A stretch of DNA of 64,000 bases, taken from the NCBI GenBank assembly GCA_024663395.1, contig JANFAH010000002.1, positions 3,348,001 to 3,412,000 of the forward strand, written 5' to 3'. Origin of the DNA: Pisolithus tinctorius (Eukaryota; Basidiomycota; Agaricomycetes; Boletales; Pisolithaceae). Positions 1 through 64,000 of this stretch are shown one piece after another. How positions within the stretch are numbered: the first letter of the stretch is position 1; each line of letters begins with the position of its first letter. The notes under the pieces are model-generated. The model made no database searches, was not told the origin of the DNA, and saw nothing but the letters and a program-made list of their open reading frames with translations. The position numbers and the translations under genes were made by a program.

Positions 1-400
1 ACCATCTCGTCTGGATTGCCCTGGGCGATGAATGGAAGACTGCATTCCAGACTCAGTATGGATCTTATGAGTGGTTAGTAATGCCTTTCAGCCTCACCAA
101 TGCCCTGGCCACATTCCAACGCTTTGTGAATACCATTTTTGTGGACATGTTGGATGTCTGCATAGTCATCTACTTAGATGACATCCTAATCTACTCCAGA
201 GATAAAGAGTCCCATAAGCAGCATGTCTGAGAAGTACTCCACCAGCTTCAGCTTCACAGCCTTTATGCAAAGCCAGAGAAATGTGAGTTTCACTCAGACT
301 CGGTTGAATACCTCAGATTCCACCTTTCCCCTGCCAGCCTCACAATGTCGAAGGAAAAGGTCCAGACCATCTGCAACTGGCCTGAACCTCACAAGGTCAA
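1..400 (+). pseudogene. E1 reverse transcriptase fragment
   Basis: Frame 3 encodes the RT palm of a Ty3/gypsy polymerase, including the catalytic YLDD motif (about 170-182) followed by the ILIYS and HKQHV stretches. An in-frame TGA at 227-229 replaces the arginine codon that A1 has at the same place, which fits a CGA to TGA transition. Reading continues in the same frame through the PEKCEF motif to the K junction at 400. Upstream pol lies outside the window. Non-functional. Confidence 0.9.
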
Positions 401-1068
401 TGTTATGCCGACGACTTGTATCGCGTCACAAATCAAGTGCGATGAAGCACAAGCACGTGACTGCGCAAGAAGTGATGTGTAATTTAACTTCACTAGCGGT
501 GGAACACTAGTCTTGGCCAACCGAAGTCATACTGGCAAGTCCTTGTTGGTACAGCATGCAGAGCTAAGGGTGGTTGCAAAGTAGATTTTGAATGAGGGAC
601 CGGTACAGTACATGTGGGTTTATAGTGTGTACAGTACAGCAAGTCAAACATTTGAATACAGGTACAGCCACTCACCCAAGTCTGAACACAGAAGGCACAA
701 GGGCAACCCTACTGCGGATGGGACTCTATGGGGGTGAACGAACACAGGAAAGAGGGACTAACCGCGTATGTGAGTCAAAGGTGGAGTGTTCACCCAGGGT
801 GAATGCATCATGTGACCGTGTGGATCAGGGCCACCAGCGGATCACGGAGGGAAAGGGGAACAGACACAATGTCCAGCTATAGTACAACGCGGGGTAGACA
901 GGGGTCTACCAAGAAAGGAAACAGATGACATAAGGAAATGTATGGAACACAAGTCCAACTGTGTAAACAGTGGCTTGCGAGTGAACAGAACACCTACAGA
1001 GGCGGGACGAAGCGCGAACGGTTTATGTAAGCGTCTGTAAGAGGAAACAATGTGAGTGCAGCATAACA
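401..1068 (-). repeat. K 3' LTR
   Basis: 668 bp bounded by TGTTATGC and GCATAACA, an 8-bp perfect terminal inverted repeat of the TG...CA type. It is immediately preceded, in element orientation, by a purine-rich tract. It abuts the E1 RT fragment at 400/401. No TSD can be assigned because the other end of K is truncated. Confidence 0.85.
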
Positions 1069-1080
1069 TCACCCCCCCTT
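1069..1080 (-). promoter_or_regulatory. K polypurine tract
   Basis: On the minus strand a run AAGGGGGGGG lies 2-3 bases before the LTR start. This is the expected plus-strand priming site for LTR retrotransposon replication. Confidence 0.7.
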
Positions 1081-1197
1081 CAAGGCCTGAGGTCCTCCGA
1101 AGGCAGGTAAAGGCCCTGTTGGACCCAGGAGCGGATTTCGGCATTAGTTGCCACCGCAAGTTGGGCAGTCAGCCGACCAATGTCCAAGGCATGAACA

Positions 1198-2544
1198 TCA
1201 GTAACAGGCGAACTGATGAAGGGGATGCTGCCAATTGATGGGAACGAGCCCACCAAGTTCTCTCTTACTGAGGGTGGAGACAGGTACAGGGACAAAGGGA
1301 GTTGCCAGTAGAGCTCTTGATGTCTGAGGAGCATAGAAGAGGGCTCTTCCAGCGGCGTCACCTCGGGCCTGAGTGAAGAAGTCGAGCCAGTCGCGGGGCG
1401 ATCTGTTGAAGGGGACAGATGCGAGCATGTCCATGATGGCCTGGAAGTGTTCTCTACCCTGGCCCAGTACAATCTTCTCCCAGCAATCGCGACACCTCGG
1501 TTCGACATCTCTGACAGCCTCTCCACTTCCTCTGGATCCAGATTGTAGCATCCCTCGGAGACCGGCTTCTTCTCCCATGACCTTCCATGCTTCCTCTCGG
1601 TGAGGGTCCTGAGGTAGGCCTGATCTTCCAGGTGTTGCTTGACTTGCCAGAGGGAGGAGCCCGTGGACCACGATGTCAAGGGGTGTTCGGTTGAGGAAGG
1701 CGTGAAAGGAGGAGATGAGGGATGGGCCGTAGTCTTTGTGGACAATCTTGACGACAGCTTCCTGGGTCTTAAGTATTTCCTGGAGGATGGCGGAGTTGGC
1801 CTTGTCGATGTCTTCGTAGGTATGTGCTTCGAAACTTCCTTCCGCGGTCGCTACCTGGTCATGTACATGCTTACCAATCACTTCTGAGCTTCTGAAGATC
1901 TTAGACAGCACCCGTAGATGTTCATGATGTCCTCCTGCTCTCCAGCCGTGTGATTCCCAGCGCTCGAAGTTGTTAAGTAGCTGCATGTAACCAAGGAAGA
2001 TGCTTGCCTCAGGAGCCACCCACTTGGCAGAGGAGGGGGCTGTGGGTGTGACTGCGGGGGCCGAGAGGTCAGCTGGTGTGATGGATGGTGCTGGAGCGGG
2101 TGCACCAGGGCGAGTTGCTGGGGAGGGGGACTTGTAACCGGCCTGGGAGAGAGGCGGGGTGTTGCAGGATCGGAAAGAGGAGTCATAGCGAGGCTCGGAT
2201 GGTCCTGAGTGAGCCTTGGACTTTCCCTTGTGGGTGTCCTTGCGAGCTCTCTGCGAAGTGGGGACCGAGCGGATAACTGGGTATGGGTATGGGCGACTGG
2301 CAGAGGCGACAGAGTTGTGAAGGGGTTGGTAGGCACCCGCATGTGAGGAGTGGGTGGATACCGCAGAGGATGGGGAGCATAGTGCTCCGCAGGGGTGTAG
2401 CGGTGGTTCTGAGAGGCGAGGAGGGGTACTGGCATTGCGACAGAAGTAGGGACGGGAAGGGCCATAGGGTTCGTCGATGTCGGCATGGAAGTCATTGTCG
2501 AAATAGTCGGAGCCAGGGTTCTCAGTGTTGGGGGTGTAGGACAT
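1198..2544 (-). CDS. K accessory ORF downstream of pol (unknown function)
   Basis: 448-codon ORF between the pol chromodomain and the 3' LTR. The N-terminal 170 residues are Pro/Ser/Thr-rich and look disordered. The middle (about 185-300) is predicted helical, with leucine- and charge-rich stretches. Between about residues 300 and 350 the sequence becomes low in hydrophobic pattern, while another minus frame (1745-1080) reads better there and again at the C-terminus, so small compensating frameshifts are likely. Its ATG follows the pol TGA by 6 nt and lies in the same frame, so it could be an independent ORF, a reinitiation product, or a Pol C-terminal extension cut off by a CGA to TGA change. 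I do not recognise the family. Confidence 0.55.
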   Translation of the reverse strand: MSYTPNTENPGSDYFDNDFHADIDEPYGPSRPYFCRNASTPPRLSEPPLHPCGALCSPSSAVSTHSSHAGAYQPLHNSVASASRPYPYPVIRSVPTSQRARKDTHKGKSKAHSGPSEPRYDSSFRSCNTPPLSQAGYKSPSPATRPGAPAPAPSITPADLSAPAVTPTAPSSAKWVAPEASIFLGYMQLLNNFERWESHGWRAGGHHEHLRVLSKIFRSSEVIGKHVHDQVATAEGSFEAHTYEDIDKANSAILQEILKTQEAVVKIVHKDYGPSLISSFHAFLNRTPLDIVVHGLLPLASQATPGRSGLPQDPHREEAWKVMGEEAGLRGMLQSGSRGSGEAVRDVEPRCRDCWEKIVLGQGREHFQAIMDMLASVPFNRSPRDWLDFFTQARGDAAGRALFYAPQTSRALLATPFVPVPVSTLSKRELGGLVPINWQHPLHQFACY

Positions 2545-2550
2545 AGCGGT

Positions 2551-5500
2551 TCAGAGGTTGTGGACGCACTTGTACTCCCCAAGAACTTCTGGGGCATTTA
2601 TAAGGTTTTCCTTGCTCTCCCAGCTATTCTGGGAGTGCGGGTAACCGAGCCATTTGACAAGATAGAGGTACTTCTGCCACGGGGTTGCCCCAGGGTCTGT
2701 ACTCGATGACTTGACCTTGCATGCATGTTTGTGCTTGAGTATGGCCTCGACCTCCCATTCGTTCTCATCTCCTACCAATTCTGGCGGAGGCAGGGGTTGT
2801 GCTGGGCCATACTTGCGTGTTTCAACGAAAGGGGTAAGCTTGGACGTGTGGAACACAGGGTGTATCTGCCAGCTTGAGGGGAGCTGGAGCCTGTATGCCA
2901 CTGGGTTGATCCGTTTGGAAATTACAAACGGGCTGTGACATCGGGGCGCCAGCTTCTTCGACAGAACATCCCTTTTTAGATCAGAAGCGTCAAGCCACAC
3001 CTTATCTCCTATGGAGAACTCCATATAGCCTCCTTTCGATCTCGATTTCATCAACTCCTGTGCTTCTTTATGAGCGATTATCACAGCATCCTGATTGGTG
3101 GCCAGTTGCTCGAGTCGATCCCCTGCCAGCGACTCCTGTGGGGGTTGTCCCATGGGGTAGGGGGCGGGGTCGAATCCGTACATGAGCGAATATGGCGTCT
3201 GGTTGTGGGACGAGTGTACGCACGAGTTGTGTGCCATTTGAGCATCTGGGAGTTTGGCGTGCCAGTTGTGGGGGTCTGTGTCTGCATACATTCTGAGGTA
3301 AGTGCCTACCTCTTGGTTGACACATTCCGCCTCTCCATTGGTCTGTGGGTGGTATGCAGTGGAAGCCTTCAGTTCGATCCCGAGGGCTTGGTAGAGGTCC
3401 CAAGTGAAAGCGGAGACAAACTGAGGACCGCGGTCTGAGATGACGGCCTCCGGAACACCCCAATGAGGGTAGACATAGGCGTGGTAAAGGTCCGCGATGC
3501 CAACACTGTCCACAGTCTTGGTAGTCAGCAGGAAGAACGCACCCTTGGTGAGTCCCTGGTCTATGATGGTGAGGATGGAGTTGTATCTTCCTCCGGACAG
3601 GGGGAGATCCATAACCAGATCCATTGAGATCTGTTTAAAGGGGAAGGGGTTCTTGGCTACGTCATGCGGGGTGATCGGCGGGGTTGTCGGATGTGTGTTG
3701 ACCTTATTTGCCTGGCAAGAGGGGCACCCTCTGCAGTAGTTGCAGATGGACTGGTACATTCTGGGCCACCACACATACTTGTTCATTTTCTTCGTCATTG
3801 CCTTCACTCCAGGGTGTCCGAATGCAGGGAGGTCATGGTACTGCCAGAGGACGTCTTGGCGGACTGGTTCTGGCACGAAGATCCTTCTTCCCTTTCTCCT
3901 GACTCTGTCAGACCCTTCTGTTGCTTCGGGGGCCAAGAGGGATGCGGATGCTTTCTTTACCTCCTGGTACAGGTCAGCACTCAGCTGGAAAACATGTCCC
4001 TTACCCTTCCGAACCTTTGGAGTTTCCTCAAGCGGGCATTCGGTGGGTTTCGGTTCCTTGAAAGAGACCTTCCGGATGGGTCTCGCGGTTTCCGGCGGTC
4101 CGGAAGTAGTTCTTTCGACTTTGAAAATCGAAACAACGGAGGGTCTCACCCCCCCCTCAAGCCAAATGGCCTTCGGAAGTAGGGTGGAGACGGTACTAGG
4201 CTTGGCATTGAAATCCGAGTGGCGGGAAAGGGTGTTGGCAGCAGAATTCTTTGTTCCCGCAATGTGGACAAACAGGAGCGGGTACTCCTGGAGTGTAGCT
4301 TGCCAATGAGCCTGTCGGGCGGTGAGCTTCTGCGGTTGCGAGTAATATGTTATATTCTGGTGGTCGGTGTAGACCTTAGTCAGTTCTGGGGGCGAGAGCA
4401 GATAAGGGCGCCACTGCTTGAGGGCGCACATCACTGCTAGCATCTCCAAGTCGTAGACTTGGTAGTTCTGCTCTGCTCCGGTAAGCGACTGAGACATATA
4501 CGCGCATGGGTGAAGCAATCCCGAGTCATCGGCTTGTGACAGAACAGCACCAGTGCCAAGCTTAGAGGCATCGGTGTGTAAGATGAAGGGCTTCTGGAGG
4601 TCCGGAAGCTGCAGTACAGGCTTGGACGAAAGGGCCTTCTTCAGGTCTTCGAAGGCAGAGGCCTGTTCCAGGCCCCAGGTCCACTTAGCGTTCTTCTTAG
4701 ACAGGTCATGCAGGGGCCGGGCTGTCTGCGAGAAGCCGGAGATGAACTGTCAGTAGAAGTTGCAGAAGCCGAGGAAGGAGTGGAGTTCTTTCAGGGTCAT
4801 CGGAGCGGGCCAAGTTCTGATGGCTTCGATCTTGACCTCCAACGGTTCGTACTGACCCTGGCAGATCACGAATCCTAAAAACTCTATATCTTCGGCTTCA
4901 AAGGTACACTTCTTGAGTTTGAGGCGAAGGTGTTCTTTTGAAGCGATTCCCAAGAAGCGCTGGACCGCTTTGCATAGTCCTTCCTTCATTTTTGAGTGTA
5001 TGGTGACATCATCCATGAAAATAACGGCTTTCCTCTCGTTCTTGAGTTCTCCGAACATGTGATCCATGTACCTCTGAAAGGTAGGTGGTGAGTTGCACTG
5101 TCCAAAGAACATTACCATTGGCTCGAAGAGTCCTCTAGGGGTAATAAACGCCCCTTTCCACTCGTCACCCTCCTTCACCCTGATGTTTGTGAAGCCCCAG
5201 CAGACATCGAACTTGGCGAAGTAGCGGGAGCCAGCGAGTTTGTCCAGCAGGGTCTTTACGTCTGGGAGGGGGTACGAGTCAATCACAGTGTGAGAGTTCA
5301 GGTACTGGTAGTCTTGGATAAGTCTTCTTTTTCCGTCCTTCTTTCCTACAAAAAAGACAGGGGCTGCCTGCGAAGATTTCGAGGGGCAGATCTTTCCACA
5401 CTTGAGGTTCTCGTCGATAAACTCGTTGAGGGCCTTAAGTTCATCGAGAGACAGCGGGTAGATGGCTCCTTTCTTCGGCTGGAAGCCTGGCTTCAATCTT

Positions 5501-6190
5501 ATCTCATGATCAAGGAAACCTCGGTGGGGTGGAAGAGGGATTTCTTCTTCGGAGAAGACTACCGAGAAATCTTGATATTCCGGAGGTAATTCCACTTCTG
5601 CCTGTATGTGGGAGGCTTCGAGTTTTGTGGAAATGGAGGTGCGGTTTATTTTGACGGTCCTAGCGAAGTCGGTTCCGCAGACACGGTTTTTCTTGTCAAG
5701 GCCATGGTCAAGCTCCCCCCATCTGATCAGCTTTCTTGTTGTCCAGCTGATTATGGGGTTGTGCTCTTTGAGCCAGGGCATACTGAGGAGGAGGGACTCC
5801 CAATTTCTGAGTTTAAGGACATATGCGTGGATGCGCATTGTCTTTCCCCAGATCTTGGCTCTGAAGGAAGCAATATGGGTTACCCAGTCTCCGGTCCTGC
5901 CTTTGTAGCTTCTCGACTCCCATGGTCTTGCGATCTTTTGCATCGGGATGTCGTATTTCTCGACTATTGCAGGGTCGATGATATTTGTTTCGGCGCCCAA
6001 GTCGAGGATGGTTCGGACGGTAGCGTTTTCACGATCGACAAGGTAAGCGAAACCAGCGATAGGAGTGATTGACATATCTTGTTCGTAATCATACACTTTC
6101 TCGGTTCCTATCTTAACCTCTATTTTTCGTGACACTATGGGCTCTCTTCCTGACACTACACCAGGGGAGCCTTTCAAAAATCCAGTTGAC
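2551..6190 (-). pseudogene. K pol: protease, RT, RNase H, integrase, chromodomain
   Basis: Single open frame of about 1,200 codons interrupted only by TGA at 4747-4749. Order: aspartic protease (motif reads DLGA, so the Ser/Thr after the catalytic Asp is Leu, consistent with TCG to TTG), RT (active site FMDD rather than the usual YxDD, about 5010), RNase H (starting around 4620), integrase with HHCC zinc-binding region and DDE core (SDRGPQF at about 3440), and a C-terminal chromodomain (VKWLGYPHSQNSWE). The TGA falls in the FY-x-QFI motif after RT, where A1 has Arg. Pol lies in the -1 frame relative to gag, overlapping at a TTTTT run near 6190. Probably recently active and now inactivated by CpG transitions; stop readthrough cannot be excluded. 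Confidence 0.85.
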
Positions 6191-6478
6191 CTTTCGGTCC
6201 ACCGTCGTCTGTGGGTTCGTCATTCTCCCCACAGTAGTGGTTGGTCGGTTCTGAATCTTCCTCCTCTTTGGAATTCTTGTTGAGTTCCTTGAGCATTGCC
6301 AGGATGCAAGTTCAGAATTTCTGGGCCAAGGAAGACCTACTGTTTGTTGCAGACGAGGGGCATTTGGACTTCATGTGCCCTGTCTTACCGCATCCAAAAC
6401 AGGTAGGAGCTTCGCTCTGTGATCGGACCTTGGACTTCCAATCAACATCCATGGCATAAGGGTCTCGGTATGGAAGCC
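6191..6478 (-). pseudogene. K gag C-terminal fragment with zinc knuckle
   Basis: The minus strand encodes a CCHC zinc knuckle (C-F-G-C-GKTG-H-MKSK-C, about 6420-6350), then an in-frame TGA after QKF, then an acidic tail ending at GQLDF-stop. Zinc knuckles in Gag bind the element RNA. The knuckle lies upstream of the pol frame as expected. N-terminal gag is lost at the 6478 junction. Confidence 0.75.
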
Positions 6479-7965
6479 TACCTTGAGTACCTGGTCTTAT
6501 GAGCAGTCACACTGATGGATATAGAGAAACTTCATAATGATATCCTGACCACACTGCTGGATGACCCAGTCTCACAAATCTGCCTGTCCAACATGTCTAA
6601 TCCCTGGTGGTCAGTAGATGACACCAGTTTCCTTCAGCTTGATGGAAGGGTCTATGTGCCGGACTCAAATGATCTCTGCCTCAGGGTCTTGCAGCTTAAG
6701 CATGACCACCCCCTGTCTGGCCACTTTGGCCAAAACCGAACCCTAGAGCTCATACGGTGTGAATATACCTGGCCCGGCCTCAGGACATTTGTCAAAGACT
6801 ATGTCCAGTCTTTCATGGCCTGTGCTCATGCTAAGGTTCCCCACCATTGGTCTTACAGCCTCCTCAAGCAGCTTCTGGTGCTGGGGAAACCATGGATTTC
6901 ATCAAGCAACTCCTGGCCTCAACTGGCTTCATGGCCATCCTCATAGTAGTTGGCTGGCTTTCCAAGCAGGCCATATTCATCCCAACCCATGACACTATCA
7001 TGGCCCCAGAACTCACCAAACTCTTCTTACTCCATGTCTTCTCTAAGCATGGAGTACCAGCCCATGTAACCTCAGACCGAGGCTCGGAGTTCATCTCTCA
7101 TTTCTTCTGGTCACTTGGTAAGGCCTTAGACATGCACTTACACTTCACCTTGGGCTACCACCCCAAAGGCGATGGTCAGACTGAGAGGACCAACCAAACT
7201 CTTGAGCAATACCTCCAAGTGTACTGCAACTACCAGCAGGACAACTGGGCCGACCTACTACCTTTGGCTGAGTTTGCTTACAATAATGCCCCTAGTGCTA
7301 CTACAGGTGTCTCCCCTTTCTTCACTAATAAGGACTATCATCCCAACATCTCAGTATACCCAGAGTGTGATCTTACCTCTGCTTGGGCTTGTGACTATGC
7401 AGTTGACTTAGACTCACTGCATCAATACCTACAGGAAGAAATGACCTTAGCACAGCAGTGCTATCAAGGACCAGCCAATGCTAAACGCATGCCTGCTCTG
7501 GACTTCAAGGTTGGTGACCAAGTATATGTCAAAGCCAAGTACTTCTGGTCAACCTGGCCTTCCAAGAAGCTCTTGGAGAAAAACCTTGGGCTGTATCCAG
7601 TCATAGCTCAGGCTGGTACCCACTCATTCACACTGCACCTACCAGACTCAATGTGTGCAGTCCACCCGGTCTTCCACATCTCCCAACTCGAGCCAGCTGT
7701 CCTTAATACCATCCCGAACTGGACTCAACCACCACCCCCACCAGTTGAAGTTGATGGTGAACTAGAGTTCAAGGTAGCAGAAATCCTCGACTCTAAGGTC
7801 GACCAGCATCGCTGGTGTTGGCTTCAGTACCTAGTCCAGTGGACCGGCTACGAAGGGACAGACAAGGAAACCACTTGGGTACTTGCTACCAAACTTGACA
7901 ATGCCTCTGAACTCATACAAGAGTTCCACTCCCGCTACCCCAGTAAACCCAGCCCATACCAATGA
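6479..7965 (+). pseudogene. E1 integrase and chromodomain
   Basis: Resumes E1 pol at the TYLEY motif. It holds the HHCC zinc-binding domain (the first Cys of the CxxC pair is now Phe, SFMAC), the DDE core (MDFI, SDRGSEF, GDGQTER) and a C-terminal chromodomain (LVQWTGYEGTDKETTWV). Compared with A1 and E2, 16 bases are missing near 6892, between direct repeats of ATGG, shifting the frame between PWxS and MDFI. Downstream of the shift the frame is open to TGA at 7963. Bases 7966-8143 are 3' noncoding sequence of E1. Confidence 0.88.
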
Positions 7966-8486
7966 GGACCAGTCTCAACTGGCCTCAGTTTCTGTTTCTG
8001 TTTCCTATCGGTATCTAGTGTTCCTTTGATCTCTTACTTACTTTGTTTTCTCTTTCCTGTTTTCTCTTACTTTACTGTAGAACACTGGACACTGGACACC
8101 AGGCACATCACATTCGTGGAGAGGAGTAACAAGGGTGCTATGCTGTCATGACCGTGCCCAGACCACCCCAGACCGGCTCTACCCCGGTCTCGACCGGTCC
8201 TGTCCAACCCTTGCCCCGGTCCCGGCCTTAACCCTTCGACCCAGAAACGTGTTAGCTTGTGAGGCACTGCAAGGCAGTGCCCAGTCGAGTTGTCCCCTCA
8301 GTTAGTACCGGGCCGGTGTAACACCTGGCCCAGCCACATCTCCTGCCCCGGTTCCCGGTAATCCCTTGTTCATACTCTTTGCTTGATAATATTCTTTGTA
8401 ACACTACTTACCAATGTGTTTACCAATCATCGCTGTACCGGTGCAGACCGGTCTCCGGTGCTATGTTACACTTAGGTTACTTCCAG

Positions 8487-8494
8487 TATTTAAG
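8487..8494 (+). promoter_or_regulatory. A1 LTR TATA box
   Basis: TATTTAAG about 30 bases upstream of the TCAGTCTGAAAT segment that is complementary to the primer-binding site. This spacing would put the transcript 5' end at about 8517. The same arrangement is seen in the E LTRs. Confidence 0.6.
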
Positions 8495-8517
8495 CCGTAG
8501 GATAATCTGTTCTAGCC

Positions 8518-8529
8518 TCAGTCTGAAAT
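8518..8529 (+). promoter_or_regulatory. Predicted transcript 5' end / self-primer of A1
   Basis: TCAGTCTGAAAT. Its last ten bases (8520-8529) are the exact reverse complement of 8733-8742, immediately after the LTR. In Tf1/sushi-type elements the first bases of the RNA pair with such a site to prime reverse transcription. Confidence 0.6.
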
Positions 8530-8730
8530 CAACTTAGTTCCCGTCTTAGCCCGGTCTCCCTGTTCATCTGTCTTCTGCTTCTCGACCGGACTACGGCCCA
8601 CGCAAGGGAATAGCGCTGTGTCATCAGTCGCTAAGTCCAACAGTCCAAAACCTTCGATATCTCGTGTTACCCTCTGACCCCCGACCGGACTCTGGACCAG
8701 CCTTGGACCGGTAAAGACCCGGACTTAACA

Positions 8731-8744
8731 GTATTTCAGACTCA
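8731..8744 (+). promoter_or_regulatory. A1 primer-binding site (self-priming type)
   Basis: GTATTTCAGACTCA directly follows the 5' LTR. It does not start with the TGG expected for a tRNA 3' end. It holds ATTTCAGACT, which pairs perfectly with LTR bases 8520-8529. The same 14 bases follow the E2 5' LTR (49969-49982). Confidence 0.65.
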
Positions 8745-8798
8745 CACTTGTGTGGGTCAAACACCCTTCTACTCAATCCTCAGCATCACACCCTCGGC

Positions 8799-10181
8799 AT
8801 GCCTACCCAAACCAGAACCCAAGCAGCACGGGCATGTGCTACCAACAACCCAGATTCCGCCTCAGCAGTCAACTTGTGCTGCACCGCTGCCCTGGTGTCC
8901 TTAGGGACAGCCAGAAGATCACCCGGTGAAGTCAACAACTTCAGGGGCTTCTCAGCCTGTAGATCCACTACCCCCATCCCTAACTGACCTCTCACACCCA
9001 CTAATGATCCGGATGATGAACTGGACCCAGACGAACCAGATGACTTCAATCCTGGTGGTAATGACCCCGGTGATGAAGGTCCTGGCGACGATGGGCCGGG
9101 AGATGACCCGGACAATGACAATGAAGAACCTCTCCCAGAGGATGATGTCGAGCCTGGTGTAACCGTGCTCGATAATCTTGCCAAAGCCATAGAGCTCCTC
9201 GCACGTAATGCTCGCACCGGCTCTGAATCATCCTCCAGAACCAAGCTGCATGAACCAGACACCTTCGATGGGACGGACCCAAAGAAGCTGCGCGCATTCC
9301 TTATCCAGTGCAAACTCAACTTCCGAGACCGGCCCCGGGCCTTTCGAAGTGATCAAGCCAAGGTCACTTTCGTGCAGTCATTTCTTAAAGGAATGGCTCT
9401 CGAGTGGTTCGAACTGGACCTACTTGGGACTGAAGACCCGGAGGACCGGCCCTACTGGATGGACTCTTGGAAGGAGTTCGTCATAGAACTTCAAACAACT
9501 TTCGGACCTCACGACCTGGTAGCTGACGCTGAAAGCCAGCTGGACCACCTCCAGATGAAAGATAATCACCAGGTCAACAAGTATGTGGTCGAGTTCAACC
9601 GGCTTGCCTCACAAGTCCGGGGATACGGTGATGGTGCCCTGCACCACTTCTTCTACACCGGTCTCCCCGACCGTATCAAAGATGAGGTCTGCCAGGTCGG
9701 CAAACCAAGAACCCTTCACGAGCTTTGCCACCTAGTGCAGGAGATTGACGCACGTTACTGGGAGCGCAAAGAGGAGGTTCAGCAGTCTAGTAAACACCAG
9801 GGGTCGTCCTCTGGTAACAAGTCTACTCCCAATCCCGGCCACAACAATCAGTCTAAGCCTGGTCAAGAGAGGTCCAAGACTGGCAATAACTCCGGAAATA
9901 GCAACTCCGGTAACCAAACTCAGTCCAAACCCACCTCGACCGGTCAGACTGGCTCTAACACATCCAAGCTAGACTCAAACAAACTGGGCAAGGACGGCAA
10001 GTTGACACCGGAGGAGCACAAACGCCGTAGAGACAATAACCTTTGCATGTTCTGTGGGGGCACCGGACATTTTGCAGATAAGTGCCCCAAGAAAGCCGGG
10101 AAAGCCAAAGCCTGCGCTGTGGCCACCTCTGAGGCAGCACCAGCCTCAACCTTGGGCTCTGCCCCCGAGGCAAAAAAATAG
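8799..10181 (+). pseudogene. A1 gag (one premature TGA)
   Basis: Starts at the first ATG after the LTR in this frame. About 460 codons: an N-terminal Ser/Thr/Ala-rich part, TGA at 8985-8987 (codon 63, probably CGA to TGA), a very acidic D/P/G-rich stretch, the retrotransposon Gag core (FIQCKLNF through LVQEID, about 9290-9750), an N/S/G/K-rich linker, and a CCHC zinc knuckle (C-MF-C-GGTG-H-FADK-C, about 10046-10087). It ends at TAG 10179-10181, directly behind an A7 slippery run. Gag forms the virus-like particle. The stop would remove everything beyond residue 62 unless read through or restarted downstream. Confidence 0.85.
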
Positions 10182-10219
10182 GTAGCAGCTCTCAGGACTC
10201 TGCACAGACTGAGAGCTGC
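10172..10219 (+). promoter_or_regulatory. -1 ribosomal frameshift signal at the gag-pol junction
   Basis: A slippery heptamer A_AAA_AAA (10172-10178) is in the correct register just before the gag TAG. Six bases later comes a perfect 11-bp hairpin: arm 10185-10195 (GCAGCTCTCAG), 13-base loop, arm 10209-10219. Pol is open in the -1 frame from 10178. E2 has the canonical A_AAA_AAC at the same place (52264-52270) and the same 5' arm. This would set the Gag to Gag-Pol ratio. Confidence 0.85.
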
Positions 10220-12736
10220 GTTGACTCCAGCTGTGCACCCTCGGAGGCCTGCCTCAACACATCCACTCTTTCTAATCCAAACTCATTAACCCCCCATGTT
10301 TCTATCGTCAGTCATGAGTTACCCCGGTTTCGTACACTAGTGGACTCCGGTTCCATGCATAGTTTCATAGATAAAGACTTTGTTAATCGACACTCCTTTG
10401 CCCCTTATCCCGTGTCCCCTATCCAACTCCGGCTCTTTGATGGGTCGTCAAGTTTTGTCATCACTCAAGCAGTAGATCTTTCGGTTCAATTTGCGACCAG
10501 CAATGTCACCCTGGTAACCCTGTTTCTAGCCCCATTGGATTCTGAATGTAAGATAGTCCTTGGACATGACTGGCTCACCCACTACAATCCGTCGATTGAT
10601 TGGGTATTGAGCAGTCTAACTTTCTGGACATCTACAGGAGGAATGCCAACCCCGTCGACACCCCCTGCCACACCGGTCTTAACCGGTCTTCCCAAATCTG
10701 GTCTAACTGACCAACCCAACCCCGGCCCTGCACCATCTGTACCATCTGTCGACTCGCTGGTTCACACCCCCCTGAAAGCTCCCCCTATCACCCTGATCAA
10801 CGCAGCTGCATATGTACGCGCTTGCAAACTAGAGGGATCTACCCAATTCCAACTTCATCTATGCCCATTGGACCCGGTCCTGGCCCGGTCTACTTCTACC
10901 AGTCCTCCACCAGACCTGGCCGGTGTACCAAAGGACTACCACAACTTTGCTGACGTCTTTAGCAAAGCCAAGGCCTCTACTCTCCCCCCACATTGGGAGT
11001 ATGACCTTAAGATTGAATTGGAAGAAGGTACTACACCACCTGTAGGAACCATCTACTCACTATCCCCGGTCGAGCTGCAAGCTCTCCAGGCCTTCATCGA
11101 CGAAAACCTGACTACCGGTTTCATCCGGCCCACCTCTTCCCCCTATGCTGCACCGGTCCTCTTCATAAAGAAGAAGGATGGTTCACTCCGGTTATGTGTT
11201 GACTTCTGGGGCCTTAACAAGCTCACCAAGAAAGACCGGTATCCCCTACCACTAATATCTGACCTACTCGACTCCCCTAGCCACGCCAAAATCTACACTA
11301 AGATCGATTTAAGGCATGCGTACCACCTCGTCCGGATTGCACCCAGGGATGAATGGAAAACTGCCTTCAGAACGCGCTATGGGTCTTACGAGTGGTTGGT
11401 GATGCCTTTCAGTCTTACCAATGCCCTGGCCGCCTTCCAGCGGTTCGTCAATTCAATCTTTGCAGATATGCTAGATGTCTGCATCATCGTCTACCTCGAC
11501 GACATTTTAATCTACTCCGGAGATGAGTCATCGCACAAGCAGCACGTCCGGGAGGTTCTTCGCTGGCTCCGGTTGCATGGCCTGTATGCCAAACCGGAGA
11601 AGTGCGAATTCCACTCGGACTCTGTGGAATACATGGGTTACCACTTGTCCCTGGCCGGCCTTACCATGTCTTCAGAGAAAGTCAAAGCTATCTGCGACTG
11701 GCCTGAACCCCGGAAGGTAAAGGACATTCAGTCCTTCCTGGGTTTCGCCAATTTCTATCGCCAGTTCATCTTTAACTACTCGGACATAGTGGTACCTTTA
11801 ACCCGGTTGACATGCAAAGGTGCTCCCTGGAACTTTTCTGAGGAGTGCCACCGGTCTTTCAATAAACTCAAGCAGGCCTTCACTACTGCCCCGGTCCTAA
11901 CTCACTTTTCCCCGGAGGCTCCTATTACCGTCGAGACTGATGCCTCTGACTACGCCATAGCCGGTATTCTGTCCATCACCGGTGGTGATGGTCAAATCCG
12001 GCCGATTGCATTCTACTCTTGCACCTTAACAGCCCCAGAGCTAAATTATGACACTCATGACAAGGAATTACTCGTGATCTTCGAGGCATTCCGGACATGG
12101 CAGCATTACTTAGAAGGCTCTGCAGTACCGGTTGACATTGTTACCGATCACAAGAACCTGGAGTACTTCTCCACCTCAAAGGTATTAACCCGGCACCAAG
12201 CGCGCTGGTCTGAGTTCTTGTCCCAGTTCAATATGGTTATCCGGTTCAGACCTGGTAAACTCGGTGCTAAGCCTGACGCCCTAACTAGACGATGGGACGT
12301 CTACCCCAAAGAGGGGGATAGCGACTACGCCCGGGTCAACCCACAGAATCTCAGACTGGTCTTCACGCAGGAACAGCTAGCCACCTCCCTGCGTGCCACC
12401 TACCTTGAATACCCGGTCCTACATGCTGTCGCACTGATGGACGTGGAGAAGCTACATAATGATATTCTCTCAGCCCTACCCTCAGACCCGGTCACCCAAG
12501 TCCGGTTCTCAGACACATCAGACTCCCAGTGGTCAGTTGATGACGCCAGCTTCCTCCGTCTAGATGGAAGAATCTATGTACCGGACTCTAATGACCTTCG
12601 CCTTCGTGTCTTGAGGTTTAAACATGATCATCCCTTGTCCGGCCACTTCGGCCAGAACAGGACTCTAGAACTCATCCGGCATGAGTACACCTGGCCTGGC
12701 CTAAGGACATTCGTCAAAGACTATGTCCGGTCTTGT

Positions 12737-13287
12737 CACTGGAAACATTTCTCAGTTTCTTTGCTGAAAACATTTAAAAAAAAGATTGAAAAATGAGACT
12801 CTTTAATTTGGGATGTTTTTGTGAGAAATATTGTAAAAATATTTTGGATTTGTATTGTCTATCATGCCTTACAAAATGCCACTAGAAAATTTTAAAGCTT
12901 TGCATATAAAAAAAATTATGGATGTTCAGCAGAATGATTTTGAACACAATATGTGTGATACATTGTAAATAATTTTCCAATATATGTCACTTTTTTTTAG
13001 AATTAACAATTGGCTTTTTTGTGAGCAGAAAGTTTACAAAGTAGGCAGTATTTGTTTAGTCTAAGTACTGTATTGCAATGATGAATTGTGTGCTGAAGCT
13101 CATATGAAAAACATTCTGCTTTTTTTATGCTCAAACATGTAATATACAGTGAAATATTTTTCAACAAAAAATCAAATCAGAAATAAAGTCTTTCCACATT
13201 AAAATCATAGGTCAAAACATCAAAAATTATTTCTAGATGAAATATTGAGTATATTATTACACATGCCAAGAGCAATTGATACAGTAT
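12737..13287. repeat. Left terminal inverted repeat
   Basis: About 551 bp, mirror image of 15554-16103 with a few percent mismatches. Homology stops after GATACAGTAT. Confidence 0.85.
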
Positions 13288-14340
13288 AATTTGAGAGGCA
13301 CAAGGGAGTCTTTGAACACAGGTCATTCAATGCACACAGAATGTAGTATTAAGTAGTGGACTACTGTATAGTTGTAGATCTTGTGACTGCCATTGCTTTC
13401 AAGTGCATTGCCACTTTGAGCCAAGCTGATCATACTACCATCTGAGTTGCCAGATACTTAGATGATAACAAGTGGCCAATTTTGAAATGGGGGTGCATGG
13501 ATATAGTGGCCTGTGGGTGGCAATGGAACTAATTTTGCAGTGTTTGTAATTACAATTGTGGCTCCCCCTCATCCTCATCCTGCTGCTCCTGCCAGTGGTT
13601 GTCCCATCCATGGTCTGAGCCTCCCTATACCAAGTGCACATGCCTCCCCTACAGCTCTTCTTTAAATACAGCTTTGTACCAATTTAAGTGCCTTGAGGTC
13701 AAAACCTAACAGTCAGGACCACTCACTCTGACAAACTCTGACACTCCCAGAGGGCTAGAACCAAAGTGCAGAGGAAGTTTGACAAAGCAGAGAGGCAGAA
13801 GTGGAGTGAAGGCATTGGGTTCAGCTTGTGTGCTGCCCCCTTGTATGTTACTCAATGGAGGTCAACAGCTGTCAGTTGGGTGCTCTTAGATGAATATGGA
13901 AACTTTGAATAGTGCAACAAAAAGGAATATGTACATACTAGTAGCCTCAGGGAATCCACATGCCCCATCAGTGGATTGGATGTCAGTGGTTGCACATCAC
14001 TAGCTATTGAGCCATTCTGAGGACACAATAAAGCACAATTAGACAACACCATCAGTGGTAGGCAACTACAGTATGAAAGTCACTCACCTTGGTTCCTTCT
14101 GATATGTAATCAACCATGTGTTCCAGGGATCAATGTTGATGTGGTACAAATCATGAGTGGTATGTGACAATGCAAGGTCACATTGGCATGTGTCAATCAT
14201 GATTTGTCTGAAACCAGCCTTTCAGGAGCTTTTTTCTTGGTTTCTTTCTGATTATAGTACACCTGTTTTATTAATTGTTTGTGTAATGGATGACTGCATG
14301 GCTAATCATAGCTGTCAACACTGGGGAACTCCTAAATGAT
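13288..14340. other. Unrecognised cargo of the inverted-repeat transposon
   Basis: No convincing ORF or repeat. A weak resemblance to C-family LTR sequence is seen around 13700-13850 (minus). On the minus strand a short open stretch (14052-13852) has splice-like borders (CCTCAG before, GTGAGT-type donor further upstream), which could be an exon of another captured gene. Confidence 0.35.
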
Positions 14341-14355
14341 ATGCATGAAACTTAC

Positions 14356-14865
14356 TTGACTTTCTTGTCAAGGAACTGCTCAGCAGTCTCATGCATCTTT
14401 GTAAGTACCATGGATGACAGTTCCTCAGCACTCTGGAGAGAACATGAGTTGTCTTACTGATCAAAACATTTGCCATGACATATGAATTGTTGGCTCTTGC
14501 TACCAATGTCAACCTCAACAGCTGGTCAAGCATCTGACTTCTCAGCAATTTTGAATGTTCTGTAGACAATATAAGATGCTGTCCTGTTTGACAGTTGTTG
14601 CATGTACTAACCAGTGCTTCAAGTCCTCCTGGACATCCACACCCTTGAACTTGCAGCCAATCAAGCCCTTAAATGTGAAGACAGTGTTGATGGATTAACC
14701 ACTGCTTGACACTTGGCAGGCAGGCCAATGAGATGCTCCCCATGTTTTGTGAAGGCCACTACTGATGGGGTTGTCCAGGCACCTTTGGAGTTCTCAGTCA
14801 CACATGCCTGCTTGCCCTCTATGATGGAAATGATGAACTTGTTGTACCAAGGTCAATTCCAACCA
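14356..14865 (-). pseudogene. Captured mitochondrial-type HSP70 fragment
   Basis: The minus strand encodes, with frameshifts and stops, the start of an HSP70 ATPase domain: GIDLGTT (the phosphate-binding loop, about 14860-14840), [20 protein letters not shown] and QAVVNP in the correct order, then about 14440-14360 the KMHETAEQFL segment. Motif spelling (GLPAKxQAVVNP) fits the DnaK/Ssc1 (mitochondrial) class better than cytosolic HSP70. The coding similarity ends at a GTAAGT donor (14355-14350), so genomic DNA with an intron was captured, not cDNA. Only about 130 residues remain and the reading frame is broken. Not a functional chaperone. Confidence 0.8.
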
Positions 14866-15003
14866 TGAGGCTTTCAATAAATGCCAAACTTTTTTTTTTC
14901 CTGCAGGAGGGTCATCAACATACCAGTGACTTTAGAGTTCATGTTCCCCATGATTGAGGACCACAGGATGTCCTGTATGAGTGAGGGTGTGGTTCCCAGC
15001 ATG

Positions 15004-15527
15004 TGTCAAGTCTGAGGTTACCAGGTTCAAGACTGGACCAGAGACTGGTACAGGCATGAGGTCAAGGGGTCAGGGATCAGATGGTGTACTGTTTGGACTT
15101 AGTGACTGATGACACAGCACTGTTCCCTTGTGTGGGTCACAGTCCAAGTCCAAGGCTGAGGCAGAGGATTTCAGATGAGACTTATTTGATTTCAGACTGA
15201 GGGAATACAGGCCAAGTATCTATGGGTTTACATACTAGGGGTAACTATAGTATGAAGACTGGTAATGCCAGTCTCACAGAGATTGGTAACTGATTGGTAA
15301 GAATGGTATTAGTAAGTCATGACAAAGATAACCAGAGACTGGGACAGAGACAAGGGCAGACTGGGGACAAGGCTGGGTCAGGCTCAACCAAAATGACACT
15401 TCATAGCAGCACTTCAAAGCAGTGCTAACTGTGCTAGACCAACTGGGGGTAGGGATTTGGCAAGGGTGAGGCTGGACTGAGTGAGTGCAAGGCTGAGTCT
15501 GGCTGGGGTCAAGGCATGGCTACAACA
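15004..15527 (-). repeat. Solo E-family LTR
   Basis: 524 bp, TGTCAAG...CTACAACA, the reverse complement of the E LTR, with 5-bp TSD GCATG (14999-15003 and 15528-15532). It inserted after the inverted-repeat element had formed, and its internal region was then lost by LTR-LTR recombination. Confidence 0.88.
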
Positions 15528-15553
15528 GCATGCCATATCTGCATCAGCATACC

Positions 15554-16103
15554 ATACTGTATCAATTGCTCTTAAAATGTGTAATAATATACTCAATATT
15601 TCATCTAGAAATAATTTTTGATGTTTTGACCTATGATTTTAATGTGGAAAGACTTTATTTCTGATTTGATTTTTTGTTGAAAAATATTTCACTGTATATT
15701 ACATGTTTGAGCATAAAAAAAGCAGAATGTTTTTCATATGAGCTTCAGCACACAACTCATCATTGCAATACAATACTTAGACTAAATAAATACTGCCTAC
15801 TTTTTAAACTTCCTGCTCACAAAAAAGCAGATTGTTAATTCTAAAAAAAAGTGACATATATTGGAAAATTATTTACAATGTATCACACATATTGTGTTCA
15901 AAATCATTCTGCTGAACATCCATAATTTTTTTATATGCAAATATTTAAAATTTTCCAGTGGCATTTTGTGAGGAATGATAGACAATACAAATCCAATATA
16001 TTTTTACAATATTTGTCACAAAAACATCCCAAATTAAAGAGTCTCATTTTTCAATCTTTTTTTAAAATGTTTTCAGCAAAGAAACCGAGAAATGCTTCCA
16101 GTG
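15554..16103. repeat. Right terminal inverted repeat
   Basis: About 550 bp, reverse complement of 12737-13287, ending CCAGTG before the TGT duplication. Confidence 0.85.
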
Positions 16104-17456
16104 TGTACTACCTGCGCCCGGGCCAAGGTACCTTGCCACCGGCCTTACGGCCTGCTCAAACAGCTCCCCATGCCAGAGAAGCCATGGAATTCCATCTCGA
16201 TGGATTTCATAGAGCAACTCCCGGCCTCAACCGGCTTTACTGCCATCCTCGTCGTGGTCAACCGGCTCTCAAAGCAAGCCATCTTCATACCTACTCACGA
16301 CACCATCACAGCCCCTGAGCTCGCCAAACTCTTCCTCATGCACGTGTTCTCTAAGCACGGTGTACTGGCCCATGTAACCTCAGACCGGGGATCAGAGTTC
16401 GTATCTCACTTCTTCCGGTCTCTAGGTAAAGCTCTAGACATGCGTCTACATTTCACCTCCAGGTATCACCCAGAGGGGGATGGTCAGACAGAGTGCACCA
16501 ACCAGACCCTCGAACAGTATCTCCGGGTCTACTGCAACTATCAGCAGGACAACTGGGCCGAACTACTACCGCTAGCTGAGTTTGCCTACAACAATGCACC
16601 CAGCGCTATGACTGGGGTATCACCCTTCTTCGCCAATAAGGGTTATCACCCTAATATCTCGGTCTTCCCTGAGCACGACCTCACATCCAACCGGGCTCGT
16701 GATTATGCAGTGGACTTAGATTCACTGCACCAGTACCTACGTGAAGAAATGGCTCTCGCCCAGCAACGCTACCAAGGACCAGCAGATGCTAAGCGCATGC
16801 CAGCCCCAGACTTCAAAGTGGGCAACAATGTCTATGTAAAAGCCAGGTACTTCCGGTCGACCCGGCCCTCCAAGAAACTAAGTGAGAAGAACCTTGGGCC
16901 CTACCCCATAATAGCCCAGGCCGGCTCTCACTCATTCACCCTGCATCTACCAGACTCTATGCGCGCTGTACACCCGGTCTTCCACGTTTCCCAGCTTGAA
17001 CCAGCCATCCCAAATACCATACCCAACCAGTCTCAACCTCCACCCCCACCAGTAGATGTCAACGGCAATTTAGAATTCGAGGTAGCAGAGATACTCGATT
17101 CAAAGGTCGACTGGCGCAGAAGGTGTTGGTTGCAGTACCTGGTCCGGTGGACTGGTTATGAGGGAACTGACGAAGAAACTACCTGGGTGTTAGCAACAGA
17201 GCTGGACAACGTGTCAGAACTCGTTCAAGAGTATCATGACCGGTACCCGCACAAACCCAGTCCCTTTCAGAAATAATCCAGAACCGGTCTCAAGTTTCCT
17301 TTCTCTTTATCTGTTTCTCCTATCTAGTACTTACTATGTCTTGATTTCCTTTATTTTTCTCTATATTGTTTTCTTTCACACTTCAGAACTGGAACCGGGC
17401 ATTGGCATTCACAAAGCTTACAGAAAGGGAAGGTACTACTCTACATGCACGCGACC

Positions 17457-18496
17457 TCAGACTTGGGACCCAGCGGAACCGGCACCGGCCTGATCACCTG
17501 ACTCAGACCGGGACCGGCTTTCCTCCTCTTCCTCCATCAGCCCCTCCAACTCATCGTCGAGTCCCTCGACTTCCCTGTCTTCCTCGTCGGTGGTGTCCTG
17601 GTCTGAAGGCACTTCCGGCGCCAGGAATTCGAAGCGCTCTTCAACGTAGGTTTCATACGACCAGGCGAACCGGTGGAAGTTTCAGGAAACCTCCTTTTGC
17701 GCTGTCGCAAGACTGGCCATGTTGTCAGCCACACGCTCCACCGCCTTGATCAGGCACTCCATCTGATCGCCAGTAACAGGACCGGCCCCAGTCTCAGCGC
17801 CAGTCTTCTTCGTCGAAGGCCCCTCCTCTACATCGTCCTCCTCGTCACCTGCACCCTCAGTTACCTTTGCAGATGGACGTTGCGACCTCTTCTTCTTCTC
17901 ACCCACACAAGGGGACGTCACATCTGCTTTCCTCTTCCCCTTGTCCCCAGCCGGCCCAGCACCGGCCTCACCTTCGACTGGCCACCGGCAGCACTCCTTG
18001 AGCTCGTTGCACCGGTTACACGCCATGCGCTTCTTCTTACCATCGGTGCTGCGCAGGCAAGGCGTGTTGGTCCAGGCGCAGCAAAGGCAACTGTTGGAAT
18101 GTTAGTCATCAACACCAATGATGGTCGTCACAGTACTCACTGAGGACTCATCACCTCGACGTTTGGCCCGGCCCCGGTGGAACTACCAACCAGGGCATCA
18201 GCCCGCCGGCTCTCAGCCTCCTTTCTGGCCTCTTCAGCCTTGCACGCAGCCTCTATCCTCTGTGCCTCTGCCTCTGCGCGTGCCCTTTCCTCTTCGAGCC
18301 GGGCTTGCTCCTGCCTCTCAGCCTCCAACTGGGCTTCCTCCTGCGCCTTTGCCTTGCACCTCTTACACTCAGCCAACTTGCCCCAGATGGCCTCGTCGTC
18401 ATCGTCGCTGCCTACCTGCAGCTCTGTGCTCGTCGCCCGGGTCAGGTTGGGCAGTATGTCTTGATCGTATGGTGTTCTGGACCGGCGAATAGACAT
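17457..18496 (-). CDS. Antisense spliced accessory gene of A1 (coiled coil plus Cys motif)
   Basis: Gene on the strand opposite to pol, between the pol stop and the 3' LTR. Exon 1 is 18496-18141; a 50-bp GT-AG intron follows (18140-18091, donor GTGAGT, branch-like CTAAC, acceptor CAG, phase 2); exon 2 starts at 18090. Residues about 1-45 are polar and acidic (GSDDDDE), about 45-105 a charged E/A/R/K-rich coiled coil, then a Cys cluster with the pattern C-x2-C-x6-C-x14-C-x2-C-x5-C ending in a C-R-W-P motif, then a Lys-rich linker and a helix (ECLIKAVERVADNMASL). TGA at 17682-17684 interrupts the frame, which otherwise runs acidic to TGA 17457. Related genes lie at the same place in every A/E copy. 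No known function; the Cys cluster suggests zinc binding. Confidence 0.7.
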
Positions 18497-18614
18497 GTTG
18501 AAGTGAGGAGACAAACCTGAGGTGGACCGGTCTTAAGTCCCCTGGTTTTCAAGGTCAGACACAAAATTTTCGATCTCAGCATTGTCCTCATTGGAGCCTC
18601 ATGGGCTTGGCTCC

Positions 18615-18627
18615 AAGAGGGGGATAC
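18615..18627 (+). promoter_or_regulatory. A1 polypurine tract
   Basis: CAAGAGGGGGATAC directly before the 3' LTR. E1 (20424-20436) and E2 (58260-58272) have AAGAGGGGGATAC at the same place, and A2 has its reverse complement (32946-32958). Confidence 0.75.
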
Positions 18628-19214
18628 TGTCATGACCGTGCCCAGACCACCCCAGACTGGCTCTACCCCAGTCTCGACCGGTCCTGTCCAACCCTTGCCC
18701 CAGTCCCGGCCTTAACCCTTCGACCCAGAAACGTGTTAGCTCGTGAGGCACTGCAAGGCAGTGCCCAGTCGAGTTGTCCCCTCAGTTAGTACCAGGCCGG
18801 TGTAACACCCGGCCCAGCCACATCTCCTGCCCCGGTTCCCGGTAATCCCTTGTTCATACTCTTTGCTTGATAATATTCTTTGTAACACTACTTACCAATG
18901 TGTTTACCAATCATCGCTGTACCGGCGCAGACCGGTCTCCAGTGCTATGTTACACTTAGGTTACTTCCAGTATTTAAGCTGTAGGATAATCTGTTCTAGC
19001 CTCAGTCTGAAATCAACTTAGTTCCCGTCTTAGCCCGGTCTCCCTGTTCATCTGTCTTCTGCTTCTCGACCGGACTACGGCCCACACAAGGGAATAGCGC
19101 TGTGTCATCAGTCACTAAGTCCAACAGTCCAAAACCTTCGATATCTCGTGTTACCCTCTGACCCCCGACTGGACTCCGGACCAGCCTTGGACCGGTAAAG
19201 ACCTGGACTTAACA
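18628..19214 (+). repeat. A1 3' LTR
   Basis: 587 bp, near-identical to 8144-8730 with a few transitions, mainly at CpG sites. Followed by the TSD TATGC (19215-19219). Confidence 0.95.
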
Positions 19215-19227
19215 TATGCTACAAAAC

Positions 19228-20296
19228 CTACTCGGCCATGCTCTCATCCTCCTCTTCGGACCCTTCCTCCTCATCCTCACCATGTGCTTTCAACCACTCA
19301 GCCTCCTCACATAGCTTGTTGGAGTCGAGCTCAGAAGAGCCTGAGTCTGAGGGTGAGACTGCCATGCTGAAGCTGTAGGACTCGTCGAGCATCACCTCGA
19401 GCATGTTGGCAATCCTACCAGAGTTCTCAGCCACAGTCTCATGGGCCTTGAAGCGGCCCACCAGGCTGTTCGCAATAAGCCCTGCAACATTGATCAAGCG
19501 CTCAAGCTTGTCTTCCAAGCCTGAGAACACTGTCGCACTGGGCCCCCTCAGTCTGCTCCCACTGGCCTCATCTTCATTGATGTCCAGCACCTCCAGCGGC
19601 TTCTCAACGGCCTTTGCCTTCTTCTTACTAGGCCTGGGCTTGGGCATTTTGTTGTCGGCCTTCCTCTTTTTCCCCTTGTCAGCTTTGAGAGCAGCCTTAG
19701 GACCAGCCTCAGCATCCTTCCCATCCCCAGGCTACCAGCACTTGCCTTTGGACTGGTTGCACTGTATGCAGGTGACCTGCTTCTTGTTACCATCCATGAG
19801 GAACTCACAGATGGTATTCGCCTGGGTGCAGTGGGTACAACTAAAAAGGTTGTTAAGAGGGATACACACAAGTTTGGAAAGGTACTCACCCAGGGTTCAT
19901 AACCACCTTTTTTACTTTGCTGGCCTTGCTACCACCAGCCCTGGCTTCGTTACCCTTCCTGGCCTCAGCCTTGCATCTTCACTCGGCCTCCCTTTCCTCC
20001 TCAGCCTTGTGTCTCTCCTCCTCCTCATGCACCCTTTGCTCCTCAGCCTCCTGTGCTACCCTCTCAGCCTCAACTCACTCCCTCTCCACTCACTTGGCCT
20101 CAAGCCAAGCCTGCTCCTCCTGCCAGGCTTGTTCAGCTGCCTTTTGCCTCTTCCTTTCCTTCGATTTGGCCTTCATTACCTCTTCCTCATCATCAGTGTT
20201 GTACCTAATCTTGTTGTCAGGTACTTGGGTCCAGTCGATGATGGCCTGGCCCTCATTGTTGTTATTGGCAGTGACAATCAGTCTTGAGTCAGACAT
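19228..20296 (-). pseudogene. Antisense spliced accessory gene of E1
   Basis: E-family version of the reverse-oriented gene. Exon 1 is 20296-19890 (ATG in MSDSRLIV, acidic segment, then a long E/K/A-rich coiled coil with in-frame stops); a 49-bp intron (19889-19841, GTGAGT...TAG) has the same phase-2 position as in A1; exon 2 is 19840-19228. Exon 2 opens with C-TH-C-x6-C, then C-IQ-C-NQSKGK-C, where a TAG has replaced the Gln of the CQWP motif. A predicted helical region follows (LEDKLERLINVAGLIANSL) and an acidic tail (EEDESMAE-stop). Decayed, but the architecture is clear. Confidence 0.7.
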
Positions 20297-20436
20297 GATG
20301 AGGAGGATGTGAAAGAAAGAGCGCAAAAGGGCTTAGTGAGCCACAAGTATCAGTTTTTTCAAACTCAGCCAATTTTCGGACTCAGCCCACCACTCTTGCA
20401 GGGGTCTCATGGGTTTGACCCCTAAGAGGGGGATAC

Positions 20437-20962
20437 TGTCATAGTCATGTCTCGACCCTGGCTGGACTCAGCCTTGCACTCACTCAGTCTGGCCTTGGCC
20501 TTGCCAATCCCATATCCCCGGTTGGTCTAGCATGGTGAACACTGCTTTGCAGTGTCTGTCACTTCAGATAAGTCCTGCCCAGTCTTGTCCCTGGTCCACC
20601 TGTCCTGGTCTCCATTACCTTAGTCATACATTACTAATACTTGTCTTACCAATCACCTTAGCAATCCTTGCAAGACTGGCATTACCAGTCTCTGTACTAT
20701 AGCTACTTCTAGTATATAAACTCGTAGATGCTTGGCCTGTACCTCTCAGTCTGAAATCAACAAAGTTTATCCTGTTAACCCCGTCTCAGCCTTGGACTTG
20801 GACTGAGACCTACACAAGGGAATAGTGCTGAAACCTCAGTTGCTAAGTCCAAATAGTCCAACCATCTGTATCCTCGACTCCCCTCTTGATCCCAACCCCT
20901 CAGCATCATGCCTGCTTTGGTCTCCAGTCTGGCCTCAACCTGGACAACCCATGAACTTGACA
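20437..20962 (+). repeat. E1 3' LTR
   Basis: 526 bp, TGTCATAGTC...GAACTTGACA, preceded by AAGAGGGGGATAC. Contains TATATAAAC and the shared TCAGTCTGAAATCAAC start-site motif. It abuts F1 gag at 20963, so E1 inserted into F1. Confidence 0.9.
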
Positions 20963-22343
20963 GCAGCAGCAGTTCAGAAATCAGTGATGTATTGTTCCAC
21001 CAAATCTTTTTGTTTCATGGTATGCAATTTGGCGATTGCAGTACCAGCGGTATCAGAGGAGGTGAAAGAGTTTTTGAAATCTTTCATAAAATTGGCAAAG
21101 GAGCTGAAACTTGGGGGGTTCTTTTCCAGAGATGTCTTCTGGAAGGTGGCTGCCCAAGAGCGAGCGACACCTTTTTTCATATACAACAGGGTGTAGACAA
21201 CCTTTTTGGTGTCAGTGTTGTAAATTTCTTCATTTACTAAGAGATAGGTCTGTACAGAGTACAGCCAACTCATAGCATTCTTTTGGTCTCCATCAAAGTC
21301 AGACAGAGCACCAATCTTCAGTTCAGTGGCTTTGATGGCAGTATTGCTGATCATTGCCTTCAATGATGAACCAGACATTGTAATCTGGGGTGGGGGCAGA
21401 GGAGTAGGAAATGTGGTGGCAGGCACTGGTGGGATGGGAGTACCAAGTGTGGCGAGCAACTGAGTAAAGAGGTTTGAGAGGATACCAGAGGTGAATCCTC
21501 TATCCAGTTGTTTGGGTTTGTTGGAGGAGGTGTCAGTGACAGTGCTCTCCTGTTGTCATAACTGTGCGTTCATCATGAGTCTTTGCTCACTCCGCAACCT
21601 TTTCCGCTGGTCATCCACTCACTCTGCACCAACTCTGCCCAACTTCTGTTGGTTGTGAACCATCTCTGCTCCGACTGCTGTCGGACTTGTGTTGCTCTCC
21701 TACCAGACCGAGCAGTCCATTCTCTGAGGGGTCATGTGACTACCTTCGCGGTCAGGTACTCCGCAGCGCGCTCACCACATGGTCCAGCGCCTGGACTACT
21801 TCCTTTTCTGGATGTTCTGTGTTACCTGTTCGTATGTCCTCCATCTACCCTTCATTTGTCATCCAGGAAATTTTACTTGAAAATTTATGAGTCTCCATAT
21901 GTCAGTTCCGATTCCGATTACTGTACCTCCATAGCAGTATAAAAACATGTACTGTACTCCGCTGTTCTTCAGTATGAATATCAACTTAGTTCCTACTCCC
22001 TCTGATTCCGTCTTCTGCCTGTCAGAGTTATCTCCGACTCTCCGTCTGTACTCTCCCTCTGAAATACAAGGGCTGAGATCGTGCAAGGGGGTAGTGCACG
22101 AGCTAAACCCGACGCCCTCACTCCGCTCCACCTTTGTCTCAGTGGTCTTCATCTCTGCTGACACTCTGCTAGTCGGAGTTCTGTTCCTGTGTGTTGGACT
22201 TGCTTCCGGACCCTCCTCTAGACCTTGTTTAGTGTCGGAGTTGGTCGGAGTAGGCCTGGACTTGACACCTGTTCCTTGTCAGATGATGATTCTTCACGAG
22301 TGGGTTGCAATGGTGCCCAATGTCAATTGTTTCAGGGGTTCAT
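20963..22343 (-). pseudogene. F1 gag N-terminal part, interrupted by a solo LTR
   Basis: Minus-strand gag beginning at ATG 22343 (MNP...), split by the C1 LTR at 21554-22267 and cut at 20963 by E1. After a Ser/Glu/Pro-rich leader comes the Gag core (FDGDQKNAMSWLYSVQTYL; AxSWAATFQ; FANFMKDFKNSF; KLHTMKQKDLVEQYITDF), a Retrotrans_gag-type fold. Two stops lie close to the start. A second copy of this gag is F2 (34424-34794). Confidence 0.8.
21554..22267 (+). repeat. Solo C-family LTR C1
   Basis: 714 bp, TGTCATAACT...GGACTTGACA, TSD CCTGT (21549-21553 and 22268-22272). Contains TATAAAA at about 21940 followed by TCAGTATGAATATCAAC. Confidence 0.92.
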
Positions 22344-22397
22344 GGTGGTGCACTAAACAGTGACCGATTCAGCCAAAGGCTGGTAGACTTGAGCTTT

Positions 22398-22848
22398 TGT
22401 TATGCTTGACTGAAGTCAAGATGTAGGGAGAGCTCAAATGCAGATGATTGGTTTCTACTGAGCAATGGCTGCAGTAACCTTCATAAATGATGAAGGATTT
22501 GATCAATGCCATTAAGAGCAGTCCTGGTTAGGGACACTGAGGGTGAAGTTCTGAGGACAACTGCATATGATTGAGCAGCTCAAGTCTGGAGTTCCAGGAC
22601 TTGAGCTGGCAGGCTAAATACTACAAAGAAACGGACCATAAGGCATCCACATGTATCAAGGTAACTACACCATTGGTTGAACAACAGCAGCACATGTCCT
22701 AAGCATGTAGAGGGCAAGTAATGCTAGTGGCAGAAATAGAGAGCCATTGGATCAGAGAGAAGATGGCTCTAAAAGGAAAGATGGTCCAATGGATCAAACA
22801 TAAGGTAAACATACAGTGAAAACGAAGAAACAGGGGTGAAACATAACA
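22398..22848 (-). repeat. F1 5' LTR
   Basis: 451 bp with TGTTATG...GCATAACA ends (terminal inverted repeat). It lies 54 bp upstream of the F1 gag ATG in element orientation. It is inserted in D1, whose sequence resumes at 22849. Confidence 0.75.
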
Positions 22849-24044
22849 CAAAGAGGATTGGTAAGTATTGGCAATGAACAAGTCAAAATATCACAAAATG
22901 AGTCAAATGGAGTCAGAAACTGAGTAAGTGCACTGATATCACATTAGGGGTGGCAATGCAAGTCAGATCTTGGTGGAGACATCTCTAGATCCAAAGATGG
23001 CACAACAGATGGATGGTGTTTCCAGATAGGGAAGTGTTAATTCCAGAATTGAAGGGCATGAGTCAGGCATCAAAGGGGCTAGGGCATTGGGGGTCTGTGG
23101 GGCAACAGGAGCATAAGTGATAACATCTCCCACCCATTCATCCTCTCAGCAAAGTTAACAAGAGCTTCATGAATGGGGCTCTGATGGAGGAGGAGGAGAA
23201 GGGGGGATGTCTTCTGCTGTGTCTTGCAGTAAGAAGGCAAGATGCATGTCATACTTGTCATGGATGTGATCAGGGAGGGCAGAGAACAGTAGATTATGCT
23301 GCACTGTTGCAATGTGGGGAGAATGATGGACGAGATTGGAATAAAGACAGTGCAGGGAGCAGGGAGGAATGATCCATATGCTTCATCAACTGGGGAGACT
23401 GAAATGACCACATAAGACCTTTCTAACCATGTGACAGACCTGAGACAACCAAAGAATGTCCTTCTGGAAGTCATACTGACAAGGAGAACACACTGACCAA
23501 GCTGCATGGGATGGGGCAGGGCTGACAATGATGGGATGAACCAGGGGGCTTCGGGATGGAAGCTGGTGGGAATGCCTGGCAGATATACATAGCCACTGTC
23601 TCTGGCAAATGAGACAAGTGAGATGATTGATGAAGAGGCAGCCATATCTGATGGACTTAGCAAAATGAGTGTCTGATGGATGGAGTGCTGTAGAAATGCA
23701 TAGTGTGTGAGGATCCTCTCCAAATTTGGAAGGCAGAATCACATGGCTGAGCACTTTAAGTATGTAGTTGATATCTTTGGAAATGGTGGGGATATGATGA
23801 AAACTGGAATGCCATACATGGGTGCTAAAAACTTTTAATGCATGCTTAACTTGCTTCCTCTTTTCTCTTTAGCACTCACAACTTGTTCTTGTGCAATGGA
23901 TGACTGCTAAAATCCAGCAGTCTTTCTATGCATGAGGGCTATAGTCTTCATCTGCACTCATGGCATGGGCATGCAACTTGTTGACAAGTTAGGCAGACTG
24001 AGAGTCAGCTGTAACCATGTCCACAACACCTTTGGTGTGTGACA
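22849..24044 (-). repeat. D1: truncated 1.75-kb D unit
   Basis: In minus orientation it starts TGTCACACACC (24044) and is cut at 22849 by F1. Closely similar to D2 (37702-43332) and D3 (58450-61117). It contains the D ORF (listed separately). Confidence 0.7.
23079..23723 (-). pseudogene. D1 ORF (unknown protein, conserved among D copies)
   Basis: About 214 codons with the same frame and strongly similar product in D3 and, in pieces, D2. Shared segments include GYxYLPGxPTSF, a QLGQCVL-VSMTSRRTFFG block and ERSYVVxSVSPV. Differences between copies are mostly conservative (Val/Ile, Leu/Phe), suggesting past selection on the protein. No family recognised. A frameshift near 23690 separates the N-terminus, which continues in another frame (23754-23386 region). 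Confidence 0.5.
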
Positions 24045-24055
24045 ATGCCAGACCC

Positions 24056-26550
24056 TGTCATATCCATGACTCTCAGACTCAATCCCAGTCCAGTCTGAAC
24101 CCCTAGCCCCTAACTCCAGTCAAGTCCGGTCCTAGTCTGGCCTAGAAAACCTAACCCCAGCCTAGAGAACACAACTCCAGTCCTAGATAACCCAACTCAG
24201 GCCTAGGTAACTCAAGTCTGGTCTTTTACCCCTATCTCTGGTCCATTCCAGCCTCCTGGCCTTGTGCTGCTCCACCCTGGTCCTCCCAGGTCCATGTCTG
24301 GGTCACACAGACATAACTCCAGTCTGTTTCCTGTTGTTTGTACTATATTTAGTCTAGTCCCCCTTGCTGATCCTTGCTTACAGTACAAACCTGTGTCTGA
24401 CTCCAGTTATGCTGGTCACCCAGACTTTAACTATTAGTCTTGGCACAGCCTCCATGGCTGTCCACACCTTGCTAATCCTCTCACTAATAGCTTATTCACA
24501 AGTTCAGCTTCATGTTCATTATCCCAGACTGGCCTTGTGTATTTACAGTGAGGGACAAAAGTGTTGCAATGTGTGTGAGATGTGACTTGTTGGTGATGTA
24601 GCTTGGGCTATTCTGCACAGATAATCGTGATACCTATACTATTGGAAAGGGGTGACTCTAAGCTTTCCAGCGCACTAAGGTTCGGTCCAAACAAAGCAAT
24701 ACATGCTGAGATACACCCTATTCTTTCCAAAAAGTGTGTTGCGACACTTTTGTCCCTGACTAGTGAAATAGTGAAAAGTGACCTTTTGATGGGATTGAGG
24801 GCATGAAGGATGGGAGAATATGATTACATAATAAACCACATGATCAACCAGATGATTTGTCAGCATGTAAACAATGAGAAAAATTGGACTTGTACCATTA
24901 ATCCTCCCTCTTTTACCACAACTCATGAAATCATCTCTCTAGCTCACATGGTCATTTTCTCAAGGAATTCTTATCAAATGCTGGTGGCCACCACAGTGCC
25001 ATCAGTATGACATGCTCTCAGAACCATCAGTCTCTTAAAAAACCTGCTATCAGTCATTTCCTGGACTGTTTCCCTCCCCATGCCTGATGTGTTCTGGGAC
25101 TAATCAGTACTTGGAAGGCTGAAAATGTTATGGAGGTCAATCTGGCACTTCAGAACATGATGTACAAACCAGTCCCCTCTCAACCAATGCATTTCTGGCA
25201 CAGGGACAGTGGTTTGGAAGTTGGGGTGAGACAAAACCTCCTTGTGCTCTGAGCACCATAAGAGGGTTCACTAGATCTTGCTCTGATCTGAACTGTAGAT
25301 GACTGGGGAAGGATTATTTGGTCATATGTGACCCAAGGCAATATTCAGGGCCAGATGGAAGCACAGGATTCTGCTCCATGGCAGTTCAGTAGCATATCCT
25401 TCTGATGACACCCAGGGGTAAAGAGGATTTTGTCTTGCCCTAACTTCCATACCACTGTCCCTGTGCCAGAAATGCATTGGTTGAGAGGGGATTGGTTTGT
25501 TCACCATGTGCTGAAGTGCCAGATTGACCTCCATAACATTTTCAGCCTTCCAAGTACTGATTAGTCCCAGAACACATCAGGCATGGGGAGGGAAACAGTC
25601 CAGGAAATGACTGATAGCAGGTTTTTTAAGAGACTGATGGTTCTGAGAGCATGTCATACTGATGGCACTGTGGTGGCCACCAGCATTTGATAAGAATTCC
25701 TTGAGAAAATGACCATGTGAGCTAGAGAGATGATGTCATGAGTTGTGGTAAAAGAGGGAGGATTAATGGTACAAGTCCAATGTTTGTCATTGTTTACATG
25801 CTGACAAATCATCTGGTTGATCATGTGGTTTATTATGTAATCATATTCTCCCATCCTTCATGCCCTCAATCCCATCAAAAGGTCACTTTTCACTATTTCA
25901 CTAGTCAGGGACAAAAGTGTCACAACACACTTTTTGGAAAGAATAGGGTGTATCTCAGCATGTATTGCTTTTTTTGGACCGAACCTTAGTGCGCTGGAAA
26001 GCTTAGAGTCACCCCTTTCCAATAGTATAGGTATCATGATTATCTGTGCAGAATAGCCCAAGCTACATCACCAACAAGTCACATCTCACAAACACTGCAA
26101 TGCTTGTGTCCCTCACTGTAACCCCTGTACATACTTCATAGCTCCTCAGTCAGAATATCAACTTAGTATTACCCTCAACTCCATATTACCCCTCAAGACT
26201 ACTCTATAGCTAAGGCCAAGCCTTAAGCTATCCCCAGCCCCTGTCCTGCCCTCTCCCCAGCTTGCAGAAGGGTACAGCACATAAGCTGAAACCATGGGAG
26301 GTAGGTCCAACCCCAGACCAGCTTCCCCCTGTGTGCACCCCAAGACCAGCTGGTTTCCCATGGTCCTGGTCTTGTTCCCATGCTCCCAGTCTTAAGTCTG
26401 GAGGACTGGACTTAACCCCTAACCTCCGGCCTTAACTCCAGCCCAACTGGACTTAACCCCTGTCTCCCAGCCTTAACTTCGGCCACCTGGACTAGCCCCT
26501 GTCACCTGGTCTTGAAGCCTGGTCACCCAAGGGTAAACCTGTACTTAACA
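24056..26550 (+). repeat. Solo G-family LTR G1 (interrupted)
   Basis: About 920 bp when the foldback at 24546-26118 is removed. TGTCATATCC...GTACTTAACA, TSD GACCC (24051-24055 and 26551-26555). Both ends contain short degenerate tandem subrepeats (TAACTCxxGTC; CTGGACTTAACCCC). Confidence 0.9.
24546..26118. mobile_element. Tc1/mariner-type foldback element 1
   Basis: 1,573 bp, CAGTGAGGGACAAAAGTG...CACTG, flanked by TA on both sides (24544-24545 and 26119-26120), with nearly identical inverted arms of about 700 bp (24546-about 25241, about 25421-26118) and a spacer of about 180 bp. Both arms carry the same decayed open stretches, one of them (EIISLAHMVIFSRNS) resembling the helix-turn-helix of a Tc1-type transposase. 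It sits in the G1 LTR, where uninterrupted copies read TTTAACC. Confidence 0.85.
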
Positions 26551-28529
26551 GACCCATGCACTCCAGATCCTGCAAAGGTCTCCTCTGATATACTTTCTAG
26601 GACATGGAGCATCCAGCACCATACAAGACCTTTGTGTCAAGTCCAGGCCTACTCCAACCAACTCTGACACTATATAAGGTCTAGAGAGTGGTTCAGAAGC
26701 AAGTCCAACATGAAGGAACAGAACTCCGACTGGCAGAGTGGTGGCAGGAACAAAGGCCACTGAGACACAGGCAGAGTGGAGTGAGGGCATCGGGTTTAGC
26801 TCATGCACGATCTCAGCCCTCGTATTTCAGAGGGAGAGTACAGACAGAGAGTCAGAGATAACTCTGACAGGCAGAAGACAGAATCAGAGGGAGTAGGAAC
26901 TAAGTTGATATTCATACTGAGGAATGGTGGAGTATGATACATGCTTTTATACCACTACAGAGGTACAGTAACCGGAATTGGAACTGACATATGGAGACCC
27001 AGAAAATTTCAAGTAAAAACTTCCTAGACGATGAATGAAGGGTAGGCAGAGGACATATGAATGGGTAACATAGAACATCCAGAAAAGGAAACAGTCCAGG
27101 TGCTGGACCATGCAGTGTGTGCACTGTGGAGTACCTGACTGCATGCTGTCAGGGAAAAGTCTGAAGGTAGTCACATGACCCCTCAGAGAACAGTCCACTT
27201 GGTCTGGTAGGAGAGCAACACAAGTCTGACAGCAGTCAGAGCAGAGATGGCTTGCAACCAACAGAAGTTGGGCAGAGTTGGTGTGGAGTGAGCAAACAAC
27301 CAGTGGAAGATGGTGCAGAGTGAGTAGGGACCTAGAATGAATGCACGGTTATGACACTTTGTCTCCTGAAGTACATTTTCATATGTGAACCCAATACCTC
27401 TTGAGTTTCCATATGAAATTGCACCACCTGACCCACATGAGGTCATCCCAGACAAGGTTGAGTACATTGAGAATAACCATGAACCAAAAAATCCTAGTGG
27501 AAGCCTCATCCATGCCTTTTGATGACCACTTGCATAAATATGTACTGTATGTCTCCCCAAGTCATGAAACTACTGGAGGGAACTCATGGCATTGTACAAA
27601 ATGTGTATGTATCAATGATTATTGGCCATTTGTTGACTGTGGCAACACATTTGACACCCTGAAACCTACTTTCTTGCCCTTCAAGCTGGGCATAGAAGAT
27701 CACCATCTACTGAAACTCAGAGTGACTGCTAAGAGCTCATAGATATCCCCAGTAGTCATATTTCTCTCATGTTCCTCAAACAGATCAGACCAATTGGGTG
27801 AAAAAGGACTTGGTCCTTGGTCTCTGAGGTATGGTGGACACTGGTTTGGTGTCTGGGCAGGCCAACTCTGATGGACAAGCAATCTTGATATGTAAGTGTA
27901 TCAACCACATGTTTCAGTCAGTCCTTATGTCTCTCAGCTGCCATGCCTCACCCATCTGACCCTAACACAGCATACAAGGCTCTCAAGGGGGCTGGCTGCA
28001 TGCCATTCTCCTGAAGCAATGATGGCCTTGCCATTGTTCACTCACCTATTTGTCTTCAAAAGGTATGCATGTTCTCATTGCTGCATTCTGTGCCAGTGAC
28101 AGTTTGGCAACCATGGTATTCCTAGCACCTGGTCTCTTGCTATGGTGTATCTACATGGAATGCCCACCATCCACAAACCACTTGGGGCAGCAAATGTGAT
28201 GACAAGAGTTGTAGAAATGTTCATGCAGATAGGTAACTTGGAGGCACTTTCATCTCCTTCAGGTGAGATGCTTTTCTTTGGTGGCAGGCAGCAGCATGCC
28301 AACTTTGAAGCTCTGCACATCCTAGGGGAATGGACTGTCAAGCACATTTCTTAAGCTTGGCAATTTTCAATATTGATGCTGGTGATGCTTAGGGAAATGA
28401 TTTAGTCCTTGAAGTGGCCTGGAGTAGTGCTAGGATAGTCACAATGTGGCAGGTATATGACTTCATGCAGTGTCATTAATACAGACAAGCAAGTCTCCCT
28501 GTCATTGCATGATGCAGCTATCTGATCCC
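26551..28529. other. Unrecognised sequence between G1 and G2
   Basis: About 1.26 kb after the C2 LTR (26635-27356) is removed, not matched elsewhere in the window. The plus strand has open stretches 27401-27742 (112 codons, two CxxC-like Cys) and 28142-28354 (70 codons, begins MVYLHGMPTIHKPLG) with possible GTATGC...CAG splice borders near 28060-28115. This could be the remains of a host gene or of an older element. I cannot assign a function. Confidence 0.35.
26635..27356 (-). repeat. Solo C-family LTR C2
   Basis: 722 bp, reverse-complement C LTR, TSD CTTTG (26630-26634 and 27357-27361). Confidence 0.92.
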
Positions 28530-29744
28530 TGTCATATCCATGACTCTCAGACTCAAGCCCAGTCCAGTCCAGACCCCTAGCCCCTGTCTCCAGTCAACTC
28601 CAGTCCTAAATGACCCAACTCCAGCCTAGATAACTCAAGTCCGGTATTTTACCCCTATTTCCGGTCCACTCTGGCCTCCTGGTCTTGCACTGCTCCACCC
28701 TGGTCCTCCCAGGTCCATGTCTGGGTCACCTGGACATAACTCTGGTCTGTTTTCCATCGTTTGTACTATATTTAGCTTGGTCCTCATCTAACTCTGCTTA
28801 CTGTACAAATGCTGTGTCCAACTCTGGTTATGCCAGTCACCCAGACTTTAACTATTAGTCTTAGCACAGCCTCTATGGCTGTCCCCTCTTACTAATCACC
28901 TTGCTAATAGCTTATTAACAAGTCTGGCTCTATGTTCATTACCCTGGACTGGCCTCATGTATTTAACCTCTGTACATACTTTGTAGCACTGTCACAACCA
29001 TGCATTCATCCTAAGTCCTCACTCATTCTGCACCCCTTTCCACTGGTCATTCACTCACTCCACACCAACTCCACCCACCCCTGAGGTTTACAAGTCATCT
29101 CCACTCTGACTGCTGTCAGACTTGTTCTGGTCTCCTACCAGACCATGTGGACCGTTCTCTGGGGAGTCATGTGACTACCCTTCGGACTTCTCCCTGACAG
29201 TGCACAGTCAGGTACTCTGCAGCATGCACACCACATGGTCCAGTGCCTGGACTGTTCCCTTTTTGGGATGTTCTATGTTACCTGTTCATATGTCCTCCAT
29301 CTACCCTTCATTTGTCATCTAGGAAGTTTTACTTGAAATTTTACAAGTCTCCATATGTCAGTTCTGATTCCGGTTACTGTACCTCCATAGTAGTATAAAA
29401 GCATGTATTGTACTCCACTGTTCTTCAGTACAAATATCAACTTAGTTCCTACTCCCTCTGTCTCTGACTTCTGCCTGTTGGAGTTATCTCTGACTCTCTG
29501 TCTGTACTCTCCCTCTGAAATACGAGGGCTGAGATCATGCAAGGGGGTAGCACATGAGCTAAACCCAATGCCCTCACTCTGCTCTGCCTTTGTCTCGGCA
29601 GACTTCATTCCTGCCAACACTCTGCCAGTTGGAGTTCTGCTTTCTTGTGTTGGACTTGCTTCTGAACCTCTCCCCAGACCTTGTCCAGTGTCAGAGTTGG
29701 TCAGGGTAAGCCTGGACTTGACAAGCACCTCAGTCAGAATATAC
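28530..29744 (+). repeat. G2 LTR (interrupted and truncated)
   Basis: Starts TGTCATATCC and is interrupted by C3 (28990-29723). It is cut off at 29744, just past the TCAGTCAGAATAT start-site motif, by the oppositely oriented G3. Confidence 0.85.
28990..29723 (+). repeat. Solo C-family LTR C3
   Basis: 734 bp, TGTCACAACC...GGACTTGACA, TSD AGCAC (28985-28989 and 29724-29728). Confidence 0.92.
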
Positions 29745-30197
29745 TGTGAAGTACAGGTTTACCCTTGGGTGACTGGGCTTCAAGGCTGGGAGACAGGGGC
29801 TAAGTCTGGCTGACTGGAGTCAAGGCCAGGAGACAGGGGCCAAGTCCAGTTGGACCAGAGTTAAGGCTGGAGGTCAGGGGTTAAGTCCAGAGGACTGGAC
29901 TTAAGACTGGTAGCACAGGAAGAAGGCCAGTAGCATGGGAAACTGACCAGTCTTGGAGTGTGCACAGGGGCAACCAGTCTGGGGTTGGATCTACCTCCCT
30001 TGGTCTCAGCTTATGTGCTGTACCCTTATGCAAGCTGGGGAGAGGTCTGGGACAGGGGCCAGGGATAGCTTAAGGCTTGGCCTTAGCTATTGAGTAGACT
30101 TGGGGTGTAGTACAGAGTTGAGGGTAATACTAAGTTGATATTCTGACTGAGGTGCTGTGAAGTATGTACAGAGGTTAAATACATGAGGCCAGTCTGG
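29745..30197 (-). repeat. G3 LTR, first part
   Basis: Reverse-oriented G LTR beginning TGTGAAGTACAGG. It breaks at CCAGTCTGG, where D4 begins. Sequence that fits the next part of the same LTR, in the opposite orientation, is at about 37670-37701 next to D2. Confidence 0.75.
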
Positions 30198-30244
30198 TGT
30201 CACACACCAAAGGTGTTGTGGACATGGTTACAGCTGACTCTGCC
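30198..30244 (+). repeat. D4: first 47 bases of a D unit
   Basis: TGTCACACACCAAAGG... matches the D terminus in reverse orientation to D2. It is cut by the H LTR after CTGCC. D2 ends at the same internal position with GGCAG, indicating that D4 and D2 are two parts of one D copy. Confidence 0.75.
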
Positions 30245-30644
30245 TGTAACGACCAGTAGACTTTTCGCTTCTGCATTTCCTAGTTCTCCATATATATCCA
30301 CTCCCTGGTTAGGGTTCCGCTTTAGGGATGCTTAGTCATCTCGGACTTTTCCTTTTAAGTTACTCTTTCATGCTTACATGATACTTAGTAAGGCCATGCC
30401 TCATTGCTAATGCATGTTCATGTTCGTCCAGTAGCATAGTTCTCTCTTTTGTTTGCTTCTTTCTAGAATGTTCTCTCATGGAAGTATGTACAAACAGTAA
30501 GGCAGTATATAAGTCCTGTCATTTGTCATAGCCAGTTTCTCTAATCTAGTTCGTTTTGAGCCTAGTCCTCATTCAACAGGTTCTACTCCCAAGCTCTCTG
30601 GTTTGAAGTGATAGCTGAGAAGACTCTTGTCTTTGGTTGCTTCA
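30245..30644 (+). repeat. H LTR, plus orientation
   Basis: 400 bp, TGTAACGACC...GGTTGCTTCA, matching 43333-43732 in reverse complement. The left flank CTGCC (30240-30244) equals the reverse complement of the flank of the other LTR (GGCAG, 43328-43332), as expected of the two TSD copies of one element whose right part has been inverted. Confidence 0.88.
30506..30513 (+). promoter_or_regulatory. H LTR TATA box
   Basis: TATATAAG, about 30 bases before the predicted transcript start at about 30538-30542. Confidence 0.6.
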
Positions 30645-30647
30645 CTT

Positions 30648-30658
30648 GAACTAGATTA
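30648..30658 (+). promoter_or_regulatory. H primer-binding site (self-priming type)
   Basis: GAACTAGATTA, three bases after the LTR, is the perfect 11-base reverse complement of LTR bases 30542-30552 (TAATCTAGTTC), located where the transcript should begin. The sequence is unrelated to the A/E pair, but the geometry is the same. Confidence 0.65.
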
Positions 30659-31411
30659 CTACTTCTCCCCTACCACTTCATACCTGGCGCCGAGGGTCAA
30701 TGGCAGTATGATACTTGTAGTGGGCAGATCGCCCTGTAGCCTTTCTTCTTCACCTCCATCAGTGTGACCGAGAGCACCTGAGCGATAGAGCCAGTTGGGC
30801 AAACATCTTAGGGAGTTTTAGTTCTACGTATATACACCATCCCGAGGTCGAGCTCGGTGTATGCAGGGCGATGCTTGATCAAGAGGGCCTGCAAGGTCCA
30901 GAGTGGCTGAGCCATATATAGTCATAGTTCCCGCATGGCAGCAGAGGTAGACCTGTAGTCGACATTTTTGCACCCACTGTAGTTTGCATAGTGTGCCAGG
31001 CTGGTCTCTCCCTATTTCTAGGAGATTGATCAGGTGTGTGACAGTGAATGGACTACATGTTTAGTGGTCCTAAACATCATCGGCAAGTAGTATGCCTACG
31101 TAGCTTTCACGTTACCACCATTCCTGCCATCAAGAAGGAAGAGGTCGAGCTTTGTCTCCCTCTTAGGTTCCTCCCTTACAAAAGGGAACTCTCTACTCCA
31201 CACCTCTCGTGCTCACTTTCCCCACTCACCCTGCTCCCCTTGCCTCCTCTCAAGCTTTTCCGTGAGGTAACTCCGGAGCGCATTTACCCTTCACCCTCGC
31301 CCTCCCCTGACCCAAACGAGCTTGGGTTCATTTTTAATCAACCCTACAATCTTCGGAACAGATGTTCCATCCACCGCCCCCTCTGAAAACCGGTCCTGCT
31401 AACCAGCAGAA
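30659..31411 (+). other. H 5' leader
   Basis: Long noncoding leader between the primer-binding site and the gag ATG. A 112-codon open stretch (31048-31386, Pro/Leu-rich) starts upstream in another frame and ends just before gag. I see no evidence that it is a gene. Confidence 0.5.
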
Positions 31412-31795
31412 ATGGATCCCACACAGCCCCAGCCACCCACCATTGATTATGCAATGGTGCAAGCCATGGCAGCAGCTATGGCACAAGCAATGCAGCAATA
31501 CATGCTGGCGCCAGCTGTGGCACAAACTTCCAACTTCGACCCCACCAAAAGGGGTGTCACAGAGCCTGGAACTTTCAATGGTTCTGTGGCAAAATACAAA
31601 GAGTGGGCAATCAGAATGAGAGCCTACTGCAAAGTGGCCATCCACCGCTATACAAGTCAGGATTGCATGGCTTTCTGGACCCAGATGACTGGTCCAATTG
31701 CTGGCAACTACACCCCTGCCAAGTTGGACTTCCACTTGGCAAATGGAAATTGGCCTACCATTGATGAGGTGGTAGCAGATCTCAACTCTTGTGAT
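31412..31795 (+). pseudogene. H gag N-terminal fragment
   Basis: ATG at 31412 opens a Gag N-terminus rich in Met/Ala/Gln (QAMAAAMAQAMQQY) followed by the start of a Gag core (FNGSVAKYKEWAIRMRAY). Similarity ends at about 31795 in the VVADL motif. The sequence that should follow is found at 47980-48270 (FRPMNNGDWAWKKM) and the C-terminus at 47974-47630, so the gene has been broken up. Confidence 0.75.
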
Positions 31796-32369
31796 GTCCT
31801 TGTACTTCCTCTTGCCATCCTCCTCTGTCATGGCCTCACCTGCTGTCTTGCCCTCACCTTCTGTCAAGGGGCCTTGTGTTTCCTCTCCCTGACTGGCTTC
31901 TTTCCTTGCCCCTTCTGTTCCTTTGTTCTCTGTGCTATCTCCTTCAGTCACCTCCACTACCTGCTCATCTGTTCCCATCCTTTCCTGTAGTCTTTGCATG
32001 TATGCTGCTTGGTCTGTATGTAGCTTGGTACCTTCTCATGGTGTGAATGTGTGTAACTGTCTTGCACTGTATTCACCATGTAATGGGGTTCCATTCAGTG
32101 TGACAAGTTTGTAAGCATTCTGGAGCCACTCTGTGATCCTGTGTGGTATTGACCATTTCAGAACTAGTTTGCATTCTGTTTTAAACATGTAGTCAGTGTC
32201 GCTTCTGTAGATCTGGATGAGTTGTCTGGGATTAAAGACTACTTTGCCTGGGTGTCTTTGTAGGACTCTTTGGTCAAATGCCCTTTATTGTTCTAATGTG
32301 TGTTTCACTGCTTCATCATACCCATCTAGTCTCTGTTGTGCTGCATATGTCATGTGCATTGCTGCTTCC
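31796..32369 (-). pseudogene. Pol C-terminal fragment of another retroelement
   Basis: The minus strand encodes, with a few stops, the SH3-like end of an integrase: RAFDQRVLQRHPGKVVF, QIYRSDTDYMFKTECK, LVLKWSIPHRITE, YKLVTLNGTPLHGEYSARQL, then an acidic E/G/T-rich tail (to about 31796). This string is typical of a basidiomycete retroelement family distinct from A, E, H and K. It is bordered by A2 on one side and the H gag fragment on the other. Confidence 0.65.
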
Positions 32370-32945
32370 TGTTAAGTCCACATCATCACCAGTCCAAAGC
32401 TGGTCCAGAGTCCAGTTGGGGGCCAGAGGGGAATATGAGATACTAGATGGTTTGGACTATTGGACTTAGTGACTTGGTAGCAGTGCTATTCCCTTGCATG
32501 GGCCATAGTCCAGTTGAGAGACAGAAGACAGAGGGGACTGGGCTAGATGAGACTAATTTGATTTCAGACTGAGGCTAAACAAATGTTTCTATGGCTTAAA
32601 TACTAAAGGTAAACTAAGTGTAATGTAGCACTGGAGACTGGTTTGCACCAGTACAGCAATGATTGGTAAACAGATTGGTAAGTAAGATGTTACAAAGAAT
32701 ATTATCAAGCAAAGTATGAACAAAGGATTACTGGGAACTGGGGCAGGACTAGTGACAGGGCTGGGTATTACACTGGTCCAGTGCCAACTGAGTGGACAAC
32801 TTGATTGGGCACTGCCTCACAGTGCCTCATGAGCTAACACATTTCTGGGTCTAAGGGTTAAGGCTGGGACTGGGGCAAGGGTTGGATAAGACTGGTTGAG
32901 ACTGGGGTAGAGCCAGTCTAGGGTAGTCTAGACATGGTTGTGACA
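32370..32945 (-). repeat. A2 3' LTR
   Basis: 576-bp A-family LTR in reverse orientation, TGTTAAGTCC...GTTGTGACA, with the A/E polypurine tract next to it (GTATCCCCCTCTT, 32946-32958) and then the accessory gene. CpG-depleted. Confidence 0.88.
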
Positions 32946-33076
32946 GTATCCCCCTCTTGGAGCCAAGCCCATGAGGCTCCAATGAGAACAATGCTGAGAA
33001 TGAAATTTTTGTGTCTGACCTTGAAAACTGGTGGACTTAAGACTGGTCAACCTCTGGTTTGGTTCCTCACTACAAC

Positions 33077-33690
33077 ATGTCTATTTGCCAGTCCAGAACA
33101 CCATACAACCAAGATCTGTTGCCTGACCTGACCTGGGTGATGAGTGAAGAGCTGCAGGTGGGCAGCGATGATGATGACCAGGCCATCTGGGGAAAGTTGG
33201 CCAAGTGCAAGAGGCACAAAGTGAAGGCCCAAGAGGAAGCCCAGTTGGAGGCTGAGAGGCAAGAGCAGGCCCAGCTTGAGGAGGAACAGGCACATGCAGA
33301 GGGTGAGGGGCAGAGGGTAGAGGCTGTGTGCAAGGCTGAAGAGGCCAGGAAGGCAGCTGAGAGCCAGTGGCAGATGCCCTGGTGGGTGGCTTGACTGGGA
33401 CCAGGTCCAATGTTGAGGTGATGAGCCCTCAGTGAGTATTGTGATGATTATTACTGGTGTTCCTGGCTAACATTCCGCCAGCTGCCTTCATTGTGCCTGG
33501 AACAACATGCCCTGCCTGCACAGCACTGACAGCAGGAAAAGGCACATGGCATGCAACCAGTGCAATGAGCTCAAGGAGTGCTGCCAGTGGCCAGCCAAGG
33601 GCAAGACCAGTCAGGGAGCTGGCCCAGCTGCTGACAAGGGTAAGAGGAAGGCAGATGTGTGTAGAAAGATCTGTAGGCTACCTCAGTAGT
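33077..33690 (+). pseudogene. Accessory gene of A2 (antisense to the element)
   Basis: Third copy of the reverse-oriented gene, on the plus strand because A2 is on the minus. Exon 1 is 33077-33431 (MSIxxSRTPY start, GSDDDD acidic block, E/A/Q/R-rich coiled coil); a 50-bp intron, 33432-33481 (GTGAGT...CTAAC...CAG, phase 2), lies at the same position as in A1. Exon 2 gives C-LH-C-x6-C and C-NQ-C-NELKE-CC-QWP followed by the Lys-rich linker. A frameshift lies near the end of exon 1. Similarity to A1 ends at about 33657 (after KADV), and the ORF then runs by chance to TAG 33690. Confidence 0.7.
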
Positions 33691-34142
33691 GAACAAACTA
33701 CTGAGAGTATTACTGTACCTGTAGGCTACTGCAGGATGTCAGTATAGTAGAATACTTGTAATATAAACAGACTTACCCTCAGTAGTGAACAAACTACTGA
33801 GGGAATACTAGTAGAAAATACTACAAGTATGTGCGCTATTTCAGCTTATGTAAGCAGCCAAAACATCGCACAGTGGTCAAGTACCACAGGGGCACTTTAT
33901 GTTCCAACAATGTGACACTTCAGTCAACCCCCCTCAGAGACCTATTAGGTCTGGAGATTTTGATATAAGTATTAACCTAATAGGTGTCATTTTGTTGGGA
34001 ATTCCCAACTTTTGGGGATTCTCCACCACCATTCCTGGAGATTCTCCAGGGCAGCACTTTAATATGGTTGGAGAAAATGTTTTCTCTGTAATATATATAT
34101 ATTATACATCAAATGAAAGGGTAGCTGGGGGCCAAATTGGAC
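33658..34142. other. AT-rich unassigned sequence with hairpins
   Basis: Contains two copies of a palindromic motif, CTCAGTAG-loop-CTACTGAG: 33682-33705 with an 8-bp stem and 33776-33803 with an 11-bp stem. Further palindromes are GTTGGGAATTCCCAAC (about 33997-34012) and GACCTATTAGGTC (about 33940). No ORF. It may be the end of an unrecognised element. Confidence 0.4.
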
Positions 34143-34423
34143 TTTCTCCAGGCTAAATAGACCCCCTTTCCAGGTTGATCCTGGGCTTTCCCCAGGCTAA
34201 ATAGACCTGCTTTCCAGGTTGTCCTGGGCTTTCCCCAGGCTAAATAGACCTGCTTTCCAGGTTGTCCTGGGCTTTCCCCAGGCTAAATAGACCTGCTTTC
34301 CAGGTTGAACCTGGGATTTCCCCAGGCTAAATAGACCTACATTCTAGGCTGACCTGGGTTTCCCCAGGCTAAATAGACCTGCTTTCCAGGCAGAACATGG
34401 GCTTCCCATAGGCTAATTAGATG
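34143..34423. repeat. 43-44 bp tandem repeat, about 6.5 copies
   Basis: Unit of the form TTTCCCCAGGCTAAATAGAC + CTGCTTTCCAGGTTGTCCTGGGC. Copies begin near 34143, 34187, 34230, 34273, 34317, 34360 and 34403 (partial). The second and third units are identical, so expansion is recent. CCAGG/CCTGG pairs inside each unit can form a short stem. It truncates F2 gag. Confidence 0.85.
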
Positions 34424-34794
34424 TCTGTACATAGTACAGCCAACTCATGGTGTTCTTCTGGTCTCCATCAAAATCAGATGGAACACCAATCTTCAATTCT
34501 GTGGCTTTGACTGTGGCAGTGGCAGTCATCGCCTTCAATGATGAACCAGACATTGTATTCTGGGGGTGGGGGTGTAGGAAGTGTGGTGGTGGGTACTGGT
34601 GGGATAGGAGTACCAAGTATGGCGAGCAACAAAGTGAAAAGGTTCAAGAGGATACCTGAGGTAAACCCTCTATCTGGTTGTTCTGGTTCATTGGAGGAGG
34701 TGTCAGTGACAGTGCTCTCTTGTTCTTCATCAGATGACGATTCTTCATGAGTGGGTTGCAATGGCACCCAACATTGGTTGTTTTGGGGGTTCAT
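34424..34794 (-). pseudogene. F2 gag N-terminal fragment
   Basis: Minus-strand gag starting at ATG 34794 (MNPQNNQ), the same protein as F1 gag: EESSSDEEQ, IPPVPTTTLPTP, then after a one-base frameshift MSGSSLKAM and FDGDQKNTMSWLYYVQT. It is cut at 34424 by the tandem repeat. Confidence 0.78.
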
Positions 34795-34848
34795 GGTGGT
34801 ACACTAAACAGTGACCAATTTGGCCAGAGGCTGGTAGACTTGAGCTTT

Positions 34849-35300
34849 TGTTATGCTCAACCGAAGTCAAGACATAGGGAGAGCTCAAACACAGACAATG
34901 GGTTTCTACTGAGCAATGGCTGCAGTAACCTTTGTAAACAATGAAGGATTTATTCAATGCCAGTAAGAGTGGTCCAGGTAAGGGACACTGAGAGTGAAGT
35001 TCTGAGGACTACTGCATATGATTGAGCAGCTCAAGTCTGGGGTTCCAGGACTTGAGCCAGCAGGCTAAATACTACAAGGAAATGGACCATGAGGCATCTG
35101 CATGTAACAAGGTAACTACACTATTGGTTGAACAATAACGACACATGTCCTAAGCATGTAAGGAGCAAATAACGCTAGTGGTGGAAATAGAGAGCCATCA
35201 GATCAGAGAGAAGACAGCTTTAAAAGGAAAGATGGTCCAATGGATAAAGCACAGGGTAAACATACAGTGAAAAGAGGAAAAACAGGGGTGAAATGTAACA
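34849..35300 (-). repeat. F2 5' LTR
   Basis: 452 bp, TGTTACAT...GCATAACA in element orientation, 54 bp upstream of the F2 gag ATG, the same arrangement as F1. Confidence 0.75.
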
Positions 35301-35381
35301 ATGAAGCTTCCAAGGACAAGCATACCTCCACTTGCCCACATGGGTGAATGGTCAGAGGTCTATGTTGCCAAGTCAGGAGGT

Positions 35382-35851
35382 ACTTCATACATGGAATGTG
35401 CTACTCTATTCTCCCGCTGTTGATGGAGAGCATTTTCTGTGATTTTTGAAGGAGCATGTCATAAGTGAATCGTCTTCAAGCCTGTACATGCTAATCTATC
35501 CAACAGATGCCTTTCACCAACCCATATCCTGGCCCCTGCAGTGTTATTATTATGGACAACTGCCACATTCACCATGGTGAAGAAATTCACAAGTTAGTTG
35601 AAGATATGCATCATACATCACTATCAATCAATTGATGTTTCTTCTGCTGACATCTCACAGTTTGCAAGTTGATCTATCTCCTGCCATACTCACCAGACTA
35701 CAACCCCATTGAGCAAGCATTTTATATGATCAAGGCATATTTGTGTTGCCACTCGGACAACCTATCAATGATGGCAATTGTTCATGCATGTCAAAGTATT
35801 ATGCCTGAAAAGGCTGAGGGTTATTTCCACATGTCTGGGTACATAGTGTAG
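35382..35851 (+). pseudogene. Tc1/IS630-type transposase, C-terminal half
   Basis: DDE transposase relic. YSILP, then NPYPGP, the second catalytic Asp in SVIIMDNCHIHHGEEIHKL, a probable small intron around 35605-35656 (ends TCTCACAG), then LIYLLPYSPDYNPIEQAF with the third catalytic acid, and a typical end (ACQSIMPEKAEGYFHMSGY) to TAG 35851. Stops upstream of 35500 show decay. The N-terminal DNA-binding half is absent, probably lost at the F2 LTR border (35300). No terminal repeats identified. Confidence 0.8.
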
Positions 35852-36019
35852 TGACTGTATTGCTGTGTCTAAGTAGATTCCCCCCTTCAATTACCAGTTG
35901 ATTTTGTGTGTGGGTTCAACATAGTATGAATGTGAAAAACAGCCTCTAGGCCAACATTGCAATTAATATGATACCTATGTATATGACATAGGCGTTACAC
36001 AAAGCAAGATATGTAGGCA

Positions 36020-37518
36020 TTATGTAGAAAAAATGTCGTCCTCTGATTCCTCCCCAGTCTCATCGACAACGAAACCCCAGGGCACAGGTAACCACTGATC
36101 TTGACTCTTGCAGTGATAATAAAGGTCATAGTCGAGCAGGGCCAGCTTGCTACCATCATCATCTTTGTTGATCGTCGTCGGAGATGCTGTGAAATGAGAC
36201 CCACCACTGTCCTTGAATCGCTTCTCATACATGATCTTCTTCAATGGCCTGGTGGGTGGGGATGAGGCTTGGCCCACTCACTCATTGCCTGATGATGCCC
36301 CAGTGTCACTATGCTTCCTCTTCACATCAGGACCATTCCACCAAAGTAAACTTCCCTTCTTGAGATGAATGGTGTCACCAGTGGTGATACCAGCCCTAGT
36401 GAGTGTCTGGTCATTGATATCCATGAGGATGTCAGGCCCAATCAACTGGAGTTCAAGTTCCTGTTCATAGAGGGTGGCATTGTGAACACCAAGGTTCATT
36501 TCAGCATAGTGAAGAAAGCAGGAGAGATGAGATGGAGATGGGATGGGTGGTGAAATGGGAGGATCTGGTGGCACACATGTGGGTGTTGCAGGAGGCAGAA
36601 CTGGAGAAGTGTGGGCTCTAGGTACACTGGGTGACAGGAAGCCAGAGTTTGCAAGCATCTGAAGAAGGAGAACACTGGTAATAGAGTTGATGTCAATATT
36701 TTGTGATGCCTGGGCTTGCACTTTGTGGGCTGGATGCAAAAATGGCACTTTGTTGCTCCAATTGAAAGACTCAAGGTTTTGGGGAACTGACAACATAGCT
36801 TGCCCTTCATCCTACAGATAGTTTAGGGATAGAATGTTCATGAGTAGCAAAGAACTTCCCAATGCACAGCACCAGTCCAGTACCATGGCAGGTGAAAGGG
36901 GGATTGGCCCCACTGGCCTGACGTAAGTCATTCCCTCATTGTTCTCATTCTTGTACTGGCTCAGGAGTTTCATGCGCCACCAGGCAAGGTGCATATCAAG
37001 GTCTGAATGTTTCTTCTTTCCACTATCCTCACCAGATGAATTGCTCTTGTCTCCAGAGCCATCAATAGTCGGAAGTTTCTCCACATGTTTTGTATTGACA
37101 TAGATCTTTGTTGGGCCAGGGTGAATGCTACAAATCCTCTTGACCATATCCTTGTAGTCGACTTTGTTATTGACATTGATCGCATTACTGACAGCTTGGT
37201 TAAGGTAAAGCATGGTTAGCACAGATTTACAGAGTGAGAAATGACTTACCTCTGCACTTTGGGCAGTACAAACTTGAAGGGAAAATGTTTACTGCTTGAG
37301 ACCCTATATTGTCCTTGACCATGCTTGTCCAGTACATGTTGTAGAAAATCAAGGTAGTTAGTATCATTGACAGCAAAAGTAAGCTCTTTTTTCTTCATGG
37401 TCGCTTTTGGTGTGGTCTTTCCCTTCTCCTTTTTCTTGGGTCCATAGACAGAAAGCAAGATTGTGAAAGAATGTAATTTTTCTGTGTAAGGAGTGGGGGA
37501 TTGCGACGGCAATGACAT
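36020..37518 (-). CDS. Three-exon gene with a SAM-like segment (unknown function)
   Basis: Gene model: exon 1 37518-37250 (MSLPSQ start; in-frame ATGs at 37539 and 37584 are alternatives), intron 37249-37188 (GTAAGT...CAG), exon 2 37187-36884, intron 36883-36812 (GTACTG...CTAAAC...TAG), exon 3 36811-36020; phases agree and about 454 codons result. Exon 2 includes KVDYKDMVKRICSIHPGP. Exon 3 has a Pro-rich linker, then a helical FLHYAEMNLGV...LELQLIGPDIL...RAGITTGDTIHLKKG segment that resembles a SAM domain, and a C-terminus with LDYDLYYHCKSQDQWLPVPWGF. TGA at 36278-36280 is the only stop, consistent with CGA to TGA. It converges on the transposase relic. It looks like a recurrent basidiomycete family, perhaps transposon-associated. 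Confidence 0.65.
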
Positions 37519-37584
37519 GTTGAAAAACAAGTCTGCCATAAGGACAAAGTCTAAGTACATGCTTACAGTACACAATGTTACCAT

Positions 37585-37701
37585 AGAGGTGGTTTCAGGG
37601 TCCTATCCCAGCTATATCCAAACAGACTAATTGTCAAACAGATTTTCCACATTGTTTTGCAAACAGCTGTAACAAGTCTGGCTCTATGTTTGTTACCCTA
37701 G
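37585..37701. repeat. Junction sequence with a G LTR fragment
   Basis: 37670-37701 matches the inside of the G LTR (ACAAGTCTGGCTCTATG...GTTACCCT) and abuts D2. Bases 37585-37669 show nothing recognisable. The G break point matches that of G3 at 30197 but in reverse orientation. Confidence 0.6.
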
Positions 37702-38546
37702 TGTGAGTTGAAGTGTGGAAAGCTGGTGAAAACCAACCAAAACCAACACCAAAGACAAATATGAGTGAGTGGTGGTTTACCTCCACAGAACCTGGAGGGC
37801 AGAAGAATCTAATGTGGGGGAATTTCAATGGCAGGTGCTCCTAGTGCAAGTCAATGATGAGTTACACAGGAACAGATGAGTAAGTGATGACTAGTCAGGG
37901 GATGCTGAATGGAGTGAAGGTATTCAGCTGAAAGGACTCCTAGTGCAAGTCAATGATGAGTTATGCAGGAGGGGACAGATTAGTGATGACTGGGAGAGGG
38001 ATGATGCTCCTGGCACAAGTCATTGATGAGTTATGCAGGAGAAGATGAATGACTAAGTGAAAGTTGCTGACTAAGCACTGATGATGCTGATGAAGGCAGA
38101 TAGACCCCTTCATGGAGCCTCAACTACCAATGATATGAATGAAGACAGATAGACTCTGCTGAATGAGCCTCAACTGTCGACAATGAGTTATGCCTGAGAG
38201 AGAGCTGAACTGACTGACTGAATGCTTCTGGATTGCTTGGGGTGTAGCTAAGTACATGGGGGTTTATATACTGTGGGGGGAATGCAGCTTGTGACAAACA
38301 AGGCACAAATGCTTGGTAAGTAATGAGTAAGGACTGAGTGATCATAATGAGTAAGCAAGAAATGAAAATAAGCAAGCAAGGAAGATTGGTAAGTATTGGC
38401 AATGAACAAGTCAAGGACAGTCAAAATATCACAGAATGAGTCAAATAGAGTCAGAAACTGGGTAAGCACACTGATATCACATTAGGGGGTGGCAATGCAA
38501 GTCAGATCTCAGTGGAGACATCACTAGATCCAAAGATGGCATGACA

Positions 38547-40023
38547 TGTCATGACCATGTGTTCATCCTAAGTCCTCACTTACTCTGCACCCTTTTCCAC
38601 CAGTCATTCACTCACTCTGCACCAACTCTGCCCACCTTCTATCATTTATGAACCATCTCTGCTCTGACTGCTGTTGGACATGTTCTGCTCTCCTACCAGA
38701 CCATATGGACCATCCTCTGAGGAGTCATGTGACCACCCTTTGGACTTCTCCCTGACAGTGCACAGTCAGGTACTCCGCAGCATGCACACCACATGGTCCA
38801 GCACCTGGACTGTTCCCTTTTTGAGATGTACTGTGTTACCCATTCATATGTCCTCCATCTACCCCTCATTTGTTGTCTAGGAAGTTTTACTTGAAATTTT
38901 ACAAGTCTCCATTTGTCAGTTCCAATTCCGATTACTGTACCTCCGTAGTAGTATAAAAGCATGTATCATACTCTGCTGTTCTTCAGTACAAATGTCAACT
39001 TAGTTCCTACTCCCTCTGTCTCTGACTTCTGCCTGTTGGAGTTATCTCTGACTCTCTGTCTGTACTCTCCCTCTGAAATACAAGGGCTGAGATCATGCAA
39101 GGGGGTAGTGCACGAGCTAAACCTGTCATAACCATGCATTCACTCTAGGTCCTTACTCACTCCACACCATCTTCCACCAGTCATTCACTCACTCCACACC
39201 AACTCTGCCCAACTTCTGTTGGTTATGAGCTATCTCTGCTCCAACTGCTGTCAGACTTGTGTTGCTCTCCTACCAGACCGAGTGGACTGTTCTCTGAGGG
39301 GTCATGTGACTACCTTCAGACTTCTCCCTGACAGCGTGCAGTCAGGTACTCCATAGTGCATGCACTGCATGGTCCAGCACCTGGACTGTTTCCTTTTCTG
39401 GATGTTCTATGTTACCCACTCATATGTCCTCCGTCTACCCTTCATTCATTGTCTGGGAAGTTTTACTTGAAAATTTATGAGTCTCCATATGTCAGTTCCA
39501 ATTCCGGTTACTGTACCTCCATAGTAGTATAAAAGCATGTATCATACTCCACCATTCCTCAGTACAAATATCAACTTAGTTCCTACTCCTTCTGTCTTTG
39601 ACTTCTGCCTGTCAGAGTTATCTCCAACTCTCTGTCTGTACTCTCCCTCTGAAATATGAGGGCTGAGATCATGCAAGGGGGTAGTGCACGAGCTAAACCC
39701 GACACCCTCACTCTGCTCTGCCTTTGCCTCAGCGGACTTTGTTCCTGCCAACACTCCACTAGTCAGAGTTCTGCTCTCTTGTGTCAGACTTGCTTCCAAA
39801 CCCTTCTCTAGACCTTATATAGCATTGGAGTTGGTTGGAGTAGGCCTGGACTTGACAAAACCCAATGCCCTCACTCTGCTCTGCCTTTGCATTGGCAGAC
39901 TTCATTCCTGCCACCAACACTCTGCCAGTCAGAGTTCTGTTTTCTTGTGTCGGACTTGCTTCTGAACCCTTCTCCAGACCTTGTCAAGCATCAGAGTTGG
40001 TCAGAGTAGGCCTGGACTTGACA
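38547..40023 (+). repeat. Solo C-family LTR C4 (outer)
   Basis: TGTCATGACC...GGACTTGACA with TSD TGACA (38542-38546 and 40024-40028). About 738 bp once the nested copy is removed. Confidence 0.9.
39124..39857 (+). repeat. Solo C-family LTR C4b nested in C4
   Basis: 734 bp, TSD AAACC (39119-39123 and 39858-39862). A C LTR inside a C LTR, each with its own duplication. Confidence 0.92.
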
Positions 40024-40397
40024 TGACAGATGGATGGTGTTTCCAGACAGGGAAGTATTAACTCCAGAACTGAAGGGCATGGGTCAGGTGTCAAAGGGGC
40101 TAGGGTGTTGGGGGTCTGTGGGGCAATGGGAGCATAAGTGATCATGTCTCCCATCCTTTCATCCTCTCAGCAAAGTTAACAAAAACTTCATGAATGGGGG
40201 TCTGATGGAGGAGGAGAAGGGGGGACATCTTCTGCTGGATCTTGCAGTAAGAAGGCAAGATGCACATCATACTTGTCATGGATGCAATCAGGGAGGATGG
40301 AGAACAGTAGATTATGCTGCAGCTGTTGAAATGTGGGGAGAACAATGGACAAGATTGGAATAAAGACAGTGCAGGGAGCAGGGAGGAATGATCCATA

Positions 40398-41985
40398 CAG
40401 TGGCTCAAAAAAGTGTCCCAATGTTGGGTGGATTTGGAAAGAGTTGAGATTTATGAGAGAGCCAATAGGAATTAGTTGCAACTCCTGCAGGACCAAAGGT
40501 ATTACTAACTGTTGCCTTGAAAAAAAGGGCTTTCTTATGTAATTCAGTTGACATGGCACCAAGATATGACCATTTTAAAATGACATGTCATTGGGACACT
40601 TTTTTGAGCATGATGTTGTCAGTCATTATTTAGTAAATAACATAAAGATTTGACAACTTCTGAGGGATTTTGTGCTTCAATCCTAACTGATTATGTAATG
40701 TACATAATCCTGAGCCATAAAAATGGCTTGGGTCCCACTCAGTTAACCCTACTTCACCATGAAATGCATTTTTGCCTCTGCTAGAGCAAATATCCATCTT
40801 CTTTCTGAATCTGGCTTTTCCACTCATTAAATCTCCTCTACAACTGGTCAGGGGAGCTCTACTGTGGCCAGGGTCATCAAAGAGTTCCAGCTAGATTAAG
40901 GGAAACCTCAAACTAGGACATCCTTACCAGCCTTCTTCTCCTGGCAGAGGAGAATAGTTTCTAGTATGACCTCTGGAAGAGCTGAAAATGCTGTCCAGGC
41001 TACCCATATAATGTGTGTGGCCCTATCCTCTCCTCTCACTTCCCAAATTGTTTGCAGTGTGCTCAATTTTGCATCCCTGAAGGTGATTTGTCAAGCAGGA
41101 AATGCCACTCTTGTCTTGCAAGCACATACAACAGTGACTTGCCTTTGCTCTTAAGCACTAAAACTGGACTGTGGATGACTGTGCTGGGGTCATCTGGTCA
41201 GTTGAGCCCAAGATCATTAGTATTGGACCAGATGGAAGGAAATTTGTGTGCAAAGTGGTAGGGAAGTGTTTGCAGGATAATTCTCCAGCTTGACTATGGC
41301 CTTCAGGGATGCAGAATTGAACACACTGCAAACAATTTGGGAAGTGAGAGGAGAGGATAGGGCCACACACATTATATGGGTAGCCTGGACAGCATTTTCA
41401 GCTCTTCCAGAGGTCATACTAGAAACTATTCTCCTCTGCCAGGAGAAGAAGGCTGGTAAGGATGTCCTAGTTTGAGGTTTCCCTTAATCTAGCTGGAACT
41501 CTTTGATGACCCTGGCCACAGTAGAGCTCCCCTGACCAGTTGTAGAGGAGATTTAATGAGTGGAAAAGCCAGATTCAGAAAGAAGATGGATATTTGCTCT
41601 AGCAGAGGCAAAAATGCATTTCATGGTGAAGTAGGGTTAACTGAGTGGGACCCAAGCCATTTTTATGGCTCAGGATTATGTACATTACATAATCAGTTAG
41701 GATTGAAGCACAAAATCCCTCAGAAGTTGTCAAATCTTTATGTTATTTACTAAATAATGACTGACAACATCATGCTCAAAAAAGTGTCCCAATGACATGT
41801 CATTTTAAAATGGTCATATCTTGGTGCCATGTCAACTGAATTACATAAGAAAGCCCTTTTTTTCAAGGCAACAGTTAGTAATACCTTTGGTCCTGCAGGA
41901 GTTGCAACTAATTCCTATTGGCTCTCTCATAAATCTCAACTCTTTCCAAATCCACCCAACATTGGGACACTTTTTTGAGCCACTG
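40398..41985. mobile_element. Tc1/mariner-type foldback element 2
   Basis: 1,588 bp, CAGTGGCTCAAAAAAGTG...CACTG with TA on both sides (40396-40397 and 41986-41987). Arms of about 700 bp (40398-41100, 41283-41985) are almost perfect mirror images. The plus strand of the left arm encodes, in one frame, TVARVIKEFQL and SMTSGRAENAVQATHIM, like the paired helix-turn-helix DNA-binding half of a Tc1 transposase; the right arm encodes it on the other strand. D1 shows the empty site (CCATATGC). Confidence 0.88.
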
Positions 41986-42110
41986 TATGCTTCATCAACT
42001 GGGGAGACTGAAATGACCACATAAGACCTTTCTAACCAAGTGACAGACCTGAGCCAACCAAAGAACATCCTTCTGGAAGTCATGCTGATGAGGAGAACAT
42101 GCTGACCAAG

Positions 42111-42822
42111 TGTCAAGTCCAGGCCTACTCCGACCAACTCCAACACTAGACAAGGTCTGGGGAGAGGTTTGGAAGCAAGTCCAACACAAGAAAGCAGAAC
42201 TCTGACTGGCAGAGTGTTGGCAGAAACAAAGTCTGCTGAGGCAAAGGTGGAATGGAGTGAGGGCATTGGGTTTAGCTCATGGGCTACCCCCTTGCACGAT
42301 CTCAGCCCTTGTATTTCAGAGGGAGAGTACAGACAGAGAGTCAGAGATAACTCCAACAGGCAGAAGTCAGAGACAGAGGGAGTAGGAACTAAGTTGATAT
42401 TTGTACTGAAGAACAGTGGAGTATGATACATGCTTTTATACTACTATGGAGGTACAGTAATCAGAATCAGAACTGACATATGGAGACTCATAAATTTTCA
42501 AGTAAAACTTCCTAGATGACAAATGAAGGTAGATGGAGGACATACAAATGGGTAACACAGAACACCCCAAAAATGGAACAGTCCAGGTGCTGGACCATGC
42601 AGTGCATGTGCTGTCAGGGAGAAGTCCAAAGAGTAGTCACATGACTCCTCAGAGAGTGGTCTGCACAGTCTGGTTGAAGGGCAGTACAAGTCCGACAGCA
42701 GTTGGAGCAGAGACAGTTTGTAAACAATAGAAGGTGGGTAGAGTTGGTGCAGAGTGAGTGAATGACCAGCAGAAAAGGGTGCAGAGTTAGTGTGGATGCA
42801 GGATGAATGCACGGTCATGACA
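42111..42822 (-). repeat. Solo C-family LTR C5
   Basis: 712 bp, reverse-oriented, TSD CCAAG (42106-42110 and 42823-42827). Interrupts the D2 ORF. Confidence 0.92.
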
Positions 42823-43332
42823 CCAAGCTGCATGGGATGAGATGGGGCTGACAATGACAGAATGAACCAGGGGGTTTCAGGATTGAAGCTGGTTGGAATG
42901 CCTGGCAGATATATGTAGCCACTGTCTCTGGCAAATGAGACAAGCAAGATGATCAATGAAGAGGCAGCCATATTGATGGACTTAGTGAAATGAGCATCTG
43001 AAGGATGGAGTGCTGTAGAAATGTGTAGGGTGTGAGGATCCTCTCCAAATTTGGAAGGCAGAATCATGTGGCTGAGCACTTTAAGTGAGTGTGAGAACGG
43101 AGTCAATATCTTTGGAAATGGCAGAGATACGATGAAAACCAGAATGCCATACATGGGCACTAAAAACTTTTAATGCACACTTAACTTGCTTCCTCTTTTC
43201 TCTTTAGCACTGATGACTCATTCTTGTGCAAAGGATGACTGCTCATGTCCAGCAGTCTTTCTATGCATGAGGCCTTTAGTCTTCATCTGCATTGCATGGG
43301 CATTGCACACAACTTGTCAATGAGTTAGGCAG

Positions 43333-43732
43333 TGAAGCAACCAAAGACAAGAGTCTTCTCAGCTATCACTTCAAACCAGAGAGCTTGGGAGTAGAACCCA
43401 TTGAATGAGGACTAGGCTCAAAATGAACTAGATTAGAGAAACTGGCTATGACAAATGACAGGACTTATATACTGCCTTACTGTTTGTACATACTGCCACA
43501 AGAGAATGTTCTAGCAAGAAGCAAACAAAAGAGAGAACTACACTACTGGATGAATGCGAACATGCATTAGCAACAAGGCACAGCCTTACTAAGTATCATG
43601 TAAGCGTGAAAGAGTAACTTAAAAGGAAATGTCCGAGATGACTAAGCATCCCTAAAGCGGAACCCTAACCAGGGAGTGGATATATATGGAGAACTAGGAA
43701 ATGCGGAAGCAAAAAGTCTACTGGTCATTACA
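43333..43732 (-). repeat. H 3' LTR, minus orientation
   Basis: 400 bp, TGTAATGACC...GCTTCA in element orientation, next to a purine tract (AGGAGGGGATAG, 43733-43745, minus). Flank GGCAG (43328-43332). Confidence 0.9.
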
Positions 43733-43742
43733 CTATCCCCTC

Positions 43743-46700
43743 CTAAGGCTCGACTTCCAGGCAAGACCAAATAGGATGAACAGTAGTAAACAGTTCCAGC
43801 ATGGGCATGAACAAGCTGTCAAAGCTTTCTGATGAAAGGAGAGATAATTTATGAGGTGCTCCAGGGTGGGATCGATAAAAATCCTTGATCACCAACTGCA
43901 AATTCTTCAAGGTGGGGGCTGGCTCCCAAGTATGATCTTCTTCGGGGTATCCCCTCCAATGCACAAGGAATTGAAGAGCTCCACATTTCAAACAGGAGTC
44001 AACAACATATTCAACCTCATATTCAACATCTCCTTCATCAGTAACCCTTTGCGGTCCAGGCCTGTTAACAGGTTGCCCATCAAGAGCACCAAGATAGGGC
44101 TTAACCAGTGAGACATTCACAACCAGGTGAATCCTCATGTTGCATGGCAACTTTAATTTAAGAGTGTTCAGAAGTACTTCTAGAACTTTGTATGGTCTGA
44201 TCCACTTTTTGGAAAGTTTACGGCTCTGCTGTTCTTTCAAGGACAGATGGTCTGTAGCTAGCCAGACTTGAGATCCAACAGAGTAGAGAGGGGCAGATGA
44301 GTGGCGTCTATCTGCTTGTTGTTTCTGCCAGGAATGCGCTTTGGCGAGGTTTGCCTTTACGTCCTGGAACACCTGGAACCAGGATTTGGCAACTTCCTCT
44401 GCTGCTTCTACCTTCGAAGTCGTCGGTTTGACGCCCATCCTAGGTCTATAGGATCGAGTAACTTCAAAGGGGCACTTGCCAGTAGAAGATGAAGCAGAGT
44501 TGTTGTAAGCAAATTGAGCCAAAGGTAGCCATTCCTCCCAGCAAGCTTGTTGCTGGTTGGCATACATCTGTAAATACTGTTGAATCTCGTGGTTCAACCG
44601 CTCTGTTTGTCTGTCTGTTTGTGGGTGGAAGGCCATAGAAAGTTTTTGCTGTACTCCCAGCATTTTAAATAGTTCCTTCATGAAGGAAGAGGCAAACTGT
44701 GGGCCTCTGTCCGATACAATAGAGTCCGGAAGTCTGTGGTGTTTCCACACATGCATCAGGTAAAGCTGAGCTGTACTAGCAGCTGTTTCTTCCACAGTGC
44801 AGGGGATGAACTCTGCTTCCTTAGAGAACCTATTGACAATGACCAGCACATGGGACTTCCCAGAAGATCCCTTGACTCCAAGATCCATAAAGTTGGTTGT
44901 CAAATCTCTCCAAGGCCCGTCAGGGACAGGTAAAGGCTTGAGTTCTCCTGCAGGCAGCCTATTTCCAGACTTTCTGGCTTGGCATGTTTGGCAATGCTTC
45001 ACATATTCTTCTACATTGGGCCTTAAGGTGGACCATGTGAACCAGCATGTGATCAGCTCCTGAGTTCCTTTTATTCCACGATGTCCCACTAGGGGAGAGT
45101 CATGTAGAGCATTAAGCAGCTTCCTTCTAAGTGTACTAGGCACCCAGACCTTTTCTCCATCATAATGAAGACCGCCTCGGAGCTTGCATCCAGCAGGAAC
45201 TCCTTCGGCTTTAGTGGACTCGATCTGCAAATCTTCCATGAAGGGATTTTCTAGTTTTACTGAGTGGACCTGACTTGGGTTTATAAATAGGGACTCTTCC
45301 GACTTTGCCCTCTCTTTTCCTTCTATGAAGTCCTCTTGTCTCGACAGGGCATCTGGCCTTCCCATCATGACTCCAGGTTTGTGAACTATAACACAGTTAA
45401 ACCAACTAAAGTACTGCACCCAACATGCCTGGCATGGTTGAAGCTTCTGTGTGGTCATAAACCACTTGAGGTTGTGATGATCTGTCCAAATCTCAAACTG
45501 GTATGGAGTTGCCTCTAGGTAATGACGCCATTGTTCAAGTGTGCAGATAATGGCTAGCATTTCTTTGTCATGAACCATATAATTAAGTTCAGCTCCAGAT
45601 AGAGAATGACTTGAGTAGGCAACAGGTCTCCAGAGACTGTCATTGCATTCCACTGAGAGCACTGCTCCGGTGGCATAGTCTGAAGCATCTGTTTCTAACC
45701 GAAACTTCCGATCCTGATTGGGGAACATAAGGATAGGGGCAGTAGTAAAGGCTTCTTTCAGCGTATCAAACACCATTTGACATCTGTCATCCCATATGAA
45801 CAGAAGGTCCTTCTTCATGAGGTTATTTAGGGGCTTTGCGATCTGTGCGAAATCCTTAATGAATTGTCAGTAGAAGTTTGCTAGGCTGAGGAAGCTGCAA
45901 ACTCTGCGAACGTTGCTAGGTATGGGCCAGTCTTGCACAGCAGAGATTTTGGCAGGGTCCATATGTACTCCGTTAACACCAACTATCATTCCTAAAAAGT
46001 CTACCTCTTGTTGTCCAAAGATACACTTCTGTGGCTTGACAAACAGGTCATTAACTTTTAGCCTTCTAAGCACTTCCAGCATGATCTTGTTGTGTTCCTC
46101 TTGGATGTCCGTTTTCGTAAATATCATTAGGTCATCGATGTAGACAACGAGCACATCTTCCATATCACCAAAGACATTGTTCATCATGTTCTGGAACATG
46201 GCAGGCGAGTTACAAAGCCCAAAGAACATGACTAGCAGTTTGAAAGCACCGCAATGGCATACAAAAGCAGCTTTCCACTCATCACCTTCTTTGATCCTAA
46301 CGTTGTTGTAACCCCAACGAAGATCCATCTTTGTAAAGAGTTTGCAACCTTTCAACTTGTCCACAAGCTGAGATATCAAAGGGAGAGGATATGAGTTCTT
46401 GACAGTATGCTCATTTAAATAATGATAGTCCTGGACCATACGCTTTTTGCCATCCTTTTTAGGGATGAAGAACACTGGAGAGGTTTGTGGCAATTTACTA
46501 GGCCAAATATAACCCTTCTTGAGCTGACCATCCATGAAGTCACTGACTTCTTTTTGCTCATCAGGGGAGAGAGGGATCAACCTTCCTTTCTTTGGTACAA
46601 TTGACTCCTTCAGTTCTATAGTGTGGTCCCAAGGTTTCCTAAGCAGCATGCGCTCGGATTCCTTTTTGGAAAAGACCAATAAATATTTGTGATATGCCTT

Positions 46701-47633
46701 TGGAACAAGTTCCTCAGGGGTCTTATCTGTTTTTGGTTTGTCTGTCCCTAGATTTTGAATCCAGGTTATGTAAGAGTCCATGGCTTCTCTTTCGAGCCTC
46801 TCGACCTTGTGTATGAATGAGGTTTTAGGGGCCAACTGTTGGCATCTAGCCAGACATCTACCCATTTTGACCTTGCCAGTTTTCCAATCTATCAGTGGGT
46901 TGTGCTGATGTAACCAGGTATGTCCCAGGATCATGGTACTACCTCCTAGATTGGTAATCTCAGCAAGAAGTTCCTCGTGATGGTCAAGGTACAAGACTTG
47001 AAGGTGTGCCTGATGCGTAATCCTTCCAGTGGAATTAGGCAAACCATTGACATTAAATATGTCAACTGCTCTTGGCAACACCATCTTTGGAATCCAGTTC
47101 CTTTCCACAAAGTCCTTATCTATACATACTCCAGTAGTGCCACTGTCAAGTAATGCATTAACCCTGAACACTGAACTGGCATTCGTCCATAAAACCAAAG
47201 GGACCTCCACAGAATCTTTTAGGTTCAGTGTGCATTGGGTTTCAGACCATATGGAGATCTTTGCACTACTACCCTCAAGATCCAGGAGATCGAAAGAAAC
47301 ATTTTTTTGTTTTTTATTGCAAGTGGAATTAAGCAGGCTTGGTTTTACATCTGGCCCTGAGCCCTTTCAGGACTCCACTTCAGATGATGTAAAAGTAAGA
47401 GAGGAAACAGATTCTGAACCATTAAATAACTCCTGTGGTTCTTTGAAATTGAGAAAAGAGAAATGATTGAAAGAAACTACTGGTACACTATTTTTGGTTT
47501 TTATATTTTCAACCTTCGTACTTTCTTTCGTATTCTTAAGTCCGTAAGTAGAACGAAATCTGTAAAAAGAAGAAGAAGAAGAAACAGGAACAAATGTCCA
47601 TGTACGAGAAGAGTCTGCAGGACCCGATTTCAC
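43743..47633 (-). pseudogene. H pol: protease, RT, RNase H, integrase, chromodomain
   Basis: One frame of about 1,290 codons with two in-frame TGAs (47367-47369 and 45864-45866). Domains: protease (LLDSGTTG, about 47150), RT with YIDD (about 46140), the FY-x-QFI motif in which x is the second TGA, RNase H (ETDASDYATG about 45690, DHHNLKWF), integrase HHCC zinc region (about 45100-44980), DDE core (SDRGPQF about 44700, HPQTDRQTE about 44620) and chromodomain (FLVHWRGYPEEDHTWEP about 43930). A 141-codon leader precedes the protease. Pol is in the -1 frame relative to the gag end, without an obvious slippery heptamer. Well preserved apart from the stops. Confidence 0.88.
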
Positions 47634-47974
47634 TGCAGCTCTGATTCTTTTAACTGGTTGATGTGAGCAACGATCTGCTCAAAGCTCATCCCCTCCATTG
47701 CTTTCAGGCAGGGGTCGGGTCCAGTGTCAGCATTTACAGCCCTGATGGGGCATCCTTGTGGTTGTGCCTGTTTAGGGCACTCACTTCGGTAATGGCCCTT
47801 GAGACCACATCCAAAACACATGATGTGGGACTTGTCCTTAGGGGGTCCCTTCCCCTTTCCTTGCCATGGAGTGGCACCTATATCCATGGGGGCGCCAGCC
47901 CCGGGTTGTGTGCCTGTGGTGGAGAAGCCATGAGGTTGATTTTGAGGCCATACCCTCGATGAGGAGGCTGTCAT
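47630..47974 (-). pseudogene. H gag C-terminal part with zinc knuckle
   Basis: Minus-strand gag end: P/G/T-rich linker, CCHC knuckle (C-FG-C-GLKG-H-YRSE-C, about 47825-47780) and the tail KESELQ-stop overlapping pol. At 47975 the reading orientation flips: the preceding part of Gag is on the plus strand. Confidence 0.8.
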
Positions 47975-48279
47975 GTATCGGTGGTTTTCGAAATTTCCGC
48001 TTCCGGCCCATGAACAATGGAGATTGGGCCTGGAAGAAGATGCAGAAGGTGAGACAGGGGCAGTCTCAAATGGATGCCTTTTTGGCAGAGTTTGATAGTT
48101 GGAAGCTCATGGCCAGTGCTTCCGACAATTTGGCCATCCTGTGCCTAGAACAGGCCATAAACCCCGAGGTGCTCTGCCTCATGCATCATTTGGGGAAAAG
48201 AAAAGACATGTACAAGGAGTACATAATGGAGCTCTGGTTGGTGGCTGTCTTTTTTGATGGGGGCACATGTAGTAGGTGA
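47975..48279 (+). pseudogene. H gag middle part, inverted
   Basis: The plus strand encodes FRPMNNGDWAWKKMQKVRQG, SQMDAFLAEFDSW and INPEVLCLMHHLG, the conserved second half of a Retrotrans_gag core. It should lie between 31412-31795 (N-terminus) and 47974-47630 (C-terminus), but it lies head-to-head with the latter, showing an inversion with a break inside gag. Bases 48280-48387 beyond it are unassigned. Confidence 0.72.
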
Positions 48280-48387
48280 GCAGGGGGAGAGGAGAGGATG
48301 AGTCAGCCTTAGTCAGTGGAGACAGATGGAGAGAGATGCAATGTACAGTAGACACAAGGAACCAAGACAGGATGGAGCCTTGTCCTA

Positions 48388-49432
48388 TCTCACTGCCAAG
48401 CTCACTGGTCTGAATTCCTGTCTCAGTTCAATATGATCATTAGGTTCAGGCCCAGCAAGCTCAGGGCTAAGCCTGATGCCCTGGCTAGACAATGGGACAT
48501 CTACCCCAAGGAGGGGGATAGTGGCTATGCCTGAGTGAACCTGCACAACCTGAGGCCAGTCTTCACCCAGGAGCAACTAGCAGTCTCCCTTCATGCTACA
48601 TACCTTGAGTATCCAGTCTTACAAGCAGATGCACTAATGAATATTGAGAAAGTTCACAATGATATCCTAACAGTACTGCCAGATGACCCAGTCTCACAAA
48701 TCTGCCTGCCTGACATGTCTGATCCCCAGTGGTCCATTGATGACACTGGCTTCCTTCAGCTTCATGGAAGGATCTACATGCCAGACTCAAATGACCTCCA
48801 TCTTAGGGTCTTGCAGCTTAAGCATGACCCTCCACTGCCTAGCCACTTTGGCCAAAACTGAACCCTAGAGCTCATCCAGTGTGAGTACACCTGGCCTGGC
48901 CTCAGGACATTCATCAAAGACTATGTCTGGTCCTGCATGGCCTGCACTCAGGCCAAGGTTCCTCACCACTGGCCTTACAGCCTTGTCAAGCAACTTCTGG
49001 TGCTGGAGAAGCCATGGAATTCCATATCAATGGATTTCATTGAGCAACACCTGGCCTCATCTGGCTTCACAGCCATTCTCATTGTAGTTGACTGGCTTTC
49101 CCAGCAGGCCATCTTCATCCCCACACATGACACCATCACAGCCCCTGAACTTGCCAAACTGTTCCTACTCTATGTCTTTTCCAAGCACAGAGTACCAGCC
49201 CACATAACCTCAGACCAAGATTTGGAGTTCATGTCTCACTTCTTCAGGTCACTTAGTAAGGCCCTGGACATGTGGTTACACTTCACCTTGGGCTACTGCC
49301 CTGAAGGTGATGGCCAGACTGAGAGGACTAACCAGACACCAGAGCAGTACCTCTGGGTCTATTGTAACTACCAGCAGGACAACTGGGCCAACCTACTACC
49401 CCTGGCCAAGTTCACATACAATAATGCCCCTA
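48388..49432 (+). pseudogene. Element J pol, first part (RNase H end to integrase)
   Basis: Decayed A/E-family pol beginning inside RNase H (FRPSKLRAKPDALAR), then the HHCC region (CMACTQAK intact), and the DDE core with MDFIEQH and GDGQTER kept but SDRGSEF changed to SDQDLEF. TGA stops at 48533 and 48859 replace Arg codons. It is cut at 49432 by E2 and continues at 61481. Confidence 0.85.
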
Positions 49433-49968
49433 TGTCATAGCCATGCCTTGACCCCAGCCAGACTCAGCCTTGCACTCATCCAGTCTGGCCTCGGCCTTGC
49501 CAACCCCTTACCCCCAGTAGGTCTAGCATGATAAGCCCTGCCTTGCAGTGCATGTCATTACAGTTGAAGCCTTGCCCAGTCTCATCCCTGGTCTGCCCTC
49601 ATTCCCTGTCCCAGTCTCTGGTCACCTTAGTCATACATTACTAATACTGTTCTTACCAATCACCTTAGCAATCTTTGTGAGACCAGCATTACTGGTCTCC
49701 ATACTATAGTTACTTCCAGCATATAAACCCATAGGTACTCAGCCTGTATCCCCTCAGTCTGAAATCAACTAAGTTTACTCTGATAACCCCACCTCAGCCT
49801 CAGACTTGGACTGACACCCATGCAAGGGGATAGCACTGCATCCTCAGTCACTAAGTCCAATCAGTCTTCCCCTCTGTACCCCTGCTCTCCTTCTGATTCT
49901 GACCCCTTGGCCTCACACCTGCTTCAGTCTCTGGTCCAGCCTCAAACCTGGACATCACAAACTTGACA
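49433..49968 (+). repeat. E2 5' LTR
   Basis: 536 bp, TGTCATAGCC...AACTTGACA. TATA-like ATATAAAC at about 49719, then TCAGTCTGAAATCAAC near 49756, which is complementary to the primer-binding site. Confidence 0.93.
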
Positions 49969-49982
49969 GTATTTCAGACTCA
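49969..49982 (+). promoter_or_regulatory. E2 primer-binding site (self-priming type)
   Basis: GTATTTCAGACTCA directly after the LTR, identical to A1 8731-8744 and pairing with AGTCTGAAAT in the LTR. Confidence 0.65.
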
Positions 49983-50006
49983 CCACTTGTGTGGGTCTAA
50001 TACAAC

Positions 50007-52273
50007 ATGGCAACAAAAACTCATTTTCAACCTGCTCTGCCACCAACCCCAAATCAGCTTCAGCCAGTGGGACTTGCCACAAGACAGCACTAGTTGCCTT
50101 AGGTACCACTAGGTGCTCTCCCAACCCCATTAGTCCCTTTAGGCACTTTTCAGCCTGAACATCCAATACTCCCACCCCATGTCGCCCTGTTGCTCCCATC
50201 CCTAATGATGATCCCAGGTATGAAGGGCCAGACAACAATGACAACAACAATGCTGATGATGATGACCCCAGCAATGGCCCAGTGATGATGGGCCCAGTGA
50301 TGACAATGACAATCCAGATGAGAATGATCCAGAGGACGAACTGGACTTCCCAGATCCAGACACCAAACCCATGGTTGCAGTCTTTGACAGTCTCTGTCAT
50401 ATCCATGACTCTCGGACTCAATCCTGGTCCAGTCTGGACCCCTAGCCCCTAACTCTGGTCAAGTCCAGTCCTAGTCTGGCCTAGAAAACCTAACCCTGGC
50501 CTAGAGAACACAACTCCAGTCCTAGATAACCCAACTTGGGCCTAAATGGTTCAAGTCCGGTGTTTTACCCCTATCTCCGGTCCATTCCAGCCTCCTGGCC
50601 TTGTGCTGCTCCACCCCAGTCCTCCCAGATCCATGTCTGGGTCACCTGGACATAACTCCGGTCTGTTTTCCTTTGTTTGTACTATATTTAGTCTAGTCCT
50701 TTTGTCTGACTTTTGCTTATGGTACAAACCTGTGTCCAACTCTGGTTATGCTGGTCACCTGGACTTAGACTATTAGTCTTGACACAGCCTCTGTGGCTGT
50801 CCTCACCTTGCTCATCATCTCACTAATAGCTTATTAACAAGTCTGGCTTCATGTTTGTTACTCTGGACCAGCCTCATGTATTTAACCCCTGTACATACTT
50901 CATAGCACCTCAGTCAGAATATCAACTTAGTATTACCCTCAACTCTATATTACCCCTTGAGTCTACACTATAGCTAAGGCTGAGCCTTAAGCTATCCCTG
51001 GCCCCTGTTCCAGACCTCTCCCCAGCTTGCATAAGGGTACAGCACATAAGCTGAGACCAAGGGAGGTAGATCCAACCCTGGACTGGCTTCCCCCTGTGCA
51101 CACCCCAAGACTGGCTGGTTTCCCATGCTACCAGTCTTGTTCCTGTGCTCCTGGTCTTAAGTCCAGTCCTCTGGACTTAACCCCTAACCTCTGGCCTTAA
51201 CTCTGGTCCAACCAGACTTAACCCCTGTCTCCTGGCCTTGACTTTGGTCACTTGGTCTTGAAGCCTGGTCACCTGAGGGTAAACCTGTACTTAACAGTCT
51301 CACAAAGGCCATCAAGCTGCTGGCCTGCAACACCTGCACTAATCCTGAGTCCTCAAGCAGGACCAAGCTGCATGAGCATGACACCTTTGATGGCACTGAC
51401 TGCAAGAAGCTATGTGCCTTCTTCATTCAGTGCAAGCTAAATTTCCAAGACTGGCCTTGGGCTTTCAGGACTGACTGTGCCAAAGTCATCTTCACATAAT
51501 CCTACCTTAAAGGCATGGCCCTAGAGTGGTTCAAGCTGGACTTGCTTGGGGTTGAGGACCCCGATGACCAGCCCCTCTGGATGGACTCCTGGAGGGAGTT
51601 CATCCTAGAACTACAAACCACATTCAGCCCTCATGACCCAGTCACTGATGCAAAGAGTCAGTTAGACCACCTGCATATGAAAGATAACCAGCACATTAAC
51701 AAATATGTTGTCAAATTCAACTGACTTGCTTTGCAAGTCCAGGGATATGGTGATGGTGCACTGTGCCACCATTTCTATGCTGGACTCCCAGACTGAATCA
51801 AGGATGAGGTCTGCTGGGTTGGAAAACCCTGGACCCTCCATGAACTCCACCACCTAGTGCAGGAAATAGATGTGTGCTACTGAGAGCACAAGGAGGAACA
51901 CCAGGCCTCCTCATCCAACAATAAGTCCGGAGGCTCCAGTAACAACAATCAGCCCAATACTGGCCATGAGAAACCCTAGAATGGCAGCAATCACACTGGC
52001 TCTACCCAGTCCAAAGTGGCTTCATTGAAGCCAGGCAATAATAACAGCAATTCATCTGAGCCCAAGCCTAGCAAACTTGGCAAGGATGGAAAGCTCACCC
52101 TGGAGGAATGCAAGCATCGCATCAAGGGCAACCTCTGCATGTTCTGCAGAGGGCCTGGTCACTTCACTGAGAAGCGCCCCAAGAAGACTGGAAAGGCCAA
52201 GGCTCATGCCACAGCCACCACTGAAGCTGCACCAGCCTCAGGCTTGGGTTCTACCCCTGAGACAAAAAACTAG
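50007..52273 (+). pseudogene. E2 gag, interrupted by G4
   Basis: Corresponds to A1 gag. The N-terminal part (50007-50394) is frameshifted and has stops. After G4 the Gag core follows (KLHEHDTFDGTD; MALEWFKLDLLG; HLHMKDNQHINKYVVKFN), with TGA or TAA replacing Arg, Gln and other codons at several sites, and a damaged zinc knuckle (CMFCRGPGHFTEKR: the last Cys is Arg). It ends with the slippery heptamer A_AAA_AAC (52264-52270) and TAG. Confidence 0.85.
50395..51296 (+). repeat. Solo G-family LTR G4
   Basis: 902 bp, TGTCATATCC...GTACTTAACA, TSD GTCTC (50390-50394 and 51297-51301). Confidence 0.93.
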
Positions 52274-52291
52274 GTAGCAGCTCCCAGGACT
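52264..52291 (+). promoter_or_regulatory. Remnant -1 frameshift signal of E2
   Basis: Canonical A_AAA_AAC heptamer followed by TAG and the 5' hairpin arm GCAGCTCCCAG (52277-52287). The 3' arm is gone because G5 starts at 52292. Confidence 0.7.
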
Positions 52292-53192
52292 TGTCAAGTA
52301 CAGGTTTACCCTCAGGTGACAGGGGCTAAGTCCAGGTGGCCAAAGTCAAGGCTGGGAGACAGGGGCCAAGTCTGGTTGGGCCAGAGTTAAGGCCAAGGGT
52401 CAGGGGCTAAGTCCAGAGGACTGGACTTAAGGCAGGGAGCACAAGAACAAGACTGGTAGCATGGGAAACTGACTGGTCTTGGAGTGCACACAAGGGGAAG
52501 CTGGTCCAGGGTTGGATCTACCTCCCTTGGTCTCAGCTTATGTGCTGTACCCTTATGCAAGCTGGGGAGAGGTCTGGGACAGGGGCTGGGGATAGCCTAA
52601 GGCTTGGCCTTAGCTATAGAGTAGACTCAAGTTGTAGTACAGAGTTGAGGGTAATACTAAATTGATATTCTGACTGGAGTGCTACAAAGTATGTACAGGG
52701 GTTAAATACACAAGACTGGTCCAGAGTAATGAACATGAAGCTGGACTTGTTAATAAGCTATTAGTGAGATGATTAGCAAGGTGAGGATAGCCACAGTGGC
52801 TGTGCTGAGGCTAATAGCTAAAGTCTGGGTGACTGGCATACTGGAGTCAGACACAGGTTTTGTACAGTAAGCAAAAGTCAGACAAAAGGACTAGACTAAA
52901 TATAGTACAAACAACAGGAAACAGACTGGAGTTATGTCCAGGTGACCTGGACATGGACCTGGGAGGACCGGGGTGGAGCAGCACAAGGCCAGGAGGCCAG
53001 AATGGACCAGAGATAGGGGCAAAAGACTGGACTTGAGTTACTTAGGCCCAAGTTGGGTTATCTAGGACTGGAGTTGTGTTCTCTAGGCTGGGGATAGGTT
53101 TTCTAGGCTGGACTAGGACCAGACTTGACCGGAGTTAGGGGCTAGGGGTCTGGACTGGACTTGGATTGAGTCTGAGAGTCATGGATATGACA
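52292..53192 (-). repeat. Solo G-family LTR G5
   Basis: 901 bp, reverse-oriented, TGTCAAGTAC...GATATGACA. The flanks (GGACT and CTCAC) do not match, and the host element lacks about 560 bp here, so the insertion or its collapse removed flanking DNA. Confidence 0.88.
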
Positions 53193-56100
53193 CTCACACC
53201 CCCCTGAAGGCCCCTCTTGTCTCTCTAATCAATGCAGCTGCCTTTGTACATGCCTACAAGCTTGAAGGGTCTGTACAATTCCAACTTCAGCTCCACCCCT
53301 TGGACTCAGCCCAAGGCCAATCAGTCTTGGCCTCCCCTCCTCCAGACTTACCCAATGTCCCAGAGGAGTATCATGACTTCGCTGATGTGTTCAGCAAGGC
53401 CAAGGCCTCTGTGCTCCTGCATCACTGGGAGTATGACCTGAAAATAGAGCTTGAAGAAGGAACAACCCCACCATTAGGCACCATCAATTCACTGTCCCCA
53501 GTCGAGCTCCAAGCTCTCCAGACTTTCATTGATGAAAATCTCACTACCAGATTCATTTGCCTGACCTCTTCCCCCTACACTGCACCAGTCCTCTTTGTCA
53601 AGAAGAAGGATGGCTCCCTCCAGCTTTGTGTAGACTTCCACAGCCTGAACAAAATAACTAAGAAGGACTGGTACCCATTACTGCTCATCTCCAACCCCTT
53701 GGACTCACCAAGCCAAGCCAAAATCTATACCAAGATTGATCTCAGGCATGCCTACCATCTCATCCAGATTGCTCTGGGTGATGGATGGAAGACTGCATTT
53801 TGGACTCAGTATGGGTCTTATGAGTGGTTAGTAATGCCTTTTGGCCTCACCAATGCCCCAGCTGCCTTCCAATGCTTTGTGAATACCATCTTTGCAGACA
53901 TGTTGGATGTTTGCATAGTCATCTACCTAGATGACATTCTAATCTACTCCAGAGACAAGGATTCTCATAAGCAGCATGTCTGAGAGTGCTCCACCAGCTT
54001 CAGCTTCACAGCCTGTATGTGAAGCCAGAGAAATGTGAGTTCCACTCAGACTTGGTGGAATACCTCAGCTTCCATGTTTCCCCTGCCAGCCTCACAATGT
54101 CGAAGGAAAAGGTCCAGACCATCTGCAATTGGCCTGAGCCTCACAAGGTCAAAGACATACAATCCTTCCTTGGCTTTGCTAACTTTTACCACTATTTTAT
54201 TTTCAACTACTCAGACATCATGGTACCACTGACTGTTAAGTCCAGGTCTTTTACCTGTCCAAGGCCAGTCTGGAGTCCAGTCAGGGGTCAGAGGGTAATA
54301 TGAGGTACTAAGAGGTTTTGGACTATTTGGACTTAGTGACTGGTGGCACAGCGCTATTCCCTTGCATGGGCTGTAGTCTGGTCAAGAGGCAGAAGACAGA
54401 GAATGAGAGAGACCAGGTTAAGATGAGACTAGATTGATTTCAGACTGAGGCTAAAACAGATTATCCTATGACTTAAATACTAGAAGTGACCTAAGTGTAA
54501 TGTAGCACTGGAGACTGGTCTGCACTGGTACAGCAATGATTGGTAAGTAGTGTTACAAAGAATCTTATCAAGCAAAGACTATGAACAAGGGATTACTGGG
54601 AACTGGGGCAGGACATGTGGCTGGGCTGGGTGTTACACTGGCCCAGTACTAACTGAGGGGACAACTCGACTGGGCACTGCCTTGCAGTGCCTCACGAGCT
54701 AACACGTTTCTGGGTCAAAGGGTTAAGGCTGGGACCAGGGCAAGGGGGCAAGGGTTGGATGGGACCAGTCAAGACCAGGGTAGAGCCAGTCTGGGGTGGT
54801 CTGGGCACAGTCATGACACTGACCCAGCTTACCCACAAGGGTGTTCCTTGGAACTTCTCTGAGGAATGCCACCAGTCATTCAACAACCTCAAGGCTGCCT
54901 TCACAACTGCACCAGTCCTAACCCATTTCATCCCCAGGGCTCCTATTACCATCAAGACCAATGCATCAGACTACACCATTGCCAGCATTCTATCCATTAC
55001 CTGCAGCAATGGCCAGATCCACCTGGTTGCTTTCTACTCCTGGACCCTGACTGCCCTGGAGTTGAACTACAATACTCATGATAAGGAATTGCTTGCTATT
55101 TTTGAAGCATTCCAGACCTGGCACCACTATCTTGAGGGTTCGGCCTGACCAGTTAATGTTGTTACTGACCACAAGAACCTAGAGTACTTCTCTACCTCTA
55201 AGGTACTCACCTGCTGCCAAGCTCACTTGTCAGAATTCCTCTCACAGTTCAACATGGTCATTAGATTCAGGCCCAGTAAGCTCAGGGCTAAGTCCAACAC
55301 CCTAACTAGACATGGGACATCTACCCCAAAGAGGGGGTAGCAGCTATGCCCAAGTGAACCCACAGAATCTGAGACCAGTCTTCACCCAGGAGCAGCTAGT
55401 AGTCTCCCTCTGTGCCACTTACCTTGAATACCTGGTCTTACAGGCAGTTGCACTAATGGATATAGAAAAGCTCCATAATGATATCTTGACTGCACTACCA
55501 GATGACCTGGTCTCACAAGTCTGTTTGTCTGACATGTTGGATCCTTGGTGGTCTGTAGATGACACCAGCTTCCTTTGGCTTGATGGAAGGATCTATATGC
55601 TGGACTCAAATGATCTCTGCCTCAGGGTCTTGTGGCTTAAGCATGACCACCCCCTGTCCAGCCACTTTGGCCAAAACTGAACCCTAGAACTCATATGGTG
55701 TGAGTATACCTGGCCTGGCCTTAGGACTTTTGTCAAGGACTACATCTGGTCTTGCACAGCCTGTGCTCAGGCTAAGGATCCCTGCTGCCAGCCTTATGGC
55801 CTCCTCAAACAACTTCCAGTGCCAGAGAAACCATGGAGTTCCATCTCTATGGACTTCATCAAGCAACTCCCAACCTCATCTGGCTTCACAGCCATCCTTG
55901 TTGTAGTTGACCAGCTCTCCAAGCAGGCCATCTTCATCCCCATCCATGACACCATCACAGCCCCAGAACTCACCAAACTATTCCTACTCCATGTCTTTTC
56001 AAAGCACAGAGTGCCAGCCCATGTAACCTCAGACCAAGGCTTGGAGTTCATGTCTCACTTCTTCTGGTCACTCAGTAAGGCCTTAGATATGCACTTACAC

Positions 56101-56921
56101 TTCACCTCAGGCTACCACCCCAAGGGTGATGGCCAGACCAAGTGGACTAATCAGACACTGGAACAGTAGCTCCAAGTCTACTGTAACTATCAACAGGACA
56201 ACTGGGCTGACCTCTTACCTTTGGCCAAGTTTGCTTACAACAATGCCCCTAGTGCTACTACTGGTGTTTCACCCTTTTTCACTAACAAGGGCTACCACCC
56301 CAACACCTCAGTGTACCCAGAGTGTGACCTTACATCTGCTCAGGCTCATGATTATGCAGTTGACCTGGACTCACTGCACCAGTACCTATGTGAGGAGATG
56401 ATCCTCACACAACAGCACTACCAAGGACTGGCCGATGCTAAATGCATGCTGGCCCCAGACTTCAAGGTCGGTGATCAGGTGTATGTCAAAGCCAAATACT
56501 TCTGGTTGACCCAGCCTTCCAAGAAGCTTTTGGAGAAAAACCTTGGACCATACCTGGTCATAGCTCAGGCCAGTACCCACTCATTCACACTGCATCTGCC
56601 AGACTCAATGCATGTGGTACATCCAGTCTTCCACATCTCCCAGCTCAAGCCAGCCTTCCCTAACACCATCCCAAACCAGACTCAGCCACCATCCCCACCA
56701 GTCAAAGTCAATGGCAAACTGGAGTTTGAGGTAGCCGAAATCCTTGACTCCAAGGTTGACCAGCATTGCAGGCATCGGCTTCAGTACTTGGTCTGGTGGA
56801 CCAGCTACAAAGGGACTGATGAAGAAACTACATGGGTACTTGCACTGAGCTAGATGGTGCTTCTGAACTTGTTCAAGAGTTCCACTCCCACTACCCCAGT
56901 AAACCCAGCCCATACCAATGA
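53193..56921 (+). pseudogene. E2 pol, interrupted by A3
   Basis: Protease missing. RT 53300-54230 (YLDDILIY kept; TGA and a one-base loss at 53981-53990), A3 LTR 54234-54818, RNase H 54824-55310 (TGA at 55146; frameshift near 55312), integrase 55330-56620 (first Cys pair SCTACAQ kept; the catalytic Glu of GDGQTE is Lys, GDGQTK; TGA at 55678, TAG at 56167), chromodomain 56700-56850 with a frameshift before the end. Clearly dead. Confidence 0.88.
54234..54818 (-). repeat. Solo A-family LTR A3
   Basis: 585 bp, TGTTAAGTCC...AGTCATGACA, TSD CTGAC (54229-54233 and 54819-54823). It contains more CpG than its surroundings, so it is younger than E2. Confidence 0.93.
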
Positions 56922-57096
56922 GGACCAGTCTCAACTGGCCTTGGCTTTCTTCTTGTTCTCTACTGGTATCTAGTTCCCTTTGACCTCTTACTTACCCTGT
57001 TTTCCTTTTTCTTGTTCTTCTCACTTTACTATACAAGACCAAGACCAGATCCCTGGCATTGGCAGAAAAGAAAACAAGACTGCTATGCTACAATGA

Positions 57097-58151
57097 CTAC
57101 TCAGCTTTGGCCATGTTTTCATCTTCCCCCTCAGCTTCCTCTTCCTCACCCTCAGCCTGCAGCCACTCTGCTTCCTCATGCAACTCATCTGAGTTGAGCT
57201 TGGATGAGCCCAAGTCTGAAGGGGTGACTGCCACCCTGAAGCCATAGGATTTGTCAAGTTTTGACTCAAGGGTGTTGGTGATTTGGCCTAAGCCTAAGTT
57301 CTCAACAGCAGTCTCATGAAGTTTGAAAAGGCTGGCCAGGTTGTTGGCAATCAGCCCTGTGGCCTCAATCAATTGCTTGAGCTTGCTCTCCAAGGCTGAG
57401 TATCTGGCTACACTGGCCTCTTTCAGTCCACTCCTGCCAGCCTTGGGTTCATTGAGGTCCAAGATCTCAACCAGCCTCACACTTGTCTTTGCCCACTTCT
57501 GTTTGCTGGGCCCAGCCTCAGTGTTCTCTTTGTTAACCTTCCACTTTTTCCCCTTGTTGACCTTCCCAGTGACCTTCAGGCCAGCCTTGGCATCCTTCCT
57601 GTCCCTGGGCCACTGGCACTTGCCCTTTGATTGATTGCACCAGACACAGGCAACCCATTTTTTGTTGCTGTCCATGAGGAATTCACAGACAACTTGAGCC
57701 CAGGCACAATGGGTGCAGCTAAAAAAGAACATCAAGAGGAATGTGCACAAAGTTGGGAGGGTACTCACCTGGGGTCCATAACCACCTTTTTCACCTTGCT
57801 AGCCTTGCTACCACTGGCCCCAGCTTCATCATCCTTCCCAGCCTCAGCCTTGCGCTTTCACTTGGCCTCCCTTTCCTCCTCAGCCTTGTGCCTCTCCCCT
57901 TCAGCCTCATGCACTACCCTCTCAGCCTCAATCTGCTCCCTCTCCACTCTCTCAGCCTCCAGCCATGCCTGCTCTTCCCACTGGGCTTGTTCAGCCACCT
58001 TTCACCTCTTCCTCTCTTTTGCCTTGGCCCTCATCATCTCCTCTTCATTGTTGGTGTCATACTTGATGGCATCATCCAACACCTGGGTCCAGTTGATAGG
58101 GACCTGGCCTTTGTCACTGTCAATCATGATGGTCAGTCTTGAGTCAGACAT
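57097..58151 (-). pseudogene. Antisense spliced accessory gene of E2
   Basis: Best-preserved E-type copy. Exon 1 is 58151-57769 (MSDSRLT start, DxxQVPINWTQV, coiled coil with two stops), intron 57768-57719 (50 bp, GTGAGT...TAG, phase 2), exon 2 57718-57097, open for 206 codons. Cys cluster C-TH-C-AWAQVV-C-x12-C-VW-C-NQSKGK-C-QWP, Lys-rich linker, EILDLNEP, helix (LESKLKQLIEATGLIANNLA), acidic E-rich C-terminus. Bases 56922-57096 between pol and the gene are 3' noncoding. Same position and orientation as in A1, E1, A2 and J. Confidence 0.75.
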
Positions 58152-59305
58152 GATGGATAAGATGTGAAAGAAAGACACAAAGGGCTTAGCAGGCCACAAG
58201 TACCAGTTTTTTCAAACTCAGCCTACCACTCTCACAGGGGTCTCATGGGTTCAACCCCTAAGAGGGGGATACTGTCATAGCTGTGCCTTGACCTTGGCTG
58301 GACTTGGCCTCACACTCATCCAGACTCAGCCTTGCCAACCCCTTACCCCCAGTAGGTCTAGTGTGATAAGCACTGCCTTGCAGTGCATGTCATTTCAGTT
58401 GAAGCCTTGCCTGGTCTCATCCCCAGTCTGCCCTCATTCCCTGTCCCAGTGTGAGTCAAAGTGTGGTTCAGTGGTGAAAACCAACCAAAACCAACACAAG
58501 AGACAATAAGAGCAAGTGGTGGTGTGCCTATGTGGTACCTAGATGGTAGAACCTTTGATTTGGGAGGGTTTTTGTGAGCTACAACACTCAAAGATGAGTG
58601 CTGAGGGTTGGGGGTGCTCCTGATGAAGAGGGAGCAAGAATGTGAGAGGATGTGATGGGGTAGACTGTTGTCAGCCTACAGAAGGATGGATGATGACTTA
58701 ATGCAATGCTCTGAGCTGCACTGAGCTCAGGGAGGACTTGGAGCAAAGTAGATGATAACTATCAAAGCTGATGAATGATTTACTGATGATGATAAAATGT
58801 GAGCAAGAGGGGCTCTCTGACATCTTCTTCTTATTCAGCTATCTAAGTACAGTGATTTATATACAGTACAGGGGCATTGCCTATGGAAAACAAGGTGCAA
58901 ACACTTGGTAAGTGATTGGTAAGTGATAAGTAAGGAATGTAAGCAGTGGGTAATCATCTTAGAAAGCATTGGTAAGCATTGGTAAGGATAAGTAAGCCAA
59001 AAAGCAAAGAATCAGTAAGCAAGGTCAAAAGATTGGTAAGTATTGGCAATAGGTGAGTCAAGGACAGTCAGAATGTCAAAGTATGACTCAAGTAATGTCA
59101 GGAACTGGGAAAGCACACTGGAATTGCATTAGGGGGAGGCTGTGCATGTCACATCTCAAAGAGATTGCTTCTGGGCCAAAGTGGGATGACAGAGAGGCAG
59201 TGCTGATCTGATGCTGATATTGTACATCCAAAAGTGGACAGGGTGAGTCAGATGTCAACAGGGGTCAAGCTTTGGGGGTCTGTGGGGTGACAGGAGCATA
59301 GGGGA

Positions 59306-60016
59306 TCACAACTTTCCCCCCCTAACTGTCCTCTCAGTGAAGCAAATAAAAACTTCATGAATGAGGCTCTGTTGGAAGAGAGGACAAAGGGGGAGTGTCT
59401 TCTGCTGTATCTCACAATAAGGAAGCAAGATGTGCATCAGACTTGTCATGGATGCAATCAGGGAGAGTGGAGAACAGTAGATTATACTGTAGCTGTCACA
59501 ATTTGGAAGAATGATGGACATGACTGTTATGAAGATGTTGCAGGGAGAAAGGAGGAAGGATCCATATGCTTCTTGGACTGGAGAGACTGAAACAACCACA
59601 TAAGACCTCTCCAAGAGAATGACAGACCTGAGGTGACCAAAGAATGTCCTCCTAGAGGTCATACTGACAAAAAGAACACACTGTCCAAGCTGGATGGGCT
59701 GAGAGGGGGCAGATGAGGATGGGATGTACCAGGATGCTTCAGGATGGAAGCTGGTAGGAACTCCTGGTAGATATATGTAGCCATGGTACCTAGCAAAGGG
59801 GAAAAGCAAAATGATTGATATGGAGGTGGCCATATCAGAAGAATTAGTGAAATGAACATCTCTTGGAGGGAGTGCTGTAGACACATGTGGAGTGTGCAAA
59901 TCCTTTCCAATTTTGGAAGGTAGGATTGCATGGCTGAGCACTATAAGTGAGTGTGGGAATGGTGTCAGTATCTGCAGAATTGGTGGAGATACATTGAAAA
60001 CCAGAATGCTGTACAT
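59306..60016 (-). CDS. D3 ORF (unknown protein encoded within a D unit)
   Basis: About 236 codons from ATG 60016, open although surrounding repeats are full of stops. Conserved blocks shared with D1 and D2: VLSHAILPSK, GYIYLPGVPTSFHPE, QLGQCVLFVSMTSRRTFFG, LLERSYVVVSVSPV. Hydrophobic stretches alternate with polar ones; there is no clear signal peptide or known catalytic motif. It starts about 190 bp inside the D 5' end and stops about 440 bp before the TATA box. I do not recognise it. Confidence 0.5.
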   Translation of the reverse strand: MYSILVFNVSPPILQILTPFPHSLIVLSHAILPSKIGKDLHTPHVSTALPPRDVHFTNSSDMATSISIILLFPFARYHGYIYLPGVPTSFHPEASWYIPSSSAPSQPIQLGQCVLFVSMTSRRTFFGHLRSVILLERSYVVVSVSPVQEAYGSFLLSPCNIFITVMSIILPNCDSYSIIYCSPLSLIASMTSLMHILLPYCEIQQKTLPLCPLFQQSLIHEVFICFTERTVRGGKL

Positions 60017-60206
60017 GGGCACTTAGGAATTTTTATTGGTGCTTAACTCACTTCCTTCCTTTTTCTTTGGCACTGATGACCCATTCTTGTGTGAGGGATG
60101 ACTGCCAACATTTCTGGCTGTCCTTCTTCACATGAGGGGTATGGTCTTCATCTCCATTCATCAGCTGCATCCATGTCCACCTCACCAAACACCTTTGGTG
60201 TGTGAC

Positions 60207-61111
60207 TGTCATATCCATGACTCTTGGACTCGGACTCAGTCCAGTCCAGACCCCTAGCCCCTAACTCTGGTCAACTCCGGTCCTAGTCCAGCCTAGAAAA
60301 CCCAGTCCCGGGCCTAGGAAACCCAACTCCAGCCTAAATAACTTAAGTCCGGTGTTTTACCCCTATCTCCAGTCTGTTTTGGCCTCCTGGCCTTGTGCTG
60401 CTCCACCCTGGTCCTCCCAGGTCCATGTCCAGGTCACCCGGACATAACTCCAGTCTGTTTTCCCATGTTTGTACTATATTTAGTCTAGTCCATTCATCTG
60501 ACTTTTGCTTACTGTACAAAACCTGTGTCTGACCCCAGTATGCCGGTCACCCAGACTTTAGCTATTAGCCTCGGCACAGCCACTGTGGCTGTCCTCACTC
60601 TTGCTAATCATCTTGCTAATAGCTTGTTCACAAGTCCAGCTTCATGTTTGTTACTCCGGACTGGCCTCATGTATTTAACCCCTGTACATACTTCGTAGCA
60701 CCCTCAGTCAGAATATCAATTAAGTATTACCCTCAACTCTGTATTACCCCTCAAGTCTACACTATAGCTAAGGCCAAGCCTTATGCTATCCACAACCCCT
60801 ATCCTGGACCTCTCCCCAGCTTGCATAAGGGTACAGCACATAAGCTGAGACCAAGGGAGGTAGATCCAACCCCAGACTGGCTTCCCCCCTGTGCGCACCC
60901 CAAGACCAGTCGGTTTCCCATGCTACTGGTCTTGTTCACATGCTCCTGGCCTTAAGTCCGGTCCTCTGGACTTAGCCCCTGACCTCCAGCCTTAACTCTG
61001 GTCCAACTGGACTTGACCCCTGTCTCCTGGCCTTGATTCTGGCCACTCAAACTTAGCCCCTGTCACCTGGTCTTGAAGCCCGGTCACCCAAGGGTAAACC
61101 TGTACTTCACA
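60207..61111 (+). repeat. Solo G-family LTR G6
   Basis: 905 bp, TGTCATATCC...GTACTTCACA, TSD GTGAC (60202-60206 and 61112-61116), inserted close to the terminus of D3. Confidence 0.92.
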
Positions 61112-61480
61112 GTGACACTGGTCTCCAGTCACCTTAGTCATACATTACTAATACCATTCTTACCAATCACCTTAGCAATCTTTATGAGATTGGCATTACT
61201 GGTCTCCATACTATAGTTACTTCCAGCATATGAACCCATAGATTCTTGGCCTGTATCCCCTCAGTCTGAAATCAACTAAGTTTACTCTGATAACCCTGCC
61301 TCAGCCTCAGACTTGGAATGAAACCCATGCAAGGGAATAGCACTGCATCCTCAGTCACTAAGTCCAATCAGTCCTCCCCTCTGTACCCCTGCTCTCCTTC
61401 TGAACCTGTCCCCTCAGCCTCATGCCTGCTTCAGTCTCCGGTCCAGCCTCAAACCCAGACACCATGAACTTGACACCCTA

Positions 61481-62105
61481 GCATGGCTACTGGTGTGTCA
61501 CCTTTCTTTGCTAATAAGAGTTACCACCCCAACATCTTGGTGTACCTGTAGCATGATCTTACCTCCACTTGGGCTCATGATTATGCAGTCAACTTGGACT
61601 CACTGCATCAGTACCTATGTGAGGAGATGACCCTTGCCCAACAATGCTACCAAGGCCCAGCCAATGCCAAACACATGCCAGCTCTGGACTTCAAGGTTGG
61701 TGACCAGGTATACATCAAAGCCAGGTACTTCTGGTCAACCTGGCCTTCTAAGAAGCTCTCAGAGAAGAACCTCAGTCCATACCAGGTCATAGCTCCAATG
61801 TGCACAGTACACCTGGTCTTCCATGTCTCCCAACTTGAGCTGGTCATTCCTAATACCATCCTGAACTGGACTCAGCCACCACCCCCACCAGTTGAAGTCA
61901 ATGGAGAACTAGAGTTCAAGGTAGCCAAAATTCTTGACTCCAAGGTCAACTGGTGTCATCAGTGTTGGTTATGGTCTGGTGGACTGGCTATGAAGGGACC
62001 AATGAAGAAACCACTTGGGTACTCACAACTGAACTAGACAACACTTCTGAACTCATTCAGGAGTTCCACTCCCACTACCCCAGTAAACCTGGCCCATACC
62101 AATGA
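61481..62105 (+). pseudogene. Element J integrase end and chromodomain
   Basis: Continues J pol after the E2 insertion: GVSPFFANKSYHPNI, a TAG at 61548-61550, DSLHQYLCEEMTLAQQ, FKVGDQVYIKARYF, then loss of about 35 bases around 61795 (the THSFTLHLPDS segment) and a frameshift in the chromodomain. Ends at TGA 62103. 62106-62237 is noncoding. Confidence 0.82.
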
Positions 62106-62237
62106 GGACCAGTCTTGACCAGCCTCAGTTTCTTTTCTGATTTTCTTACTTTACTACCTGAGACTGAAACCAGAAACCAAGACTGGACATGTGACATTGG
62201 CAGGAAGAAAAAAGATAACAAGACCCTATGCTATGGG

Positions 62238-62850
62238 CTACTTGGCCTTGGCCATGGTCTCATCCTCCCCTTTGGCCTCCTCCTCCTCATCCTTGCTGTG
62301 GGTCTTCAGCCAGTCAGCCTCCTTGCACAACTCATTGGAATCAAGCTCAGATGAGCCCAAGTCTGCTGGGGATACCACCATCCTGAAGCCATAAGACTCA
62401 TTGAGAAGTGCCTCAAGCACACCAGTGATCTGGCTGGAGTTTTCAACTGCAGTCTTGTGGAGTTTGAAGAGGCTGGCCAGGTTGTTGGCAATCAGCCCCA
62501 TGGCATCAATCAGCCAGTTGAGCTTCCCTTCCAAGCCTGAGTACTGCACTGCATTGGACTCCCTCAGTCTACTCCCACCAGCCTTGGGTTCATTGAGGTC
62601 CAGTACCTTGATCAGCTTGACACTCACCTTGACCCACTTCTTGCTTGGTCCAGGCTCAGGTGTCTCCTTGTCGACTTTCCATTTTTTGCCTTTGTTGACC
62701 CTCCCAGCAGCCTTAAGACTGGCCTTGGCATCTTTCCTGTCCCCAGGCCATCATCACTTCTCTTTCAATTGGTTGCACTGGATGCAGGCAACCTGCTTCT
62801 TCTTGCCATCTATGAGGAACTCACAGATGACTTTTGCCCAGGTACATTAT
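62238..62850 (-). pseudogene. Antisense accessory gene of J, exon 2 only
   Basis: Fifth copy: from ICEFLIDGKKKQVACIQCNQ through a damaged CxWP, Lys-rich linker, LDLNEPKAGGSRL, GLEGKLNWLIDAMGLIANNLA, to the acidic tail and TAG 62238. The intron, exon 1 and first CxxC pair are cut away at about 62850, where unrelated sequence begins. Confidence 0.7.
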
Positions 62851-63081
62851 CTCCCAATATACATGTTGATTTAAAAAAATGTGCTCATTTATTAGTTGGT
62901 GCAACCTTGTGCAGAAATTCATACTAGATGGCACCAGGTCCTGCCCCACCAGACAAGATTCATCCAGTCTTGCTAGCAGGTTGTGAGTCTGTGTGACATG
63001 GTATTACTTGCCTTCTTAGGCTATAATCTGTCAGACTACATCACATCCTGTCATACTAGCTGATGTCCAATTTTCACTGGG
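62851..63081. other. Unassigned AT-rich spacer
   Basis: Follows the break in the J accessory gene. No ORF, LTR or repeat recognised. Confidence 0.4.
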
Positions 63082-63367
63082 AATCACTGCTGTACTGGTG
63101 CTACATTACACTTAGTTCACCTTTAGTATTTAAGCTGTAGGAAGATTTTTTTAGACTCAGTCTGAAATCAAACTAGTCTCATCTAACCCAGTCTCCCTCT
63201 GTCTCCTGTTTTCTGCCTCTTGACCAGACTATGGCCCATACAAGGGAATAAGCACTGCTCTGCAGTTGCTAAGTCCAATTAGTCCAAACCCTCTAGTATC
63301 TTGTTCCCCCTCTGACCCCCAACCAGACTCTGGACCAGCTTTGGACTGGCATGAACTGGACTTAACA
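63082..63367 (+). repeat. Truncated A-family LTR (3' half)
   Basis: Matches the A LTR from the AATCATCGCTG region to the end (TATTTAAG near 63127, TCAGTCTGAAATCAAAC near 63159, CTTAACA end at 63367), with a small internal deletion near 63097. No primer-binding site follows, so it is a 3' or solo LTR remnant. Confidence 0.8.
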
Positions 63368-63886
63368 GTCAATCTGAATGTGAGAGAAGTCAGGGTTGGA
63401 GTTGTAACTGGTGCATGTGATGCATGCAGACATTGAGAAGACAAAATGATGGGGAAAATGTTGCTCAACCTCAGGAAAGGTGCAGAATGCTTAAGTGGAC
63501 CTATGGTAGGAGGGTCTGTGGTCATGGGAGCTGCAGCTGGCACATATATGCTGGTTGGAATGATCATCTCAACAGGGACATTTGACAACTGCAAGCTGAA
63601 ATGTGAAGCAAATGGGAGTGTTGTTGTTGTGACATATGAGTTTGCCATCTTGGGCTCTCACAGAAGTTTGTTGGCCTTTCTGCATAGTTTCTTCATTGCA
63701 GACCAAGTATTTATGACAAGTGTGCAGACAGATGACACAGGTAGGGGTGAGATGTTGGTTACTCCAAAAGGACTCTTCAGGATTCCCATTGTGAGTCTGA
63801 CACTTGTAAGGAGCAAAGCATTGGGAACAGGAAGGGGCCTTGCTGGAGGTCAAAATTGATCTCATATGCTGAGTCAAGAGCTGCAT
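63368..63886 (-). pseudogene. Cys/His-rich zinc-knuckle ORF fragment
   Basis: The minus strand encodes a Cys/His-rich segment: PTCVICLHTCHKYLVC, a QDGKLICHNNN loop, ICFTF, KCPC then after a stop HICASCSSHDHRPSYH. The spacing resembles the zinc-binding segments found in repeated basidiomycete ORFs near recombinase or reverse-transcriptase genes. Family assignment is by resemblance only. Confidence 0.4.
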
Positions 63887-64000
63887 GAAGCATGATTGAT
63901 ACTGATCAAAAGTTAGGAAGAAGTTGGGTTCAGCAGAGCATCTACAATGAATCTCTGTGTCAAACCTAAGGATGATGGTGAAGTAGTCAAGGAAGTGTTC
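63887..64000. other. Unassigned window end
   Basis: Nothing recognised in the last 114 bases. Confidence 0.4.

What the first reader, a model, noticed from the sequence alone, without database searches (positions are those of the whole stretch)
17457..20296. A spliced, reverse-oriented accessory gene travels in the 3' end of A/E Ty3 elements
Between pol and the 3' LTR, every A/E copy with that region in the window has a gene on the opposite strand: 18496-17457 (A1), 20296-19228 (E1), 33077-33690 (A2), 58151-57097 (E2), 62850-62238 (J). Four copies show a 49-50 bp GT-AG intron at the same phase-2 site, just before a Cys cluster (CxxC...C...CxxCx5C then WP). Around it are a charged coiled coil and an acidic or helical C-terminus. 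A and E versions differ widely in sequence yet keep this architecture, which argues for a functional protein. Being antisense to the element, it must have its own promoter near or in the 3' LTR, and its transcript would overlap element RNA. It could be a regulator, an antisense control system, or a captured host gene.
Basis: partly seen in the sequence, partly recalled or inferred. Interest (0 to 1): 0.88.

Follow-up and report, generated by a model that had tools for sequence, protein, structure and literature searches.

The report
Retrotransposon's backward zinc-cluster regulator gene
Hundreds of copies of one jumping-gene family in the mushroom Pisolithus tinctorius carry, written backwards behind their main genes, an extra gene whose protein sequence natural selection conserves; the protein is predicted to enter the nucleus and bind DNA, and would likely regulate the element's own ends, which would make a gene class of unknown use testable.

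Summary
The window is from Pisolithus tinctorius. In 60 of 60 genomic copies examined the gene is convergent to the integrase end of a Ty3 chromovirus; 59 of 60 have a phase-2 GT-AG intron of 46-54 nt and 27 of 60 are fully open, their ATG 120-139 nt from the 3' LTR. The frame is under purifying selection: N/S at shared non-CpG sites is 0.17 (A) and 0.22 (E) of expectation; integrase gives 0.04 and 0.02. One near-complete A copy, its LTRs identical over 516 nt, has gag, pol and this gene all open. The Cys cluster has fungal Zn2Cys6 spacing, but its halves match LEU3 in swapped order, and Pfam scores stay below cut-off. Likely work: an element-encoded nuclear regulator of its own LTRs. For: A-type LTRs are packed with GACCGG/CCGGTC (8-12 vs about 0.5 expected). 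Against: the CCGG bias is element-wide, a gene-free sister family has a CCGC bias, and uneven CpG decay is not excluded. Antisense accessory genes are known in plants and Botrytis Boty; I found no report of a zinc-cluster one.

The parts
8144..8730 (+). 5' LTR of element A1 (TSD TATGC at 8139-8143)
   Evidence: 97.6% identical to 18624-19200; ends read
16092..17276 (+). C-terminal part of A1 pol (integrase, chromodomain-like end), convergent to the antisense gene
   Evidence: 394 aa ORF; used as query
18141..18496 (-). A1 antisense gene exon 1: N-terminus and coiled coil
   Evidence: coiled coil in models of two relatives
18091..18140 (-). A1 predicted intron, 50 nt, GTGAGT...CAG, phase 2
   Evidence: phase-2 intron in 59 of 60 loci
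17457..18090 (-). A1 antisense gene exon 2: zinc-cluster-like Cys6 domain, basic stretch, helix, acidic tail; premature stop at 17684-17682
18497..18627 (-). 131-nt gap between antisense ATG and the 3' LTR, holding the PPT; likely part of the antisense promoter (inferred)
   Evidence: promoter not tested
18628..19214 (+). 3' LTR of A1 (TSD TATGC at 19215-19219), rich in GACCGG/CCGGTC
   Evidence: window bins with 4 or more motifs lie over both A1 LTRs and also at 10501-11250
19890..20296 (-). E1 antisense gene exon 1 (decayed)
19841..19889 (-). E1 predicted intron, 49 nt
19228..19840 (-). E1 antisense gene exon 2 (decayed)
20437..20900 (+). E1 3' LTR (starts TGTCATAG after AAGAGGGGGATAC; end not delimited)
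33077..33690 (+). A2 copy of the antisense gene (element on - strand): frameshifted exon 1, intron 33432-33481, truncated exon 2
57097..58151 (-). E2 antisense gene, intron 57768-57719; exon 2 open, exon 1 with stops
62238..62850 (-). J copy: exon 2 only, with stops

Best explanation
Ty3 chromoviruses of Pisolithus tinctorius carry, antisense between pol and the 3' LTR, a gene with a predicted intron whose protein frame is kept by purifying selection, and the protein is predicted to be a nuclear, coiled-coil, zinc-cluster DNA-binding factor that would likely bind CGG-bearing motifs in its own LTRs and raise or protect their transcription. Shown: position, strand, frame, intron site, selection, the six conserved cysteines, and motif-packed A-type LTRs. 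Inferred: transcription from a promoter in or beside the 3' LTR, splicing, zinc and DNA binding, nuclear entry, the sign of the effect (activation or anti-silencing), and that the LTR motifs are its sites. Because the intron lies on the strand opposite to the genomic RNA, reverse transcription would keep it. In outline it would work like HTLV-1 HBZ (antisense, nuclear factor; spliced and bZIP by recall) or the VANC proteins of Arabidopsis VANDAL elements.
For: Arrangement in 60 of 60 loci. N/S 0.17 (A, 21 genes) and 0.22 (E, 6 genes) of expectation. One near-complete A copy (3' LTR cut at the fetched edge) has LTRs identical over 516 nt and open gag, pol and antisense frames. Each of the six Cys kept in 58-59 of 60 loci, with Zn2Cys6 spacing. 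Zn_clus is the Pfam family matched by most members (17 of 60 proteins; 12 of 19 domains), always below cut-off; the only PDB matches of the domain profile are the zinc-cluster regulator LEU3 (E 0.031 and 0.15, both halves aligned, in swapped order). Basic NLS-like stretches after the cluster and acidic tails in both types (read; NLS motif recalled). A LTRs: 8-12 GACCGG/CCGGTC against 0.4-0.6 in shuffles in 5 of 5 tested; over A coding sequence CCGG is the top 4-mer and CCGGTC/GACCGG the top 6-mer under synonymous shuffling (z 14.0 and 11.0), with no CCGG excess in 8 of 8 other retroelement loci. A and E antisense proteins are 37-40% identical over three pairs and their LTRs 64%, while the RT-to-integrase part of pol is 94% identical at similar dS.
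Against: No RNA, binding or localisation data. Pfam scores stay below the 21-bit cut-off (best 17.9), and other families sometimes give lower E-values (Antifungal_prot 0.0021, Usp 0.014, MAP7); a single-sequence PDB search gave only an unrelated chain at E 0.21. AF2 confidence at the cluster is low (block means 42-65) and Foldseek on the E model found no PDB match (A model not searched). The CCGG bias is element-wide, not LTR-only (GACCGG/CCGGTC per kb: LTR 17-21, gene 9.4, pol 7.5, gag 5.6). Family C, which lacks the gene, has a CCGC bias in pol (z 9.2 by dinucleotide, 3.9 by synonymous shuffle). E LTR motifs are weaker, and 1 of 5 E LTRs tested (L032) shows none. In A copies CCGG sites are kept as often as DCGH but more often than CCGH/DCGG (LTR 0.69 vs about 0.50), so uneven decay could feed the excess. 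gag (73%) and the N-terminal part of pol (81%) also differ between A and E.
Confidence: 0.42

Rival explanations
1. The protein works in the retrotransposition cycle itself, for example as a nucleic-acid chaperone or nuclear-import or integration adaptor, with the basic stretch and Cys6 cluster touching RNA or cDNA rather than LTR promoters.
For: Kept beside an open gag and pol in one young copy; long coiled coil for protein contacts; basic stretches. Plant antisense genes have been discussed in this sense (PMC7264820, passages).
Against: Sister family C has no such gene with a related pol (76% identical to A over 599 aa). Far faster divergence than gag or pol at similar dS suits a partner that changes, such as LTR sequence or host silencing.
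Confidence: 0.27
2. The protein acts on the host (for instance as inhibitor of silencing or rival of a host transcription factor) rather than on LTR motifs.
For: Fast divergence between A and E (dN/dS 0.38-0.52 over three pairs) against 0.17-0.22 within types (a different estimator); copies decay by CpG transitions, which points to methylation of the elements (inferred).
Against: Does not explain the dense family-specific LTR motifs; no host homologue found.
Confidence: 0.18
3. The antisense transcript, not the protein, is what matters: it pairs with element RNA and feeds or evades RNA silencing.
For: Convergent arrangement overlapping element RNA in 60 of 60 loci; such a role has been proposed for plant elements (PMC7264820, passages).
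Against: Purifying selection in one codon frame, not in most others, and conserved cysteines.
Confidence: 0.08
4. A captured host gene or passive cargo with no role for the element.
For: None beyond the general habit of retroelements to capture genes.
Against: Same site and intron in both A and E types, selection in both, no host relative found, 30-39% identity between types while held in place.
Confidence: 0.05

Closest known systems
Antisense accessory ORFs between pol and 3' LTR of plant Ty3/gypsy elements (Grande gene23, RIRE2, Retand TRP28)
   Same: Same place and strand, present in most copies; Grande's product is reported as nuclear and driven by its own promoter (PMC7264820 passages); Retand's TRP28 is predicted to bind DNA (PMC11963269 passages).
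   Different: Those are plant elements, Retand being non-chromovirus; the passages seen mention no zinc cluster; no sequence relation was tested here.
Boty brtn (Botrytis cinerea, Sclerotinia; Zhao et al. 2011, only cited in papers seen)
   Same: Fungal element with chromodomain; extra antisense gene between pol and 3' LTR.
Fungal Zn2Cys6 (GAL4/LEU3-type) regulators, PF00172
   Same: Cys spacing, coiled coil, acidic tail; LEU3 is the only PDB hit of the domain profile. LEU3's CCG-N4-CGG type site is recalled; CCGGNNCCGG occurs 5 times in the window against 0.05 expected, as the CCGG-rich A1 alone might give.
   Different: Below Pfam cut-off; halves match in swapped order (positions 19-34 to LEU3 1-16, positions 1-16 to LEU3 26-41; same tendency); coiled coil lies before, not after, the cluster.
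VANC anti-silencing proteins of VANDAL transposons (PMC5735166, abstract and sections 8 and 11)
   Same: TE-encoded factor, here proposed to act through short motifs dense in its own family; related families differ in factor and motif.
   Different: VANDALs are DNA transposons (recalled); VANC motif binding and hypomethylation are measured; here nothing is measured and the motif bias also covers coding sequence.
HTLV-1 HBZ (passages, and recall)
   Same: Antisense gene at the 3' end of an LTR element, nuclear; HTLV has an antisense promoter inside the 3' LTR.
   Different: HBZ is a bZIP protein of a retrovirus (recalled); no homology claimed or tested.

Membership tests
Antisense accessory ORF of Ty3/gypsy elements (aORF-3R) | ORF antisense to gag-pol between pol and 3' LTR | tested here: met
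   60 of 60 loci convergent to integrase; PPT/LTR edge recognised upstream in 48 of 60
Antisense accessory ORF of Ty3/gypsy elements (aORF-3R) | Kept in most copies with sequence conservation | tested here: met
   150 of 476 candidates scored for E, 150 of 513 for A, lists capped; N/S 0.17-0.22. The share of all A/E elements that carry it was not counted.
Antisense accessory ORF of Ty3/gypsy elements (aORF-3R) | Antisense transcript from its own promoter | not testable with these tools
   No RNA data held
Zn2Cys6 fungal binuclear cluster (PF00172) | C-x2-C-x6-C-x5-12-C-x2-C-x6-8-C spacing (recalled) | tested here: met
   Each Cys present in 58-59 of 60 loci; alignment of 19 domains
Zn2Cys6 fungal binuclear cluster (PF00172) | Pfam gathering score of 21 bits | tested here: not met
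   Best 17.9 bits on an isolated domain; 17 of 60 proteins match at E<=1, best 0.04
Zn2Cys6 fungal binuclear cluster (PF00172) | Order of halves: basic half first, as in host proteins | tested here: not met
   Our second half aligns to the first half of LEU3 and our first half to its second; three host domains show the usual order. Scores are weak.
Zn2Cys6 fungal binuclear cluster (PF00172) | Fold | tested here: inconclusive
   Two mini-helices start at the CxxC pairs but confidence is low; no Foldseek hit for the E model
VANC-type anti-silencing system | Short motif dense in own family and rare in other TEs | tested here: inconclusive
   CCGG bias strong in A, weaker in E, absent in 8 of 8 other loci and 3 of 3 host loci, but family C has CCGC bias without the gene
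VANC-type anti-silencing system | Protein binds the motif and removes silencing marks | not testable with these tools
   Needs binding and methylation assays
Boty brtn family | Sequence homology to brtn | not tested
   brtn sequence not at hand

The most novel reading that the evidence does not exclude
An LTR retrotransposon that encodes, on its opposite strand, a half-swapped (permuted) zinc-cluster factor which recognises CGG motifs that the element has written over its LTRs and even its coding sequence, with factor, LTR and motif diverging together between sister families while the RT-to-integrase part of pol stays 94% identical: a self-recognition (activation or anti-silencing) system in a fungal retroelement, parallel to VANC in plants and HBZ in retroviruses.
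Probability: 0.27. Interest if true: 0.87.

Novelty: new variant of a known kind. Interest (0 to 1): 0.66.

Why it matters
Antisense accessory genes recur in Ty3 elements, and a 2020 review calls their functions unknown (PMC7264820, passages). This one has a recognisable DNA-binding-like domain, hundreds of matches in one genome, two diverged types and a gene-free sister family beside them, plus a concrete candidate target motif, so the question of what such genes do becomes directly testable. It would also show how a fungal retroelement keeps expressing itself in a genome where its copies decay by CpG loss.

Tried and rejected
Sense-strand coding: overlapping sense frames exist (294 aa in E1, 307 aa in L070). 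For A the codon-aligned mirror frame gives N/S 0.31 against 0.17 in the antisense frame, so I treat them as a mirror effect; E sense frames were not tested. Uneven CpG decay as cause of the CCGG excess: only partly rejected. Kept fractions for CCGG, DCGH, CCGH, DCGG are A LTR 0.69, 0.69, 0.49, 0.57; A gene 0.63, 0.68, 0.57, 0.46; E gene 0.22, 0.28, 0.29, 0.25; E LTR 0.38, 0.38, 0.34, 0.32. So in A CCGG outlasts CCGH/DCGG, which could contribute; against it, partly decayed other families show no CCGG excess. Recombination as cause of the A-E contrast: dS is of one order for gag 2.23, pol 0.79-1.36 and antisense 1.16-1.70, so no swap is needed; values near saturation are rough. Pfam on decayed window copies gave nothing useful; codon models in IQ-TREE printed no omega; Foldseek on the E model gave no match; NCBIfam gave only TolA-like and other low matches to the coiled coil; the first spliced-model script was wrong because loci on the minus strand are not turned, and was redone; one script timed out. 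Paper searches touching this question showed no report of this gene in the listings; long listings were seen only in part, and the library lacks most subscription journals.
Full report
Source. The window lies at C2:3348001-3412000 of a 92.5 Mb genome.

Observation. Four show the GT-AG intron of 49-50 nt; J lacks exon 1. All five are decayed by stops, a frameshift or truncation. A1 spans 8144-19214 with LTRs 97.6% identical over 577 nt and a TATGC target duplication, and appears to sit inside E1, splitting E1's pol from E1's antisense gene.

Genome-wide copies. Searches with exon 2 filled the tool's scoring limit: 150 of 476 candidates scored for E, 150 of 513 for A (151 matches, with fragments and some E copies among them; a few contigs look like duplicates). 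I count 108 of the 150 E matches without a stop. I modelled the 60 loci handed out (30 best of each type, so not a random sample). 59 of 60 have a phase-2 intron of 46-54 nt, 51 of 60 with donor GTGAGT; 27 of 60 are open from ATG to a normal end (21 A, 6 E), 328-346 aa. In 60 of 60 the integrase end lies on the opposite strand downstream, in most open models 180-190 nt from the antisense stop. In the 27 open models the ATG lies 120-139 nt from the 3' LTR edge; a clear PPT was found in 48 of 60 loci. L069 is a near-complete A element: LTRs identical over 516 nt (its 3' LTR is cut at the fetched edge), with open frames for gag (483 codons), pol (1257 codons) and the antisense gene. L070, an E element, has a stop in pol but an open antisense gene (L031).

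Selection. At polymorphic sites shared by at least two copies and not CpG transitions, N:S is 54:113 in A and 50:70 in E, which is 0.17 and 0.22 of the random expectation; open integrase segments of 30 loci (23 A, 7 E, not the same set as the 27 genes) give 0.04 and 0.02. Reading the A gene in five other frames gives 1.60, 2.22, 1.69, 3.04 and, for the codon-aligned mirror frame, 0.31. Shared CpG transitions run near neutral (0.88 and 0.84), the mark of decay. Only intact copies entered, which excludes nonsense but should not favour silent change. Between A and E, dN/dS is 0.03 and 0.15 in two parts of pol, 0.09 in gag (one pair of elements) and 0.38-0.52 in the antisense gene (three pairs), at dS of the same order. 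So the gene is constrained within types yet diverged fast between them: the RT-to-integrase part of pol is 93.9% identical, its N-terminal part 80.6%, gag 72.9%, the antisense proteins 37-40% in those pairs (30-39% in the larger alignment).

Protein. Order: short N-terminus, long charged coiled coil (AF2 helix 31-105 or 37-115, pLDDT over 90 in most of it), Cys6 cluster, basic NLS-like stretch, second long helix, acidic tail. The six cysteines have the spacing of fungal zinc clusters. UniRef names 11 of 69 and 39 of 120 listed relatives 'Zn(2)-C6 fungal-type' (my counts of truncated names). Pfam Zn_clus is the family matched by most members but stays under its cut-off, and other families sometimes score a lower E-value. 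The domain profile finds only LEU3 in the PDB, E 0.031; a single-sequence search found only an unrelated chain at E 0.21. In the LEU3 alignment our positions 19-34 fall on its residues 1-16 and our positions 1-16 on its residues 26-41; Pfam pieces run the same way and hhalign puts our second half on the start of host domains (probability 18%). I read this as a half-swapped zinc cluster, an inference from weak but consistent scores.

Distribution. Three searches found the protein only in Pisolithus: 68 of 69 hits in P. tinctorius and one in P. orientalis, 120 of 120 listed of 178 in P. tinctorius, 64 of 64. A related chromovirus family C (L005, L008, L075; pol 76% identical to A over 599 aa) passes from its pol stop through about 44 nt with the PPT directly into its LTR; L008 with L075 showed no Zn2Cys6 pattern.

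Motifs. The A LTRs tested (5 of 5) hold 8-12 GACCGG/CCGGTC against 0.4-0.6 in dinucleotide shuffles; E LTRs 0-5 against 0.2-0.5, one of five showing none, plus GGCCTCG/CTCGGC repeats in the three looked at. In A, CCGG is the most enriched 4-mer over gag, pol and antisense gene when codons are shuffled among synonyms (150 against 74, z 14.0), while CCGC, CCGA and ACGG are depleted. Internal A sequence has 154 CCGG against 43 by dinucleotide shuffle, E 105 against 42; three host loci give z -1.1 to -1.7 and L004 -1.1; 8 of 8 other retroelement loci show no CCGG excess. Against the simple reading: family C shows CCGC 53 against 18.7 in pol without having the gene (its LTR z 2.2 for CCGC, 2.4 for CCGA), and in A copies CCGG outlasts CCGH/DCGG sites during decay. 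So a family-specific CCGN bias is a wider habit of these chromoviruses; the LTR packing in A, and the joint divergence of LTR and protein between A and E, are what speak for a link to the protein.

Mechanism. The most economical reading is an element-encoded nuclear factor that recognises its own LTRs and favours their transcription, either as an activator or by keeping silencing off. Antisense placement would give it a promoter that does not depend on gag-pol expression and would preserve its intron through reverse transcription. I hold the functional protein as near certain (about 0.95), the nuclear DNA-binding class as likely (about 0.65), and action on its own LTRs as somewhat less than even (0.42).

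Known context. [quoted passage not shown] PMC11963269, passages; PMC8365987 and PMC4227169, passages; Zhao 2011 itself not seen). Their functions are called unknown in PMC7264820. VANC (PMC5735166, abstract and sections 8 and 11; PMC10398659, abstract) is the best functional parallel. The Pisolithus comparative genomics paper (PMC10066745, passages only) discusses TEs; the passages do not mention such a gene. Papers named only in search listings were not read.

Noticed in passing
L008 (C13:1127748-1131041), family C: A sister chromovirus family without the antisense gene has an excess of CCGC in pol (53 vs 18.7, z 9.2) and a deficit of CCGG (2 vs 9.7); each chromovirus family seems to favour its own CCGN tetramer. 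Cause unknown.
   Followed up: partly
window 24543-26121 and 40388-41995: Two long inverted repeats (724 nt arms 96% complementary with 131 nt between; 696 nt arms 99% complementary with 216 nt between), possible foldback or hairpin loci.
   Followed up: no
window 8144-19214: Element A1 appears nested in element E1 (TSD TATGC), between E1's pol and E1's antisense gene.
   Followed up: partly
L069 flank, oriented 1-1366: DNA next to a young element has CpG observed/expected 0.00, showing extreme CpG loss in what is probably old repeat DNA.
   Followed up: no
L070 oriented 7375-8295; window 19403-20287: Long sense-strand ORFs (307 and 294 aa) overlap the E-type antisense gene; judged a mirror effect of its codons, tested for A only.
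   Followed up: partly
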